Shown piece after piece: positions 1 to 64,000 of a stretch of DNA of 64,000 nucleotides (its first letter is position 1; every line of letters begins with the position of its first letter). Source of the stretch: Ulota crispa (lineage: Eukaryota > Streptophyta > Bryopsida > Orthotrichales > Orthotrichaceae). The notes beneath the pieces are model-generated. The model saw only the letters and a program-made list of their open reading frames with translations, made no database searches and was not told the origin of the DNA. The position numbers and the translations under genes are program-made. The stretch spans positions 9,564,727 to 9,628,726 of the forward strand of contig OY987245.1 of assembly GCA_963920765.1 (NCBI GenBank). The letters run 5' to 3'.

Positions 1-191
1 CTATTAAGATAAAATTGGTCGCACAATTTAGGAGAAATTTGTATAATGTTGTGGATTATAGTAATTAAGTATTATCTCAAATAGTGTGACTTAAGTGACC
101 AAATATTCAAGGAGATTACGTGATCACATGTATCAATGGGAGAGCATGCAAAGGATGTTGTGTTATGGAAGTTGTGTCACCAAGTGGCCAC
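1..191. other. Left edge, no gene seen
   Basis: AT-rich sequence with no recognisable exon. It ends at the TTAA that opens the first piggyBac-like element. Confidence 0.5.
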
Positions 192-1146
192 TTAACCCCT
201 AAAGGCCCAAGCAGTTTTCTCCAGTGAAAGTCATTGTTAACTGCCACTTTGGGGGGAATGAGTAGAAAAGTAGGAAATAAAGTATGTTTTGCAAATCCAA
301 CCATAGGATCTTGCCTTAGACTAAAATAGGTACTTCTGGGAAAAAATCAAGTCATTCTAAATGGAGAGGAGGGAGATATTTACATCAGAAGTAAAAAAAA
401 GGTTTTTTTTTTTGTGCTATCCAAAAATTTCAGAAGTCTTTGTCCACACTTACATGAAAAAAATTACTATACACAAAGTTGAGGTTTATTTTTTACATGT
501 TGCAGACCAAATTAGGCAAGTGTGGGAGAATTTTTAAATCAATTGGAACTATACAACACATGGGAAAAAAATAGTAAGTAAAAAGAAGTAGAGAATCAAT
601 GAGTCAAATCACTAAATTGTTAAGAAATTAATTCTTAAAATGAAAAATGCAAATCCCAACGGTTGTAATGTTGTGATAAACAATCTACTTCCTTAGGTTT
701 AGTTTTTTTCCAAATATTAAAAATTGTGGAAAATAAAAGACTTCAAAGTTTATTTTAGAGTAGAACATCCATAACTGCCCACAAACTAAAGCATCTCATA
801 ACTTTCATCTCATTGATTGAAGTTGAATGATTCAAAGCTTCAAACATATGAAAAAACCTAAAGAACCAATTTCAGATTTCTATTTTTAGAAAATACAATT
901 TTTTAAGAAGTTTTTGGGCTACCTAGATTGCCCTCCCTTCCCTAGGCAGCAAAAATTCTTGCATATCTTCGTCGTCAAATGTCAAAATGACAAGAACATT
1001 AGATTCCCGTGTAGGTTTTGGAATTCTCCACCTTCAATAAAAGTTTAAAAAAATCACAAAAACTAGATTAGCTATAGGTGCATGCCCAAAATCTCAACTG
1101 TCCCCGGGGAGACAGCGTGGGGGACAACTAGGCTTTTAGGGGTTAA
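192..1146. mobile_element. TTAA-flanked piggyBac-like non-autonomous element (about 0.95 kb)
   Basis: Seen: it opens with TTAACCCCTAAAGG and closes with TTTTAGGGGTTAA, so a TTAA lies at each end of an inverted terminal repeat. The interior (for example the AGTAAGTAAAAAGAAGTAG stretch near 570) recurs near 33840 and, reverse-complemented, near 17400. No transposase reading frame is visible. TTAA duplication with CCC-starting ends is the signature of the piggyBac superfamily; the assignment is inference. Confidence 0.75.
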
Positions 1147-2810
1147 GGGATTGCAAATGATTGTGGTCAAAATCCCTAGTTGGAAAACAAGAGTGGGATG
1201 CATACCACACCTTCATAGTGATTATACATAATTTATCCAAATTAGGGTGAAGGGATCTTGCTCTATTCAAGATCTTGCATCATATGATATAACTTGAGTG
1301 TTACCACAAAAAAAAGATATTTTTTTAAAGCTTAGGTGAAGTCCAAGAGTGGCATTTTGGATGATGTACGCAACAATAATACAAATCTATTATGATTCGA
1401 AACATACGGATTTACACAGAATTGGCTTTTTGAATTACTTGTTACATTGTGGATTATCCTACCTTAAAAACTAGAGCCTTTTGTTGCATTAAGTTGTATT
1501 GTACCTTACTTGCAACCTTTTTGTATATTGTTAATCCCTATTACTTGAATTATCTTGTTGAGTAGTTGGCAATCAAAAGTAGTTTCTTGAGTATTTTTCA
1601 TTGCATTTTTTTAACACTATATGAACAAACTATGAAAATTTTTAGTATTGATTATAGTTACAAGGCTTTCATAATGAGAAAGTGTATATCTTATACAAAA
1701 GCTTATAGTGGTTGCTTTGAAAACTAGATAGCCATTGTTTGTAGTTATTTTGATTTTTATGCTATAGGGGAGATTAGTTCCAGCTAACCAATACATGGCG
1801 CTTGGCACTATCTTCAAGAAACTCAACCATTACAAATTGAAGCAAGGAAGTCCCCACACCTCAATACTAGAACCCAAGTTTGTTGGATTACCGAGGCCAA
1901 AAAAAATACTAATAAAAAATCTTTTGCTTTATTCAACTCTCGAGGTAAATCACACCTCCTTAGCACCAAACTTTATAAAAATATTACCATGTGGGCATTT
2001 TACAATGAACCAGGAAATCCATGGCAATATTGATATTTCTAATTGTGGGAGATGGAACTCAAGACAAAATGTGAATTGCAAAGTTCCAATTTCAATTCTT
2101 AACCAATACAATTTTGAGGAACTTGCAACCAAGTTCCACCCCTAAACTGAAACGAGTAAATTAGAAGACCACTCACTAAAAAAACAAACTATATATACAT
2201 ATGTACACATACACATATGTATGTATGCACACATGTGCATATGTATATATTAGTACATGGGCACGCGCTTTGCATAAGCTGGATGTACATGAATATTGCA
2301 ATCAAGGTTCTTTTTGTGTTTGGGCCAGGGTAGAGCAATCCACATCCCAAAAATGCTTGCAAGTAAGCAAAAATTGGATAAAATCAAACAAAATCAACAA
2401 TGTGTGCACATTCACCCATAAAATTTACTATAATTATTCACTTTCATTCAAATTTGGCAAACCCGGCAATTTCATCCACTTTTTCAGCCAATTCTTTTAG
2501 TGTAGTGGTAGCCAATGCCATATTCAGGTAAGATTTAGGCAAAAATTTGTCAAGAAAAAGATCCTTAATTGTAAGGTTGTAAGGGGAGACACTTCTGTGT
2601 GTGGGAGGCATATTTTCTCCTTACAACATTCCCAAAAGTTCTAGAAGGTTATGTAAAAAGGCACAAAGGGAGGGAAAACCTCTTGCTCGATAGTATATAT
2701 ACACTCATCCATAAATATACACGTGCATGGATAAACATACATACAAACATTACATACCAAATTAGTAATTAGTGCAAGATTCCAAATTAAGATCAAGTGA
2801 AAATTCTCTC
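1147..2810. other. Intergenic, no gene recognised
   Basis: AT-rich. It contains a 116-codon open frame at 1795-2145 (+) that resembles no family I know, and short alternating purine-pyrimidine stretches near 2190-2250 and 2695-2750. I see no splice signals joining these into a gene. Confidence 0.4.
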
Positions 2811-3007
2811 TTAACAAGTACAATACAAGGTAATTTTCTTGTATTTGGAATGGATTCACACCTTCAATATATTTCAAATCAGCAAAGAAGTTGGAGAATA
2901 GGTCAATGCAGTCCTAGTGAGCAATTTGAGATTCCAAATTAAAACTTATTGATGATACTAAATGCCAATTATATGACAACGTATCCTACGGACGTTTAAG
3001 GGTTTAA
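2811..3007. mobile_element. TTAA-flanked MITE, eroded left end, inverted relative to the next two
   Basis: The right end reads CGTTTAAGGGTTTAA and the left end begins at TTAACAAGTACAATAC. The interior (CTTGTATTTGGAATGGATTC) is the reverse complement of the 3' part of the elements at 3017 and 3247, so it is a third copy in opposite orientation. Confidence 0.65.
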
Positions 3008-3016
3008 CATCCTATC

Positions 3017-3250
3017 TTAACCCTTAAATGACCATAGGGCATAGTATATATGCTGACCTATAATTGTCATTTGCTACCAATGAGAAATTTTAATTTGGGA
3101 TCTCAAGTAACTCATTAGAACCGCATTGATCTATTCTCCAACTTCTTTGTTAGTCTCAAATGTAGTAGAGGTGTGGATCCATTCCAAATACAAGAAAAAT
3201 GCCCCATATTGTATTGGTCGAAAAAGACCTTTCGGTCGTTTAAGGGTTAA
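3017..3250. mobile_element. TTAA-flanked MITE, tandem copy 1
   Basis: It opens TTAACCCTTAAATGACC and closes GGTCGTTTAAGGGTTAA. Its closing TTAA (3247-3250) is also the opening TTAA of the next copy. The interior is about 230 bp and non-coding. Confidence 0.8.
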
Positions 3251-3489
3251 CCCTTAAAGGACGAGGCTACCATAATACATAGTATGTATGCTGCTGTATA
3301 ACTAGCATTTGCTACCAACAAAAAGTTTTAATTTGGAATCTTGACTACCTTATTAGAACAACATTGATCTATATTCTAACTTCTTTGTTGATCTCAAATA
3401 TAATAAAGGTGTGAATGCACTCCAAATACAAGAAAAAATACTCCGTATTGTACTGGTCGCAAAGGGCTGCCTCGTCCTTTAGGGGTTAA
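3247..3489. mobile_element. TTAA-flanked MITE, tandem copy 2
   Basis: It opens TTAACCCTTAAAGGACGAG and closes CTCGTCCTTTAGGGGTTAA. It is collinear with copy 1 (TTTTAATTTGG, then TTCTTTGTT, then CCAAATACAAGAAAAA) but has diverged, so the two are not a recent segmental duplication. Confidence 0.8.
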
Positions 3490-3742
3490 ACATACACAGT
3501 GAGGATATTTTTGCAGTAGCTGTGTAAGAATAGCATCTGAATCTAAAAAAACTGAAGAAGCTTTTACTGAAAGACCAAATGTACAAGTGCAAATTCAGGA
3601 TACAATACATCTACGGAACTGTTGCAAGGGCTTGGGCCACTTGAAACGCACCCATTGAAAAAAGCATGGTCACGTTTTGCAGGTTTACTTGTGTAGGGAG
3701 AAATCGAACCTTCCCAGCCATTGTTAAGCTTTTCTACCATAA

Positions 3743-6474
3743 TTACTCAAGGGGGGGCAACTTCGATTGCTGCTCCTGAGAAGCCTGGTAGATTCGAAAT
3801 GCAGCAATCCACATGGTAAAATTTCCTATCACTGTTAACGCAGCTTGCAATATCACCAAAATCTGCACAAAATAAAATAAAAATACCAGACTCTTGTCAC
3901 ACAACAGGACATAGTCTAGAAAACCAGATTGCCTTAAACCCTGCTAAGGTAATATGCTCTTAAACCGTCACTTTTAAGGGCTAGTTGGCCTTTTCATGGG
4001 CTTTCCAAAACAGAAAGATCTTTTTGTCAGACAGACAAAGAGATATAGATGTCAAATGGAACACAATTTTTCATATTTTTTGAAGCATTATTGAATTGTT
4101 AATAAATTTTCAAAGTTTTTTGTAGTAGGCACCTATTTGTGATAGTAGGTCTCTCAAAATCTGTCCCCTTGTAGCTTGTAACAAGATGGGGGTGAAACCG
4201 AGGAGTGTGATTGGCTCGTACAATAAAATACACCTTTTCTTCTATCAAAAAAAACGTCCATTTAAGGTAGGTCCATTCGTGAGTTTCTATGATAAACCCT
4301 GCTGTTTCCATTCGTTTAAGGAAAAGTAAAGTTGAATAACAGCAACGTAAGGTGCAAATACAGAAAGAAGGATCTAAGTCCCAAAAACAGAAGAAGCTCA
4401 GTAGTGTATACCTCTAAAGACCGGGCATTGTAGAAGAAATGCCAAGTGCATGCGCACATAGCTCCACCTAATAAAGGAACCTGCCACAAAAGTCTCCAAT
4501 TGTCTGCTCGTGAGTGCCAGAAAAGAGCAAAAACTACACTAAACATATTGCATTTAGATCGCCGTAACCTAAGATAGTTACCTCATGACTCATTGCTTGG
4601 TCTCTCTAAATACTAGAATTTCACATGGGTTGTGACGACAATGCTAATTATTTTTTTCAGCAACTTCGTTGTTGTTGAATTAGTGTAGGGCAACCTAAAC
4701 ACAATATTTAATATTTAGTGTACGCATTGGAAGGTAAGGAAGAGCAGTGATACCAAAACCACAAAAGCCAAAGAGAAACCACAAAAGCCAAAGAGACGGT
4801 TTGCGGTTTCTTCAGCTCTTTCTCAATGCAAGTTGTGTGCCAGGATTTCTACGAAGCATTAGAACTGAATAAATGGTCAAAACGCAAAAATCTCTCAAGT
4901 AAGGTAGCAACACCCATAACCATCACTGTACCCATAACCATCACTGTACCCATAACCATCACCTCTAAAATCTTGGAAAACATGTGGAAGCAAATAGATG
5001 TAATTACAAGGATGTACAACATGTGAACATGAAACCTTAATGTTGGTATTAGGTGCAATTGCAGTCGGCTCTTTAAAAATTCACAACTTATTCTCACAGT
5101 ATCCAAATAATACATTTGAAAGTGCAAACTCATCATTTTTCTCTAATAGGATCCTATAATTTGGTAGATGTTTATTAATAATCATCATGTTCAAAACCCT
5201 TAATTTGACGGTTATGGGTGCTGCTACCTTAACAGGATTCTGTCTGGCATGTAAGATGGAAATGGTAGAGAGATGTACCATTCCCCAAGAAAGGCCCTTC
5301 CATGATGAGTTGCCTGGAGTGTCGCCATAACGCCACACCAACGCCATTGCTGTAATCCTGCAAACAACCGACAACTCCCATTCAAACACAACGCTCGCTT
5401 ATTTACACATAGACACGCTTGCATTAAACTTGCGAGACAAACGACCTACATTGAGCTTCAATGAATCAAACGCAGGGAACACCAACGTTCTACTACAAAC
5501 TTGTACACAAAACGGAGGGAATGATTGACAGAAGCTCGCAGCAATTGAAGCATCTGCAAAGAAACGACATCCAGATTCCTGTACTTTGTAAAACCCTAAA
5601 AGGCTTATGTCCAAGCTCGGCTGATGTTGCTTCGACCAACGCTCTTCACTAAGTCTACTGATGTACCGTTTGAGCCCATCTGAATTGTATTTCTCTCAAG
5701 AGAGGCAATCGTATCCCTGGGCTCACAAAACCGTAAACCTTTGGCTTTCTAGGGTTTAGATAAGTAAGCAATTGTATTACAGTACTAGGCTCACAAACCC
5801 TTTGGCTTTTTAGGGTTTAGACAAGTAAGCAATTGTATTCCTGGGCTTACAAACCGTAAACCTTTGGCTATTTAGGGTTTATACAAGTTGCAGCTGAACC
5901 AGAGATTCACTACTTCGTCTGAGCTAATCGTGGTAGTGGTGGTGGTGGTGATGTTTTCTTCGCAAGCAACGAAGGAAACCCAGCAACAAACTTGTTGAAG
6001 AGGCGGAGAACACGAGACCTGGAACTCCACCTTGAAAATGCTGCAATTTTTAAAGAAAAGCTCAAAATCTGAGCCGGTGGTGAGGATGAAAGGGAAGAGG
6101 GAGGAGAGGAGAGAGACGTACCACTCGGCGACGCTGGCGACGTGAATGATCCACGTGGGCAAGGACAGTGCATTCTTGGGCTCAGACGCCACCAGTGCCG
6201 ACCACGCATCCAGATTCACCGCGGCCACCTCCGACGCAGCAGCAGGGAACGCCATCACCGTCCCTGCCACAGCGCCCAACCCCAAAACGCACGCAGCTCG
6301 TGCATCCAAGTGTCTCCGCCCTGATTGCTCACAAAACTCAGACCTTGTCTGTGAAGCTCTTTGACAAGAGACGGAGTCACGGCTGCGACGAGTCGAATGG
6401 ACACGCGGGTGAGAGACCAGTAACGATCTCTTGGACGCAAGCGAACTCATCGCCATCGCCATCGCCATCGTCAT
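3743..6474 (-). CDS. YCF49-like (DUF2499) plastid membrane protein, 4 exons
   Basis: Exons on the minus strand: 6474-6122, 5357-5279, 4480-4412 and 3862-3743 (stop TAA at 3745-3743). All junctions are GT/AG and in phase, giving 206 residues. The first ~75 residues (MTMAMAMAMSSLASKRSLLV) are Ser/Arg-rich like a transit peptide; a hydrophobic stretch ending AFPAAASE could be a second targeting or membrane segment. The DUF2499 core then reads LSLPTWIIHVASVAEW, MALVWRYGDTPGNSSWKGLSW, CACTWHFFYN and LQAALTVIGNFTMWIAAFRI, with about three membrane helices. Family members are nuclear-encoded plastid proteins related to cyanobacterial/algal Ycf49; their function is not established. I chose the ATG at 6474 because the frame upstream lies in duplicated promoter DNA. 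Introns contain several transposons and a tandem repeat. Confidence 0.9.
3955..4320. repeat. Dispersed repeat in intron 3 of the YCF49-like gene (unoccupied copy)
   Basis: The reverse complement of this stretch matches 51890-52020 joined to 53712-53940 (shared: GAGCCAATCACACTCC, TATCACAAATAGGTGCC). The second copy is split by a Harbinger-like element. The only coding sequence nearby is the exon at 4412-4480, which lies outside. Confidence 0.65.
4565..4722. mobile_element. MITE relic of the CACTGAATATTGC family
   Basis: The right end reads GTGTAGGGCAACCTAAACAC then TTTAGTGTAC, matching the 3' end of the element at 25298-25594. The left end is degraded. It lies in intron 2 of the YCF49-like gene. 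Confidence 0.5.
4902..5229. mobile_element. TA-flanked AGGTAG MITE in intron 2 of the YCF49-like gene
   Basis: It starts AGGTAGCAACACCCATAACC and ends GGTTATGGGTGCTGCTACCT, with TA immediately outside each end (4900-4901, 5230-5231). Three tandem copies of a 17-bp unit CCCATAACCATCACTGTA lie just inside the left end. TA duplication suggests Tc1/mariner-type mobilisation. The right end is 49 bp from the exon at 5279. Confidence 0.8.
5705..5889. repeat. Threefold tandem repeat with telo-box motifs in intron 1
   Basis: About three copies of a 60-65 bp unit run GCAATTGTATTCCTGGGCT, then CTTTGGCTTTTTAGGGTTTA, then ACAAGTAA. Each copy holds TAGGGTTTA (complement of the plant telo-box AAACCCTA). 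It sits in intron 1 (5358-6121). Telo-boxes near transcription starts of plant genes are often regulatory; that role here is inference. Confidence 0.75.
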
Positions 6475-7475
6475 TGCTGCAACTGGCGCATCACCCAAAA
6501 TCCTACACTCTGGTCGGTTCAAATTTGTCCACCAAGAGGAATGTGGAAGCAATTCCAGCGAGGGAAGTTTGAATTGACGGGGCACGACGTGATTGATTGA
6601 TTGCTGAAGGATATGCCGCAACGTTGATGAGGGAGAGGGAGACGGAGGTGATGAATGGATAAGGCCCACATGTACAGAATCTGAAGATTTCTCTTACAAA
6701 AGCCTAGATTCTAGCTTCTCCTGCCACCTAAAATCTACGATTTTGGATCGAGCCAAGTGCAGTATCACCCCGTGCTCCAGTTAAGTTTAGCCTTCTCATT
6801 TGCATTATCGTCATCGCCATCGCCATCGCTGCAATTGGTGCATAACCCAAAGCCTTACACTCTAGTCTGCATCAGTTGCAGGTTCAAATTTGTCCACCAA
6901 GAGAATGTGGAAGCAATCCCCAGCGACGGGAAGTTTGAATTGACGGGGTTTTTTCTTCTAATAACACGACGTGAATTGATTGATTGCTGAAGGATAATTA
7001 TTCCGCAACGTTGATGAGGGAGACGGACGGGATGAATGGATAAGGCCCACATGTACAGAATCTGAAGATTGCTCTTGTAAATGCCTAGAATTTAGCTTCT
7101 CCTGCCACCTCAAATCTACGATTTTGGATCGAGCCAAGTGCAGTATATTTTCGGTTCAAATTTGTCCAAGCTCCTCGATCAAGTGAATGTAGGAAGCAAT
7201 CTAACTTACAGCGAGGGGAAATTTGAATTGACGGGGTTTCTTTGTCTTCCAAAAACACGACGTGATTGATTGATTGCTGAAGGATAATTATGGCGCAACG
7301 TTGATGAGGGAGACGGAGGGGGATGAATGGATAAGACCCACATGTACAAGGTGTGTAGATAGCTATTTCAAAAACCTAGATTTTAGCTTCTCATTCCACA
7401 TAAAATCTACAGTTTTGGGTGGAGACAAGTGCAGTATAATGTCCACCCCGCGCTCCAATTGCCTTTCTCTTTTGC
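6450..7475. promoter_or_regulatory. Head-to-head promoter region made of three tandem ~330-bp units
   Basis: Three consecutive copies (about 6450-6808, 6809-7146, 7147-7475) share GGTTCAAATTTGTCCA, TTTGAATTGACGGGG, ACGACGTGATTGATTGATTG, AATGGATAAGGCCCACATGT and GATCGAGCCAAGTGCAGTA. Unit 1 covers the start codon of the YCF49-like gene. Unit 2 keeps a decayed copy of the same start region. Unit 3 lies just upstream of the plus-strand gene. The two genes therefore diverge from a duplicated control region. ACGACGTG and GGCCCACA resemble plant promoter elements (ACGT core, site-II-like). Confidence 0.75.
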
Positions 7476-7710
7476 CATTTCTGCTGCGTTAGGAGCTCTG
7501 GATTCACGGAACTGGCTCAACTTGAGGGTTGCAGAAAAATTGGATTTTGTGGTTGCGGAGACGTGTTGAAGGAGGGTTGATTACTATATGCTTATCCATT
7601 GCAAGATTGTAGTTTTGAACTGGTGAGCGACAGAGAAGCGAATTGGAGGAGAGACAGTAAGTTAGCCGGGGTTTAAGCGGAGAGAGGTCGAGGAGGAGCG
7701 AAGGGAAACC

Positions 7711-10700
7711 ATGAGAGCGGTGATGGAGACGACGAGCCGGTGCTGCACGTTGGCCGTGACGCCGTCCTCCAGCGTCACGCAACGGCAGTCGCAACAGTCG
7801 CAACGGCCGCGTCCATCCTCGCGGACGAACCTCCGATTGCCGCAACTGCGCACGTGGCAATCTCCGCAGCGAGGACTTCTCCAAACCACCAACATTGGAT
7901 GGGTAAGTTAAGCGCCGCTCGGCATTGAATTGCTTGCAACCCCAACGGTCTAAGGTAGAAGAACCTAAAACTGACACTTACTTCAGATGTGGTAATTTTG
8001 AGGGTCTTTTGAGAATCTAATTGCATGTGCTTGTTAGGAAATGGGCACAGGTGCAAGCAAATTTGTTTTTGGAATTTTCTGATATTGTATGAATAAATTA
8101 GGAATTGTTGAAGGCAACTCCCTAGACCTACCTATCTATTGTAGACACTTAGCTTAGAGCCCCATTGACATGCTTATATTGAAATGCAAAAACAACCATA
8201 AAAAGATCATGTCACATGCTCAACTTCTGTGTCACCTAAGCTTACAGAATTTGTGTTCCCTATTATATCCCAATATTGTGACAAGTTTTGTTAGACAGTG
8301 TGTCTTGTTTGTTTGGGTGCAGCAGCAGCCTGTAACTTTAGGTTTGTTTGTAGATGTGGCTAAACGGCTAGTGTTACATTTAGGTTCTCCTACCTTAGCG
8401 CAAGGGGGAAAATGCTTATTGCTTGGAAAACTTGGGGCTTGGGCTTGGCTTGGCTGTGCAGGATCCTGAAGGAATTCTGGGAGCTCCTGTTCCGCACCAC
8501 ATTACTCGACGTGGCTATGAGAAGAAAATCTCTGAGGATGCGGAGTACAAGGACAAGGTTGAGCGACAGTTGCAAGCGGACAAGGAGGCTCGCAGGCAAG
8601 CCCGGGAGGTACACAATTCTCTCTCTCCATAGCCTTGGAAGTTATGGTCGTTGATTCTAGGGAAAATTTCATGGATACCCCTGAAGTTTGCAATAATTTC
8701 ATAGATACCCCTGCTTTTTCAGAAATATCACACATACCCTTGGACTTAAATTTTCAAGCATTTTTTGTTGTTGTGCATGTCACTTACCTTCTCCCTTTGT
8801 GCACACATTACATCTTTCTTGTTATGTGTGCGCACAAAAGAAGAAGGGAAGTCACATGCACAACAACAAAAAACGCTTGAAAATTTTGGTCCAAGGGTAT
8901 GTGTGATATTTCTGAAAAAGCAGGGGTATCTATGAAATTATTGCAAACTTCAGGAGTATCCTTGAAATTTTCCCTTGATTCTAATGCAATGCCTTGAAAC
9001 GCAAGATTGTTGGATAGTAGATACTCTTGTTGAATCTCTTGTGTTTTTGTGTTTGAGCGATGGCAGGCGCGAGTAGTGCCGAACTCGCTTAAGGATTTGC
9101 TCGAGTTTTTTCTTACTACCGATGGCCCTGAAATGGAGTTCGAGGTTGCGCGGTGCCGGCCCCGGTATGTCGCACGCTTGCTGCTTGCTTTTTGTCATGG
9201 CTGCTGTTGCAATTATGGAGGGGTGCTTGGTTTTGCTGGTTTCTGTCATGGCTGCTGTTGCAACTATGGAGGGATCCTCGCTTTTGCTCACTAGAAGAAA
9301 CCCGTATTTTTTTCAATGGATTCTTTTGGATGTCCACTAGTTTTTATGTTAATAATGACATCAAACAAGACATCAAGATGTTAGTTTTAACATCAAATTT
9401 TAACATAAAAACAAATGGATGTCCAAAAAATCTGTCAAAAAAAACACAGATTTTGTCTAGTTGCTACTTTCTGTCATGGGCGCTCTTGGAATTATGGAGG
9501 AATCCTTGCTTGTGTTGCTTTCTGTCATGGCTGCTGTTGCAATTATGGAGGGATCCTTGTTTTAGCTGCTTAAACCCTAATTGGGGTTAACGATTTTCCT
9601 TAGCACTTTCTCTTGTTCAAATTCTTACCCTTTTTACCTTTTTTAACCAATATTTGCAATGGTCTGCATGGATTCTTAGGGCGAACTTCCATGTTGGCTC
9701 TAGAATTTGGAAACCCTAAAGACTACAAAGTACAAACAATAATTTTACACTGCAAACTTGTTTGTTGTTTTTGAGTTTTAGGTTTTGACTCAGCTTGGAA
9801 GTTTGTCTTCAAAACTAGAAAGTTATGAGAGTGTGGATTACCATCCATTTTGGCATTTTTAGCTACCTCTGACCTATCCTGCTATAGCTACGCTAAAGTT
9901 AAGAGACTTAAGGGTTACGAGTAACTTGATTCCAGCGAAAAATTTAGCCCAGACTGAATTACAATTTTCACAAGATGATTACTACATTAGGTCCTTTCAA
10001 AGCTAAATTGTCTTGGTTTGGTCCCCCTGTAGGAGTAACTCTAGTTGCTTAAGAAAAACCTGAACGTTTGTTTGTAAAGATGATCTATTTGGCTTGGATT
10101 TTACGAGTTTTAAATGAGGACCCTCTTGGAATGGTTGGAACGTACAGGTTGACGGAGGAGTTTTTCTCGTTCCTGAAGGCTGAGACTGGCAATCTTAGAT
10201 TTGCTGTAAACCAGACCGTGGTAAGTATGCAGTTTTTACCCTTGACTTGATGCTTTTTACAAAGCTTCCAGGATTATATTCATATTGTGTTTTTTCTCTG
10301 ATATCATGTCTGGGATGTTGTAAAACTGGGGTTTAACATTTAGAAACCTCGCCTGCCCTTTTGCAGGAGGTTCAGGACAGGATAGGAGAGTTAGAAGTTT
10401 TGCAGAAGGTTTTGCGAGAAGGTGTTGGTATGTTTTCACTGTACCTTATCTCCCTACCAGCGATTTCTGAACTGGATAAATTTTGCAGGATTTTTACCAA
10501 AAATTTTATGCAGCTAATATGTGAACTTTACAGTGTTTAATTGGAATTTTTGTAGCTTTTTAGCAGTGTTTTTAGCTACTTGAGATAAAAGTGCAAATTA
10601 TATTTGGGATCACTGCTTCTTACCTTTGCACTCACTTTCAGGAGCAGTGATACCAAACGTGATATTTTATGATTAGCTCAAGTGGTTATGAATTTCTATT

Positions 10701-13553
10701 TATTACAGTTTTTGAATTTGACTTTTTCAGCGCATGTTTTTTGCATTTGTTTTTGTAGTTACAAACATAAACTTGGTAGAAGTTTTGCTATATTTAGGTA
10801 CATTTGTGAACAGTGAACCCGAATGTGATTTGCATAGTTAGCGCAGGTGGCCTAAATTACCTTGCTAAGTGTGGTAAACATTGAACTTTTGATACCATAA
10901 TATTCACATTTTAGTTTTGAAATAGTAGCTGGGTACGACGTGTTTGAACCGATTTTTTATTTCTTTTGTCTTCAAATTCCAGGTCTTATTTTTTGTTGGG
11001 TCAATGGTGGTTGCAGAAGCGTACGACAAATTGACTACTGATCTCGTGGATGCGAAGGAACGGTTATCACGCATTTTCTTATCCAAAGACAAAAAGGCAA
11101 CTGTAAGTCCAGCTACATGAAGTTCTAAGTAACTTTGTGACTTCATTTTATTTTCGTATTTTCTTCCACAATTATAGAACTTGGGGTAGTAAAGAATGTT
11201 GTTTTTTCTATCACTTGAAGGAATTTGCTTGTACAACACAGGTTTGATGTTTTTTTCTAAGCGAACATGAGGTACCAGCAATAGAAGGTTCGTATCCCCA
11301 AATTAAAATTAAAGAGGACACTAATTCTGAATATGCCTAGGATATTTTATGAATAATCAAAGTTCAAAATCCTACGCAATCAGATTTTGTTATCTTCAAG
11401 AAGTGTATAATTCAGACTTGAAAAACGTATCAACTCAAGAGGTTTTGCAGAAAGAAAGGCCAAATTTTTATAAGCTAAACTTTAATTTGAATAAAGTGCT
11501 CTAGAATTGTTTACAAAAATGCCGTTTGATAATTTAGCATGTTCTCTTGTTTGTTTATTATCGGCAGTTGTTGGAGATGGCTGGGGAGAACCAATTAGAC
11601 CGGCCACTTTTGGCTCTTCTAGACGAGAATATTGCTACAGCGTCACAAGCAAACCAGGTATGGTGTTTTTCACACAATTTTATTATTATTTTGTCAGTCA
11701 GATTAATTCTCGAACTCTCGATTTTGAATTGTGGAAGGCTAATGTGAATTCAGGGCTCCTGAAAATTGCATGGAGGAGACCCTTGATAGGGGTTAATCCA
11801 TGCTTAACCCTTAAATGTTGATGTGGACCTCTTTTGTCTGATGGATGACAAACAAACACTCTTTGGGATGGAAAATAGCTGATTTTCATACAATCCTTTT
11901 AAGATAGTGATCATGGAGACCTGGTCCATCATGGAAGGCAAAAAAATAACCTCACCACTAGATTGTTAGGTAACACAAATTGTGAGAAGATTTACAAATA
12001 TGGTGTTAAGTCCCATGTTGCACTTTTTGTGATTTTCATGAGGACAGCATGCAATGTTGACTTATGCAACTTTTGAAACCAATAGGGGTAGTCACACCTT
12101 CTCCACCCTATTCTCAAACTTTAAAGAATAGGGTTGTGGCAACTTGTTTAGGATCCGTTGAGTCCCCATTCTTTAAAGATTGAGAGGTTTTTCTCTTCAC
12201 CGCTGGAGGTGAAGAATGGGGTGGAGAAACCTTCACACGCTAACTTTTTACCCATTTTTGTCTTGTCTTTACCCTAGTTAGTTTTTGTTTATTATTAATT
12301 TTCCATTTTTAGCATTAGTTTTCTTGTTTTTGAAGTTACTCCTCTTACTTTCACTTTAACTTTTCCTACTTTAACCATTCTCCATTCTCTCTTCTTCACC
12401 ACTCACATAAGGATGTCACACCTTCCATGGAGAAGTGCTCCCATTAGCTCCTCCTATATTCATTTTGTCACGCCTCATTCTTCTTAGAAATTTCATACCT
12501 TGAAGGATCCCCTAGTATTAAACTAGGGGTAGTCACAATCCTTTCTTGGCCACGTGTGGAGAATGAGATCGCAAACATGTCGCTTTACTGTTGGCTGTTA
12601 GAGCTTATGTTTTTGTTAACATGTGAAACTTCTCACCGCCCCATTCTTCTCCTCCAAAGGTGAAGAATGAGGCGGTGAGAAGTTTAGCAAGAGAAGCTTC
12701 ACCTCTTGCACCCATGTTTCACCTTGTTGTGCTTGTTTTTATCATTGATTGACGGCTCCCTTAGGTGTAGAGCGTAGTAATTACTCTATCTTTTGAAAGC
12801 ATGTAATCATTCCCCATTCTCATTCTCCAAAACAAACAAACAGGGTGTCACACCATCTTCACAAAGAATGAGCTTCTATTAGCTCCTCTTTTCTCTCCAC
12901 AACTTCATCTCCATTCTCTTTTCATTCTCCAAGAAGCCGTGATTACCAACAAATTTCTGTGAAGATTGAGAAGCAGCTGAGTGAAAGTAGGAGCCAATGG
13001 GAGCACTTCTCCATGGAAAGTGTGACACCCCTTTTGTGAGTGATGAAAAATGGAGAATAGAGAATGGTAGAAACAAACTCTTGCTTACTAAAATTGGATA
13101 GGGTAAAAGCGTAAGTGAACCAAAGTATAGGGAAAACGCAGATTGTGGTAAGAGTTCTCATGGAAATTCATTCTCCATGATTTTCTTCACTCCCAAGGGA
13201 GGATTTTTTTTTTCTCAATCTTCATGGAACCCGCGAGCCGCCAGTCGTGGAGAGAGGGCCATGTTGGATTTCTATGAAGATTGAGAATCAAGAAAACCAA
13301 CTGTGACTACCCCTGATGTGTGAAAACTTGCCACACTGCTGTAGTGGGCAGCTACAGCGACCAGCCCGACGTTTAAAGGTTAGAGAGTTGAGTGCAATAA
13401 GAGAGCAGGAAGTATATTAGAGCTCTCCAGCCGTGGTTGACACAGTTTTTGGCATGTGCTAATACGGAAGGACCGGGGGAATGAGTGCAGGAGCAAGCTG
13501 CGCAGTTCATGGGGAGACTCCGTGGCGCTGTGGTGAAGTACATCACAATCTAG
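7711..13553 (+). CDS. Conserved plant protein of unknown function, probably plastid-targeted, 8 exons
   Basis: Exons: 7711-7902, 8462-8608, 9067-9164, 10148-10220, 10367-10427, 11017-11102, 11568-11657 and 13491-13553 (stop TAG). All junctions are GT/AG and in phase; total 269 residues. Residues 1-64 are rich in Ser, Thr, Gln and Arg with almost no acid, like a chloroplast transit peptide. Then DPEGILGAP, a charged helix (KISEDAEYKDKVERQLQADK), RVVPNSLKDLLEFFLTT, MEFEVARCRPRLTEEFFSFL, IGELEVLQKVLREGVEAYDK, LLEMAGENQLDRPLLALLDE, and the C-terminal QFMGRLRGAVVKYITI. I recall this layout from conserved land-plant proteins annotated as hypothetical or, doubtfully, as an rRNA methyltransferase; I see no SAM-binding motif. 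Function unknown. Introns 1, 2, 3 and 7 are largely transposon or repeat. Confidence 0.85.
7952..8396. mobile_element. TA/CTAAGGTAG-ended MITE filling most of intron 1
   Basis: The ends are CTAAGGTAGAAGAACCTAAA at 7950 and the inverted TTTAGGTTCTCCTACCTTAG ending at 8398. The element makes up about 445 of the 559 bases of intron 1 (7903-8461) of the plastid-type gene. Confidence 0.75.
8660..8974. mobile_element. Mutator-like MITE with perfect 9-bp target duplication
   Basis: It begins GGGAAAATTTCATGGATACC, ends TCCTTGAAATTTTCCC, and is nearly palindromic throughout. TTGATTCTA is present on both sides (8651-8659 and 8975-8983). A 9-bp duplication points to the Mutator superfamily. It occupies 315 of the 458 bases of intron 2. 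Confidence 0.9.
9187..9573. repeat. Tandem repeat in intron 3, split by a hairpin element
   Basis: Four copies of a ~50-bp unit containing GTCATGGCTGCTGTTGCAAT and TATGGAGGGATCCTTG lie near 9196, 9246, 9473 and 9524. The open frames here are by-products of the repeat. Positions 9289-9462 are a separate insertion. Confidence 0.75.
9289..9462. mobile_element. CACTA-like hairpin MITE inside the tandem repeat
   Basis: It starts CACTAGAAGAAACCC and ends TTTTGTCTAGT. The interior folds back on itself (GGATGTCC near 9328 and 9418, with the inverted TTTTTATGTTAA and TTAACATAAAAA inside). Plant CACTA transposons typically begin CACTACAAGAAA. I do not see a clean 3-bp duplication. Confidence 0.5.
11814..13383. 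mobile_element. TTAA-type element with nested insertions in intron 7
   Basis: The left end is TTAACCCTTAAATGTTGATG. The right end is GACGTTTAAAGGTTAG (terminal TTAA mutated). The reverse complement of 13318-13383 matches the sequence from 32293 (GGCGGGCTGGTC), so this is the same family. Secondary insertions occupy the middle. It accounts for most of the 1833-base intron 7. Confidence 0.65.
12084..13314. mobile_element. Nested elements ending in AGGGGTAGTCACA
   Basis: AGGGGTAGTCACA occurs at 12084 and 12524, and its inverse TGTGACTACCCCT ends at 13314. Shorter inverted repeats (TGTCACACC with GGTGTGACA-like partners, CTTCTCCATGGAA) lie within. The set looks like several related terminal-inverted-repeat elements inserted into each other. 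I could not resolve each boundary. Confidence 0.5.
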
Positions 13554-13952
13554 TCCATAACAATTTTGCATAATGGAATCTTTATAAGGGGGGAGAGATT
13601 CCTTATTGGAAGTGTTTCAGTTGAAATTAATATTGGTGTTGTGATTCAAACAAATCAGTGTTGAATTTCCATGTTTTATTTGATTCAATTCTCTTGCTTG
13701 GGTACCACAACAATGTAGAAAAACTATCTCACTATTGTAGTATCTTTTGGAGAGTCCAACATTGTACTCACTTTTGAATTTGCAAAGAACATCTAGCATA
13801 GTGAAATATGCACAGCTTAATTTTGTTCCTGTCAATTAGACTAAGTTTTTTTCAAATTTTCATGACATGCAGTTATTGGACTTGGTTTTCTAATGGGAAA
13901 TTTTCCTAAAGCTATGCTTAATAAGTGGTAAGCTCTTTGTCATCTTGCTCTC

Positions 13953-14181
13953 TTAACCCTTGAGCGCCCAAGAGACATTATAATGTCTCTCAAAAAGCTG
14001 GGTCAACTCAATTTTGATTGATATAATCTCATTACACGTTTGGTGAAACCACTTCCAATCGAGTTCCACTAACAATTCATATGGTTGGATCCTATGGATT
14101 GTATTTTTCAATCCATAAGGGCACTTTGATTGCACACAAGTCAAGCTTTTTGCGTTTCAACTCTGGGTGCTCAAGGGTTAA
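13953..14181. mobile_element. TTAA-flanked MITE (229 bp)
   Basis: It opens TTAACCCTTGAGCGCCCA and closes TGGGTGCTCAAGGGTTAA. The inverted ends match over about 18 bases with TTAA outermost. There is no coding capacity. Confidence 0.8.
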
Positions 14182-14335
14182 CAAATTAAACAACTTCCAA
14201 CATTTCCACATGCAATGAACAAGGTAGGTACTTGTTATTTGGTCCTTCATGCCACCAATTGTAGTGGGCCAGTGGCTACTTGAATCGCCTATTCGCAATC
14301 AAAATTCACTACTAAACAACATCTAAGGTAGCAGC

Positions 14336-14720
14336 ATCCATAAGCGTTGCATCCCCATGCTCGTCATCTGAGAGTGGTAGGGCTAATCAATAAAAAAACA
14401 AATGGTTGTGGGTGATTGAGTGATGGTTGTGGGTGATGAAAAGATGGTTGTGGGTGACTAGCATGAGGTTTAGAGTACCCATCTCACTATTTAAGAACCA
14501 ACAAGCCTTGTGATTAGCATCTCTTACACATGATTCCTATAATTTCAGTGATTTTGGACTTTGAAAAATCTTTGTGGACAAATGCTTGCAATTGGAACCT
14601 TAAAATTGATGCCAATATTTTTGGTTTCCATTTCCTAACATATAGTATTTTTTTCAAAATTAGTCAATTGTTTTACCTACTCCAAAACCCTTATTTCCAC
14701 ACTTATGGGTGCGCCTACCT
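14336..14720. mobile_element. TA-flanked AGGTAG MITE, left arm of an inverted pair
   Basis: It starts AGGTAGCAGCATCCATAAGC and ends CTTATGGGTGCGCCTACCT, with TA outside both ends. Its sequence recurs almost exactly, reverse-complemented, at 14974-15368. Confidence 0.85.
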
Positions 14721-14973
14721 TACATCTTTTGTCAAGTTGGAAATAGGCTTAAACCCCTTTTGTAGTGTTTATGATCCCAAACACATTTCTCTATATTACA
14801 TCCATATGCATCTCTAATATAGTATTTGTAACATCACAATAACGCAACAACTAGTATTTTAGATTGATATAATTTAGAAAGTATCACATTGTTTTCCAAA
14901 ATGCTTAGAAGTGGTTGAGTGCAGTTGTGCTTCAAAAATGCATTTAAGTTCTGTGATCGCAGCATGATGTGTA

Positions 14974-15368
14974 AGGTAGGCTCACCCATAAGCGTGGAAA
15001 TAAGGGTTTTGGAGTAGGTAAAACAATTGACTAATTTTGAAAAAAATACTATATGTTAGGAAATGGAAACCAAAAATATTGGCATCAATTTCAAGGTTCC
15101 AATTGCAAGCATTTGTCCACAAAGATTTTTCAAAGTCCAAAATCACTGAAATTGTAAGAACCATGTGTAAGAGATGCTAATCACAAGGCTTGTTGGTTCT
15201 TAAATAGTGAGATGGGTGTTCTAAACCTCATGCTAGTCACCCACAACCATCTTTTCATCACCCATAACCATCACTCAGTCACTCACAACCGTTTGGTTTT
15301 TTATTGATTAGCCCTACCACTGTCAGGTGACGGGCATGGGGACGCAATGCTTATGGATGCTCCTACCT
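14974..15368. mobile_element. TA-flanked AGGTAG MITE, right arm of an inverted pair
   Basis: It starts AGGTAGGCTCACCCATAAGC and ends GGATGCTCCTACCT, with TA outside each end. Both arms encode the same accidental peptide on opposite strands (ISVILDFEKSLWTNACNWNL), which shows their very high identity. The arms are separated by about 250 bp. Confidence 0.85.
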
Positions 15369-15370
15369 TA

Positions 15371-16493
15371 CCCAAAATCACAGATTTGAGAATGTGTAGT
15401 TTACATGATATACATTATTTTGCAAAAAGAATCCAATTTGAGACTTATAGGTTTTACATCTCAAGCAGTATTCAGTAAATACTCTTATGAGGATGTAAAA
15501 TTCAAAAATCCCAAAATTATACTTGTTCTTCTCAAATAAATGAACATTGCATTCAATTACAAAAAAACAGGGAAGGTCTGATAATACATGTACAAGAGTA
15601 TCAAGCCCGATCCTTTTGGACAAATAATGCTAAATTACACCCATTCAATTAGGGTTCTTTTTCTTGGCAATATTTTGCCTAACTCTAACCTCATCTAGCT
15701 ATCATTGCTCTAAGAAATTGAGTGGAAAAGTGGATGAAACTGCCAAATCTTTCCCCAAACAAACAATAGGTTTGTCAATATTTGGATGAAAGTAATTAAT
15801 ATTAGTAAATATCAAGGGTGAACTTGCACACATTGTTGATTCTATTCAATTTTATCCAATTTTCCTTACCTACTTGCATTCTTGGATGCAGTTTGCCTTA
15901 CCTCGACCTAAACAAAACTAAAAGAACATGCATTCAATTTAATGTGATTATTGAAAGATTGAGAAAGATTGAGAAATGTATAAATAACTATACTCTCTAA
16001 TATTTGAATGTTTGATGAAGTTGTCAGGTTTTAGATAAAATTAAGAGAATATACTATAATATATGAATGGACTAATGCCTTCTATTAAGATACATACGAT
16101 TGTTCAAATATGTGGTTTCACTATAATTATGTATTTTTTGAAGGCTAGGATGAACTGACCCCTCATTGCTCCCTACCTCATGAAACGGGATCTTGGGGCT
16201 TTGTATACTGCACATCCATATTTTGGGTCAAGGTGGTAAAGTTCCATAATTTTACTAGCAAGAGCAAAAGTAATAATTTGTCCCTTGTTTTGGCATTGCC
16301 CAATTGTATTCTTCTCCATGTTTTTTGGAGTAAACTAAGATCTCTAAATCTAAATGTGAATTCAAAATTTTCTTATTCAATCTCTTGATAGTAATTCACC
16401 AAACTTTCACAATTTTTGAAATGCTAAAAAGTGGAGCTTTTCACTCTAACCCCACACTCATAAAGTAGTTGACCCAGCTCGTAAGGTAAGAGG
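15371..16493. other. Intergenic, no gene recognised
   Basis: AT-rich, with only short unrelated frames. It includes degraded repeat sequence near 16200-16330. Confidence 0.4.
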
Positions 16494-16810
16494 CTCATAA
16501 ACCAACCATCTAAGAGCTGAAACTGAATTTTGGGGAGGTGGAAAATCTTGAAATATGTTTCAAAAAAAAACTCTTGAAAGACAAGAGGAATGGGCTTCTA
16601 ACTCATGTTATTTTGTATTTTTTAGAGCAATGTGGAACTAGTTATGAAACTTTCAAGTGGAAAGGTCATAGGGCTCTAAAATGGATCTCTTCATCAGATG
16701 TATGCATGCTGTACATTTCTGAAAGGCTGTGAATAAGGGCATGTATTGGTGGAGATCATTTGGGAAAGTGAGCGGTATTACTGCCCTAACAAAGTTCAAG
16801 CCTCTTACCT
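16494..16810. mobile_element. TA-flanked AGGTAAGAGG MITE, copy 1
   Basis: It starts AGGTAAGAGGCTCATAAACC and ends CCTCTTACCT, with TA on both sides. It is homologous to 38890-39216. Both copies carry a similar ~65-codon frame (GLLTHVILYFLEQCGTS here), which I regard as part of the repeat and not a conserved protein. Confidence 0.75.
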
Positions 16811-16867
16811 TAGCCCCATACATCTAAGCAAGGGGCAATTAGGGGATCAATTTAGTCTAGTCATTTT

Positions 16868-17807
16868 TTAACCCCTAAAGGACCAAAGTCCCCTTGGGGG
16901 ACAAATGGGATTTCGGGCATGTACCTATGGCTAATCTACTTTTAGTGATTTTTTGAAACCTTTATTGAAGGTGGGGAATTCAAAGATCTAAGTGGGCATC
17001 TAATTTTTTCTTCATTCCAACATTTGATGAAGAAGTTATGCATGAATTTATGAAAAATGGTGTTTGAAAGGGAGCCAAAAACTTCTTTAAAATTTTCATT
17101 TTTTTCAAATAAAAATTTGAAATAGGTTCTTTAGACTTATATAGACGTGGGAAGCTTTGAATCATTCCATTTTTGATAGATGAGATGAAAGCCATGAAGA
17201 GTTTTTGTTTGCGGGTAGTTCTAGATTCTCTACTCTAAAATAAACTTTGAAGTCCATTATTTTACTCAATTCTCAATATTTTGAAAAAAAAAACAAAACC
17301 AAAGGATGTAGATTGTTTATCACAACATTATAATCGTTGGGATTTGCATTTTTCATTTTTATAATTAAATTCATAACAATTTAGTGTTTTGACTCATTCT
17401 CTACTTCTTTTTACTTACTATTTTTTCCCATGTGTTGTGTAGTTCCAATTGATTTGAAAATTCTCCCACACATACCTAACTTGGTCTCCTAAAATGGGAA
17501 AAATAAACCTCAACTTTGTGTAGAGTAATTTTTTGATCTAAGAGTGATTAAAGCCTTTTGAAATTTCTGGGTAGCAGCAAAAAAAAACTCATTTCCGCAA
17601 TTCAAATGTAAATATCTCACTCATTTTTGTGTAAATTGAGTTGAATTTTTTTATCACGTGTACCTCTTGTAGTCTACTATAAGATCTTATGATTGAATTC
17701 TTGTAAAAAGCTTTTTTTCTTACCATTATACTTGCTTCCCCAAAAATGACAGTTTTCTGTGTTTTTCACAGAAAATATGGCTTGGTCCTTTAGGGGTTAG
17801 GGGTTAA
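16868..17807. mobile_element. TTAA-flanked piggyBac-like element (about 0.94 kb), reverse orientation
   Basis: It opens TTAACCCCTAAAGGACCAAA and closes TGGTCCTTTAGGGG, TTAGGGG, TTAA. The interior (CTACTTCTTTTTACTTACTA near 17400) is the reverse complement of the element at 192-1146. Confidence 0.8.
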
Positions 17808-18495
17808 CTAGTTCTGAATTATTTATGTTATTGTGGATTTTCTATATCTCAAAACACCCAGAGATCACTATACGCTTTACACGTATTTCTGGATATTTTT
17901 GCAAAGCAACTTAGTCAAGTCCGTCTATTCCTGGAGTATTACTTTGGAGTTTGGACTTTGGAGAGTCCAACAGTAGTTAAATATGACCTGTAGTAAGCTT
18001 ACTATATTTTGCGATCCTCTGAAATCTAAAAAAAGGGAGACGGTCGGTGGATTTATGAAACAAACATTGGATCGTGAGAAAGTAGTCCACATACACGCCA
18101 CGTGCCTTTCCACGTGGAGCAAATTTATGCAAAAGAGTTGGTACATGCTGCAGATACGTGTTTGTGGGGCCGGGGTGAAAACGCTCGGCTTTCGAACTTT
18201 TACAAACAGCAGAGGATGCAAGAATTTTAAAATTCACCACTAGGAGTTTTACATGTTAAAATCCAGTGACTCTCAATGCGCCAAAACCTCGTAAGGAAGG
18301 AGAAAAATTTTGAGCAACCACAGTACAAAATAGGGGCAACTCGCCCGAACTTACTATTCTTACTCCAATTATCCTTGTTTATATAAAAGCTGACCTTTTC
18401 CACCCTGGGTTTTCAAAATCATATCACTCATATGTGCAGTTCTGTATATCCAGTACTGTACAACCAAGCCCATCCATGCAAAGGATCTTCAGTCG
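17808..18495. other. Intergenic; TATA-like box at 18379-18388
   Basis: GC content rises from about 17970. ACGCCACGTGCC at about 18095 is a G-box-like core, and TTATATAAAAGC at 18379-18388 is a good TATA box about 110 bp before the small ORF at 18496. Confidence 0.4.
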
Positions 18496-18642
18496 ATGAT
18501 CATGAGAGCAGCTCCAGCCTTGCTCACCAGACGGCAAAGCTCTGGGCCCGGGCTTGTTAGGACTCGGAATCCCGGTCTACAACAGGCTCACCAAACTCAA
18601 AAAGAAGGTCGGGCTCCTCAAACTTTTCTTCCAAAATTGTAA
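18496..18642 (+). CDS. Possible small ORF or first exon, unrecognised
   Basis: A 48-codon frame starting MIMRAAPALLTRRQSSGPGL and ending LPKL. It is rich in Arg, Ala and Ser, with a single acidic residue (a Glu near the C-terminus), which resembles a mitochondrial presequence. It lies about 110 bp downstream of a TATA box in a local GC-rich island (18480-19210). It could be exon 1 of a spliced gene whose remaining exons I cannot identify, a decayed gene, or chance. On the opposite strand, 18757-18557 is also open and ends in an acidic tail (EPVVDRDSES), so the coding strand is not certain. Confidence 0.25.
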   Translation: MIMRAAPALLTRRQSSGPGLVRTRNPGLQQAHQTQKEGRAPQTFLPKL

Positions 18643-19236
18643 TTTTTAGTGCGTTCAGGAAATTTGACGTGTTCTTATTTTGGAAGCTCGTTTGCTGCTG
18701 CGGCACTACTTGCTGCCAACGCATATTGCTTTTGACGATTCCGGACAGTGGTCCCACAGTTTTCTATTTTCATCCTCGATTTGGCAACTCAGGCTAGACC
18801 TCTCGCCCAGAGCAGCACCCTGCATAGAGAAAGTCACACGAAAAAATCCGTTTCCAGTCCTCTGTTTGGAGAGAGGCTGGAGAAGCTCTGAAGCCCAGTC
18901 ACCGCAATTCAACAACGGAATCAAGTCTCGACAGAATGTTGAAAGCACCAGAATACCCGGGGGATTTTGACATAAACTTCATCCATCAAATGCTGAGCTT
19001 GCAGAACAGCATCCTTCCCAATTCCCAACTCCCCAACTCCCCATGCTACACGAGCGCCACCTCCTCTCAACTCCATTGCTTGGTCGGAGCCATACCAGCA
19101 CGACACGTACTACAACTCCCGGGCCCAGAACTCGCGTCTCTAAATCTAGTACAGCAAACCTGGCAATCTAGATTACGCGACACGTACTACAACCTCATCG
19201 ATCACAGATTCGTAATTCCCAGTGCGGCTCAATCTA
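18643..19236. other. GC-richer island, no gene assigned
   Basis: Overlapping frames are open on both strands (for example 18936-19253 + and 18948-18706 -), but none resembles a family I know. It could hold exons of a gene started at 18496, or a pseudogene. Confidence 0.3.
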
Positions 19237-19591
19237 AGGTAGAAATACCATAAACGGTTAAAATAAGACACTTTACCTTGAAGATATGGGGAATTTCTTG
19301 AGAAATTAAGTTCAACATGTGGAGAAACAAGGATAAGGAAGAGTGAAAAAAAAAACTGAAAAATGAATATTTTATGCAATATAAATGTGGATCTAGGGTT
19401 TGGACCATTTGCGGTTTCATAGATGTACCTTAAACGGCTACCTCTAAAATCTTGTTCTGAAATAAATTTGAACTAATCAAATGCGAGGAAAGAGCATTTT
19501 TCTAAAATCTTTTTCAAAGCCAGCTCTTGTTGGTTTAAGAACACTCTACTCTACCATTATCCGACAGTAACCGTTTAAGGTATTTCTACCT
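19237..19591. mobile_element. TA-flanked AGGTAG MITE upstream of the PR-1 gene
   Basis: It starts AGGTAGAAATACCATAAACG and ends TTTAAGGTATTTCTACCT, with TA at 19235-19236 and 19592-19593. Confidence 0.8.
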
Positions 19592-19852
19592 TACTGCACA
19601 TACATCGATGTGGGGCCGACGTGAAAAACCTCAAGTTCAAAGAAAGGTGATGGTAATAATTTGTCCCCCATATTTGTATTGTTTAATTGTACCCTCCTCT
19701 ACGCTCTGAACTATTGAAGTGTTACTGAATTCAAAAATGAATTCAAAACTCCCTAATTCAGATGGCAATAGTAAAACTCTCCTATTTTTTTGGGAAGTGA
19801 AAAGCCTGAGGTTTTCCACCCCGGCCCCACATCGACGTATGAGTGTGCAGTA
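19592..19852. mobile_element. Second MITE abutting the previous one, TA shared
   Basis: It begins TACTGCACATACATCGATGT and ends ACATCGACGTATGAGTGTGC followed by AGTA. The inner ends are GTGGGGCCGACGTGAAAA and TTTTCCACCCCGGCCCCAC. Its first TA is also the right-hand TA of the preceding element. Part of the sequence (GTGGGGCCGGGGTGAAAA) recurs near 18160. Confidence 0.7.
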
Positions 19853-19959
19853 GACTGAGCCTTCCCAGTGCCTAGTCGCCACAGTGAGCTCGGCGATCTG
19901 GAGCTCACAAATCTCAGTACCTGGTCACGTCTCCGAGCTCATCGATTTAGCTCGCACAA

Positions 19960-20095
19960 CTCAACAGCTCATCCCATCACGACCCACCACTAACTCACTC
20001 AATTCTAGCAATCTCATACTGCCTGGTTAGCTCAGCGATCCACTCAATTCTAGTAATCTCAGAGTGCCTGGTAGAGCCCGGCGATCTAGACGTGA
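19960..20095. repeat. Degenerate tandem repeat upstream of the PR-1 start
   Basis: Two adjacent ~47-bp copies share CACTCAATTCTAG, AATCTCA, GTGCCTGGT (or CTGCCTGGT) and GCGATC, with more distant relatives back to about 19885. This is the proximal 5' region of the PR-1 gene. I see no convincing TATA box in it. Confidence 0.55.
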
Positions 20096-20118
20096 GAGTG
20101 TGCGCAAGGTCGGCAACC

Positions 20119-21439
20119 ATGGCGATGCACTCACTGGTGATGGTGACGACAATGCTGCTGGTTCTAGTACTGGCAACCACGGCCATCTCGGCGTCTGTTG
20201 AAGACGATAGCTTGGCGGCGCACAACAAGGTGCGCACGGCGGTGGAGGTGGCGCCACTGGAGTGGAGCGACAAGCTCGCAGCGTACGCGTTGAAGTACGC
20301 GGAGGAGCAGCGCGACCACCACAAGTGCGCCATGGCGCACTCGCGGGGTCCGTACGGGGAGAATCTCTTCTGGGGATCCGGAAAACCGTTCACTCAATCA
20401 CACGCCGTGCGTTCCTGGGCGGATGAAGGCCGCGACTACGACTACGACTCCAACTCCTGCTCCGCTGGCAAGGTATTATACCTTCGAAATCACTTCGTAA
20501 TACTTATTGTTTTTTTTGCTAGGCGCGGCTAATTGTTGTAAGGTATGTACACCCGTAAGCGTCAAACTGAGGGTTTTGAACATGTAAACAGCTAGCAAAT
20601 TATAGGATCAGAACAGAAAAATGATTAGTTTGCATTTTTGAATGTATTATTTGGAGACTGAGAATAAGTTATGAATGTTTAAAGAGCAAACTGCCAATGC
20701 ACCCATAATCCACTATTAAGATTTCATGTTCACATGTTGTATATTCTTGTCATTACATCTACCCACTTTCACAGATTTTTCAAAATTTCAGAGGTGGCAG
20801 TTATGGAAACACTGGTGCTTATGGGTGTACATACCTAATAATATTTTTTGAAAAAATGTTAAACATTTAGCAAGTTTGGGAGTAAGAGCATGGTTTTTAA
20901 GGTTCCATTTGATGTTGCCTCTATCCTATTCATTTTTAATGTCTCACAAAACTATCATGAGATTTAGCATTGATGAAAGGTTGAAAGCGTCCAATATTAC
21001 ATCTGTAAAGAAGAATGTAGCCATCTTTGCTACTCGGTTAGAAAATAAAGCTAAGGCCACTTCATTCAAAATGTTTTCACTGATTTAGGTATGTGGCCAC
21101 TACACTCAACTCGTGTGGGCGGATACCAAACAAGTCGGCTGCGCTGCTGTCGACTGCCACGATGGCGCCACTTTTGTGATCTGCAGTTACGATCCCCCTG
21201 GTAACTTTGTCGGTGAGAAGCCGTACCAGCGTGGCGGCGGCGGTGCTAAGGTGTCTCAGCCCGTGTCTCAGCATCATCATCATCATACCGAGCAGGATCG
21301 GGATGTGAAGGTTGCAACGGTTGCTGAGGGCGAGGATGACCCGAAGTTCGATACTGTGGAAGCGAAGATGTGTCAGTGCATGCTTAGTTGTGTGTCGAAG
21401 TCGAAATCTTCGCAGTGGTCGGCTGCCAAGTCAGTTTAG
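20119..21439 (+). CDS. PR-1/CAP-domain secreted protein, 2 exons, with C-terminal extension
   Basis: Exons 20119-20472 and 21089-21439 (stop TAG), 234 residues. The ATG at 20119 has a good context (ACCATGG). Residues ~1-27 are a signal peptide (SLVMVTTMLLVLVLATTAIS). The CAP domain follows: LAAHNKVRTAVEVAPLEWSD, LAAYALKYAEEQ, GPYGENLFWGSG (GENL motif with CAP-type His/Glu positions), then VCGHYTQLVW (the HYTQxVW signature), VGCAAVDCHDG and FVICSYDPPGNFVGEKPYQ, where plant PR-1 proteins normally end. Here about 65 further residues follow: a Gly-rich linker, five consecutive His, an acidic stretch and a Cys-containing tail (MCQCMLSCVS). PR-1 proteins are extracellular, sterol-binding and often induced by pathogens; induction here is not shown. 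The intron is described separately. Confidence 0.92.
20473..21088 (+). other. PR-1 intron composed of a dispersed repeat plus a MITE
   Basis: The donor is AAG|GTATTA and the acceptor TGATTTAG|GT. From about 20498 to about 21075 the intron, minus the MITE at 20541-20836, aligns with 29888-30210 (shared: TTATTGTTTTTTT, GAAAAAATG, GAGATTTAGC, TTGATGAAA, GCTAAGGCCACTTCAT here versus GCTAAAGCCACTTCAT there). The repeat thus spans almost exactly splice site to splice site. Confidence 0.7.
20541..20836. mobile_element. TA-flanked AGGTATG MITE nested in the PR-1 intron
   Basis: It starts AGGTATGTACACCCGTAAGC and ends GCTTATGGGTGTACATACCT. TA precedes the left end; the right flank is AA. The paralogous repeat at 29888-30210 lacks it. 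Confidence 0.8.
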
Positions 21440-21772
21440 AGTTTGAACTTTGCGGTAGCGCGTGGTTTGTTGCTGCTGTTGCCTTGAGTACTCCGTCTCT
21501 GAGAACGACTGTGTAGCGCCACTTTTTTGTATCAACTTCGTAACCCTAGAAAAGGCGTTGACGTGATGGCGCTCTTTTTCGTCTATACATGTTTCGTTCG
21601 ATTTCTTGCTCTTTTGGGAATGTGGTGATGGTTTTGTCGGATTGTCGTAGTAGGAATTGTGTGTTAAACCTCAATCATGCTTAGAAACTGAAGTTCATTC
21701 ATGCCACAATCTTGTAGTTCTTCAACCCCAAGCATTGCAGAATTGGAATTTTGGTCTTCTTCTTAACCCTTA

Positions 21773-22167
21773 AACGTCTGAGCAGCCCGTAGGAAGCAGT
21801 GCAATATGATGTATTATTCTTGTACTTGGAACGCATCCACACCTTTACTACATTTGAGATCATCAAATAAGTTTTTAAGTCCAAAATCACAGAAAATCCA
21901 TGGCTGTGAGTAGGAGATGCTAAAAACAATGTGATGGGCCTCTCAAAACTGTCATGCAAGTCACCTACAACCATCACTTTGTCACCCAAAACCATCACTT
22001 AAGTACCCTAAATCATTTTTTTAAATATTTATAATTTGATGCTAGGCGTAGGTAACACTTATGGGGGCAGTAATGCTGCTGGGTGGTGCTACCTCAAGCA
22101 ATGCCAGTTATACAGCAGTGTACTGTACATACTATGTACTATGATTGCTTGGTTGTTTAAGGGTTAA
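21773..22167. mobile_element. TTAA-flanked MITE with a nested AGGTAG-type fragment
   Basis: It opens TTAACCCTTAAACGTCTGAG and closes TTGGTTGTTTAAGGGTTAA. The outer parts match the family at 3017-3489 (CATCCACACCTTTACTACAT). The middle (about 21870-22105, AGTCCAAAATCACAG to GGTGCTACCT) matches the 14336 family. Confidence 0.7.
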
Positions 22168-24161
22168 GTAGAGTTGTTCAGTAGTTGTTTGAACCTTGCG
22201 CTTTGCTTTTGCTAAACAACAATTTTCTCAATTGGTGTCCATGGAAACAGCTTTAGGGTTAAATACGCTTATTAGAAAATCATCAGTGTATAGATCACTT
22301 TTGAGCTCGTCATTAGTGTGTGGGTAACTTTGGGGTTCCAATTTTCTTCTTTCTTGTTATTGTCAATTAATGGTGAAGGTTGTTTGCAATATTGTACTGT
22401 TTTTCACATGGTAAGGTCAAAATTAAAACTTAGTAACTCTAACTTGTCGGTCTTTTACCCACAACTGGTCTTGTTTTTAAAAAACAACCCCTCACACATG
22501 AGGAGGCCCCTCAAACCCTAAGCGTCCAGGTCATTTTCACCAAATTAGAGTTTTGGGAGACCTACAACCTTTATGCATCATATCTTAACCAATCAAATGA
22601 TCTATGAAAATTGACCTTTGAAAAAAGTGAAGCACCAACTTAAAAATGAGTTTGCACATTTTGGGAACAATTGACCGAGTGTAGCAGATGACAATTATAA
22701 TATTTGGTCACGCAACATGTGATAGCGAAATCTCATTTTTTGGCAAGCAAGGAAACTACAAACATGTTACAAAACCATGTTTGTAAGTGTTTCAAGAAGG
22801 AACATAATCAGAATCACAAATGGTGTTCCAGCAAGATCCTTGTACAATGCACAAAAATATCTCGGATATCAACTTTACACTGTCTATATTCATCAAACCA
22901 TGGTTAATTTCAATGGCAGTTTGCCCTAAATGCATTTTCACCCAACCTTAAAAGCCTTCTTGTTGGGAAACAAGATTCATCTTGTTTCTAATGTTGACCA
23001 CATGTTTTTCCCTTACCATCTACCATACACATTATATTTCATCCAGTGTCAAGTCTCCTTGTTCGCAAAAGCAAAAAGGATTCTCCAACATTCATAATTC
23101 AATCTACTTATGAAAAAAAGATAACATTTGAAGAAATTGTCATGCTCAAGGAAAATTGCAATATTTCCCGTGCCAGAGAGAATGTTTTGACAAGTTCAAG
23201 TATAAACTATTCCCTTTTCATCTAAGAGTCTCCCATTCTTGTGTTTACAAGGTGTGTGCATATCAGCGGTAATAAACTTGGCTAAATTTAGCAAATTTCT
23301 ATCTCAAATTTGATTGTGCTAAAATTGTATTGTAAAAATAAAGCAAAAAAATTAAAAAGTAGTCAAAATTTCAAAATGCAAAATTGCCTTTGAGGTGAGG
23401 TGCGATTTGACGTGTTACCCTGTTGCTAATGGGATTTTAGATTAAGACAACTTGAGTAGCCATTAATCATATTTGATTCCCCCTCACCTAACTATAATGC
23501 AAAGCGTAAATGTGCTATTTATTCACATGCCCTCCCTCAAACGACTGCTTGTAGTTATTATGTCATGGCAAGGTTTGGCTCTTGTACAAATGTACTAAAT
23601 AGTCTTTTAGTGGCTTCTTGACAAAATTATTAGCATACACTTTGCAAATGTCTGGCTCTTGTACAAATGTACTAAATAGTCTTTTAGTAGCTTGACAAAA
23701 TTGTTAGTGTACACTTTGCAAATGTCCAAGTATAGCATTATAACAAACATAATAAAACTATTGAAGGTTGATGTTGGACATCACCAAAGGATATATGAAC
23801 TAAACTTAAGAGTTGCCAGTTATAACCTAATAAGCTGCCATGCATATAGCTAAAAGTTCTTAGGCAAGAAAAAACTTGTAAACAAAATACTAAACTAAAT
23901 GGGAAAGTATTGCAACTTGCCCAATACTAAAATTCAAGGTGGATTGCAAAAAATTCAACTTACAATCCATGTCTTTGGCAAGTAAAGATAAAAACAAAAA
24001 ATGAAATTAGTAGGACTGGTGCATATGCCTGCATTTCATGTAAAGGCACAAGCAATTTTTGGATGATAAGTGCTATGGGCCTCTCAAAATTTCTCTTGAT
24101 ACCGAGCGTGTTAAGAAATGGACTTTGAAATGAGGATACTCTACTCCACTTGATCATTAAT
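22168..24161. other. Intergenic, no gene recognised
   Basis: AT-rich with no convincing exon. A ~75-bp direct duplication lies at 23577-23727 (TGGCTCTTGTACAAATGTAC and ACTTTGCAAATGTC in both copies). A sequence resembling a TTAA-type end (AACCCTAAGCGTCCAGG) is near 22514. Confidence 0.4.
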
Positions 24162-24470
24162 GGGAAAATTTCATGGATACCCCTGATTGCAATATTTACA
24201 TGAATACCCCTGCTTTTTCAAAAATAACACAAATACCATTGGACAACAGTTTTAAGGCATTTTTTGATTGTGCTTGTACTTCCTTCATGACCAATGTTGA
24301 AGAAGGGAGTGTAACAAAATAAAAAAGAAGCAATATGCACACTAATGGAAGAAGGGAAGTGACATATACAACAAAACGAACGCCTGAAAATTTTGGTCCA
24401 AGGATATTTGTGTAATTTCTGAAAAAGCAGGGTATCTATGTAAACATTGCAATATTCATGAAATTTTCCC
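24162..24470. mobile_element. Mutator-like MITE, copy 2
   Basis: It starts GGGAAAATTTCATGGATACC and ends CATGAAATTTTCCC. It is homologous to 8660-8974. No clean 9-bp duplication remains. Confidence 0.75.
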
Positions 24471-24516
24471 TTTATCACTTGACTATATAAGGGGTACTTT
24501 TGCATATAAACTCTTA

Positions 24517-24682
24517 AAGCATCCCCAATGCAACCTTAAAAAGGCTTGCTAAAATTGAATTTGACATATTGGTGAGTTTGACATATTGGTAGCCATCAAA
24601 TCATGGATCATGATCTGATGGCTACAAATATGACAGACTTGGTTTTAGCAAACCTTTTTAAGATTGGATTGGGGATGCTCTT
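24517..24682. mobile_element. Small palindromic MITE, GCATCCCCAATG ends
   Basis: It starts AAGCATCCCCAATGCAACCT and ends GATTGGATTGGGGATGCTCTT. The inner arms are AAAAAGGCTTGCTAAAA and TTTTAGCAAACCTTTTT. AGCATCCCCAATG-type ends are common on plant MITEs. Confidence 0.65.
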
Positions 24683-24710
24683 AGCAAGTCACTAATTGAC
24701 CAGTTGACTA

Positions 24711-25093
24711 CTGTAGGTTGAGAGCAGATTCAGCAAGTCTTTGCCAAATTGATTATTTTTTGAGAAAAAACCAATTTGGCATTTCAATTTGTAATTAAAT
24801 AAGATTAGACACTTTCAGAAAAAGTTGTTATTATTTGGCATTCAATCAATTTTTTTTTGTAGAATTAAGCCTTTTTCTAAGCATCTTCCTCTTTTTAAAA
24901 TTAGTAATTGATATAAAATATATTGTAGATTAAGCCCTCTTGAAATCAACCTTGACCTTCCATTGTTAGCTAAGCTTAATAGCTTTTATAATATTCGACA
25001 TTTCAATTTTTTGAACGTCAGAGAATAAATTCTAGAATAATTAAGCAAAATTTTGGGGAATTATTTTATGCCGAACCTGCTCACAACCTACAG
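24711..25093. mobile_element. TA-flanked MITE, CTGTAGGTTG ends
   Basis: It starts CTGTAGGTTGAGAGCAG and ends CTGCTCACAACCTACAG, with TA directly outside both ends. Confidence 0.7.
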
Positions 25094-25299
25094 TATGTAT
25101 AAGGCACGTTTGAATATAAATTCTTAGCTAGTCACTAATTGCGTATAAGAGTACGCATGCTATGTAATCTCGATATATTAGGCCAGCTGCACACCTTAGA
25201 AATAAACACGTAGCATTGCTTTCCACAGCTCTATCTTATTAAGAGAACACGATCCTTTCGACAGCGACGTAGAAGTGCATTCTGTACTCAGATGGTCTA

Positions 25300-25592
25300 C
25301 ACTGAATATTGCGTTTAGGTTGCCCCAAACTAATTTCTCGACATTTCACACTAAATATATATTTACCGCTATTATAGTATTTTTCATCAAAAATTGCTGC
25401 AACAAACCATCTTTAGAGGGCCTATCAACAACAATGAAGCTGGAAAAAGACAAACTAGTAGCTTCCAAATCATAAACCATGTGAAATCTAAATATTTAGT
25501 GAGTTGCATGGGCTTCCAAATGACCAAATGACCAAGTGATGAGTCATGAGATAGCTTACTAGGGTAAGGCAACCTAAATGCAATATTCAGTG
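25300..25592. mobile_element. TA-flanked MITE, CACTGAATATTGC ends (best copy)
   Basis: It starts CACTGAATATTGCGTTTAGG and ends CCTAAATGCAATATTCAGTG, with TA on both sides. Related sequences are at 4565-4722, 40963-41268, 59815-60050 and 61627-61925. Confidence 0.75.
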
Positions 25593-25594
25593 TA

Positions 25595-26603
25595 GTTTGA
25601 AAGGAGCACCTGATCCTTCAACGGTACTTATAAAAGAGATGGACAAGGTGCTGCCTATTGTATATCCACTCCTTCCTTTCAGTTGGTGAGAACAACCTAA
25701 GCTGACAGGTGTCAATGCAAAAATTCATTCGACACTTTCAATGACTTAAATCTCACTCCACCACTCAGAGTTGGACACCTCATTATTCTCACCCCAACGT
25801 GTGACGTTGACTTTCTACGTAATAGATTAGTCGACGACAGGGGCCAATCTTGAATGTGACACCTTCACAAGTAATTCAAAAATCATCTTTCAAGGCGAGC
25901 ACCAACGCCTGATGTAACCTAAAGCCCAGAATGTAGGTCACTAAAAAACTCAATAGCGGTTTTTCAGAAACACGACAAACTCTTGAGAGCTGAGTCTGAG
26001 TGCTAAAAAATGGAATATCTTCGGGTACATGATAATTACCAAGAACTCAAAACTCGGATAAACAATTATCTGCAGTAGGGTCGTATGGTCCGCTAAAAGG
26101 GGCTTTCATAATAGAAAGATTGACCCACCGTTGCTGACTTGACGTAATCAGTAAGCTAATATTAAGAGGCAGAAAGACAAAACTTTCAAAGATGCCATCG
26201 ACCTCAATACCAAGTATATGGACGGTGCTAAGATGTGTCGATTGGCAAATTTATATAATACAACAGTGGTGCTAGTGCTATCATACCTTCCAGTGGGCAA
26301 CCTCGCATATTCTTTCTGCATATGAGATGTAACAGAATTCTACTTTCAATCAATATCCCATTAGGAGGATGGGATTTAAAAGAAATAAATAATGTAATCG
26401 GTACCTCTTCATCTGGTTAGACGCTGATAGGCCTCGCATGTCAAAGTAGAATACAAACGGTATCCAGACCTCCATCTTCCCTGCGGTTTGCTCTTCAAGT
26501 CGGAGAAAAACATATCCAAGGCCGATTGGGCAAACAAGGGGGGAGGAGATATTTCCAGAGACCGCTGTTATGATATGGCACTCATCAACGAGTAGTAGTC
26601 CAA
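25595..26603. other. 3' flank of the SMI1/KNR4-like gene
   Basis: Moderate GC content. It contains the probable 3' UTR of the minus-strand gene. No other gene is recognised. Confidence 0.4.
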
Positions 26604-28308
26604 TTACCATACAGGGTCGAGGCTCATTTTCATGGTTTCGGTCACATCAGGAACACTCCACCCGGCTTTCTTCAGCGAAGTCGAGAGCAGCTCCACTTCC
26701 TTGGCTAAGGTAACCAAAACTGCCTGAAAGATTTCAGAGACAGTACGTTTAGAAGGTTCACGAGATTCAGAATGCCGAATGTACCCTCATATTTCGCACA
26801 TCTACGAAACATCATAGGTCCAAGTGCCAAAGCACCGTGGACAGCAACAACTAAGAAAAATTTGCGAAAAGCATTGGACATACCTCTGCGTCCAGTGGTT
26901 GATTCCAAAGCTCTGGAGAAGACTGAGCCTCCATCATATCTGTAATATCGTCCTCCTCCCAGCCCCCCTGCCGAAGAACCAGGGACATCTCCTCAAGGTA
27001 ACCGGTTAGCCATTTTGAGGCCTTCGCTGCGCTGCTATCCCTCCTGATCATATTTTCCTTAGCTTGACATACCTTGACAGGATCCGATGGAGCAGCAATT
27101 TCATCATCCACAATTTGAGGTAGCCCTCTAGGAACGATACCAACCTGCTTTTGCTGCTTCTCTGCAAGCTCACTCCAAAACTCAACTCTGCGAGGAGATC
27201 GAGCAGCCCAAGGAGGGATCGCTATGGAAAAATCCATTAATGTTTTGGGAGGCAGAGGCTTCTCTATAATCTGACCATACCGAACGAGGTCTTCCTGGCA
27301 AATAGATGATCGGGGAGACTCGGATTCAGTTGATATGTTCTCATCACCCTTGGAAGCCTTCGAAATTTTCGATCTCGTCCGCCCGAATCTGCTAAAGATA
27401 TTACCTCTGCTCCGTGGTGTCCCCAAACCTTCTGCATTCTTAGCAAGGACGTCCAGATTTCGACCCCAAGTCTCGCTTCGACTCTCGGAACTACCGGACC
27501 CTGACGTATCCGAGAGGTCTGTTGCGCTGGAAGAACTTGAGGTTCGGTGTATGGAATCAAAATCCGTATGATAAAGGTCTCCTCGTTTGCTTGCTCCAGT
27601 CCCGCTGCTACTTCGGCCACTTCCCGTACTGTCCTGCCACTCATCCAACTCGAAGGGAGGGTCGCAATCATGAGCACGAAAGGCCTCCCGCTCGAAAAAG
27701 TCTGCAACATCATATCCACAATAGACGACGTTCTTCTGATGCACAAAAAACACAGGATTGCCTGCAAGACTTGGCGCAGATGCGATATAACAGTGACCAT
27801 ACATTGGAACAAGAAGCGGATATTTGCGTAATGCAGTGCGAGCTGTTCGGATGGCTTGCTCCATGTCCACAGGGCGCGGACCCCATGCTTTCCACCAGAA
27901 TGCCGAAGTGGCCACCTCGTGAAGAAGCCCGAGTACGGGGAGATTCAGACGCATACGAATATGCTGTACATTTCCGGTCCGCCAATTTGGAAACCCTGGG
28001 CCCACGGGGACGCCTTCTTGCAGTATCCCTTTCAAGTCCGGTGGGAACGTAAACCCGTAGGTTGCTTCAATCTTTTCAAACTCCTCCTCGGAAAGCCCGT
28101 CCGCAATCGGCACCTCGCATCTCCTCAAGTGGTCAATTACACTGCGGGCATACGCAGAGAAGGAAAAAAACACTCGCCGAGTTCCTGGTGGAGTAGACTG
28201 GCCAGCACTTGCACGGGCCGAAAGTCGCTTGAGGCCTGCCAGTTGTGTCTGATGCTTCGGAAGGACTCCTCTTAACGCATCCACGGATCTTTCCTCCACA
28301 TCCAACAT
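26604..28308 (-). CDS. Plant SMI1/KNR4-like domain protein, 2 exons
   Basis: Exon 1 is 28308-26884 (475 codons, donor GAG|GTATGT); exon 2 is 26723-26604, ending LDPVW then TAA; total 514 residues. The N-terminal part has GLKRLSARAS. The SMI1/KNR4-type region (~70-225) includes LSEEEFEKIEATYGFTFPPD, GVPVGPGFPNWR, PLLVPMYGHCYIASAPSLAG and NPVFFVHQKNVVYCGYDVAD. A Ser-rich low-complexity linker follows (~230-350), then the conserved PPWAARSPRRVEFWSELAEK and two similar short helices near the C-terminus (EMSLVLRQGGWEEDDITDMM; STSLKKAGWSVPDVTETM). Land-plant relatives are uncharacterised; in yeast, Smi1/Knr4 is a cell-wall signalling regulator. Long, GC-richer, stop-free coding strongly supports it. 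Confidence 0.92.
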
Positions 28309-29676
28309 TGTTGCAACGCGATATATCGATAGAACAAACTCAAATCCAAACGCTACAATCCTCCAACAATAACGCCCATTCTCCGCCTCTCCTGTATCCT
28401 CAATTCAAAGTTTCTTCCTTCAATCTCGGGGATCCAACCTCAAGCAGTAAACGCAAAGTTGCTTCAGACAACACTCACCACCTCGATCCTTCGATCGTCT
28501 CTTTCAAAGGCCAATATCTCTACACCTCGAGGTCTTCTACGCCATCGACGTCAGAGAAAGTGACGAGTGTCGGCGTCTGCATTCAAACAAAAGATTCAGA
28601 ACAGAACACCGCTATTTGAAAATTTTCGAACACAACGTATCAGTTCTCTGGCTACGCTCGAGTGAACAAACTATATCATTGAAAGCATCTGAAACACGAA
28701 CTCCAAGGACGACGACGGAAATCCGCAAGGCCAATGGACGCGAGCGCCGGAATTCTGACTGATGATAAAACATTCTAAGCAGTACGAGCCTTACGACAAA
28801 GAGATGCAACCATGTCGCGAGCATAAGTATCAGGCGCAAAATGATCAGGTCGAGGCTGCTCCGACAGCGATAAGAAAAAGCTTCTCAAGTGGCCATGACG
28901 AGACAAAAGTGCTCATCATCCGCGTAATAAAATATACGAAAAGCAACACTCATACCTCCGACAGCCGTGGCCCTCCAAGAAAGTACACTCACACGTCGTG
29001 GTCTCCGTCAAAACCAATTCGAATCAACGCGGCTTAAGCTCGGTCATCATCGATCTCCAAAACTCATCAAAGAAAGAAACAAAGGCACGACGATGTCGAC
29101 AGGAGCATGCCAACCACAAACCTATCACATCCTTCGATGCCTCAACCTCAGCAAAGAACGAAGAACCGACTGTCACTAAAATTCAACACAAATTGACACA
29201 CCATCGCTATCTCTTAACTTCCACTCTTTCAAATTCATCCCGTTCTAAGCTTAATAATCATCAGACATCACGATCAAAGCACGTTCAGCATTTAAATCAA
29301 CTTGTTTAAAAGCTTAAGTCAATAATCTCGCATCTCCACACCCGCACTAACTTAAATACTCCATTAACAGCCGATCCTGAACGAGAAACCGAGACACTAA
29401 TGTCGATAAGACCGCAGCCAGGTCCTCCGCTACCGTCACAAATGTCCGCATGGAAATGAGTCAGTTTAACGGCCAGATAAAACACCCTGAAGGCCGGCGT
29501 GGCTATGGCGGTAAGACCAACGCCTCTGGTACAACGCAAAAGTAATCTCGACAAAGCCGTCCAACGTTCGCTTGCGACAGAGACGAAGTGACAACTAATG
29601 AGAACGGCTTCGAGAACGTCATGAGAACGTCCTTGAGAACTTTTTTGAGACTCAGTGAAAACGTTTTGTGCTAAAG
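28309..29676. promoter_or_regulatory. Upstream region of the SMI1/KNR4-like gene
   Basis: GC-richer than surrounding DNA, with many short frames but none recognised. It probably holds the 5' UTR and promoter. At 29599-29665 a run of GAGAAC motifs (GAGAACGGCTTCGAGAACGT and later copies) resembles alternating GAA/TTC heat-shock-type sites. No TATA box is clearly placed. Confidence 0.4.
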
Positions 29677-29882
29677 TAGGAGGCTCTAATTCAGACCATG
29701 GGATCAGCTTTAGAAAGGGCTGACATTTTAGATCAAATATCTGTTATAATGGACTTAGCAAGTTAACCTAATTTACTAAGTTCACCTAACTCATTAATGA
29801 TAATAATAGATATCTGATTTAAATTATTAGCCCTTTTTAGAACTGATCCAAAGTAGAGCATGGTCCAAATTAGAACCTCCTA
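29677..29882. mobile_element. MITE with TAGGAGGCTCTAATT ends
   Basis: It starts TAGGAGGCTCTAATTCAGAC and ends TTAGAACCTCCTA. A nearly symmetrical inner repeat surrounds the centre (AGATCAAATATCTG; AGATATCTGATTT). Confidence 0.65.
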
Positions 29883-29887
29883 TCTTA

Positions 29888-30210
29888 ATTATTGTTTTTT
29901 TGCTACACCAAAACTGGTGTGACTAATTGTTCTATGGTTTATATTGAAAAAATGTAAAATATTTAGCCAACTTTTATACACTGGTTTGGGAGCAAGAGCC
30001 TGGATTTCTAGGGTCCACTTGATGTCGTCTCATCCTACTTGTGCAATATTCTAACATCTCACAAACTATCCTGAGATTTAGCTTTGATGAAAAGTTGAAA
30101 GCATCCAACTTTACATCAGTAAATAAAAGTGTAGTCATACTTCCCATTCAACCATTTTTCGGTTAGAAAAAAAGCTAAAGCCACTTCATCCAAAATATTG
30201 AAAATATTTT
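29888..30210. repeat. Dispersed repeat, unoccupied paralogue of the PR-1 intron
   Basis: It aligns with 20498-20540 plus 20837-21075 and lacks the AGGTATG element. It carries no coding sequence. Confidence 0.7.
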
Positions 30211-30284
30211 GAGATCGCCGCCGATGGGAACCAGAGAACCCTATTCTGAACTCCAGAGAGAACTCCATAAATAACTTCGGCGGA

Positions 30285-30388
30285 CCAATCACGCACACGA
30301 CTATCATCCGCTCCCCCACGTTCCTGATAAATATATTCGTTCCCTTACAAGCCTCTCCGTCTTAAATCCACGTGTCGCGTGAGGATTC
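30285..30388 (+). promoter_or_regulatory. Promoter-like cluster: CCAAT, TATA, ACGTGTC
   Basis: CCAAT lies at 30285-30289, an ATAAATATATT box at 30327-30337, and CCACGTGTCGCG (G-box/ABRE core) at 30368-30379, immediately before an ATG at 30389. The spacing suits a plus-strand plant promoter. Confidence 0.45.
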
Positions 30389-30604
30389 ATGGAGCCAGGT
30401 GTAAAGTACCCGCAACTCGCTTTGGAAGAGCAGAATTTAAGACCACATTTAGACCGTGCCCGGCGCGCGGATTGAGGACCGGTCGTTGTTATTCTGTTTT
30501 CGGAGATTGTGTCGATATCCGCCAGAACCCCGAAGGCAATGGACATGTTCCAAGCAATGTTTTTCTTTGGGCAATTACAGACCCAATTGCCTCAAAATAA
30601 AAAG
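30389..30604 (+). pseudogene. Unrecognised first exon with an in-frame TGA, probably decayed
   Basis: From the ATG at 30389 the frame reads MEPGVKYPQLALEEQNLRPH..., meets TGA at 30473-30475, then continues open (FSEIVSISARTPKAMDMFQA, FFFGQLQTQLPQNKK) to a strong donor AAG|GTGAGC at 30604/30605. A promoter-like cluster precedes it. The open frame across 72 codons, broken once, looks like a gene start with a nonsense mutation. A later start at the ATG 30539 (MDMFQA) is an alternative. The sequence downstream is transposon from 30790, and I find no second exon. I do not recognise the product. Confidence 0.35.
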
Positions 30605-30789
30605 GTGAGCTGGCCTGTGGAAAAAGAAAGGAGGAAAAAAATTCAAAAAATGCCAGATTGCAGTAATGAAAATTGCATAGCAGCCTAAGCTTTCATCAAA
30701 TTCTTATCTAATTGAGAATTGATGCTATCAATTTATGATGAGACAAATCCAATAGTCCCGTCAAAAAAGTTGATTGTGTCAATTTCTCC

Positions 30790-31704
30790 TTAACCCTTTA
30801 AAGATCACACACATTTTTCTAAGATTCACTAGAAAGAGGGGCAATAAAATTAGATGTGCAATTGGAACAAATATGGACCCAATTTAAATAATCCAATCGT
30901 ACAAATGTGAAGGACACCTTGTTTGTTGTAATGTATCCAAAATTTTAGCTAGATCTACCGTTGGAGGTGAAATATTATAATGATTGAGTGAGCCGTATAT
31001 AGAAAATCTCTAGTTTTTCATGCTTGTGTGGTTTTTAATGTTAACACTTCATGCAAGTTTTGATTGAGAATAGCCTTACATTTCTAAAAAGTAGGGTTTC
31101 CCACTTTTTCAACAAGACTACTTTCACACAAAATAGACAAAAATAGCAATGACAAGGTGTAGCTAAGTGGACAAAAAGGGTCAAAAATCCCATTCTCTTT
31201 GCTACCCTAAAACGGTTTTATAAGAAATCTGATAATTGTTATGGAAAATTTGATCAGTGGAAGCAATCAAGAATTGGCCTTAAATGTAGGATGAATTTTT
31301 TAAAATAAAATGATAGCATCATTTCAATGGATTCTCAAATACTACAATTATACTACTACCGTATAGAGAAACAAAACAAGTGTGTTCCTTAAGGAGTTCA
31401 AATTTTTTTAAGATTGTACAATTGAAATGTGGCATTCTTCTTGGATGTTTGATATATTGTGTTGTTGCTTTGATCCATTTTTGACCAAATATGGGATTCG
31501 TATTTTGAGGCCATGATGTATAAACACCATTATTTATCAACTCCCATATCCGATTCCATTGTTGTTTCTTGGGTTGGATGCAAAATTCTTGTGATCACAA
31601 GAGTTCTTCAAGATCATTTTTCAAATTGTTAAGCGATTTTACTGTATAGGCCAAAAACTACTCTCCCGAACCAAAATGTGGTTCGATGGTCTCTAAAAAA
31701 TTAA
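30790..31704. mobile_element. TTAA-flanked element, 915-bp subfamily, copy 1
   Basis: It opens TTAACCCTTTAAAGATCACA; the right end (GGTCTCTAAAAAATTAA) is degraded. It is collinear throughout with 36759-37673 (for example AAGGTGTAGCTAAGTGGACA in both) and has the same length. Confidence 0.75.
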
Positions 31705-32292
31705 TTTCATTATTAATATTCATGATGCTACAAAAATCCATGCATAAGGTCACCTTCAACTCCAACCAAACATAGGGATGGAGCCAACAAGCTACACACC
31801 ATTTTCAAAGAATGCTACATAGCCATTAGTCAGGAAACCCAAAAAAACCCTGGTTCCAAGTTTCCAACGCACGGAAACTTAGTTATTAAAAGACGCATTT
31901 AATATGAACTTATAGTTTGTAGTCCTTTTGCATGGCAAGTGCTCCTCTTTCCTTTTTTCTTAATAAAATATGCATGCTGGGTGTACTTAAAGTTGGGGTT
32001 TTTTCCCGAGGTTACCTCCAATCAAGGGTCGTTTAAGTGATAGGTAAGGACGGGAATATCGATGTTGGAATCTTTATCACTCTACTGATCAGCTTAATTA
32101 TTGTGGCACTTTTCAACCAATCTCAGTTCACCAGGTTGGCAGGTAGCCAGGTATGGCTACATATGGTAATCCTTTTTGGGGCCCTTAACCTTAATGACTA
32201 GTCACTAATAATTTGTTGACTAATTTCATTGCCATTTTAGTGCGTTTGAATGAATGCCCCTAGGTATCACGCTAATTAATTCTGAAGTTCTC
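31705..32292. other. Intergenic, no gene recognised
   Basis: AT-rich spacer between transposons. Confidence 0.4.
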
Positions 32293-32510
32293 TTAATCCT
32301 TTAAGCGGCGGGCTGGTCCCCAATCACTATGCCTGCCCGGTACAGCGGTGTGGCAAAGTGCCCTCAAAAATTTAATATTGCTTCTAAAAGTTGCATACAA
32401 TAAGGGCCGCTTTACATATGGGGCCGGGCCAATTTGGTTAGGGGTTGATTGTCTCAAACTTCAGCCCACATTTTGTTTCAGCCCACATTTTGTTTCAGCC
32501 CACATTTTGC

Positions 32511-33472
32511 TTAACTCCTAAAGAATCAAGGGTGTTTTTTGAGAAAAAATCTTAGAAACTGTCAACTTTTAGAGCATTGCCCAAAATTTAAAATTTAAAA
32601 CCTTTTTTCTCAATTCCAACCGTACAAAAGTGTGTCAAATAGATAAGTTAATGTGTGCAAAAAAATTCAGCCCATTTGACCATGGAGATTGTAAGATTAT
32701 AACATTTGAAGTGAGAAAAATAGCTTTTTTTCATTCCTACAAAACAAGGTCAGCAAACTTTGACCCTTCCTAGAGTAAATTTCTTGCTCTACACAAATTT
32801 GAGCTTTTTGACCATTCACAAGTATATGATGTTAGGTTCACTCATGAACTTTTTCAGATGCAAATATAGAGTTTAGCTTATTCTAAATCACCCTCCAATG
32901 CAAGAAGGTTTAGTGAATTGGCAATACATTAGTCATTCTTTCATGATTTCTTGTGCAATGTGGAAGTCTTTTGTTTGAAATCTAAAAGGCAAAAAGTTGG
33001 AAATAAACATTTGGAATATGTGAAAAAAAGTTTCAAGAGCTTTAGATTTATAAATTGAAAGACAATAGGGCTTGAATTTAGAGGATTTTTTTTTCTTGAA
33101 GTTGCCCTAACATAGTTAACAAAGTTTGACTCTCTTTAGAATGTGATATGAGTCCTCAATTTGTTTATTTTTTTGACAATTGTACATCATGTTTTTTTAG
33201 TTACATACTTGCCAAATTTCAAAAGTTAATGAGATTTTTAGCATAAGATTCTCCAAAGATGCCCAAATTGCCCGAGCTGCCCAAATTCTTTTGAGCAACA
33301 TAACTTTTGAATCAGGCATCCAATTGGGGAAAAATTTACATTTCCACTTGGAGGATACGTATTTGTACCTTGCGTAACAATTTTGAGAACATCCAATAAA
33401 AATTAACTCCATATGACCCTACCCCAGTTCTCAAGTGGCTGTTGAACAGCCACTTGGTCCTTTAGGGGTCAA
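32511..33472. mobile_element. TTAA-flanked piggyBac-like element nested in Harbinger copy 1 (first of two)
   Basis: It opens TTAACTCCTAAAGAATCAAG and closes CTTGGTCCTTTAGGGGTCAA. The closing TCAA (33469-33472) doubles as the start of the next element and appears to be a mutated TTAA. Confidence 0.75.
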
Positions 33473-34388
33473 CCCCTAAAAGACCAAGCAAAGTATTCAC
33501 CAAAAACTCTTCAAAACTGCCTTTTTTAGAGCATCAACCAAATTTGAAAACAAAAACATTTTTATGCATATGTGACCATAGGATCTTGTAGAAGAATGGT
33601 AATAGAAGATGTGGAAAAAATTTCAGAGTTTTCCATCGCGTGGATTGGAAGTTAGAATGGTTTGAATATTCAAAAACATCTTGTGAAAATCCGGGAAGCT
33701 ACCCTTTTGAAGGTGAAATTCCTAAGGAAAAAAGGCCATGTGGGTGGTGCTTCTCTAAATTCCTTATTCCACCAAAGTAAAGTACATGTCAAAAAAGTTT
33801 CAAATCATGTGGAGTTGTATAACATATGGCAAAAAAATTAGTAAGTAAAAAGAAGTAGAGAATGTTTCAAAACACAAAATTGTTAAGAATTTAATTATGG
33901 AAATGAAAAATGCCAATCCCAATGGTCATAATGTTGTCATAAACAATATTCATCCTTTGATTATGTTTTTTTTCCAAAATGTTGAAAATTGAGTAAAATA
34001 AAGGACTTCAAAGTTTATATTGGAGTAGAGAATCCATAACTGCCCGCAAACAAAAAATCCTCATAACTTTCATCTTGTTGATTCAAACGGAATGATTTGA
34101 AGCTTCCTGCATTCACATAAATCTCCTAAACCAATTTTTTTTTTAAATTTATGAAAAAAGTGATTTTAAAAAATCTGCCCAGGCTGCCGGACAAACGTAA
34201 AAAACAGCATATTAGGCCATTTTTTACTCATAATTCCAAATGTCATGAAATTTAGTGCATATAAAAGATAAACCTCGTCCCCATATTATATTAAAATTTC
34301 AGCTTGAAACATGAAAAGCTCCAATCACAGGTACATGCCCAAAATCGCTATGTTTCTAAAAAAGGGGGTCTGGTCCTTTAGGGGTTAA
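33469..34388. mobile_element. TTAA-flanked piggyBac-like element (second of two, abutting)
   Basis: It opens TCAACCCCTAAAAGACCAAG and closes GGTCCTTTAGGGGTTAA. The interior matches 192-1146 in the same orientation (AAGAAGTAGAGAATG). Confidence 0.8.
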
Positions 34389-35508
34389 GGCTGGCCTCCA
34401 CTACTCATTAAAATAAGATTATAGTGGCGGCCAATTGTCTCATATGTAAAGGCCTTGAGGCCAAGGATTTGGGCCGATTCAATAAAGTTAAGCCATCTTT
34501 ACACTAGAGGTTAGAAGTTGTGACAAAAATCTCTTATGGGCCATGGCTTGTTTTCAAAAAGCTAGCATTTGGAGATAGTGGCTTCTTGTTGCAATGTAAA
34601 GTGAGAATAGGCCACAAATTTTTTTAATTATTTTATTTTTTGATTTTTTGATTTTTGATTTTGAAACAATGACATGATGATAGATACCAAAAAATAGAGT
34701 TGGACAAAGGGGGACATTGCCAAAATGTGCATGAACCCTAAACATGAAGTTTGAAACAAACTCTTAAGTTCTTTGTTTACCTTGTCAAGGTATATTATAC
34801 CAATTGCCTTTATTATTTTCTTTTTATCAACCACAAAGCATCTATAATATTTTTGCATATTGATTCGTTCTTCCATAAATCAAGTTTTATGCAGATAGTA
34901 TCTAGCAAAATATATACTATGAGTTATGGATCATCAAGAGTACCTTGCATAAAAGATCATAGAAAAAGAAATCAAAATATCAACATATGCAAGGTTGAAA
35001 AAGCGTAGAAGGAAAAAAAAGGTTTGCAAATAGATACTCCTTCTGTCCTATTATAAAGCTCCAAAAAACTTCTCCATGAGGGATTAGCTGTACTTTTAGT
35101 CATTATGCTAGTGACAAATGCATTCTAGAATCAATATACCACCTACCAAATGTTTGAAAATCTCCAATTTTTATGTTACTATTGACACCTAGATTCCATG
35201 CAAAAAGTACCATATTTGTACATGTTGGTAGCTCCTCAAGATTGATGATTTAAAGATTAGTAGCAACAATGGTACCTCATATGGGCAAGGCCAAGCTTGT
35301 TAGGAGAGGAATGCTATGTAATTGCTTAACTTACCCCCATGAGATCATTGGACATGACAAATGCTTTTTAAGCAATTGAAATTAGCAAAAAGGAGCTTTT
35401 TAGTGGGACAATAACTATGCCTAATTTGGAGCATTATATTGGGATGGAGGGAATAGAAAATATACAAGCCTACACAAGTAATTAGTAAACTCATTTAGCA
35501 AGCTAAAT

Positions 35509-36022
35509 GCCCCATGCCCCCCATGCCATCCCCCCATCTCCTCCATCCCCCATGCCCATCTCTCCATCCCCCCATCCCCCATGCCCATCCCTCCATCCCC
35601 ATCCCTCATCCCCCCATGCCCATCCCCTCATCCCCATGTCCATCCCCGCATCCCCCCATGCCCATCCCCCATCCCCCCATGCCCTGCCCTCTCCCATCCC
35701 CCATGCCATGCCATTCCCTCCCCCATCCTCTATGCCATCCCCCCGTGCCCGCCATGCCATCCTCCACCTCCCCCATGCCATTCCCCACCCCCGATGCCAT
35801 GCCTCTCATGCCATCCCCCACCCCCTCTCCATGCCATCCCCCATGCCATGCCTCTCATGCCATCCCCCCACCCCCCCATGCCATCTCCATGCCATCCTCC
35901 CATGCCATCCCTCTCATGCCATACCCCTCATGCCATCCCCTTCATGCCATCCCCCTCATGCCATCCCCTCATGCCATCCTCCCATCCCCCCCACCCCCAC
36001 CCCCACCCCCCCCATCCCCCTA
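35509..36022. repeat. CCCCATGCCAT minisatellite
   Basis: About 515 bp of degenerate units built on CCCCCATGCCAT, CCCCCATGCCCAT and CCTCATGCCAT. One strand is C-only-rich and the other G-rich with many GGGG runs. It gives long proline/serine or glycine frames in all phases, none of them a gene. The 37674-38774 copy has only about 85 bp of it (near 37998-38082). Confidence 0.9.
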
Positions 36023-36758
36023 GCTTCTCTCTCGTGCCTCCGGGCTTTTGATATAGCAGATTCTATTGGAGAAAAAAAAAAATTGATAATTTTTTTTTTA
36101 CAATGAAACTTGACATTGGCCCCAAGGCCAAGATTGGTTTCCCATTTTTGGTGCACCCAATTCAGAGAGCTCGGGGCATGTCAAATCTTGTCTTTGTTGA
36201 ATAAAAAATTCATTCCACCAAATTGGCCCTGTCTTTAGGATGTAAGGGCCTTGGGGCTGATTTCAGCTTTTTGTCCAATTAGAAAGCAGGATTAATGGCC
36301 TCTGACGCAATCAAATGGCCTAGCCCACAGGTGTAAAGCGGCCCTAAGTCACATAAATCAACATGCAATGCTACTCTCGTGAAAATTATTAGGACATAAT
36401 GGTATTTAGTTATTATTTTTTGTAAACCTTCTCACAATATGAAATATTCAAAAGTACTTGTGCATCTAATGAAGTTAATTTTTGCCTTCCATGATGAACC
36501 ATGTGTCCATTATCATTTCTTTATGAATGAAAAATGGATTCCTTACATCCAATAGGTTGACTTTTTATCATCCATAAAACTGACTTTTTGGCATGGGTTA
36601 TTTAAGAAAAACTAGTGTTTCTTTTGTTTTGGCAAATTGGCACCCTAAGATCATTCGGAAGAACGGGCTTGGGATTTGAATTAAAGAAATGCATGCATGT
36701 GCTACTGGAAGATTGTGCGAGGATGTTCGTTGGCAGAAGGGCCGGTGGGGTAGCTGGT

Positions 36759-37673
36759 TTAACCCTTTAACTACCACACTCATTTTCACAAAATCCACTG
36801 AAAGCGGGGTTGTAAGCTTAGATTTGGCATTGAATCAAATTTGGATCCATTTTCAATAATTCAATCGTACGGATGGGAAGTACACCTTGTTTCTTGTATA
36901 GTACCAAAATTTCAGTTAGATTTATCATTGGAGGTGAAATATTCTAATGATTGAGTGAGTTGTATGCGGAAAATCTATAGTGTTTCATTCTTGTTTAGTT
37001 TTGAATGCTAACCTTTCATGCAAGCTTTGATTGAGAAGAGCCTTACATTTCTAGAAAGCACAATTTCTCACCTTTCCAACAAGACTAGTTTTCACACAAA
37101 ATAAACAAAAATACCAATCACAAGGTGTAGCTAAGTGGACAAAAAGGGTCAAAAAACCCACTTTCTTTGCTACCCTAAAACGGTTCTACAAGAAATTTGA
37201 TAATTATTTTAGAAAATCCAATTGGTGAAAACAATCTAGAATTAACCCTAAATGTAGGATGACATCTTTTAAAGCCAAAATGACAACTTCATTTTAGTAG
37301 ATCTTCAAATACTATAATCGTACTACTACCATATAGGAAAACAATACAAGCATATTTCTTAAGCAATTTGAAATTTTTTAGAATTGTGCAATTGAAATTT
37401 GACATTCTTCTTGCATACTTGATGTATTGTGTTGTTGCTTTGATCCATCTTTGACAAAAATTGGATACGTATTTTGAAGCCATGCCGTATAAACACCATT
37501 ATTTGTCAACTCACATACGCAATTGCATTGTTATTTTATTAGATGGATGCAAAATTCTTGTGATCACATGCATACTTCAAGACCAAATTCCAAATTATTA
37601 AGCAATTTCAACGTACAAGCTAAAAACCACACCCAACAACCAAAATATGGTCGCGTGGTCCTTAAAGGGTTAA
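36759..37673. mobile_element. TTAA-flanked element, 915-bp subfamily, copy 2
   Basis: It opens TTAACCCTTTAACTACCACA and closes GTGGTCCTTAAAGGGTTAA. Its closing TTAA overlaps the TAA of the following Harbinger-like element. Confidence 0.8.
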
Positions 37674-38774
37674 GGGCTGCTTTACATATGGGGGCAGGGC
37701 CAATTCACTCTATCAAAGGTCAAGAATCCTCACTTGTGATTGGACAAAAGGTTGAAATCAACCCCAAGTCACTTACACCTAGAGTAAGGGCCAATTTGGT
37801 GTAATGAATATTTTATTCAACAAAGACAAGATCTGACATGGCCCGAGCTCACTGAATTGGGTGCACCCAAAGTGGGAGGCCAATTCTTGGCCTTGGGGCC
37901 AATGTCAAGTTTCATTTAAAATATATGTTTTTTCATAAAATATTATTTTTTCACCAATCAAATCCATTCCCAAAGCCAACGGCACTAGAGAAGCTAGGGC
38001 ATGGGGGCATGGGGGTATGGGGGCATCATGGGGGGATGGAGGGCACTGGGAGATGAGGGGCATGGGGGGCATGGGGTATTTAGCTTGCTCAACTAGTTCT
38101 TATGTGTACAAAAAACACTAGGCTTGTAAACTTTGTGTCTATTTGCAAATCATTTTTTCCTTCTATGCTTCTCATGAAGTCTTTATGTAAACCTTGCATA
38201 TGTTGATATATTGATTTTTTTTCTGTCATTTTTTATGCAAGATACTCTTAATGATCTATAACTCATAGTATTTATTTTGCTAGATACTATCTGCATAAAA
38301 CTTGATTTTTGGAAGAACTAATCAATAGGCAAAAATAATGTAATTGTTTTGTGGTTGATAAAAGAAAATAAATGCAGGCAATTGGAATAACATACCTTGG
38401 TAATGTAAACAAAAAACTTAAGAGTTTGTTTCAAACTTCATGTTTAGGGTTCATGCACATTTTGGCAATGTCCCCCTCTTTTCACTTTAGATTGCAACAA
38501 GAAGCCACTATCTCCAAAGGCTAGCTTTTTGAAAACAAGCCATGGCCCATAAGAGATTTTTGTCACAATTTCTCACCTCTAGTGTAAAAATGGCTTAACT
38601 TTATTGAATTGGCCCAATTCCTTGGCCTTAAGGTCTTTCCATATGAGACAATTGACCCCCACAATAATCTAATTTTATTTAGTAGTGGAGGCTAGCCTTA
38701 AGCAAAATATGGGCTGAAATTTGAGGCAATTGGCCCCAAGCCGAATTGGCCCGCCCCCATATGCAAAGCGGCCC
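37674..38774. mobile_element. PIF/Harbinger-like element, copy 2 (1.1 kb)
   Basis: It starts GGGCTGCTTTACATATGGGG, ends CCCCATATGCAAAGCGGCCC, and is flanked by TAA (37671-37673, 38775-38777). It is inverted relative to copy 1. It retains an uninterrupted TTAA near 38697 (GGCTAGCCTTAAGCAAAATA) where copy 1 carries two nested elements. Confidence 0.85.
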
Positions 38775-38889
38775 TAAATTCATGGATCACTTTTAAAGAT
38801 TCACGAACCATTAATGTTGTTTGTGTGCACATAATGGTCAATCATCTTGGAAAAGTTCTTTCAAAGCATCCTCTTTTTCTGCATAGGTA

Positions 38890-39216
38890 AAGTAAGAGGC
38901 TCATAAACCGGCCATCTAAGAGCTGAAATTGAATTTTGGGGAGGTGGAACTTCTTGGTATATTTTTCAGTAAATTTTCCTTGAAAGACAAGAGGAATGGG
39001 CTTCTAACTCAAGTTATTTTGTATTTTTTAGAGCAATGTGGAATTAGTTTTGAAATTTTGAAGTGGAAAGGTCATAGGGCTCTAAACTGGATCACTTCCT
39101 CAAATGTATGCCCATTCTGCATTTTTGAAAGGCTATGAATAAGGGCATGTAGCAATGGAGTTCATTTGGGGAGGTGAGCAGTATTACTGCCCTAATGGAG
39201 TTTGAACCTCTTACCT
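38890..39216. mobile_element. AGGTAAGAGG MITE, copy 2
   Basis: It is homologous to 16494-16810 in the same orientation. The left end has mutated to AAGTAAGAGGCTCATAAACC; the right end is AACCTCTTACCT. The left flank is TA; the right flank is TT. Confidence 0.75.
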
Positions 39217-40555
39217 TTAGCTTCTTTGAGCTTCTTCTGAGCTTCTTCACTTGACAATGGTAGCAGAGTCCAATGAGCGGGGAGATCTAAAAAGAACTAA
39301 GGGCATCTCCACTTGTTTGCGGAAATGCAGACTCACTAAAGCTGTTTGCCTAGGCCCGTGGAGGCAAATGTGATCAGGTCCATGTCTGAATCCCCACCGG
39401 TGTCGCACGCAACAAGAGTTTGTCAGCATCCCAATTTCTAAATGACCAATAGCTTTGTGTCACGCTGTCAACCGGTGTCAAGTAGAGAGGAGTTTGCATA
39501 GGAAAATCGCTAGGATTCTAGCTGCAGCCTATTTCAGATCAACAGATGGAATGATACTATAAAATAAAATATAGCTCTCCAAAACAAAGCTGCAAGAAAA
39601 TAAAAAACAAAAACATGCAAGAAGAAGAGAAGTAAGATATGTGGAGTATGTAATATATTTAATGAAGAACATCTCATCTTTTCTTGAGTAGGTTTCCACC
39701 TATATATTAAAGAGAGATGACATAAAGTAAAAACCCTTCTCTACCATTAGTCTATGAGTTACTTTAAATAAAAATAACTCCTAGATAAAAGCCACTCTCT
39801 ATTATTGGTCCATGGAATTTCTTTACTAAAGTAAGCCCCAATGGACTCTAGTTAACTAACACTTTTGTACGGTGGTTGCCTCATCAAAACCTTATCCGGG
39901 AAAACCTTACTAAACAAGGACAAAACTTTGGATGAAGGAAAAAGAGTACAACACATCATACATATTATAATTGTTGTGATAGAGCTACAGACTCTAAAGA
40001 AAGTGTTGGGAATAGAAAACACAACGAGGACACAATAGAGATATAACAAAGTATGCAAGGAGAAGAAGTAACAAGTGTTACAAGTGTAATAATCCAAGCA
40101 GGGCTTCCCTACTATATACAAGGGAAGTCCAAAGATAGGATGTAAAAGTCCTTCTCTACTATTGGTCCATGGGATCCCTTTACTAAAGTAAACTCTAGTG
40201 AACTCTAGTTAACTATGTGTAGAGCGTATCAATATAATACTTATCTCAACAATAATCTAATCACTTTACTTATATTTATCACATGTCATGATTTATATCA
40301 CGACACCGGTGTTCAAGGCTGTGGAGCCCAACAGAAGGAATAGGATCAAGGACTTTGGCTCAACTTAGAAATAGATTGTGAATAGTCAAATGTAGCTAGA
40401 TTTTAGCGCAGGGTTTTTTTTTGAAAGAATCTGGAGCTCCCCATCCTTGGAGCGCTTCTTGGCAAGGCCACTTAAGCAATGCGGGGCACTTGTGGAGATT
40501 TTATTCTCGAAATTGCCCTCTAGCCTCGCTGTCTCACCCTCTCTGAGCCATTGGT
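39217..40555. other. Intergenic with a diverged direct repeat, possibly LTR-derived
   Basis: Similar segments at about 39717-39850 and 40141-40220 share CCTTCTCTACCATTAG or CCTTCTCTACTATTGG and CTTTACTAAAGTAA. They may be remains of a solo or nested LTR. I cannot define TG...CA ends. Confidence 0.35.
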
Positions 40556-40673
40556 CACTACAAGGAAATGGAGTCCAAATTGACATATCCTAATTGATTA
40601 AATATGTCCAAATTGATAGAAAAGTGTCCTAATTGACAAAAAATGACCAAATTGACGGTGTTCCCTTGTAGTG
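40556..40673. mobile_element. CACTA-like mini-element (118 bp)
   Basis: It starts CACTACAAGGAAATGG and ends GTGTTCCCTTGTAGTG. The interior repeats AAATTGACA-type units. Flanking 3-mers are GGT and AGT, close but not identical. Confidence 0.65.
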
Positions 40674-40962
40674 AGTGGAGATGCTGTAATAGAAAATCAT
40701 CCGAAAATATGCCAAAAAAACTAGCTAAATTTCAAATCAAGTGGATAAAAACCAACTCAACTTTTAAGAAGTTTTTTAACAAATATTAAAAAGAAGTGTG
40801 TTGTTTGTCCCATGATATAATTCTTTTTAAATATCACAAGTTCTGTTAGAGAGGGGTGAGGAAGAGGAAAAGGTAGAGAAAAGGAGGGTGAGAAGTCACA
40901 AGGAAGAATTACAAAAAATTAGCACAGTGCACAAAGCAAGTCCAAAACGTGTTTGTTATAGC

Positions 40963-41268
40963 ATGATTGCATTTAAGTTGCCTTGCACTAATTTCTCAAC
41001 ATTTTACACTACACAAATACTTACTCACACTACAATGAATTTCATCAATATATTTATGCAATAAAAGACATTGAAGGGTTTGGCAATAATAAAAAAATTA
41101 TTAATGCACAAATTAACAACATCCAACTTGTAAATCATGTGAAATCCTAATATCTAGAAAGTTGCATGCTCCTCTAAGTGGCCAAACAATGAATCATGAA
41201 ATAACTTTTTATGGGAAAACATCCTAATTATTTAGGGAAACTAAATGCAATGCAATATTGAGTGTAGA
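40963..41268. mobile_element. CACTGAATATTGC-family MITE, degraded
   Basis: The left part TGCATTTAAGTTGCCTTGCA and right part GCAATATTGAGTGTAG match the ends of 25300-25592. Confidence 0.6.
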
Positions 41269-41865
41269 ACCTTCATTTGAAGTGACATAAGTGGAGCAAT
41301 TTCATTATTTGGATTATTTGATAGGTACCGCCAAAATTCCTTTCTACTCTTTTTATTTTTCTGATGAATTGAAAGCGGTAATCGTTTAGCTTCTTACCTC
41401 CATCTATTACTGAGAGATTACAAGGAATTGTGTTCTTGTTTATTTCGCGTATTCTTCCATGTGAGATAAATTCATACGATTCCTTGTTTTCTACATTAGG
41501 ATATTTTTTGAAACTTTAACAAACTTTTCATTGGAATATTTTTGACATTATATCGTTTTATGCATTATATAAATACAAAACCAAACAATCATTTATTGTT
41601 TGAATTCTTAAAGTTTTGAATCTCATGTACATGCAAACTTATGATATCCATAAATTAGGTTATTGAAGTACCTTTTGGAGTTTAAAATCTCAATCAATAA
41701 AATTGTAAAAGATAAAGATGTAAAAGTTTAAAACCGTCATTCATATTGTCACTACCATACTAATTTGATGGCTGCTAACTTTTAATTGTACTTTAGCATT
41801 ATAAATAATTCAAGTGATACAAGAAAAATCATAATGGCGTTTTTTTATCATATATATATATAAAT
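41269..41865. other. Intergenic, no gene recognised
   Basis: Very AT-rich. No exon or repeat boundary is seen. Confidence 0.4.
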
Positions 41866-42020
41866 AAAAGATGCTTTCTTGACTAAGCACTATGACTGCC
41901 GTGAGTCATTTTGGACAGTCCATAATGACTCAAGACAATCTTATGACCAAAATGAGTCATTATGGACTGACCAAAATGACTCACGGCATTCATAGTGCTT
42001 AGTCAAGAAAGCGTCTTTTT
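41866..42020. mobile_element. Fold-back MITE (about 155 bp)
   Basis: The arms AGATGCTTTCTTGACTAAGC and GCTTAGTCAAGAAAGCGTCT enclose inverted GTGAGTCATTTTGG/CCAAAATGACTCAC and AGTCCATAATGACTC/GAGTCATTATGGACT. The whole can fold into one hairpin. Confidence 0.75.
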
Positions 42021-42410
42021 TCCGTTGTATATTCCTTGCATCTGATGTAAATAACTCAAATGTATTGATTTGTCTTTAGTCCTACCTCATTGAAATATAC
42101 CGTAGTAAATATATTATATTTGTCCAGATTTTAAAAGATAATTTAGGCGATAATTTGCAAGTTGGGGTACACATGTATAGGGTTAGTTTAGCATTTTTAT
42201 CCAAATTATTGACTTACATGCCAGAGAACCCAAAATATGCAATAGTACTTTTGGGGTGCTTTTATGTTCGTAATGATCCATTCCTTTATCACTTGCCTTT
42301 CTCCCTCCATTTTCGAGTTTAAAATTAAGCATATTTCCATGGATGCGTTGTGTTGCAAATTTAATAGTTTGAAGACTTTGTGTAGGGGCATTAGATTCCC
42401 TTCAACGTTT

Positions 42411-42936
42411 AAATGACGAGCTGGTTACCGTGGCCATAAGCAAGTTATAAATTTGCAAACATTGGGAGAAGATATGTGTTGTGGTAAAGTGCTCACTCAA
42501 TTTAATGTTATTACCAAAAGTTGCATAAGCCAATATAGTATATTGTTCTCTTATAAATGGCAAGAAGGGTCATATGGGGCCTAACTTCTACTTTGTAAAT
42601 TCTCTCACAATTTGAGGTATACGATATTATGAGAGCATTCAATGAGGTTAGTTTTTTCTTTCCATGATGGATCATGTCTTTATGATCACTCTACAAGAAA
42701 ATCATGGTTAAATCTACAAAAATTTGATAAAGATTGTGACCTAATCTACAATATATTGTAGATTAGGTCACAATCTTTGTTAATTTTTTGTAAATTTGAT
42801 CATGGTTTTCTTGTAGTCACGTCCGTGATCACTTAAAAAGATTGGATGAAAATTGGATTGCTTACAACTAGCATTTTGTTTTCTTTTGTTATCCAATGGA
42901 AAAAAAACATCTAATGTATTGGTGTTTAAGGGTTGA
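42411..42936. mobile_element. TTAA-type element, terminal bases mutated
   Basis: The left end TTCAACGTTTAAATGACGAG and right end TTGGTGTTTAAGGGTTGA match the 11814 and 32293 family (shared: GAGCTGGTTACC-type start and CCATGATGGATCATGT). It contains the hairpin at 42691-42816. Confidence 0.6.
42691..42816. mobile_element. CACTA-like hairpin element (126 bp)
   Basis: It starts CTACAAGAAAATCATGG and ends CATGGTTTTCTTGTAG. The centre is a palindrome: GTGACCTAATCTACAA meets its inverse around 42750. Confidence 0.7.
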
Positions 42937-43041
42937 AAAAAACTAAACAACCTTTCACTTGACCCTAACTTTAAAATGGCACAAGTTGGTTTACATAATT
43001 TCATGCAAAATTATGAGATTTGGAAAAAAATGAAAGTATAT

Positions 43042-43173
43042 ACTATAAGAAAACAGTGAATTGACTAAACTTGTCCAAATTGACAAAAAAGTGTTTAAAA
43101 TGACAAAAAAGACATCAGAATTGACATGTTTGAATTTACAAAAATGATTGAATCGACAACATAATCTTGTAGT
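43042..43173. mobile_element. Degraded CACTA-like element
   Basis: It starts ACTATAAGAAAACAG and ends AATCTTGTAGT. The interior AAATTGACAAAAAAG units resemble 40556-40673. Confidence 0.45.
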
Positions 43174-43544
43174 TAAGATATAAATTGACACCCATTTGTT
43201 TATAAGTTTGGATTTGGAAACCATGAACCAAAACCCAAATATTCGTTAGTTTGGGAAAGAACTTAATTTTGAGACTTTTGGATTTTATGTCCTTGACAAA
43301 GTACTCATTTAATATTCTTTTGACGATTACAAACCAAAAAGTCCCAAAATTGAGTTTTTACCAAGTTAATGAATATTACGTTCTAAACAATATTTAGAAA
43401 TTCATTGATGAGATAAAAGTGAAAGAATTTTTTTTAAACAACTTTTGATTCTATAAAGATGTAGTAAGGCCTTTAAGTTTTAGCAATTATGTTCTTCAAA
43501 TCATTTTGACGTGTACATATTATGAACTGTTCATATAATTTTTT

Positions 43545-43852
43545 GGGAAAATTTCATGGATATCCTGAAGTTTGCAATGTTTTCATAGATACCCTGCTTT
43601 TTCAGAAATATCACGGATACATTTGGACCGAATAATTTAGGCATTTGTTTTGTTGTGCATGCTAATTCTCTTCTTCCTTTGTGTGCACAAATAACAAGAA
43701 ATAAGTAGTGTGTGCACAAAGGGAGAAGAAAGTGACATGCATAGCAAAACAAACACCTAAATGTTTGGTCCAAGGGTATTTGTGAATTTTTGAAAAAGCA
43801 AGGGTATCTATGAAAATATTGCAAACTTCAGGGGTATCTATGAAATTTTCCC
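43545..43852. mobile_element. Mutator-like MITE, copy 3
   Basis: It starts GGGAAAATTTCATGGATATC and ends CTATGAAATTTTCCC. The flanking 9-mers are TAATTTTTT and TAGTTTTTT, one mismatch apart. Confidence 0.8.
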
Positions 43853-46573
43853 TAGTTTTTTTAATCTCTCAAGTGAATCTTTTTGCATAATAATAAAACT
43901 TTAAATCTTGAAATATTTTCTCAAAGGCAATAATGTGTGTCAAATCAAAAGTAATATTCTTCAATTTTTGCTAAATCATATAAAGTAGTTTTTTTTTTTC
44001 AAACATGTTTGTTACTTTATTTTTGAATCATTATTTTATTTCAAGTACAAGTCTTGTAAACCCATTTACCAAAGTAAATGAATAGTGGTGAGATTTTAAG
44101 TGGGGACTCAACGCATATTTCTATTTATGTCAATCTATACCTCGTCTAGTTTTAAATCTCAGATTTAAGTTTAAAAAATATTCAAAGGAATTCATTTCAA
44201 TTTTCTTTTTATCTCCCTCCCCATCCCTTTGTATTCAATTTAAAATACAAAGTAAGAGTTAACCAATAAGGTTCATTGAAAATATCCTTTCACCTTCCAA
44301 ATATTAGGTAAGACATCGGTCACAATATACCAAACATTTTTTGTTTTTTGGTTATGTTACAGGTTGACCGGTCATAATTACCCAACGGACAGGTAAAAGG
44401 AGGCATTCTTTTATAAGGATACGAGTCCTAATCCCATTTTGCTACCGCAAAATGGTCTCAAGACTCGTCTATCATGGTGGCGTGGGATTCAAGTTGGGGA
44501 TTTTGAAAAAAAAAATAGAGAAATTTTTATTAAAGAATGAGGTTGCCCCATTTAGCATAACAGAGGTAAATTCAATGATTCAATTTAACATAGTAAAGGT
44601 AAATGCGATGTTTTCATTTAGCATAAGTAGATAAGTTGGCAACCCCATTTAGCATTTTTTTGTAGAAATTCAACTTTGATATTTTTAGTAAAATAGAAAT
44701 ATCCAATGAGGTACTTTTAAATTTAAATAACTAAAATTGAAATAAAAATAACTAATAAAATCTCCAATATTAGAGAGGGAGAGGGAGAAAATCTAACATA
44801 GAGGAGGGGGGAGGGGATTCTCTCCATTTAGCATAGCTAAATTGATTTGAAGAAGATTGAATTTCAATTTCAAAATTAATAAAGTCTCCAATGTGGTGCA
44901 ATCCGTTTCTTAAATTCAAATCCATTTGCCCCTTCATCTCTCCCTCCTCACCCCTTTGTAGTTGAATTTCAATTCCAAGTTGGAAAAAGATCCAATGGGT
45001 TTCTACAAAGGATGCCCTTCCACACCCAACACCCATGGCATTGTCCTTTCGCCTTGCCCCTTGGCCCTTGGCCAATCACTAATTATCAAACCAGACACAC
45101 AAACCAACAAACCAACAAACACAAAATACACTATGGAGAGTGGGTGTTTTTTTATAAGGATAGACGAGTCTTGATCCCATTTTGCTACCGCAAAATGGTC
45201 TCATGACTCGTCTATTGTGGTGGTGTTGGATATATCCCCATTTAGCATAGTAGAGGTAACTGTGGTGTTTCCATTTAGCATAGGTGGATGAGTTGTCCCA
45301 TTTAGCATTTTTTAGTAAAAATTTAATTTTTCCAAAATAAAGATATTAAAGTAAATTCAAATAGTTGAATTTAAATTTTTGAAATCAAGTTAAAGAATAT
45401 CCAATGAGTCACTTTAAATTTTAAATAAATTCAAACATGCCCCTCCATTTATCTCCTTGTTTTTCAATTTTGAATTTGAAATTCAAACTAAGAATTATCC
45501 AATGGGGTTTTTCATGTCAATCTATACCTCTTCTAATTTCTAATTTCAAATTTAAGTTTTAAAAACATTCAAAGGGGTGAAATTAAATTGTCTTTTCATC
45601 TCCCTCCTACCCCTTTGTATTCAATTTATATTGCAAACTAAGAGCTATCCAATAAGGTTCATTGAAAGTGTCCTTTCATCTCCCAAATTCAACTCAATGT
45701 CCCTTGGCCCTCAGCCAATCACTAATTATCAAACCAACGGACACACAAACACAAAATACAAAGGAAAAAGTGGGCATTTTTTTATAAGGATAGATATTAT
45801 AAGGATATAAGACTGATGATTTTTAAAATGGAGGGGAAAGTTTCTGAATTCTCATTTGGAATCTATTAAAATATGAGTATGTATAAAGGAAATTATTTGG
45901 AAAATTCAATAATATAAATAATGTAGAAAACATTAAAAGTAGGGAATTTTATGATTGAGTCAACCATTACCGATTACAGTTTTTTTTCTAAGAAAGTATT
46001 TTTTCTAGCTTAAGGAAAAATTTTCAAAACGACTTTAAGTTTGAAAAATAGTCTTGAAAATTTAAATATGATACTACATAAAAGACTTTCTTACAAGAGA
46101 TATTACTTTCAATAGTCTTTATAAGAGAGACCTGATCGAGGACCTGATTAGATTTACTTTTGACAGACATATGTACTTGAAAATTTCTTACATCAGAAAA
46201 AAAGCCATGATACAATTGCTATGGAATGGATCAAATTCAAAATTATAACCAACGTTCAAATCAATATTATGTAGTGCATAACATTCATAACCAACTACTG
46301 TTGTCATAATAAGAATTACTCAAGCACAATACATATACTATATTCATTAGCTTTACAGCAATTCCACTACCAAGATGAACATAACCCAAGCTTCTTCCTA
46401 GTGGTCTGGGATTTTTTTAATCTTTTTTGACAAGTGATAGCTCAAATTTAGGAGGTGCTAATTATAAGCGTCATGAGTTTGTATAGAAAATCATTTTTGT
46501 ATGATAGCAAGTATTTTTGTTAGCTTTTGAGATTTATAAAAAGTTCCTTGCATATTTACAATACAATTGTGTC
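43853..46573. repeat. Block of diverged direct repeats, no gene
   Basis: Two kinds of segment recur in the same orientation. TTTATAAGGAT, CCCATTTTGCTACCGCAAAA and TGGTCTCA occur near 44409-44475 and 45150-45215. TCAATCTATACCTC, ATTCAAAGG and CATCTCCCTCC occur near 44131-44220 and 45509-45605. The phrase CCATTTAGCATA also recurs many times. This suggests an old tandem or nested repeat family. The last ~700 bp is the 5' flank of the sulfite oxidase gene, with no clear promoter motif. Confidence 0.5.
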
Positions 46574-49500
46574 ATGGCATTTCCTCTTTTTCCTCCAAAA
46601 GCTCCACCTTCCTCTCCTAAAGAGCTCCGTTTACAAGGTCCTCTTTGGTATGACAAAGAACCATGTCGCAAAAAAGGATTAATTGTCAATTCTAAGGTAA
46701 ACCATCACACTTGTTTTGGATCAACATTCAAATAATTAATTAAATAATTCAAGATTGTAAATGATTTGAATGTGTTGATTTTTTGTTTCTTCATATAATG
46801 CCTATCACAAAAGTCATATCAAGTATCGATTGGAATAAATTTATAGTTTTTGTTCTTTGCAAATTAAAAACGATTGATGTTTCAAATTTTTGTTTAAATA
46901 GATTATTTCATCTTTTTTAACTCAAACACATAAACGCAATCCTATAATTTCTTTTGACTTATTTCCAACGACTTAGAAATTACAAAGTTATTGTACATTA
47001 CAATATGTATATTTTTTTGTAAAAATTGTTGTAGTAATGATCTCGCTTCACAACCTTTTGTAAATTTTTAAGTTTTATTTTATTTTATTTTATTATGTTT
47101 CTCAAAGTTTGTTGTTTTCTTCAGTTTGAAAATTTGGTTGTGTTTTTGCAATAGGGCTCATTAGAAAATTGTGTTTGTGTGTGTGTTTATCTTCAGGAAC
47201 CTTTTAATGCAGAATCTCCCATACAAGTACTGAGCTCATCTTATTTAACAAATGAGGACATATTTTATAAGCGGAATCATGGGCCTATTCCCATTCTACC
47301 TGATCCTGAAACGTAATATTTGTATTAATTTATAACCTTTTGCGATTACAAACAATATGTAGAATTGATTAATAACTCACAATTGTATATGTCTTCTTCT
47401 TATTTAAAACTGTGATCATGATAAAAACATTCGTTAGGCTATATGAATCTACATACAATTAAATATAGATTTGTTTATATACAATAATCTCTAAAACACA
47501 ATACTTAACTAAATCGAAACAATCCAAAGTTTTGGAAATAAGAATTTGTTTTCAATTTGAACTTTTTTGGGAGAGAAGTATGCCCAAAGATTGTGAGTTA
47601 GCTCATGTTTTGCTTTTAAGATTGGGAGATATCTTTTAGTGTTATGTTAAAAAAAAATCAAGAGGTCTCTCGATGGATGTTTTGCATAGTCTAGAACTAA
47701 ATGTAAAAACATATTTACACTTGGCAATAAAGCTGTACTTTTATTCTGCTTTCAAGAGTGCATTTAAATGACATTAAAAAAAATGGATTTTCCTCTTCTT
47801 GATTTTTGCAGATATAATTTGGTTGTTACAGGATTTATACCAAACTCTCTATTTCTCTCTCTTGAATTTTTGAAGTAAGTAACATGATTTTTTTGCTTTT
47901 TTGGATATAACCACAAAAAATCAAAAATTTGAAATATTAATGGCTTTAGAGAGGAATCACCTAAATTTTAGTAAGTTTTTGTAATTATTTGCAAGTTCAC
48001 TAATTCAATTGACGGTTTAAGTTTAATTATTATTTTTGATGATTTCCGCAGATCGTTACCCAAATATACAATAGTGGCAACATTACAAGTAAAGTTTGAG
48101 GCTTATAAATAAATACACATATATATAAATACACACATATACATATATATGTCGTATGATAATGGATTCATTGAAAATACTACAAAGTGTTCAAATATGT
48201 TTTAACCCCTAAAGTTCTTTCGTGTTGACATGGTCAAATGTCTCCAAATTGACCTCTCTGAATAAAATGATTAGTAGATCAAAATTTGAGTTTTTTTCAA
48301 TAATTTAACTGTAAGATCTATTTTGTTACTTGCTTCTGTATATACTCTCAAAAATTCAAATTTTGTGAGGGCATACTTCATTAGATTATAACACTCAAAG
48401 TAGGGGCAAAACTTTATTTGAAGCTTTTCTAAGGTGTTAATTCTTTTTTGCTCATTCAAAATGATGTCTTCCACTTTATGATTTTCTTGTGCAACTTAAT
48501 TTTTTTTGTAGAGCACAAAGTTGGTTATATGCCTCACAAATTTCATGATCACCCAATGCCTTAAAACATAATGGAAAACAATCACGGCTTTGTTAAAACT
48601 GTCATTACACTAAGAAAACTTCAGAGAAGAGTTTCTTAGAGAAATAAATCTCAATTGCAAAATCCCTAAGATGCAAACCTAGAAAATCATGTGGAGTACT
48701 TGCCAAAGTATTATTTTCTAAAAATAAAAAGTAAAATAGAAGTTATTACATAGTCAAGGAGAGTTGACTGCAAACTTTGCACATTGACCAAGCCATTGTA
48801 AAGTGCTTTTGAACACTATTTGGGCAACTACCTTCCTCAATCCCTTTGTTTTTGAATTTTTTTGAGGATGCCCGTGTTGACATCAAAATCACATTTGGTA
48901 CCATATCTCACTCAAAAATGATTCAATTCCACTTTTTTTTAGAGATGTGCAAGCTTTTCAATATGAGCACATACACCCTTATTTTCACAATCTTATCTTT
49001 TGTATTTACATAGGAAATGCTTGCCCAAATATCCCAAAAGCCCAAAGTGGGCTCCTGGGTCCATTAGGGGTTAAAATGGTTAATTTTAAAAACTAAATTA
49101 CATGTTTCAAATAAATTGGGTGTTTTTGAATAAGGAATACTCATGCAAGGACTCTGTAGTGTGCAGGAAATCGAAGGACAGAAATGAGTAGAAAGAGGAG
49201 AGTCAAGGGGGTTGGCTGGGGGGCTGGAGCCATTGGCACAGGTGATTCTGATTTCATACCCCTTTTTGGAAAGAAAGAAGATATACATTTATTTGAAATT
49301 TCTTCGTGTATGAAAAAGTTGGGTTTTATTCTAGGTAAGTGAATGTCAAATTTCTAAGTCTTTCATTTTGATAGATTGCATGTTATAATGTATGTATATG
49401 TATGTATATATGTGTGTATGTAAAGTTTCGTTTTTTGAGCTTTTGAAGGTTGTTATTCATTTTATACTTGCTTGATTTATAAAAGAAGGATATAAAAAAA

Positions 49501-51046
49501 TTTGTAAAAATTAATCTTACATGAGGGAGTGGGGCTTGAAAATTTCCTTGATTTGCTAAGGGAGGCCATAGATAAACGGATAGATAATAGATAAATGGAT
49601 AGATAAATCTATTTTCCTCCATCCCATTATGATTGTCAACATTTGAGTCCAGCTTTTTTTTTCATTGGTTTTTAGTAGGTTGTATGGAATCTTTCTTGCA
49701 TCCAATTCAAATATACAAAATGGGAAAAATTGTCATTAATTCTTGTAGTATAAAATTTTGGATTCACATGATTTTTTTTTTGTTTTTCCAACATATTCAA
49801 TGAAAGTAGTCCAAAAATGTTGCAATCACAAAACAATAATAGATCATTTTGAGATGGAGGGAATATTCTATACTTATGTTTTGACTTGAAACAACATCAT
49901 CATTTGACAAGAGCCTTGGAAGTAAAATTTCCAGGCATGTTTGAAGTTGCATGCTTCATTTGAAAATACAAAATCATTTTTATTTTGAATTGCCCTCATA
50001 CTTGTGAACCTAATAACCAAAATTGCAAATTGATGTCAGGATGAATAATTTCACTGTTGTTTGCAAAAAGGACACATTAGTATATTTTCTCCAAATAATG
50101 ATTACACAAACTAAGGGCCTCACGCAAGGACAATTTCATGTTTGCTACATTGGTTATTTGGATTGGATTTGACCCTTGTTCCCAATGACTTAGACGTGGG
50201 AATGCCCTTGCACATGAGGCCCTTATACTACACTTTTGCCATCTTGTAAACTCAGTTTTGCTGTGACAAAATTAATTGGAATTTTGTTGGTGTGGTTAGA
50301 ATGATTAAAAACCTACTGTTTTAATTAATAACTTCCTTTTTGCTTTCCCACGAAAACAGCTGCATGGGGAGGACCTAAACTTGCGGACGTACTTAAACTT
50401 GCTGGAGTGGAGAATTATTCTGATATTTCAACTTTGAAAGGAAGGCATGTTGAATTTGTTAGTTGCGACTCTTGTAAGGTACTACTCTTTAAATACTAAA
50501 TTATAGGTAGATTTGAGTTTTAACAAATAATAATAAAAACAATGATAATAACAATCATCTTAAGCTTTAATAACAATTATTGCGAACTTAGTTTACCATC
50601 ATTTTTCTATATCAAAATCAACTACAAAGTCTATTACTATTGGGACATCGTTTAGGAAGAACCTTTTTAGCTTCAACAACCAAAATCTAGCATTTCTTAT
50701 TTTCTATCCATGTTTCACTATGTTCCACCAACTATGTATGTCCTGTGCTTATACTATAATATGCTATGATCATTCTCTTTGTAGAAAAATATTGGTTTAT
50801 TTTAGTCAATATTTTTGAAAGCTTAATTAGTTTTTTTTTTGCAGCTTCAACTAGTTGCCCAACACATTAGATGTCAATTCTCCCCGCACATTGCTTTGAG
50901 ACAGTTACATAATGTTTGTGTTCTTTACAGTATGCTTCTAAAAAGATACTCAATTGGTCTTGCTTATAATCATTTGTTCACTATTGAACAATTAGTGGTG
51001 TTGAGTTGTTTTAAATTGTATGGAATTGAACTTTGTAAGTCACAAA

Positions 51047-51119
<73 letters not shown>

Positions 51120-54100
51120 GCCTTTAAAATTTCCTAATACATTATATTTATTTATACATTTTATTGGGTAATAGGAAGAGGATGAGGGACCGTACAAAGC
51201 TTCAATACCCATGTTACATGCAACAACTCCCGAATCCGATGTTTTATTGGCTTATGAAATGAATGGAAAGGTGCAATTTTTTTTTTTTTTACATTGTTTT
51301 TTATACAACTTTAATATTTATTTCTTCTTCTTTCCTTGCTTGTCACTTAACTTGTGAACTTTTTATTAATTTTGGAGCTTTTGTAGGTGCTGAGTAGAGA
51401 CCATGGATATCCTCTAAGAGTTATAGTTCCAGGGGTTGTTGGAGCTCGCTCTGTAAAATGGATTGAGACAATTATCATCTCTAGATTTGAATGCCAAGTA
51501 TGCACAAATATGCGTATATACGTTTGTTAATATGATTTTAATAACTTTTTGTAAGAACTTTTTTGTGAGTTGGCCATTCCAAATCAAAGCTTGAAAATAC
51601 ACAGGTTTATTTCAATTTAGTAAGAGATTTTGAATAGCGAGAGGAATCCCTGCTTTAATTTAGCGTGAATTTGCCTAATTAGCATAAGAATGTGGCATGC
51701 ATCCCATCCTTAATCTTCGGCTGAGGGATTTTTTTGCCCACAACCTTCTGTAACTTGTAAAGTAGCAATTTGGTGGCGGGCCCTTTAAATTACAATATTC
51801 TTTACACACTCTCTAGTGGAACTACATATTTGCAAAATCTCCTTGGAATTTTGGCAACTATAAGGAAGGTAGTTCAAATTGTGTCCCCTCTCACATAAAG
51901 TGTTCCATAGGTAGCTCAGGAATGGATAGGAGGTGGTTCTTGAATGAATCCTCCTTAGTCATAAAAGAAAAGGTGTATTCTATTACAAGAGCCAATCACA
52001 CTCCTTGATTTCACCTCATCTAAGGGCAATTTTACACTTGCGAGACAGGCCATCTGCCTACATTAGAGGCCACTAATCTTGCCTTCTGATTGGACAAAAA
52101 GCTGAAATTAGCCCCAAGGCCCTTACACCTACTAACAAGGTCAATTTGGTGGAATGAATTTTTTTATTCACAAAGACAAGATCTGATATGGCCCGAGCTC
52201 TCTGAAATGGGTGCACCAAAAATGGGAGGCCAATTATTGGCCTTGGGGCCAATGTCAAGTTTCTTTAAAAAAATATCTTTTTTCATAAAATATTAAATTT
52301 TTTCCAACAGAATCGGTTATATCNNNNNNNNNNNNNNNNNNNNNNNNNNNNNNNNNNNNNNNNNNNNNNNNNNNNNNNNNNNNNNNNNNNNNNNNNNNNN
52401 NNNNNNNNNNNNNNNNNNNNNNNNNNNNNNNNNNNNNNNNNNNNNNNNNNNNNNNNNNNNNNNNNNNNNNNNNNNNNNNNNNNNNNNNNNNNNNNNNNNN
52501 NNNNNNNNNNNNNNNNNNNNNNNAAATGAGTTTACTAATTACTTGTGTAGGCTTGTATATTTTCTATTCCCTCCATCCCAATATAATGCTCCAAATTAGG
52601 CATAGTTATTGTCCCACTAAAAAGCTCCTTTTTGCTAATTTCAATTGCTTAAAAAGCATTTGTCATGTCCAATGATCTCATGGGGGTAAGTTAAGCAATT
52701 ACATAGCATTCCTCTCCTAACAAGCTTGGCCTTGCCCATATGAGGTACCATTGTTGCTACTAATCTTTAAATCATCAATCTTGAGGAGCTACCAACATGT
52801 ACAAATATGGTACTTTTTGCATGGAATCTAGGTGTCAATAGTAACATAAAAATTGGAGATTTTCAAACATTTGGTAGGTGGTATATTGATTCTAGAATGC
52901 ATTTGTCACTAGCATAATGACTAAAAGTACAGCTAATCCCTCATGGAGAAGTTTTTTGGAGCTTTATAATAGGACAGAAGGAGTATCTATTTGCAAACCT
53001 TTTTTTTCCTTCTACGCTTTTTCAACCTTGCATATGTTGATATTTTGATTTCTTTTTCTATGATCTTTTATGCAAGGTACTCTTGATGATCCATAACTCA
53101 TAGTATATATTTTGCTAGATACTATCTGCATAAAACTTGATTTATGGAAGAACGAATCAATATGCAAAAATATTATAGATGCTTTGTGGTTGATAAAAAG
53201 AAAATAATAAAGGCAATTGGTATAATATACCTTGACAAGGTAAACAAAGAACTTAAGAGTTTGTTTCAAACTTCATGTTTAGGGTTCATGCACATTTTGG
53301 CAATGTCCCCCTTTGTCCAACTCTATTTTTTGGTATCTATCATCATGTCATTGTTTCAAAATCAAAAATCAAAAAATCAAAAAATAAAATAATTAAAAAA
53401 ATTTGTGGCCTATTCTCACTTTACATTGCAACAAGAAGCCACTATCTCCAAATGCTAGCTTTTTGAAAACAAGCCATGGCCCATAAGAGATTTTTGTCAC
53501 AACTTCTAACCTCTAGTGTAAAGATGGCTTAACTTTATTGAATCGGCCCGACTCCTTGGCCTCAAGGCCTTTACATATGAGACAATTGGCCGCCACTATA
53601 ATCTTATTTTAATTAGTAGTGGAGGCCAACTTAAGCAAAATGTGGGCTGAAATTTGAGGCAATCGGCCCGTAGCCAAATTGGCCCGGCCCCCATATGTAA
53701 AGCGACCCTAATATAAGTTGCAGGGGAACGGTTTATGGGAGACCTAGAATCACAAATAGGTGCCTACTATAGAAATTTTTTGAAAATTCATCAACAATCC
53801 AACAATACTTGAAAAAATATGAAATTTTTTGTGTTACATTTGACATCCATTTCTTTCTTGTTTGAAAATCAGACAAAAATATTCTTGTCTAAAAAGCCCA
53901 TGAAAAGGCACATTGACCCTAAAAGAAATCGCTTTTAGTGCAATTTACCTAAATTGCACTCTTTAGGATTATGTTAGGATACTACAATCCACAAACATAC
54001 TAAATTAACCTAATGTGATGTTAGTTTGCTTTGGTAACGAGCCTTACAAATTTACTTATTTTCTTGAATTAGTGCAAGTTAGCAGTATTAATTTAAGGTG

Positions 54101-54356
54101 CTAAAAATTTGAAGTAAGTTGTGTGTTCCTCATAAAATTGCATGACTCACTTAGTGCTAGGGCTTGGGGTTCTCATTTGAATTAGGGATTTTTCCAACTA
54201 AAAGACTACAAGATGTTTCCACCTTACGTTGATTGGCACAATGTTAAATGGAAATCAAGACGCCCATTGATGGACTTCCCTATTCAAGTGAACTTTTAAT
54301 CCCACTTTCTGACAGAATATTGAATGCACTATTTTATTTTATTTTATTTTATTTTA

Positions 54357-54426
<70 letters not shown>

Positions 54427-55005
54427 TGTATGTGTGTGTTTTATTCAAAATTAAGCTTTTTTTATCAACTTAATTCTATTACTTATTGATATAATCTGTT
54501 GTTTCATGAATCAAAAACCTTCCTTGGTGTATGTGCAGAGCGTCATTTGTGAACCAAAAGACAGTGTTGTGGTAAAATCGGGAGATATGGTAAGTGATCC
54601 ACATTTACCCAAATTTGTACTTGTTCTAGAGTTTTTAGATTTTTCATTTAATTATGGACCATGCAAAAGATCACGTTATCTCTTAGTATTTAAGCAAAAC
54701 GTGAGAAACCTCTCATTGATTTTCACATTTATCCAAAAGAAAATGGTTTTTGTGGTTTACAATGGTTCTTAATTAAATAAAAAGACATGGCAGCAAAGAA
54801 GTTAAATTAAAAATACATAGTTTAACGGTGTAATTTAGAATGTTAGAACATGTTTTTTGACAAGCTCATAAGAAATAAGACATTTGGACATTTAAATCAA
54901 AGCGAGGCATTTTAATTAGCTTCTACTTAGACATATTCAAATATTATTAGCCCTTATTTGTTTTAATTTAAGTTAGACCTATACACAAACTCATGAATTT
55001 TAAGA

Positions 55006-55059
<54 letters not shown>

Positions 55060-57102
55060 GCTCAATGCTTTAATCATTAGTTTTCTCCATGTCAAATTTA
55101 ACTATTTATGGACTATTCAAAGTTTATAAATAACAATTCATAAGTTATTTATTTGTAAAACACCAATAGATGCTTGTAAAATATAGAGATCTCTATATGC
55201 TCAACAACACAAAAAGTTCATAATTACATGAATTATCTATAAGTAGTTAAATACGTTATCTTCACCTCCTTGGTTGAAGTAATAAATGTGAATCGTTTTC
55301 ATGCTTGTTAGAATAAAATTAGTGAAGTCATCTTGAAGTGAAAATACTAGATATGGCATATAATGGTTGCTTTATACAAAGTTGTTTTTTTAACATTAAA
55401 ATCGAGAGAAATGTTTTCACTAATTTCAATGAACAATATTAAATATGGATTAGGATGAATTTAAAAATGTGTATAGTTTGTAGGTGGATCTCTATGGTTA
55501 TGCCATAGCCGGAGGTGGACGAGGCATTGAGCGCATAGAGATTTCAATAACCAATGGAAAATCTTGGTTGGAAGCCCTCCCTTTGCCTAAATTACAAATT
55601 GATGTGGTGAAAAGTGATGCTCATCATCCTCAATGGGCTTGGACTTTATGGGAACTCAAGTTTGTTGAAGTTGAGACTCCATGCACAGTCCTTGTTAAAG
55701 CGGTGTGTGATTCTATACTATTTTGAAGTTGATACTAGATATTATTTTTTTTCTCCAAAAATGTCTACTTTTAATATGTATATATAGGAAATTGCTAAAG
55801 CAACACCCTCATGTTGTTAATGCAACATCTTAGTGTGGGCACATGACTTTCATGAACAACGTTAGTATATCGTGCACATCAATATTCACCCTTTTAGCCA
55901 AAAGAGCACAAAGGATGAAAGGACAATAGAACATTAGAAACATGCATTATTTGCATGGTTTGCCAAAACAAAATTTGATAAGAATCACATAAGCAATAAG
56001 CTATGGCTTGCCTCGCATCAACTTTCAAAACAAACACCCTTGGAGTACCTTCCTTGACAATGTGACCTTTCTATTGGTTTCAAAGAGTGGGAGCTAATTC
56101 ACATTAATAACATGGAAGTGTCACTTTAGCAATTCCCATATATGTATATACATATAGGCTATGAACCAAATTCAAAGAAACAAAACATGAGCATAAGCTC
56201 AACAATAGTGTTGAAAAAGGTAGAAATAGGTTTTTGAACTAGCTTGGCTTGGCACGGCCACCACTTTCAAAATAATTCATCTTTGTATTAATGTACACAT
56301 GCTTGTAATACTGGGTCATTGATAATGCAGTTTAGCAATAGCCAAACACGGATCTGTCCTTTTTCTATTTAGATTTATTTCATTATCCATGATTTATTTT
56401 CCCAAAACTAAGAACAACTTTCAATATTAAATTTCAAATATTAACTTCAAAAAACAGCATTTTGTTACTCTACCAACAAATTTATGAATTCTTGAGCTGT
56501 AGGGTTTTTGTGCATCTAATCAAATGTTCATAAGTGTCTTTTTAACATTTGTAATTGGTACCGTTGCCAAAAACAACGAACAAAGTTTGGACCAACCTTT
56601 GAAATAAAGTGTTAGTATGACTAAATGACTTATTAGCATAATCATTGTATAGCTTTCATATATTTATTGTTTGTTTTGAAGGACTTTGAATCATGTCTAA
56701 CCACCCATTTTGTTTTTATTGTTTGAAGATCCAGGGGGGGATGTTCAGCTTTATTTTTTATTTTTATCGTTTTAAAGACATGGAGGGATGTATAACTTTT
56801 ATTTTTCATCGTTTTGAAAGATATGGGTTTCATGTTGATCAAGTGATGTTTTTGTTAACGTATTGAAAAAAGGTATGAAATTTTTGGATGAATGGAAAAA
56901 TGAAGTCTTACTAATATTAAAGAAGCCATTACTGAGTTTATTTTTCATGAACTTGGTTTTTTTTCAGACTGATAGTGCTGGAAATGCCCAGCCTGCAGAC
57001 GTGGATGAAATTTGGAATCTAAGGGGGGTCTTGAATAATTCTTGGCACTCTATAAGAATCAATGCACCATGTCCACCGGAAGACGACCCGTACGACCCCT
57101 AA
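46574..57102 (+). CDS. SOX: Sulfite oxidase, molybdenum cofactor type, 12 exons
   Basis: Exons: 46574-46696, 47197-47312, 47812-47874, 48052-48088, 49160-49241, 50360-50478, 51175-51270, 51387-51497, 54186-54287, 54539-54589, 55484-55702 and 56968-57102. All are GT/AG and in phase; total 417 residues (Arabidopsis enzyme about 393). It would oxidise sulfite to sulfate with a Mo-molybdopterin centre and, as in plant enzymes, no heme domain. Seen: [30 protein letters not shown], then the exon-5 [20 protein letters not shown] with the Mo-ligand cysteine as its first residue, [54 protein letters not shown], the dimerisation domain [18 protein letters not shown], and [20 protein letters not shown]. 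The upstream frame is open to 46517, but 46574 gives the usual plant start region. The C-terminus (YDP) lacks a peroxisomal PTS1. Introns are long and transposon-filled. Confidence 0.95.
48202..49074. mobile_element. TTAA-flanked piggyBac-like element in sulfite oxidase intron 4
   Basis: It opens TTAACCCCTAAAGTTCTTTC and closes GGGTCCATTAGGGGTTAA. It makes up 873 of the 1071 bases between exons 4 and 5 and ends 85 bp before the exon encoding the active-site cysteine. Confidence 0.8.
50112..50226. mobile_element. Short MITE with AAGGGCCTCA ends in intron 5
   Basis: It starts TAAGGGCCTCACGCAAGGAC and ends CCTTGCACATGAGGCCCTTA. It is Tourist-like in its ends, but the target duplication is not clear. 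A related element lies at 57138-57232. Confidence 0.6.
51048..51108. repeat. (AT)n microsatellite, about 30 units, in intron 6
   Basis: Uninterrupted AT dinucleotides. Frames reading Ile-Tyr repeats here are artefacts. Confidence 0.95.
52024..53708. mobile_element. PIF/Harbinger-like element, copy 3, in sulfite oxidase intron 8
   Basis: It starts GGGCAATTTTACACTTGCG, ends CCCCATATGTAAAGCGACCC, and is flanked by TAA (52021-52023, 53709-53711). It is inverted relative to copy 1 and nearly identical to 34400-35510 over about 1.1 kb. It keeps the unoccupied TTAA near 53633 (GGCCAACTTAAGCAAAATGT). It contains the sequence gap. Confidence 0.85.
52324..52523. other. Assembly gap, 200 N
   Basis: Exactly 200 undetermined bases, probably a placeholder size. 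The sequences on either side match the two flanks of the minisatellite in copy 1. Confidence 0.98.
53709..53940. repeat. Right half of the dispersed repeat split by Harbinger copy 3
   Basis: Together with about 51890-52020 it matches the reverse complement of 3955-4320. It lies in sulfite oxidase intron 8. Confidence 0.6.
54359..54431. repeat. (TA)n followed by (TATG)n microsatellite in intron 9
   Basis: About 20 TA units, then about 8-9 TATG units. Confidence 0.95.
55009..55053. repeat. 45-base poly-T run in intron 10
   Basis: An uninterrupted T homopolymer. Its exact length should be treated as uncertain because homopolymers are error-prone. Confidence 0.95.
55786..56137. mobile_element. 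MITE with GGAATTGCTAAAG ends in intron 11
   Basis: It starts AGGAAATTGCTAAAGCAACA and ends GTGTCACTTTAGCAATTCCC. GGGAATTGCTAAAG-type ends are familiar from plant MITEs. The flanks are AT-rich (TATATA), so the duplication is unclear. Confidence 0.6.
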
Positions 57103-57137
57103 CCTATGCATCTTTGGAGGTTGATTATATGTAGGTT

Positions 57138-57232
57138 AAGGGCATCACATAAGGGCATTCTCACGTTTGAGTCAGCGCAGAGCCCAAATAATCAATGGCA
57201 CAAACATGAAATTGCCCATGTGTGAGTCCCTT
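57138..57232. mobile_element. Short MITE related to 50112-50226
   Basis: It starts AAGGGCATCACATAAGGGCA and ends CATGTGTGAGTCCCTT. It lies just after the sulfite oxidase stop and before the possible alternative exon. Confidence 0.5.
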
Positions 57233-57552
57233 ATCTTGCATAAACGTTGTTTGAAAAAATATTGTCACATGACATTCTTGTTAGCAAGAGTGACGTTACA
57301 CGGCTTGACACCACTCCACAATTTTTGATTATGTTCACAAGTATAAAAGCAATTGAAAACGAAAATAATTTTGTTCAAGTGACATTTACACAATTATTAT
57401 TAAAATAAATTACTTGCTTTTGCAAAATCAAAAATGAATTGCACGATTTCTCTTAGCTTCATTTGTAGCTATATGAATAATTTTACGGTATACGTAGGTA
57501 TTTATGTAATTAGTAGTGTGTAATAGTTAATGTGGCTTGTTTTTTTAACCAG

Positions 57553-57673
57553 GCCTGCCCCCGCGGGCCCTGATTGGGCAAAAAATGCTGCTGAAAATGC
57601 TAAACGACAATGTAAATCTCCCGAGGACCACGCCCACGATTGGCCACCTCCTAATGTATTGGATAGCTTTTAA
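57553..57673 (+). CDS. Possible alternative last exon of sulfite oxidase
   Basis: After a good acceptor (TTTTTTTAACCAG) the sequence is open for 40 codons: PAPAGPDWAKNAAENAKRQC, then KSPEDHAHDWPPPNVLDSF and TAA. If exon 12 is cut at 57089 before GTACGA, the phase joins exactly and replaces the last four residues (PYDP) with a 40-residue tail, giving 453 residues. GTACGA is a weak donor. The exon is GC-rich compared with its surroundings. It may be a real isoform, the main form, or a relic. Confidence 0.4.
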
Positions 57674-58524
57674 GCTCATAAAACTAAAACTAAAAACGTT
57701 TTGTAAGAGGAATTTATTAAATATATAATTTGAAGGAATGATTTATCATTGATATGTAAAAGTGAATTTAAAAATCCCGAGTTTTCAATTTTACGTATTT
57801 TGTTAAGCGTATTATTTTGTTTTTATATGTTTTGCGTCAATAGCAACAATCAAACTCTAAATTCCAAAAAAAGAAATCTCACTAAAATTCGATTTCATTA
57901 AATAAAACATGGACTAATGATGATTCTCGTTAGTTTTTGATTATTTGTTTTGTTTTACATCTTTATTTCATCTAACTAGCAAGAGAACTTAGCAAAAAAT
58001 GGAGAAATGAAATATGCATCATGTTTAATTGACACTACTTAATGAACAATTTTATTATGTAATCACATGGTAAAAACAAAATGATTTTTTTTGTTTGTTT
58101 TTTTCAAATCTTTACAAAGGGATATTAAAGAACATCAAAAAAATAGGATTTCATGTTCATTGATTCTTTCTAGAGCAAGGATAGAGCATATCTTCAAAAC
58201 TTATTAAGTACAAATTTTACAAGAGAAATTGTCCACAATGATTGCAAATGTCCACAATGACTCATAATGCAATTATTCTAGACTAGTTGTTTATGACGCA
58301 TTCTTCTTGTAGTGAACACAAAAATAACTCAAGTAATCAAAAGATATATACAAAGATCCATGCACCCTAACTATACAATTATAGTAGATTTAGCAGTGTA
58401 CTTATTGATGTTTATCTTTGAGTTTTTTCACACACAAGATAACATCTCAATGTAGTGTTCATAACTTCATATTCAAATTTGATGCTTTCACAAATTCATA
58501 CAACCTCAAGGGCGTTTCACACTA
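57674..58524. other. 3' flank of sulfite oxidase, no gene
   Basis: AT-rich. No exon is recognised. Confidence 0.4.
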
Positions 58525-58672
58525 AGGTAACCCTCCCCATACCCAACTCCTCCCCAATTCCAACCCTTTTGTACTCATGGTGTACATTTCAATTCTAAAA
58601 TGTATACCTTAGGTACATAAGGTTGAAATTGGGGATGACTTATTAAAGGGTCGGGTGTGGGGAGGGTTACCT
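58525..58672. mobile_element. TA-flanked AGGTAACCC MITE (148 bp)
   Basis: It starts AGGTAACCCTCCCCATACCC and ends GGTGTGGGGAGGGTTACCT, with TA on each side. Confidence 0.85.
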
Positions 58673-58674
58673 TA

Positions 58675-60483
58675 CATCCCACGTTTCATCTGAGGTTTCA
58701 TCTATGCAAGTCCCACCTCAACAACAAAACCCCAACTTTGTTGAGTCATTAATAAGAAAAAGGAGTATGAAAGAAAGTTGTAAATATTTTGATGAAACTT
58801 GGAATGAAAGTTGGGTGTAACAAAATGATCAACCCAAATTGAAAAGAAGTTTCACCTTCTCTGGTGCAAAAACTTCCAAAAAGTGGACCCATAGAACCAA
58901 AATACAATGGACGGAGACGTGGGACATATAGTGAAGCGCTCCTCATTTCATAAACAGAAATAGTATTCCTTCCTACTCCCTCTATTTGACACATTTGTGT
59001 CCCATAATAAATATTCCCATTTGTTTTTATTTTTATTCTTTGCAACAAGTGCATGCAAAAGTGGAGAAGTAGATGGAGCACAACAACGATTGAACCTTAT
59101 CAAACAAGTCAATATGCATTTTGACTACTCAAATATAGTGGTGCTTGAATAAGGTCAACACTTTGGGTTGGAAAAAAGTGCTAAGTGTATTCAAACATTA
59201 ATCATAAACAAGCAGTTTATTTGAGTTATTTCTCTTAATTTTAGTGGTTGCAACTTTGGAGGTACTTTCCCACTAATCTTTATGGCTTACTAACCAAACA
59301 TCTTTCTAGTTAATGAGTCATGATGGGAGTTGACAAGAAACAAGCGTTGATTGTACACAAACACTTGATCTTAATTGAGCTCATAATACACATTTTAGAC
59401 AAAAGAAGAGTGGAACCTTGATCCTATCCAATTATTTTTATAATAAAGGTTGACGTTAACCAAGCACCATTGTAGTGGAATTTGCCATCTATTTGCAAAA
59501 TGGAGGGCCCAGTTGGTCCTTGCCATGCCCGCTCTTAAAAATTTGTCCCCACTCTCCACTCATGTCGGGCTCAAAGGTCACCCGTTTCATGGAAAATATA
59601 GAGCCACACTCTACTATGTTGAGTATTCAATATTTCTCTTTGATTTGGAGTATGTAAGTGAATTTGTTGAATGTTTTCCTTCTCATTGTCTTGTTCTGGA
59701 GGCCACTTCTTTCATAACATTGGGGGTAACACAATTTTAGGAGCAAAAGGAACGAAAGGTGCATCAAACAGTGCATTTTGATAGTCTTAACAAATAGATT
59801 GTTGTACCCTAAAAAGTCACCTCATACCTCGCTGTTTGGTCATTGGGAGGCGCATATAATGCTTTAGTTATTAACATTTTTTTGTGCAACATTGTTGTTG
59901 TAGCCAAGTCCTTATATGTGTTAAAATTTGTTTATTATAATAATTACTGATAAAAGTTATTGTAGTATTAATAAGCATTCATATAGTATAAAATGTTAAG
60001 AAATTGGTGTGGGGCAACCTGTATGCACTATGTAGTGTAGAAAAACCAGGTGAGCGTATGGGAAGGGGTGGGGCAAACCCTTGGCTCACTTGGTCAGCCC
60101 TCAATTTTTGCACTTGAGAATGCCTCAAAGAACCCCTAGCTTGGGTCATTTACACTTGGCATTGGTGGGAGTGCTCTAGAAGCATCTACATTCATACTTG
60201 CCAAATTTGACATGCTAAAAGTGTCCATTTGTTTATGAAAAGCTTTCAAGATTCTTGTCCCTCACTCTTCTTCACCAATTGTGTCTTTTAAATAGTTAGT
60301 TGAACCGTCACCTTGGAATATAGGATAATGCTCACTAAACTTAGAATGAGTAGTGGTTTCAAGGGTTGTTGCTTGACATGTTAAGATTGAGTGCCATGAG
60401 GATGTTTTAAGGGGCCAAGATCACTTATCATTTAAGTACATATAGCAAGTTTCAAACCTTTACTGCATATGGGAGGAGATGCC
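58675..60483. other. Intergenic, no gene recognised
   Basis: A 96-codon frame at 59450-59740 (+) has no recognisable motif. Near 59815-60050, CACTGAATATTGC-family remains are visible (GTGGGGCAACCTGTATGCAC, GTAGTGTAG). Confidence 0.4.
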
Positions 60484-61136
60484 TTAACCCCTAAATGCCC
60501 AAGGCACCACACTATGGTGTTGATAATACTTTGAACTTCTATAAAACCTAACCAAGTTTCTATTTTTAGAAGATTTTTATTTTTTAATTATTCTTTTTGA
60601 AGTCTAGTCTTAGCATCAAAAAATAAATTTTGTAAATGATTGATTATACTTTTTCTATTCAAGATTTTGTGTAAGGATGTCCATTGCTATCTTGACTTTT
60701 TTAGTGTTGAGAGCTCTTGGAAATGAGCCTCATAAACACTAAATCTTGGAGAAAATTTTACATTAGAAATTCATTTAAAAAAATTGTAGAGGAGATTTTG
60801 AAAAGCCGTAAATTAATTGGAGTTATGTATGTTCTGTCCTTTAACCCCATATTTTTCATGCAACCATGTTTTATATTTGACATGTGAAAAGAGGATTGAA
60901 AGACTTCAAGGCATTTTCATAGTTTTAACACCCTCTTGATTAAACATTATAATCTTTCAATCCATAAATGATATTATTGTGTTTTCTTTTCTTGTGCAAT
61001 CTCTAATGTATTTAGTTTGATTTTGTACATCTACAATTTTAAAAAAACTAATAAAATTTATCAAAATTTTGACTTTTTGTTCAAATTAGAACAAATTCTA
61101 AAAGCTCAAGAAGTGCCTTGAACATTTAGGGGTTAA
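60484..61136. mobile_element. TTAA-flanked piggyBac-like element, shorter (653 bp)
   Basis: It opens TTAACCCCTAAATGCCCAAG and closes TTGAACATTTAGGGGTTAA. It is probably a deleted relative of the ~0.9-kb elements. Confidence 0.8.
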
Positions 61137-61626
61137 GGTCGGCTTAGCACCAAGGTTGGTTTCAATCCTTGACATTCTTGATTTTGGCTTCCCATTGGTT
61201 GATTTTCTACAAACGGCCTTAAGATTACTACACTAGGAGGGAAGTCCAAAATTTTAAAAGACATTTTAACATTTAAAAGACAAGAATTAACATAGCCCCC
61301 ACCTATAAGAATCGGGTCTTCTAAAACTGAAAGAGCAATTCTTTACATGGAGACCATTTTTAGATTTTATTAGTATAAATTTTTTAATTAAAAATGCATT
61401 CTTTTCAAACAGTCAATAGTGTAGATGGAATAAAATTATTAACAACTCTATTGGGTTTTATTTATTATTATTTTCATCCCTACTTTAGAATATTTTAACG
61501 TTTGTGTAAATGACCTCAACAATTTGGCCTCAAGCTCTTTACACAGAAGGGAATTAACAACTTTATACTCTCATTATAATGGGTGCATGGGACTGTTCTT
61601 GAAGCCATTTAAATTGAAATTCTACA

Positions 61627-61925
61627 TGAAAAACTGCATTTAGGTTGTCTTGACAATTAGGTTGTCTTACCTTAGTACGTTATCTCATCACTCATCACTT
61701 AGCCACTTGGAGGCGCATGGAACTCTTGAAATACTTGGATCTCACATGATTTAGGATGTGAACGTTGTTAGTTTACTTTTCACAACATTGTAGTTGTTGT
61801 CAGGTCTTTTTGAAAATTGTTTTTGTGATAATTTTTGATAATAATTAGTGTAGCAAGTAAATATTTACGTAATGTAAAATGTCAAGAAATTAGTGTGGGG
61901 CAACCTAAAAGCAATATTCAGTGTA
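61627..61925. mobile_element. CACTGAATATTGC-family MITE
   Basis: The left part TGCATTTAGGTTGTCTTGAC and right part CAACCTAAAAGCAATATTCA followed by GTGTA match 25300-25592. Confidence 0.65.
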
Positions 61926-61960
61926 CCTGGAATGGCTCCAAACCTTTATGGCCTTCACTC

Positions 61961-61981
61961 CTAGTGTAAAGCGGCCCTAAT
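61961..61981. mobile_element. Harbinger-like right-end fragment
   Basis: AGTGTAAAGCGGCCCTAA matches the right end of copy 1 including the TAA. The matching left end was not found nearby. Confidence 0.4.
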
Positions 61982-62293
61982 TGCCCACACACTCAAAAAT
62001 ATTCCAGACAAAGGTAGTGCATGAAATGGTACTGTCAGAACAGATTCATGCAAATTCTCCCCCACAAAAGCTGCAGCCCAAGCGTCCCAAAGGCCCCATG
62101 CCCCCATGGGGCCACGGGTATGCATTCGGCCACCAAGTTGCATTATCTTATCTCTTTTCAAGAGTAGCCATCATGGTGTCTCTCCAATTTGGCTATCCTT
62201 TAGAGACAACACACATTTTCTCAAAAAACACTAAAAACAGAGCTGGTGAACTTAGATGTGCATTTGAATCGAATATGGACTCAATTTAAATAA

Positions 62294-62615
62294 CGGAAAA
62301 TTTTATGGATATCCTTAAAGTTTGCCATATTTGTATAGATATACTTGGTTCTTCAAAAATTGCACAAATATCCTTGGTCCATAATTTTCAAGAGTTTGTT
62401 TTTTTATGCACGCTACTTCTTTCATGACCAATGTTATAGTAAGGAGTGCAATAGAACAGAAAAGAAGCAACGTATGCACAAGGGTGAAGGAAGTGGTATG
62501 TACAATAGAACAAACGCTTGAAAATTATGGTCCAAGGGTATTTTTGCAATTTCTGAAAAAGCACGGGTACCTATACAATTATGGCAAACTTCAAGGTTAT
62601 TCATAAAATTTTCCT
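62294..62615. mobile_element. Mutator-like MITE, copy 4, with 9-bp duplication
   Basis: It starts CGGAAAATTTTATGGATATC and ends ATAAAATTTTCCT. TTTAAATAA is present on both sides (62285-62293, 62616-62624); the related element at 30790 has a single TTTAAATAA at that point. Confidence 0.85.
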
Positions 62616-62952
62616 TTTAAATAATCCAATTGTGAAAGAGAAGATCCGAGAGAAGAACACCTTGATTATTGTAAAGTATCAAGATTACAACTATATTTAT
62701 TGTTGGAGGTGAAAATATATTATAATGATTGAGTGAGTTGTGGTTGAAAAATCTTTAATTTTTCATGCTTGTGTGATTTTGGATGGTATTGCTTCATATG
62801 ATCTTTGTTTCAAAAAAGCTGTATATTTTTAGAAATCAAGTTTTTTCACCTTTCCAATAAGACTAGTTTCACAAAGAATGGATAAAGGTAGCAATCATAA
62901 GGTGTAGCTAAGTGGACACAAATAGTCAAAAATTCCATTTTATTTGCTACCC

Positions 62953-63864
62953 TTAACCCCTAAATCCCTAGGGCCTTCATTTTGTCAAAAGACACTCAAA
63001 ATTGCCATTTCTATTGCAAAGAGTAAAAAAATTGAAAATTGGTCTTTTTGCATCTCTAACCGTAGGATCTTGTACTAGATTAGTATAAGAATGTGGAAAC
63101 AACAATTCAAAAACTTTGACCACATAGATTGCAAGATATTTGCATTCAAAGTGTAAAAAATATATTTTTTTGCACCTTGCATGACTAGACTATTTGACTT
63201 TGAACTTTTTTTCTTTAAAATTTTTGCACCACAGAGTTTTGAGGTTTATTTTTTTATGGTGGGGAATTGAGTTGAGAATCTTTGGAAAAAAATCAAAACA
63301 AAAAACACTTAATTTTCATTCTTAAAAAAAACATTAAATAGAAGAAGGTTTGAGATTGAACAAAAACTTACATTGTTAATAACCTTGCAATGCAATTGAA
63401 ACTCAATAATCCCAATGGTGAGATTGTTCTAGCAAGCAAACTTCACCCTCTCCAAAAAAATTTGAAAAATTGTTAAACTTGCATTCAAAAATGAAGTTTA
63501 TAAGTTATTTTTTCAAGAAGATGCTTGAGGTGTCTGAAAAACAAGGTTGTCCATAACTTTCTCATAACTAGTCCAAATAGAATGGGTCAAAGCTTCAGAT
63601 GTAAACAAAACTATATCCTATGATAAACTAAAAAAATTAAAAAAATTTGAGTTTTTGTAAAAAAAACTACTGCCCAATTTGCATAAGTTTGGCATAACTT
63701 TTGCTTTTGGGCATTGATTGGAATAAAAATTATATTCCCCAAAAGTTAATGTGTTTTCCTATCTTCAAAAAAAATTCAAAAATCAAGACAAAAATTGAGG
63801 CTATATGTACTTGCCCAAAATCCCATTTGTCCCCCGAGGGGACACTTAGGGATTTAGGGGTTAA
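62953..63864. mobile_element. TTAA-flanked piggyBac-like element nested in the 915-bp subfamily element
   Basis: It opens TTAACCCCTAAATCCCTAGG and closes TTAGGGATTTAGGGGTTAA. At the same place the 30790 and 36759 copies read GCTACCCTAAAACGG without any insertion. Confidence 0.85.
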
Positions 63865-64000
63865 ACAACTTTACAAGAAAGTTGATAAATGCCATGAAAA
63901 ATCCAACTAGTGAAAACAATCAAGAACTAGCCTTAAGTATAGGATGCTTTTTTTTGAGATGAAATGATAGCACCATTTCAAGAGATCTTCAAAAACTGCA

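Follow-up and report, generated by a model that had tools for sequence, protein, structure and literature searches.

Probable non-autonomous piggyBac elements, and transposase genes with matching ends, in the moss Ulota crispa

The stretch of Ulota crispa DNA analysed here, called the window below, is 64,000 nucleotides long and contains copies of a Harbinger-like repeat, the edges of which bear TAA/TTA and the ends of which resemble GGGCCGC. Read directly, one of these copies has ATTTTGC followed by TTAA (32511-32514), an element that extends to 33468, the word TCAA (33469-33472), a second element that ends at 34384, another TTAA (34385-34388) and then GGCTGGCC. An earlier note on this DNA had claimed that TTAA stands at each outer edge of the occupied site and only once in copies 2 and 3 of the repeat, and our direct reading agrees; it had also described two abutting elements between the TTAA copies, a description that can be refined, as E6 and E7 (Table 1) have one single four-base word in common, now TCAA. 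At window positions 37665-37680, a junction TTAA/TTA is common to Harbinger-like copy 2 and the element at 36759-37673, which indicates that one was inserted at the edge of the other. A run of N lies inside copy 3, at about 52317-52523.

Table 1. Elements and unoccupied sites in the window; T40, T27, T36 and T28 are extended transposase loci described in the text.
Feature	Position	Strand	Description
E1	192..1146	+	955 bp; homology between one end and the 3′ end of T40, T27 and T36 extends to TTAA
E2	3017..3250		234 bp; CCCTTAAA ends; TTAA in common with E3
E3	3247..3489		243 bp
Element with CCCTTGAGCGCCCA / CCCTTGAGCACCCA ends	13953..14181		229 bp
E4	16868..17807	-	940 bp; right end corresponds to the 3′ end of T40, T27, T36 and T28
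E5	21763..22167		405 bp; ends of the same family as E2/E3
E6, non-autonomous piggyBac-like	32511..33472		962 bp including both target copies, TTAA / TCAA
E7, non-autonomous piggyBac-like	33469..34388		920 bp; adjoins E6 via the common TCAA
M36	36759..37673		915 bp; CCCTTTAA ends; adjoins Harbinger-like copy 2
Unoccupied TTAA, Harbinger-like copy 2	38698..38701	-	reads ATTTTGC-TTAA-GGCTAGCC
E8	48202..49074		873 bp
Unoccupied TTAA, Harbinger-like copy 3	53631..53634	-	reads ATTTTGC-TTAA-GTTGGCC
E9	60484..61136		653 bp
E10	62953..63864		912 bp

Besides TTAA, the elements have inverted ends that start with CCC or CCY beside this word. The end TTAACCCCTAAA occurs 22 times in the window when at most one mismatch is allowed, against a mean of 0.8 in shuffled sequences. 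By pairing these occurrences and adding inverted pairs bounded by TTAA, 12 elements were counted, which cover 8,233 of the 64,000 bases (12.9%). The TTAA-bounded search gave 17 inverted pairs from 466 sites, and it added the elements at 13953-14181 and 36759-37673. Among the control words, AATT gave 22 inverted pairs from 798 sites, six other words gave 1-13, and the low-complexity words ATAT and TATA gave 481 and 464, respectively. As the count for TTAA is no higher than that for AATT, the signal lies in the CCC-type end and not in the pairing. Two further features of the window stand apart from these elements. An inverted repeat of another kind occupies 14321-15371; its inner arms, CTCACTATTTAAGAACCAACAAGCCT, are perfect and lie at 14491 and 15203, and pieces related to this repeat are found in the element at 21763-22167 and in the transposase locus L053 (6368-6774). 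Moreover, an open reading frame at 26851-28404 had no relative in the prokaryote genomes searched.

Occupied and unoccupied sites could be compared at three insertions, namely the E6/E7 site, E10 and an element at the locus L007. The last two were obtained by joining the flanks of elements in a script and comparing them with other fetched sequence, which gave relatives without the insertion. For E10, such relatives lie at 31102-31327 and 37064-37294 (79.3% and 77.5% identity). For the L007 element, they are the end regions of T40, T27, T36 and T28 and of E1 and E4 in the window (76.7-82.1%), together with a weak additional relative in E6 (67.5%). Every one of these relatives of E10 and of the L007 element is directly seen to hold a single four-base word in place of the two at the occupied site; this word is TAAA, TCAA, ACAA or, in E4, TTAA. 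In the E10 relatives, and in the majority of the L007 ones, it is one of the first three, which was counted against the case. Additionally, the T27 sequence has a three-base gap directly before the four-base word, and those of T28 and E4 have gaps slightly further away. A possible empty site of E1 was discarded, as the joined flanks match at 67% with TTAT and are too diverged to use.

To examine the surroundings of the target, 43 termini were collected by means of a pattern in which TTAACC and the greater part of the following six bases are fixed. None of the 12 positions outside TTAA is invariant in them, and the strongest biases are A at -5 (0.49), A at -8 (0.47) and C at -1 (0.44). Genome-wide, TTAA precedes 3,038 of the 3,614 exact copies of CCCCTAAAGGACCAAG (84%). 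A four-base duplication of TTAA is read from the empty sites in the Harbinger-like repeat and from the two other insertions, with shorter readings formally open: because TTAA is its own reverse complement, the junctions alone also fit a target of two bases (TA) or of three. The junctions being ambiguous in this respect, it is the transposase that decides.

In the 274.8-Mb genome of U. crispa, the piggyBac transposase domain (PF13843) has at least 120 matches, the best with an E value of 1.3e-73; this number is a lower bound, since 116 of 528 candidates were scored. All matches listed lie over the cut-off and some genes account for two of them. The same domain had no match in any of 14 control genomes. 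Stops interrupt 110 of the 120 listed matches, while ten have no internal stop. When a 195-aa piece of another subfamily (L054) was used as the query, 152 matches were obtained, and they reach places absent from the PF13843 list, such as C3:16590129 and C6:5217358. The 476-aa open frame of L053 matches two solved structures, 6x67 (entry name “Transposase”, which we take to be the piggyBac of Trichoplusia ni; E 4.1e-20) and 9c0f (piggyBat; E 5.8e-17).

The catalytic aspartates of piggyBac are numbered D268, D346 and D447. In an alignment and tree of 31 domains (30 PF13843 loci and L053), with a median identity of about 35%, D is found at these three positions in 28, 23 and 26 domains and at a fourth aspartate position in 26, so that the catalytic aspartates are a feature of these proteins too. 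All four are kept in 17 of the 31, and N is the commonest replacement. In five frames from L053 and L054, DDE_Tnp_1_7 is the only domain that Pfam finds; the cysteine-rich zinc-binding domain typical of the C-terminus of piggyBac was not among its matches. Seen by eye, the stops in the transposase copies are mostly TAG or TGA and N mostly stands in place of lost catalytic D residues, a pattern that C-to-T decay of methylated DNA would produce. An open frame, the full set of aspartates and both ends do not occur together in any of the copies examined. For instance, L053 has N at one catalytic position, L021 keeps the aspartates but changes reading frame upstream, and L054 and L057 have open domain blocks; no E1/E4-type end could be tied to L053, L054 or L057, all three of which were fetched whole, nor were other ends tied to the last two. 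In L054, at 2250-3941 (C1:1180709-1181995), the DDE domain is split into two stop-free reading-frame blocks about 270 bp apart, probably because of an intron in this subfamily. L054 was also considered as a domesticated gene, and this was rejected because its 195-aa piece has many relatives at 62-76% identity, most of them with stops.

Thirty transposase loci with 1.5-kb flanks were compared with the window elements. Homology to E1 and E4 was found at the edges of four of them (L040, L027, L036 and L028), and weaker matches join E6 to L040 and E9 to L011. These five loci were extended and are referred to as T40, T27, T36, T28 and T11. Few TTAACC-type ends had been found by a search inside the first 4.1-kb transposase loci, owing to the 1.5-kb length of the flanks. 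In the extended sequences, T40, T27, T36 and T28 each have, 3′ of the transposase gene, a TTAACCCCTAAA terminus that is 72-81% identical to E4 over 349-365 bp. It lies 1.6-1.8 kb past the domain and always on the 3′ side, and the presence of transposase genes beside these ends is a matter of direct observation. In all four loci the homology to E4 comes within one base of the terminal TTAA, and that to E1 extends to it in three; the E1 end is 72.6-75.4% identical to T40, T27 and T36 over 358-369 bp, and its match to T28 stops short of TTAA. T40 has both E4 ends, the left one with 77.6% identity over 210 bp, and spans 8,255 bp (C8:11097229 to 11105483) with TTAA at either end; its transposase domain contains five stops, and additional TTAACCC-type ends 80 bp outside the left end and 7 bp outside the right end make its exact outer limits arguable. 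T27, T36 and T28 showed no E4-like left end in the sequence fetched. DDE_Tnp_1_7 is consequently found in elements with the same ends as those of the window, both in T40 and one in the other three, for the E1/E4 family only. In the tree of 31 domains, the transposases of these four loci form one clade (support 0.989), which is an independent result, as the loci had been chosen out of 30 by their end match.

Partial homology also links E6 and E7 to piggyBac transposase loci: E6 matches T28, T36 and T40 over 58-122 bp, and 58 bp at the end of E7 match T27, E7 being 80-81% identical to E1/E4 over 316-384 bp. For the elements at 3017-3489, 13953-14181, 21763-22167, 36759-37673, 48202-49074 and 60484-61136, the assignment depends mainly on TTAA and similar ends. 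In L011, which belongs to another subfamily, the ends are TTAACCCCTCATCGCC and TTAACCCTTCATTGCC, separated by 5.03 kb. Self-complementary structures are also present around these loci. T11 contains a 726-bp fold-back (C3, about 13128829-13129554) with arms 95.9% identical, both of which are 81-82% identical to the E4 left end, and some 875 bp of T28 (3285-4159; C9, about 12444642-12445516) are 94.7% identical to their own reverse complement. Upstream of the transposase, there are self-complementary units of about 380-420 bp, two in T40, two in T27 and one in T36, some of which have TCAACCCC..GGTGTGCACATATC arms.

The number of such ends in the genome was counted directly. The exact 12-mer TTAACCCCTAAA occurs 30,972 times (15,477 on the plus and 15,495 on the minus strand), against 77 (41 and 36) for the reversed 12-mer, and the 17-mer TTAACCCCTAAAGGACC is found at 8,154 places (4,072 and 4,082 on the two strands), with none on either strand for its control. 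Among the first 100 of these 8,154 places, there are 17 pairs of neighbours that point towards each other at no more than 2 kb, of which 13 span 903-963 bp; four pairs of neighbours within 2 kb are otherwise oriented. Elements of 873-962 bp, from the window and from L002-L008, are collinear wherever they can be aligned; for instance, positions 363-482 of the element at 62953-63864 match positions 359-477 of L002. In a comparison of 14 elements, that at 36759-37673 matched none and that at 60484-61136 matched over about 34 bp at an end only. Because homology is collinear even in copies that have otherwise diverged, a single ancestral passenger is indicated, and we infer that the elements of about 930 bp may represent a single old passenger family whose length has been kept despite divergence; an origin through independent internal deletions is disfavoured by the same collinearity. 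The density of exact 12-mers is 156 per Mb in the window, which holds 10 of them, and 113 per Mb genome-wide. If the window's 12.9% is scaled by this ratio, a rough estimate from one window, the piggyBac-like share would be about 9% of the genome, or 25 Mb. Four TTAACCCCTAAATTT ends of alternating orientation lie within 1.7 kb at C9:6160533-6162215, possibly as a tandem or nested array.

The elements of about 930 bp and the transposase loci might have an end in common only because one was inserted into or next to the other. Nesting is indeed frequent: E2 adjoins E3 and E6 adjoins E7, an E4-like end contains the L007 element, a fold-back formed from the left end of E4 is found near T11, and T40 has its extra outer ends. 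However, a single end type recurs at the same side and distance in four loci whose transposases belong together, and the two end types are both present in T40, oriented as expected, so that an explanation by insertion is very unlikely. The target could also be shorter than four bases, either TA, as in Tc1/mariner (ACCCC...GGGGT in T-TA-A), or TTA/TAA, as in PIF/Harbinger. Junctions in a palindromic TTAA are compatible with this, and the host repeat of E6/E7 is itself Harbinger-like, but the full TTAA precedes the great majority of exact ends (84%), a 3-bp target would leave the ends unsymmetrical and the transposase beside the ends is that of piggyBac; a shorter target is hardly credible.

Another superfamily that duplicates TTAA, above all Kolobok (or Sola3), could have produced elements whose ends resemble those of piggyBac by chance. 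Duplication of TTAA, which Kolobok has in common with piggyBac, does not by itself separate piggyBac from Kolobok or Sola3; the Kolobok transposase differs from that of piggyBac. Since the longer U. crispa copies with the same ends carry DDE_Tnp_1_7, unlike Kolobok, and the four loci with the TTAACCCCTAAA-type end represent one transposase clade, such an origin seems extremely improbable, the argument against Kolobok from the neighbouring transposase applying to E1/E4.

It is thus very probable that the window elements are non-autonomous members of the piggyBac superfamily, which is defined by TTAA duplication together with CCC-type ends. The earlier note had proposed piggyBac-like elements in a land plant, and this is borne out by longer copies with a matching end that encode a decayed DDE_Tnp_1_7 transposase. 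A genome search for such transposases with matching ends, which it had recommended, was positive, with at least 120 matches and four end-matched loci. It had also named two contrary outcomes, a TTAA embedded in a longer conserved end and matching copies with a different transposase; the 43 termini and the single word in the empty sites are at odds with the former, and the matching copies carry DDE_Tnp_1_7. Its further claim, that an autonomous source mobilised at least a dozen elements in the window, agrees with the number, 12 having been counted; as to the source, no intact autonomous element was found among the few loci examined closely. The transposase, with its DDE_Tnp_1_7 domain and catalytic aspartates, would be supplied by longer elements with the same ends elsewhere in the genome. 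It would recognise the CCCCTAAAGGACC-type inverted ends and cut the element out at TTAA, the excised element would join another TTAA, which would become duplicated in the process, and the donor site may be repaired seamlessly, as is typical of piggyBac. Past rather than present activity would have made the copies, as nearly all the transposase copies found are decayed.

The U. crispa elements are like piggyBac (6x67) and piggyBat (9c0f) in their TTAA target, their CCC-type inverted ends and a DDE_Tnp_1_7 domain with catalytic aspartates. They are unlike them in their moss host, the long subterminal homology, the dominant passenger of about 930 bp, the diversity of the domains and one subfamily that looks intron-bearing. 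The mechanism is a known one; what is unusual is the host, the abundance of ends and the long life of the passenger. To our knowledge, piggyBac is poorly documented in land plants. A Ceratopteris repeat table has a PiggyBac row, with 1,230 copies and 0.00% of the assembly (PMC6890710), and a list of superfamilies of angiosperm MITEs includes PiggyBac (PMC10004981). These repeats have been given the same superfamily assignment as the U. crispa elements, but the passages concerned provide names without linking ends to a transposase, whereas in U. crispa the two are linked and the ends are far more numerous. A statement that piggyBac elements have been isolated from insects, fungi and plants (PMC10813416) counts against novelty. 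It has also been stated, in a passage of PMC10905368, that all plant DNA transposons leave footprints. In the moss Ptychostomum knowltonii, annotation with EDTA and RepeatModeler2 is reported to assign 29.13% to terminal-inverted-repeat transposons, CACTA having the largest share (PMC11704416).

No description of piggyBac transposases in mosses was found among the papers that searches of the open-access literature listed. In protein databases, some moss proteins carry the label piggyBac-derived; as far as databases are concerned, piggyBac in mosses may therefore be known already. One paper that had appeared to deal with piggyBac in a moss (PMC10619864) was discarded, as the match was to the word “piggybacking”.

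It may be that mosses harbour an ancient, diversified and native piggyBac lineage, with a passenger of about 930 bp in tens of thousands of copies that makes up about a tenth of the genome, a reading that we hold tentatively, as a little short of probable. If it were true, plant DNA transposons without an excision footprint would be expected, and part of the terminal-inverted-repeat fraction of mosses may be misassigned piggyBac. In any case, the abundance of piggyBac in U. crispa bears on repeat annotation. Among the tools of genome engineering, piggyBac is a major one, and most of what is known of it comes from animals. A native plant piggyBac might provide plant-adapted transposases, and a plant genome rich in native piggyBac would make the traceless excision of a plant transposon testable.

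Finally, contig C157 contains PsaA and PsaB without stops and was taken as plastid. Among solved structures, these two proteins match 6l35, 7ksq, 7kux, 7xqp and 8htu best (1642 and 1681 bits), which are Physcomitrium photosystem I; 9lut and 9luu follow (1610 and 1643 bits), and the remaining entries, many of them from flowering plants and algae, reach 1572/1603 bits at most. A host among the mosses or near them is thereby most likely. Beside these two full genes, 46 more psaA/psaB matches were found on chromosome contigs, and they are apparently fragments of plastid DNA inserted in the nucleus.
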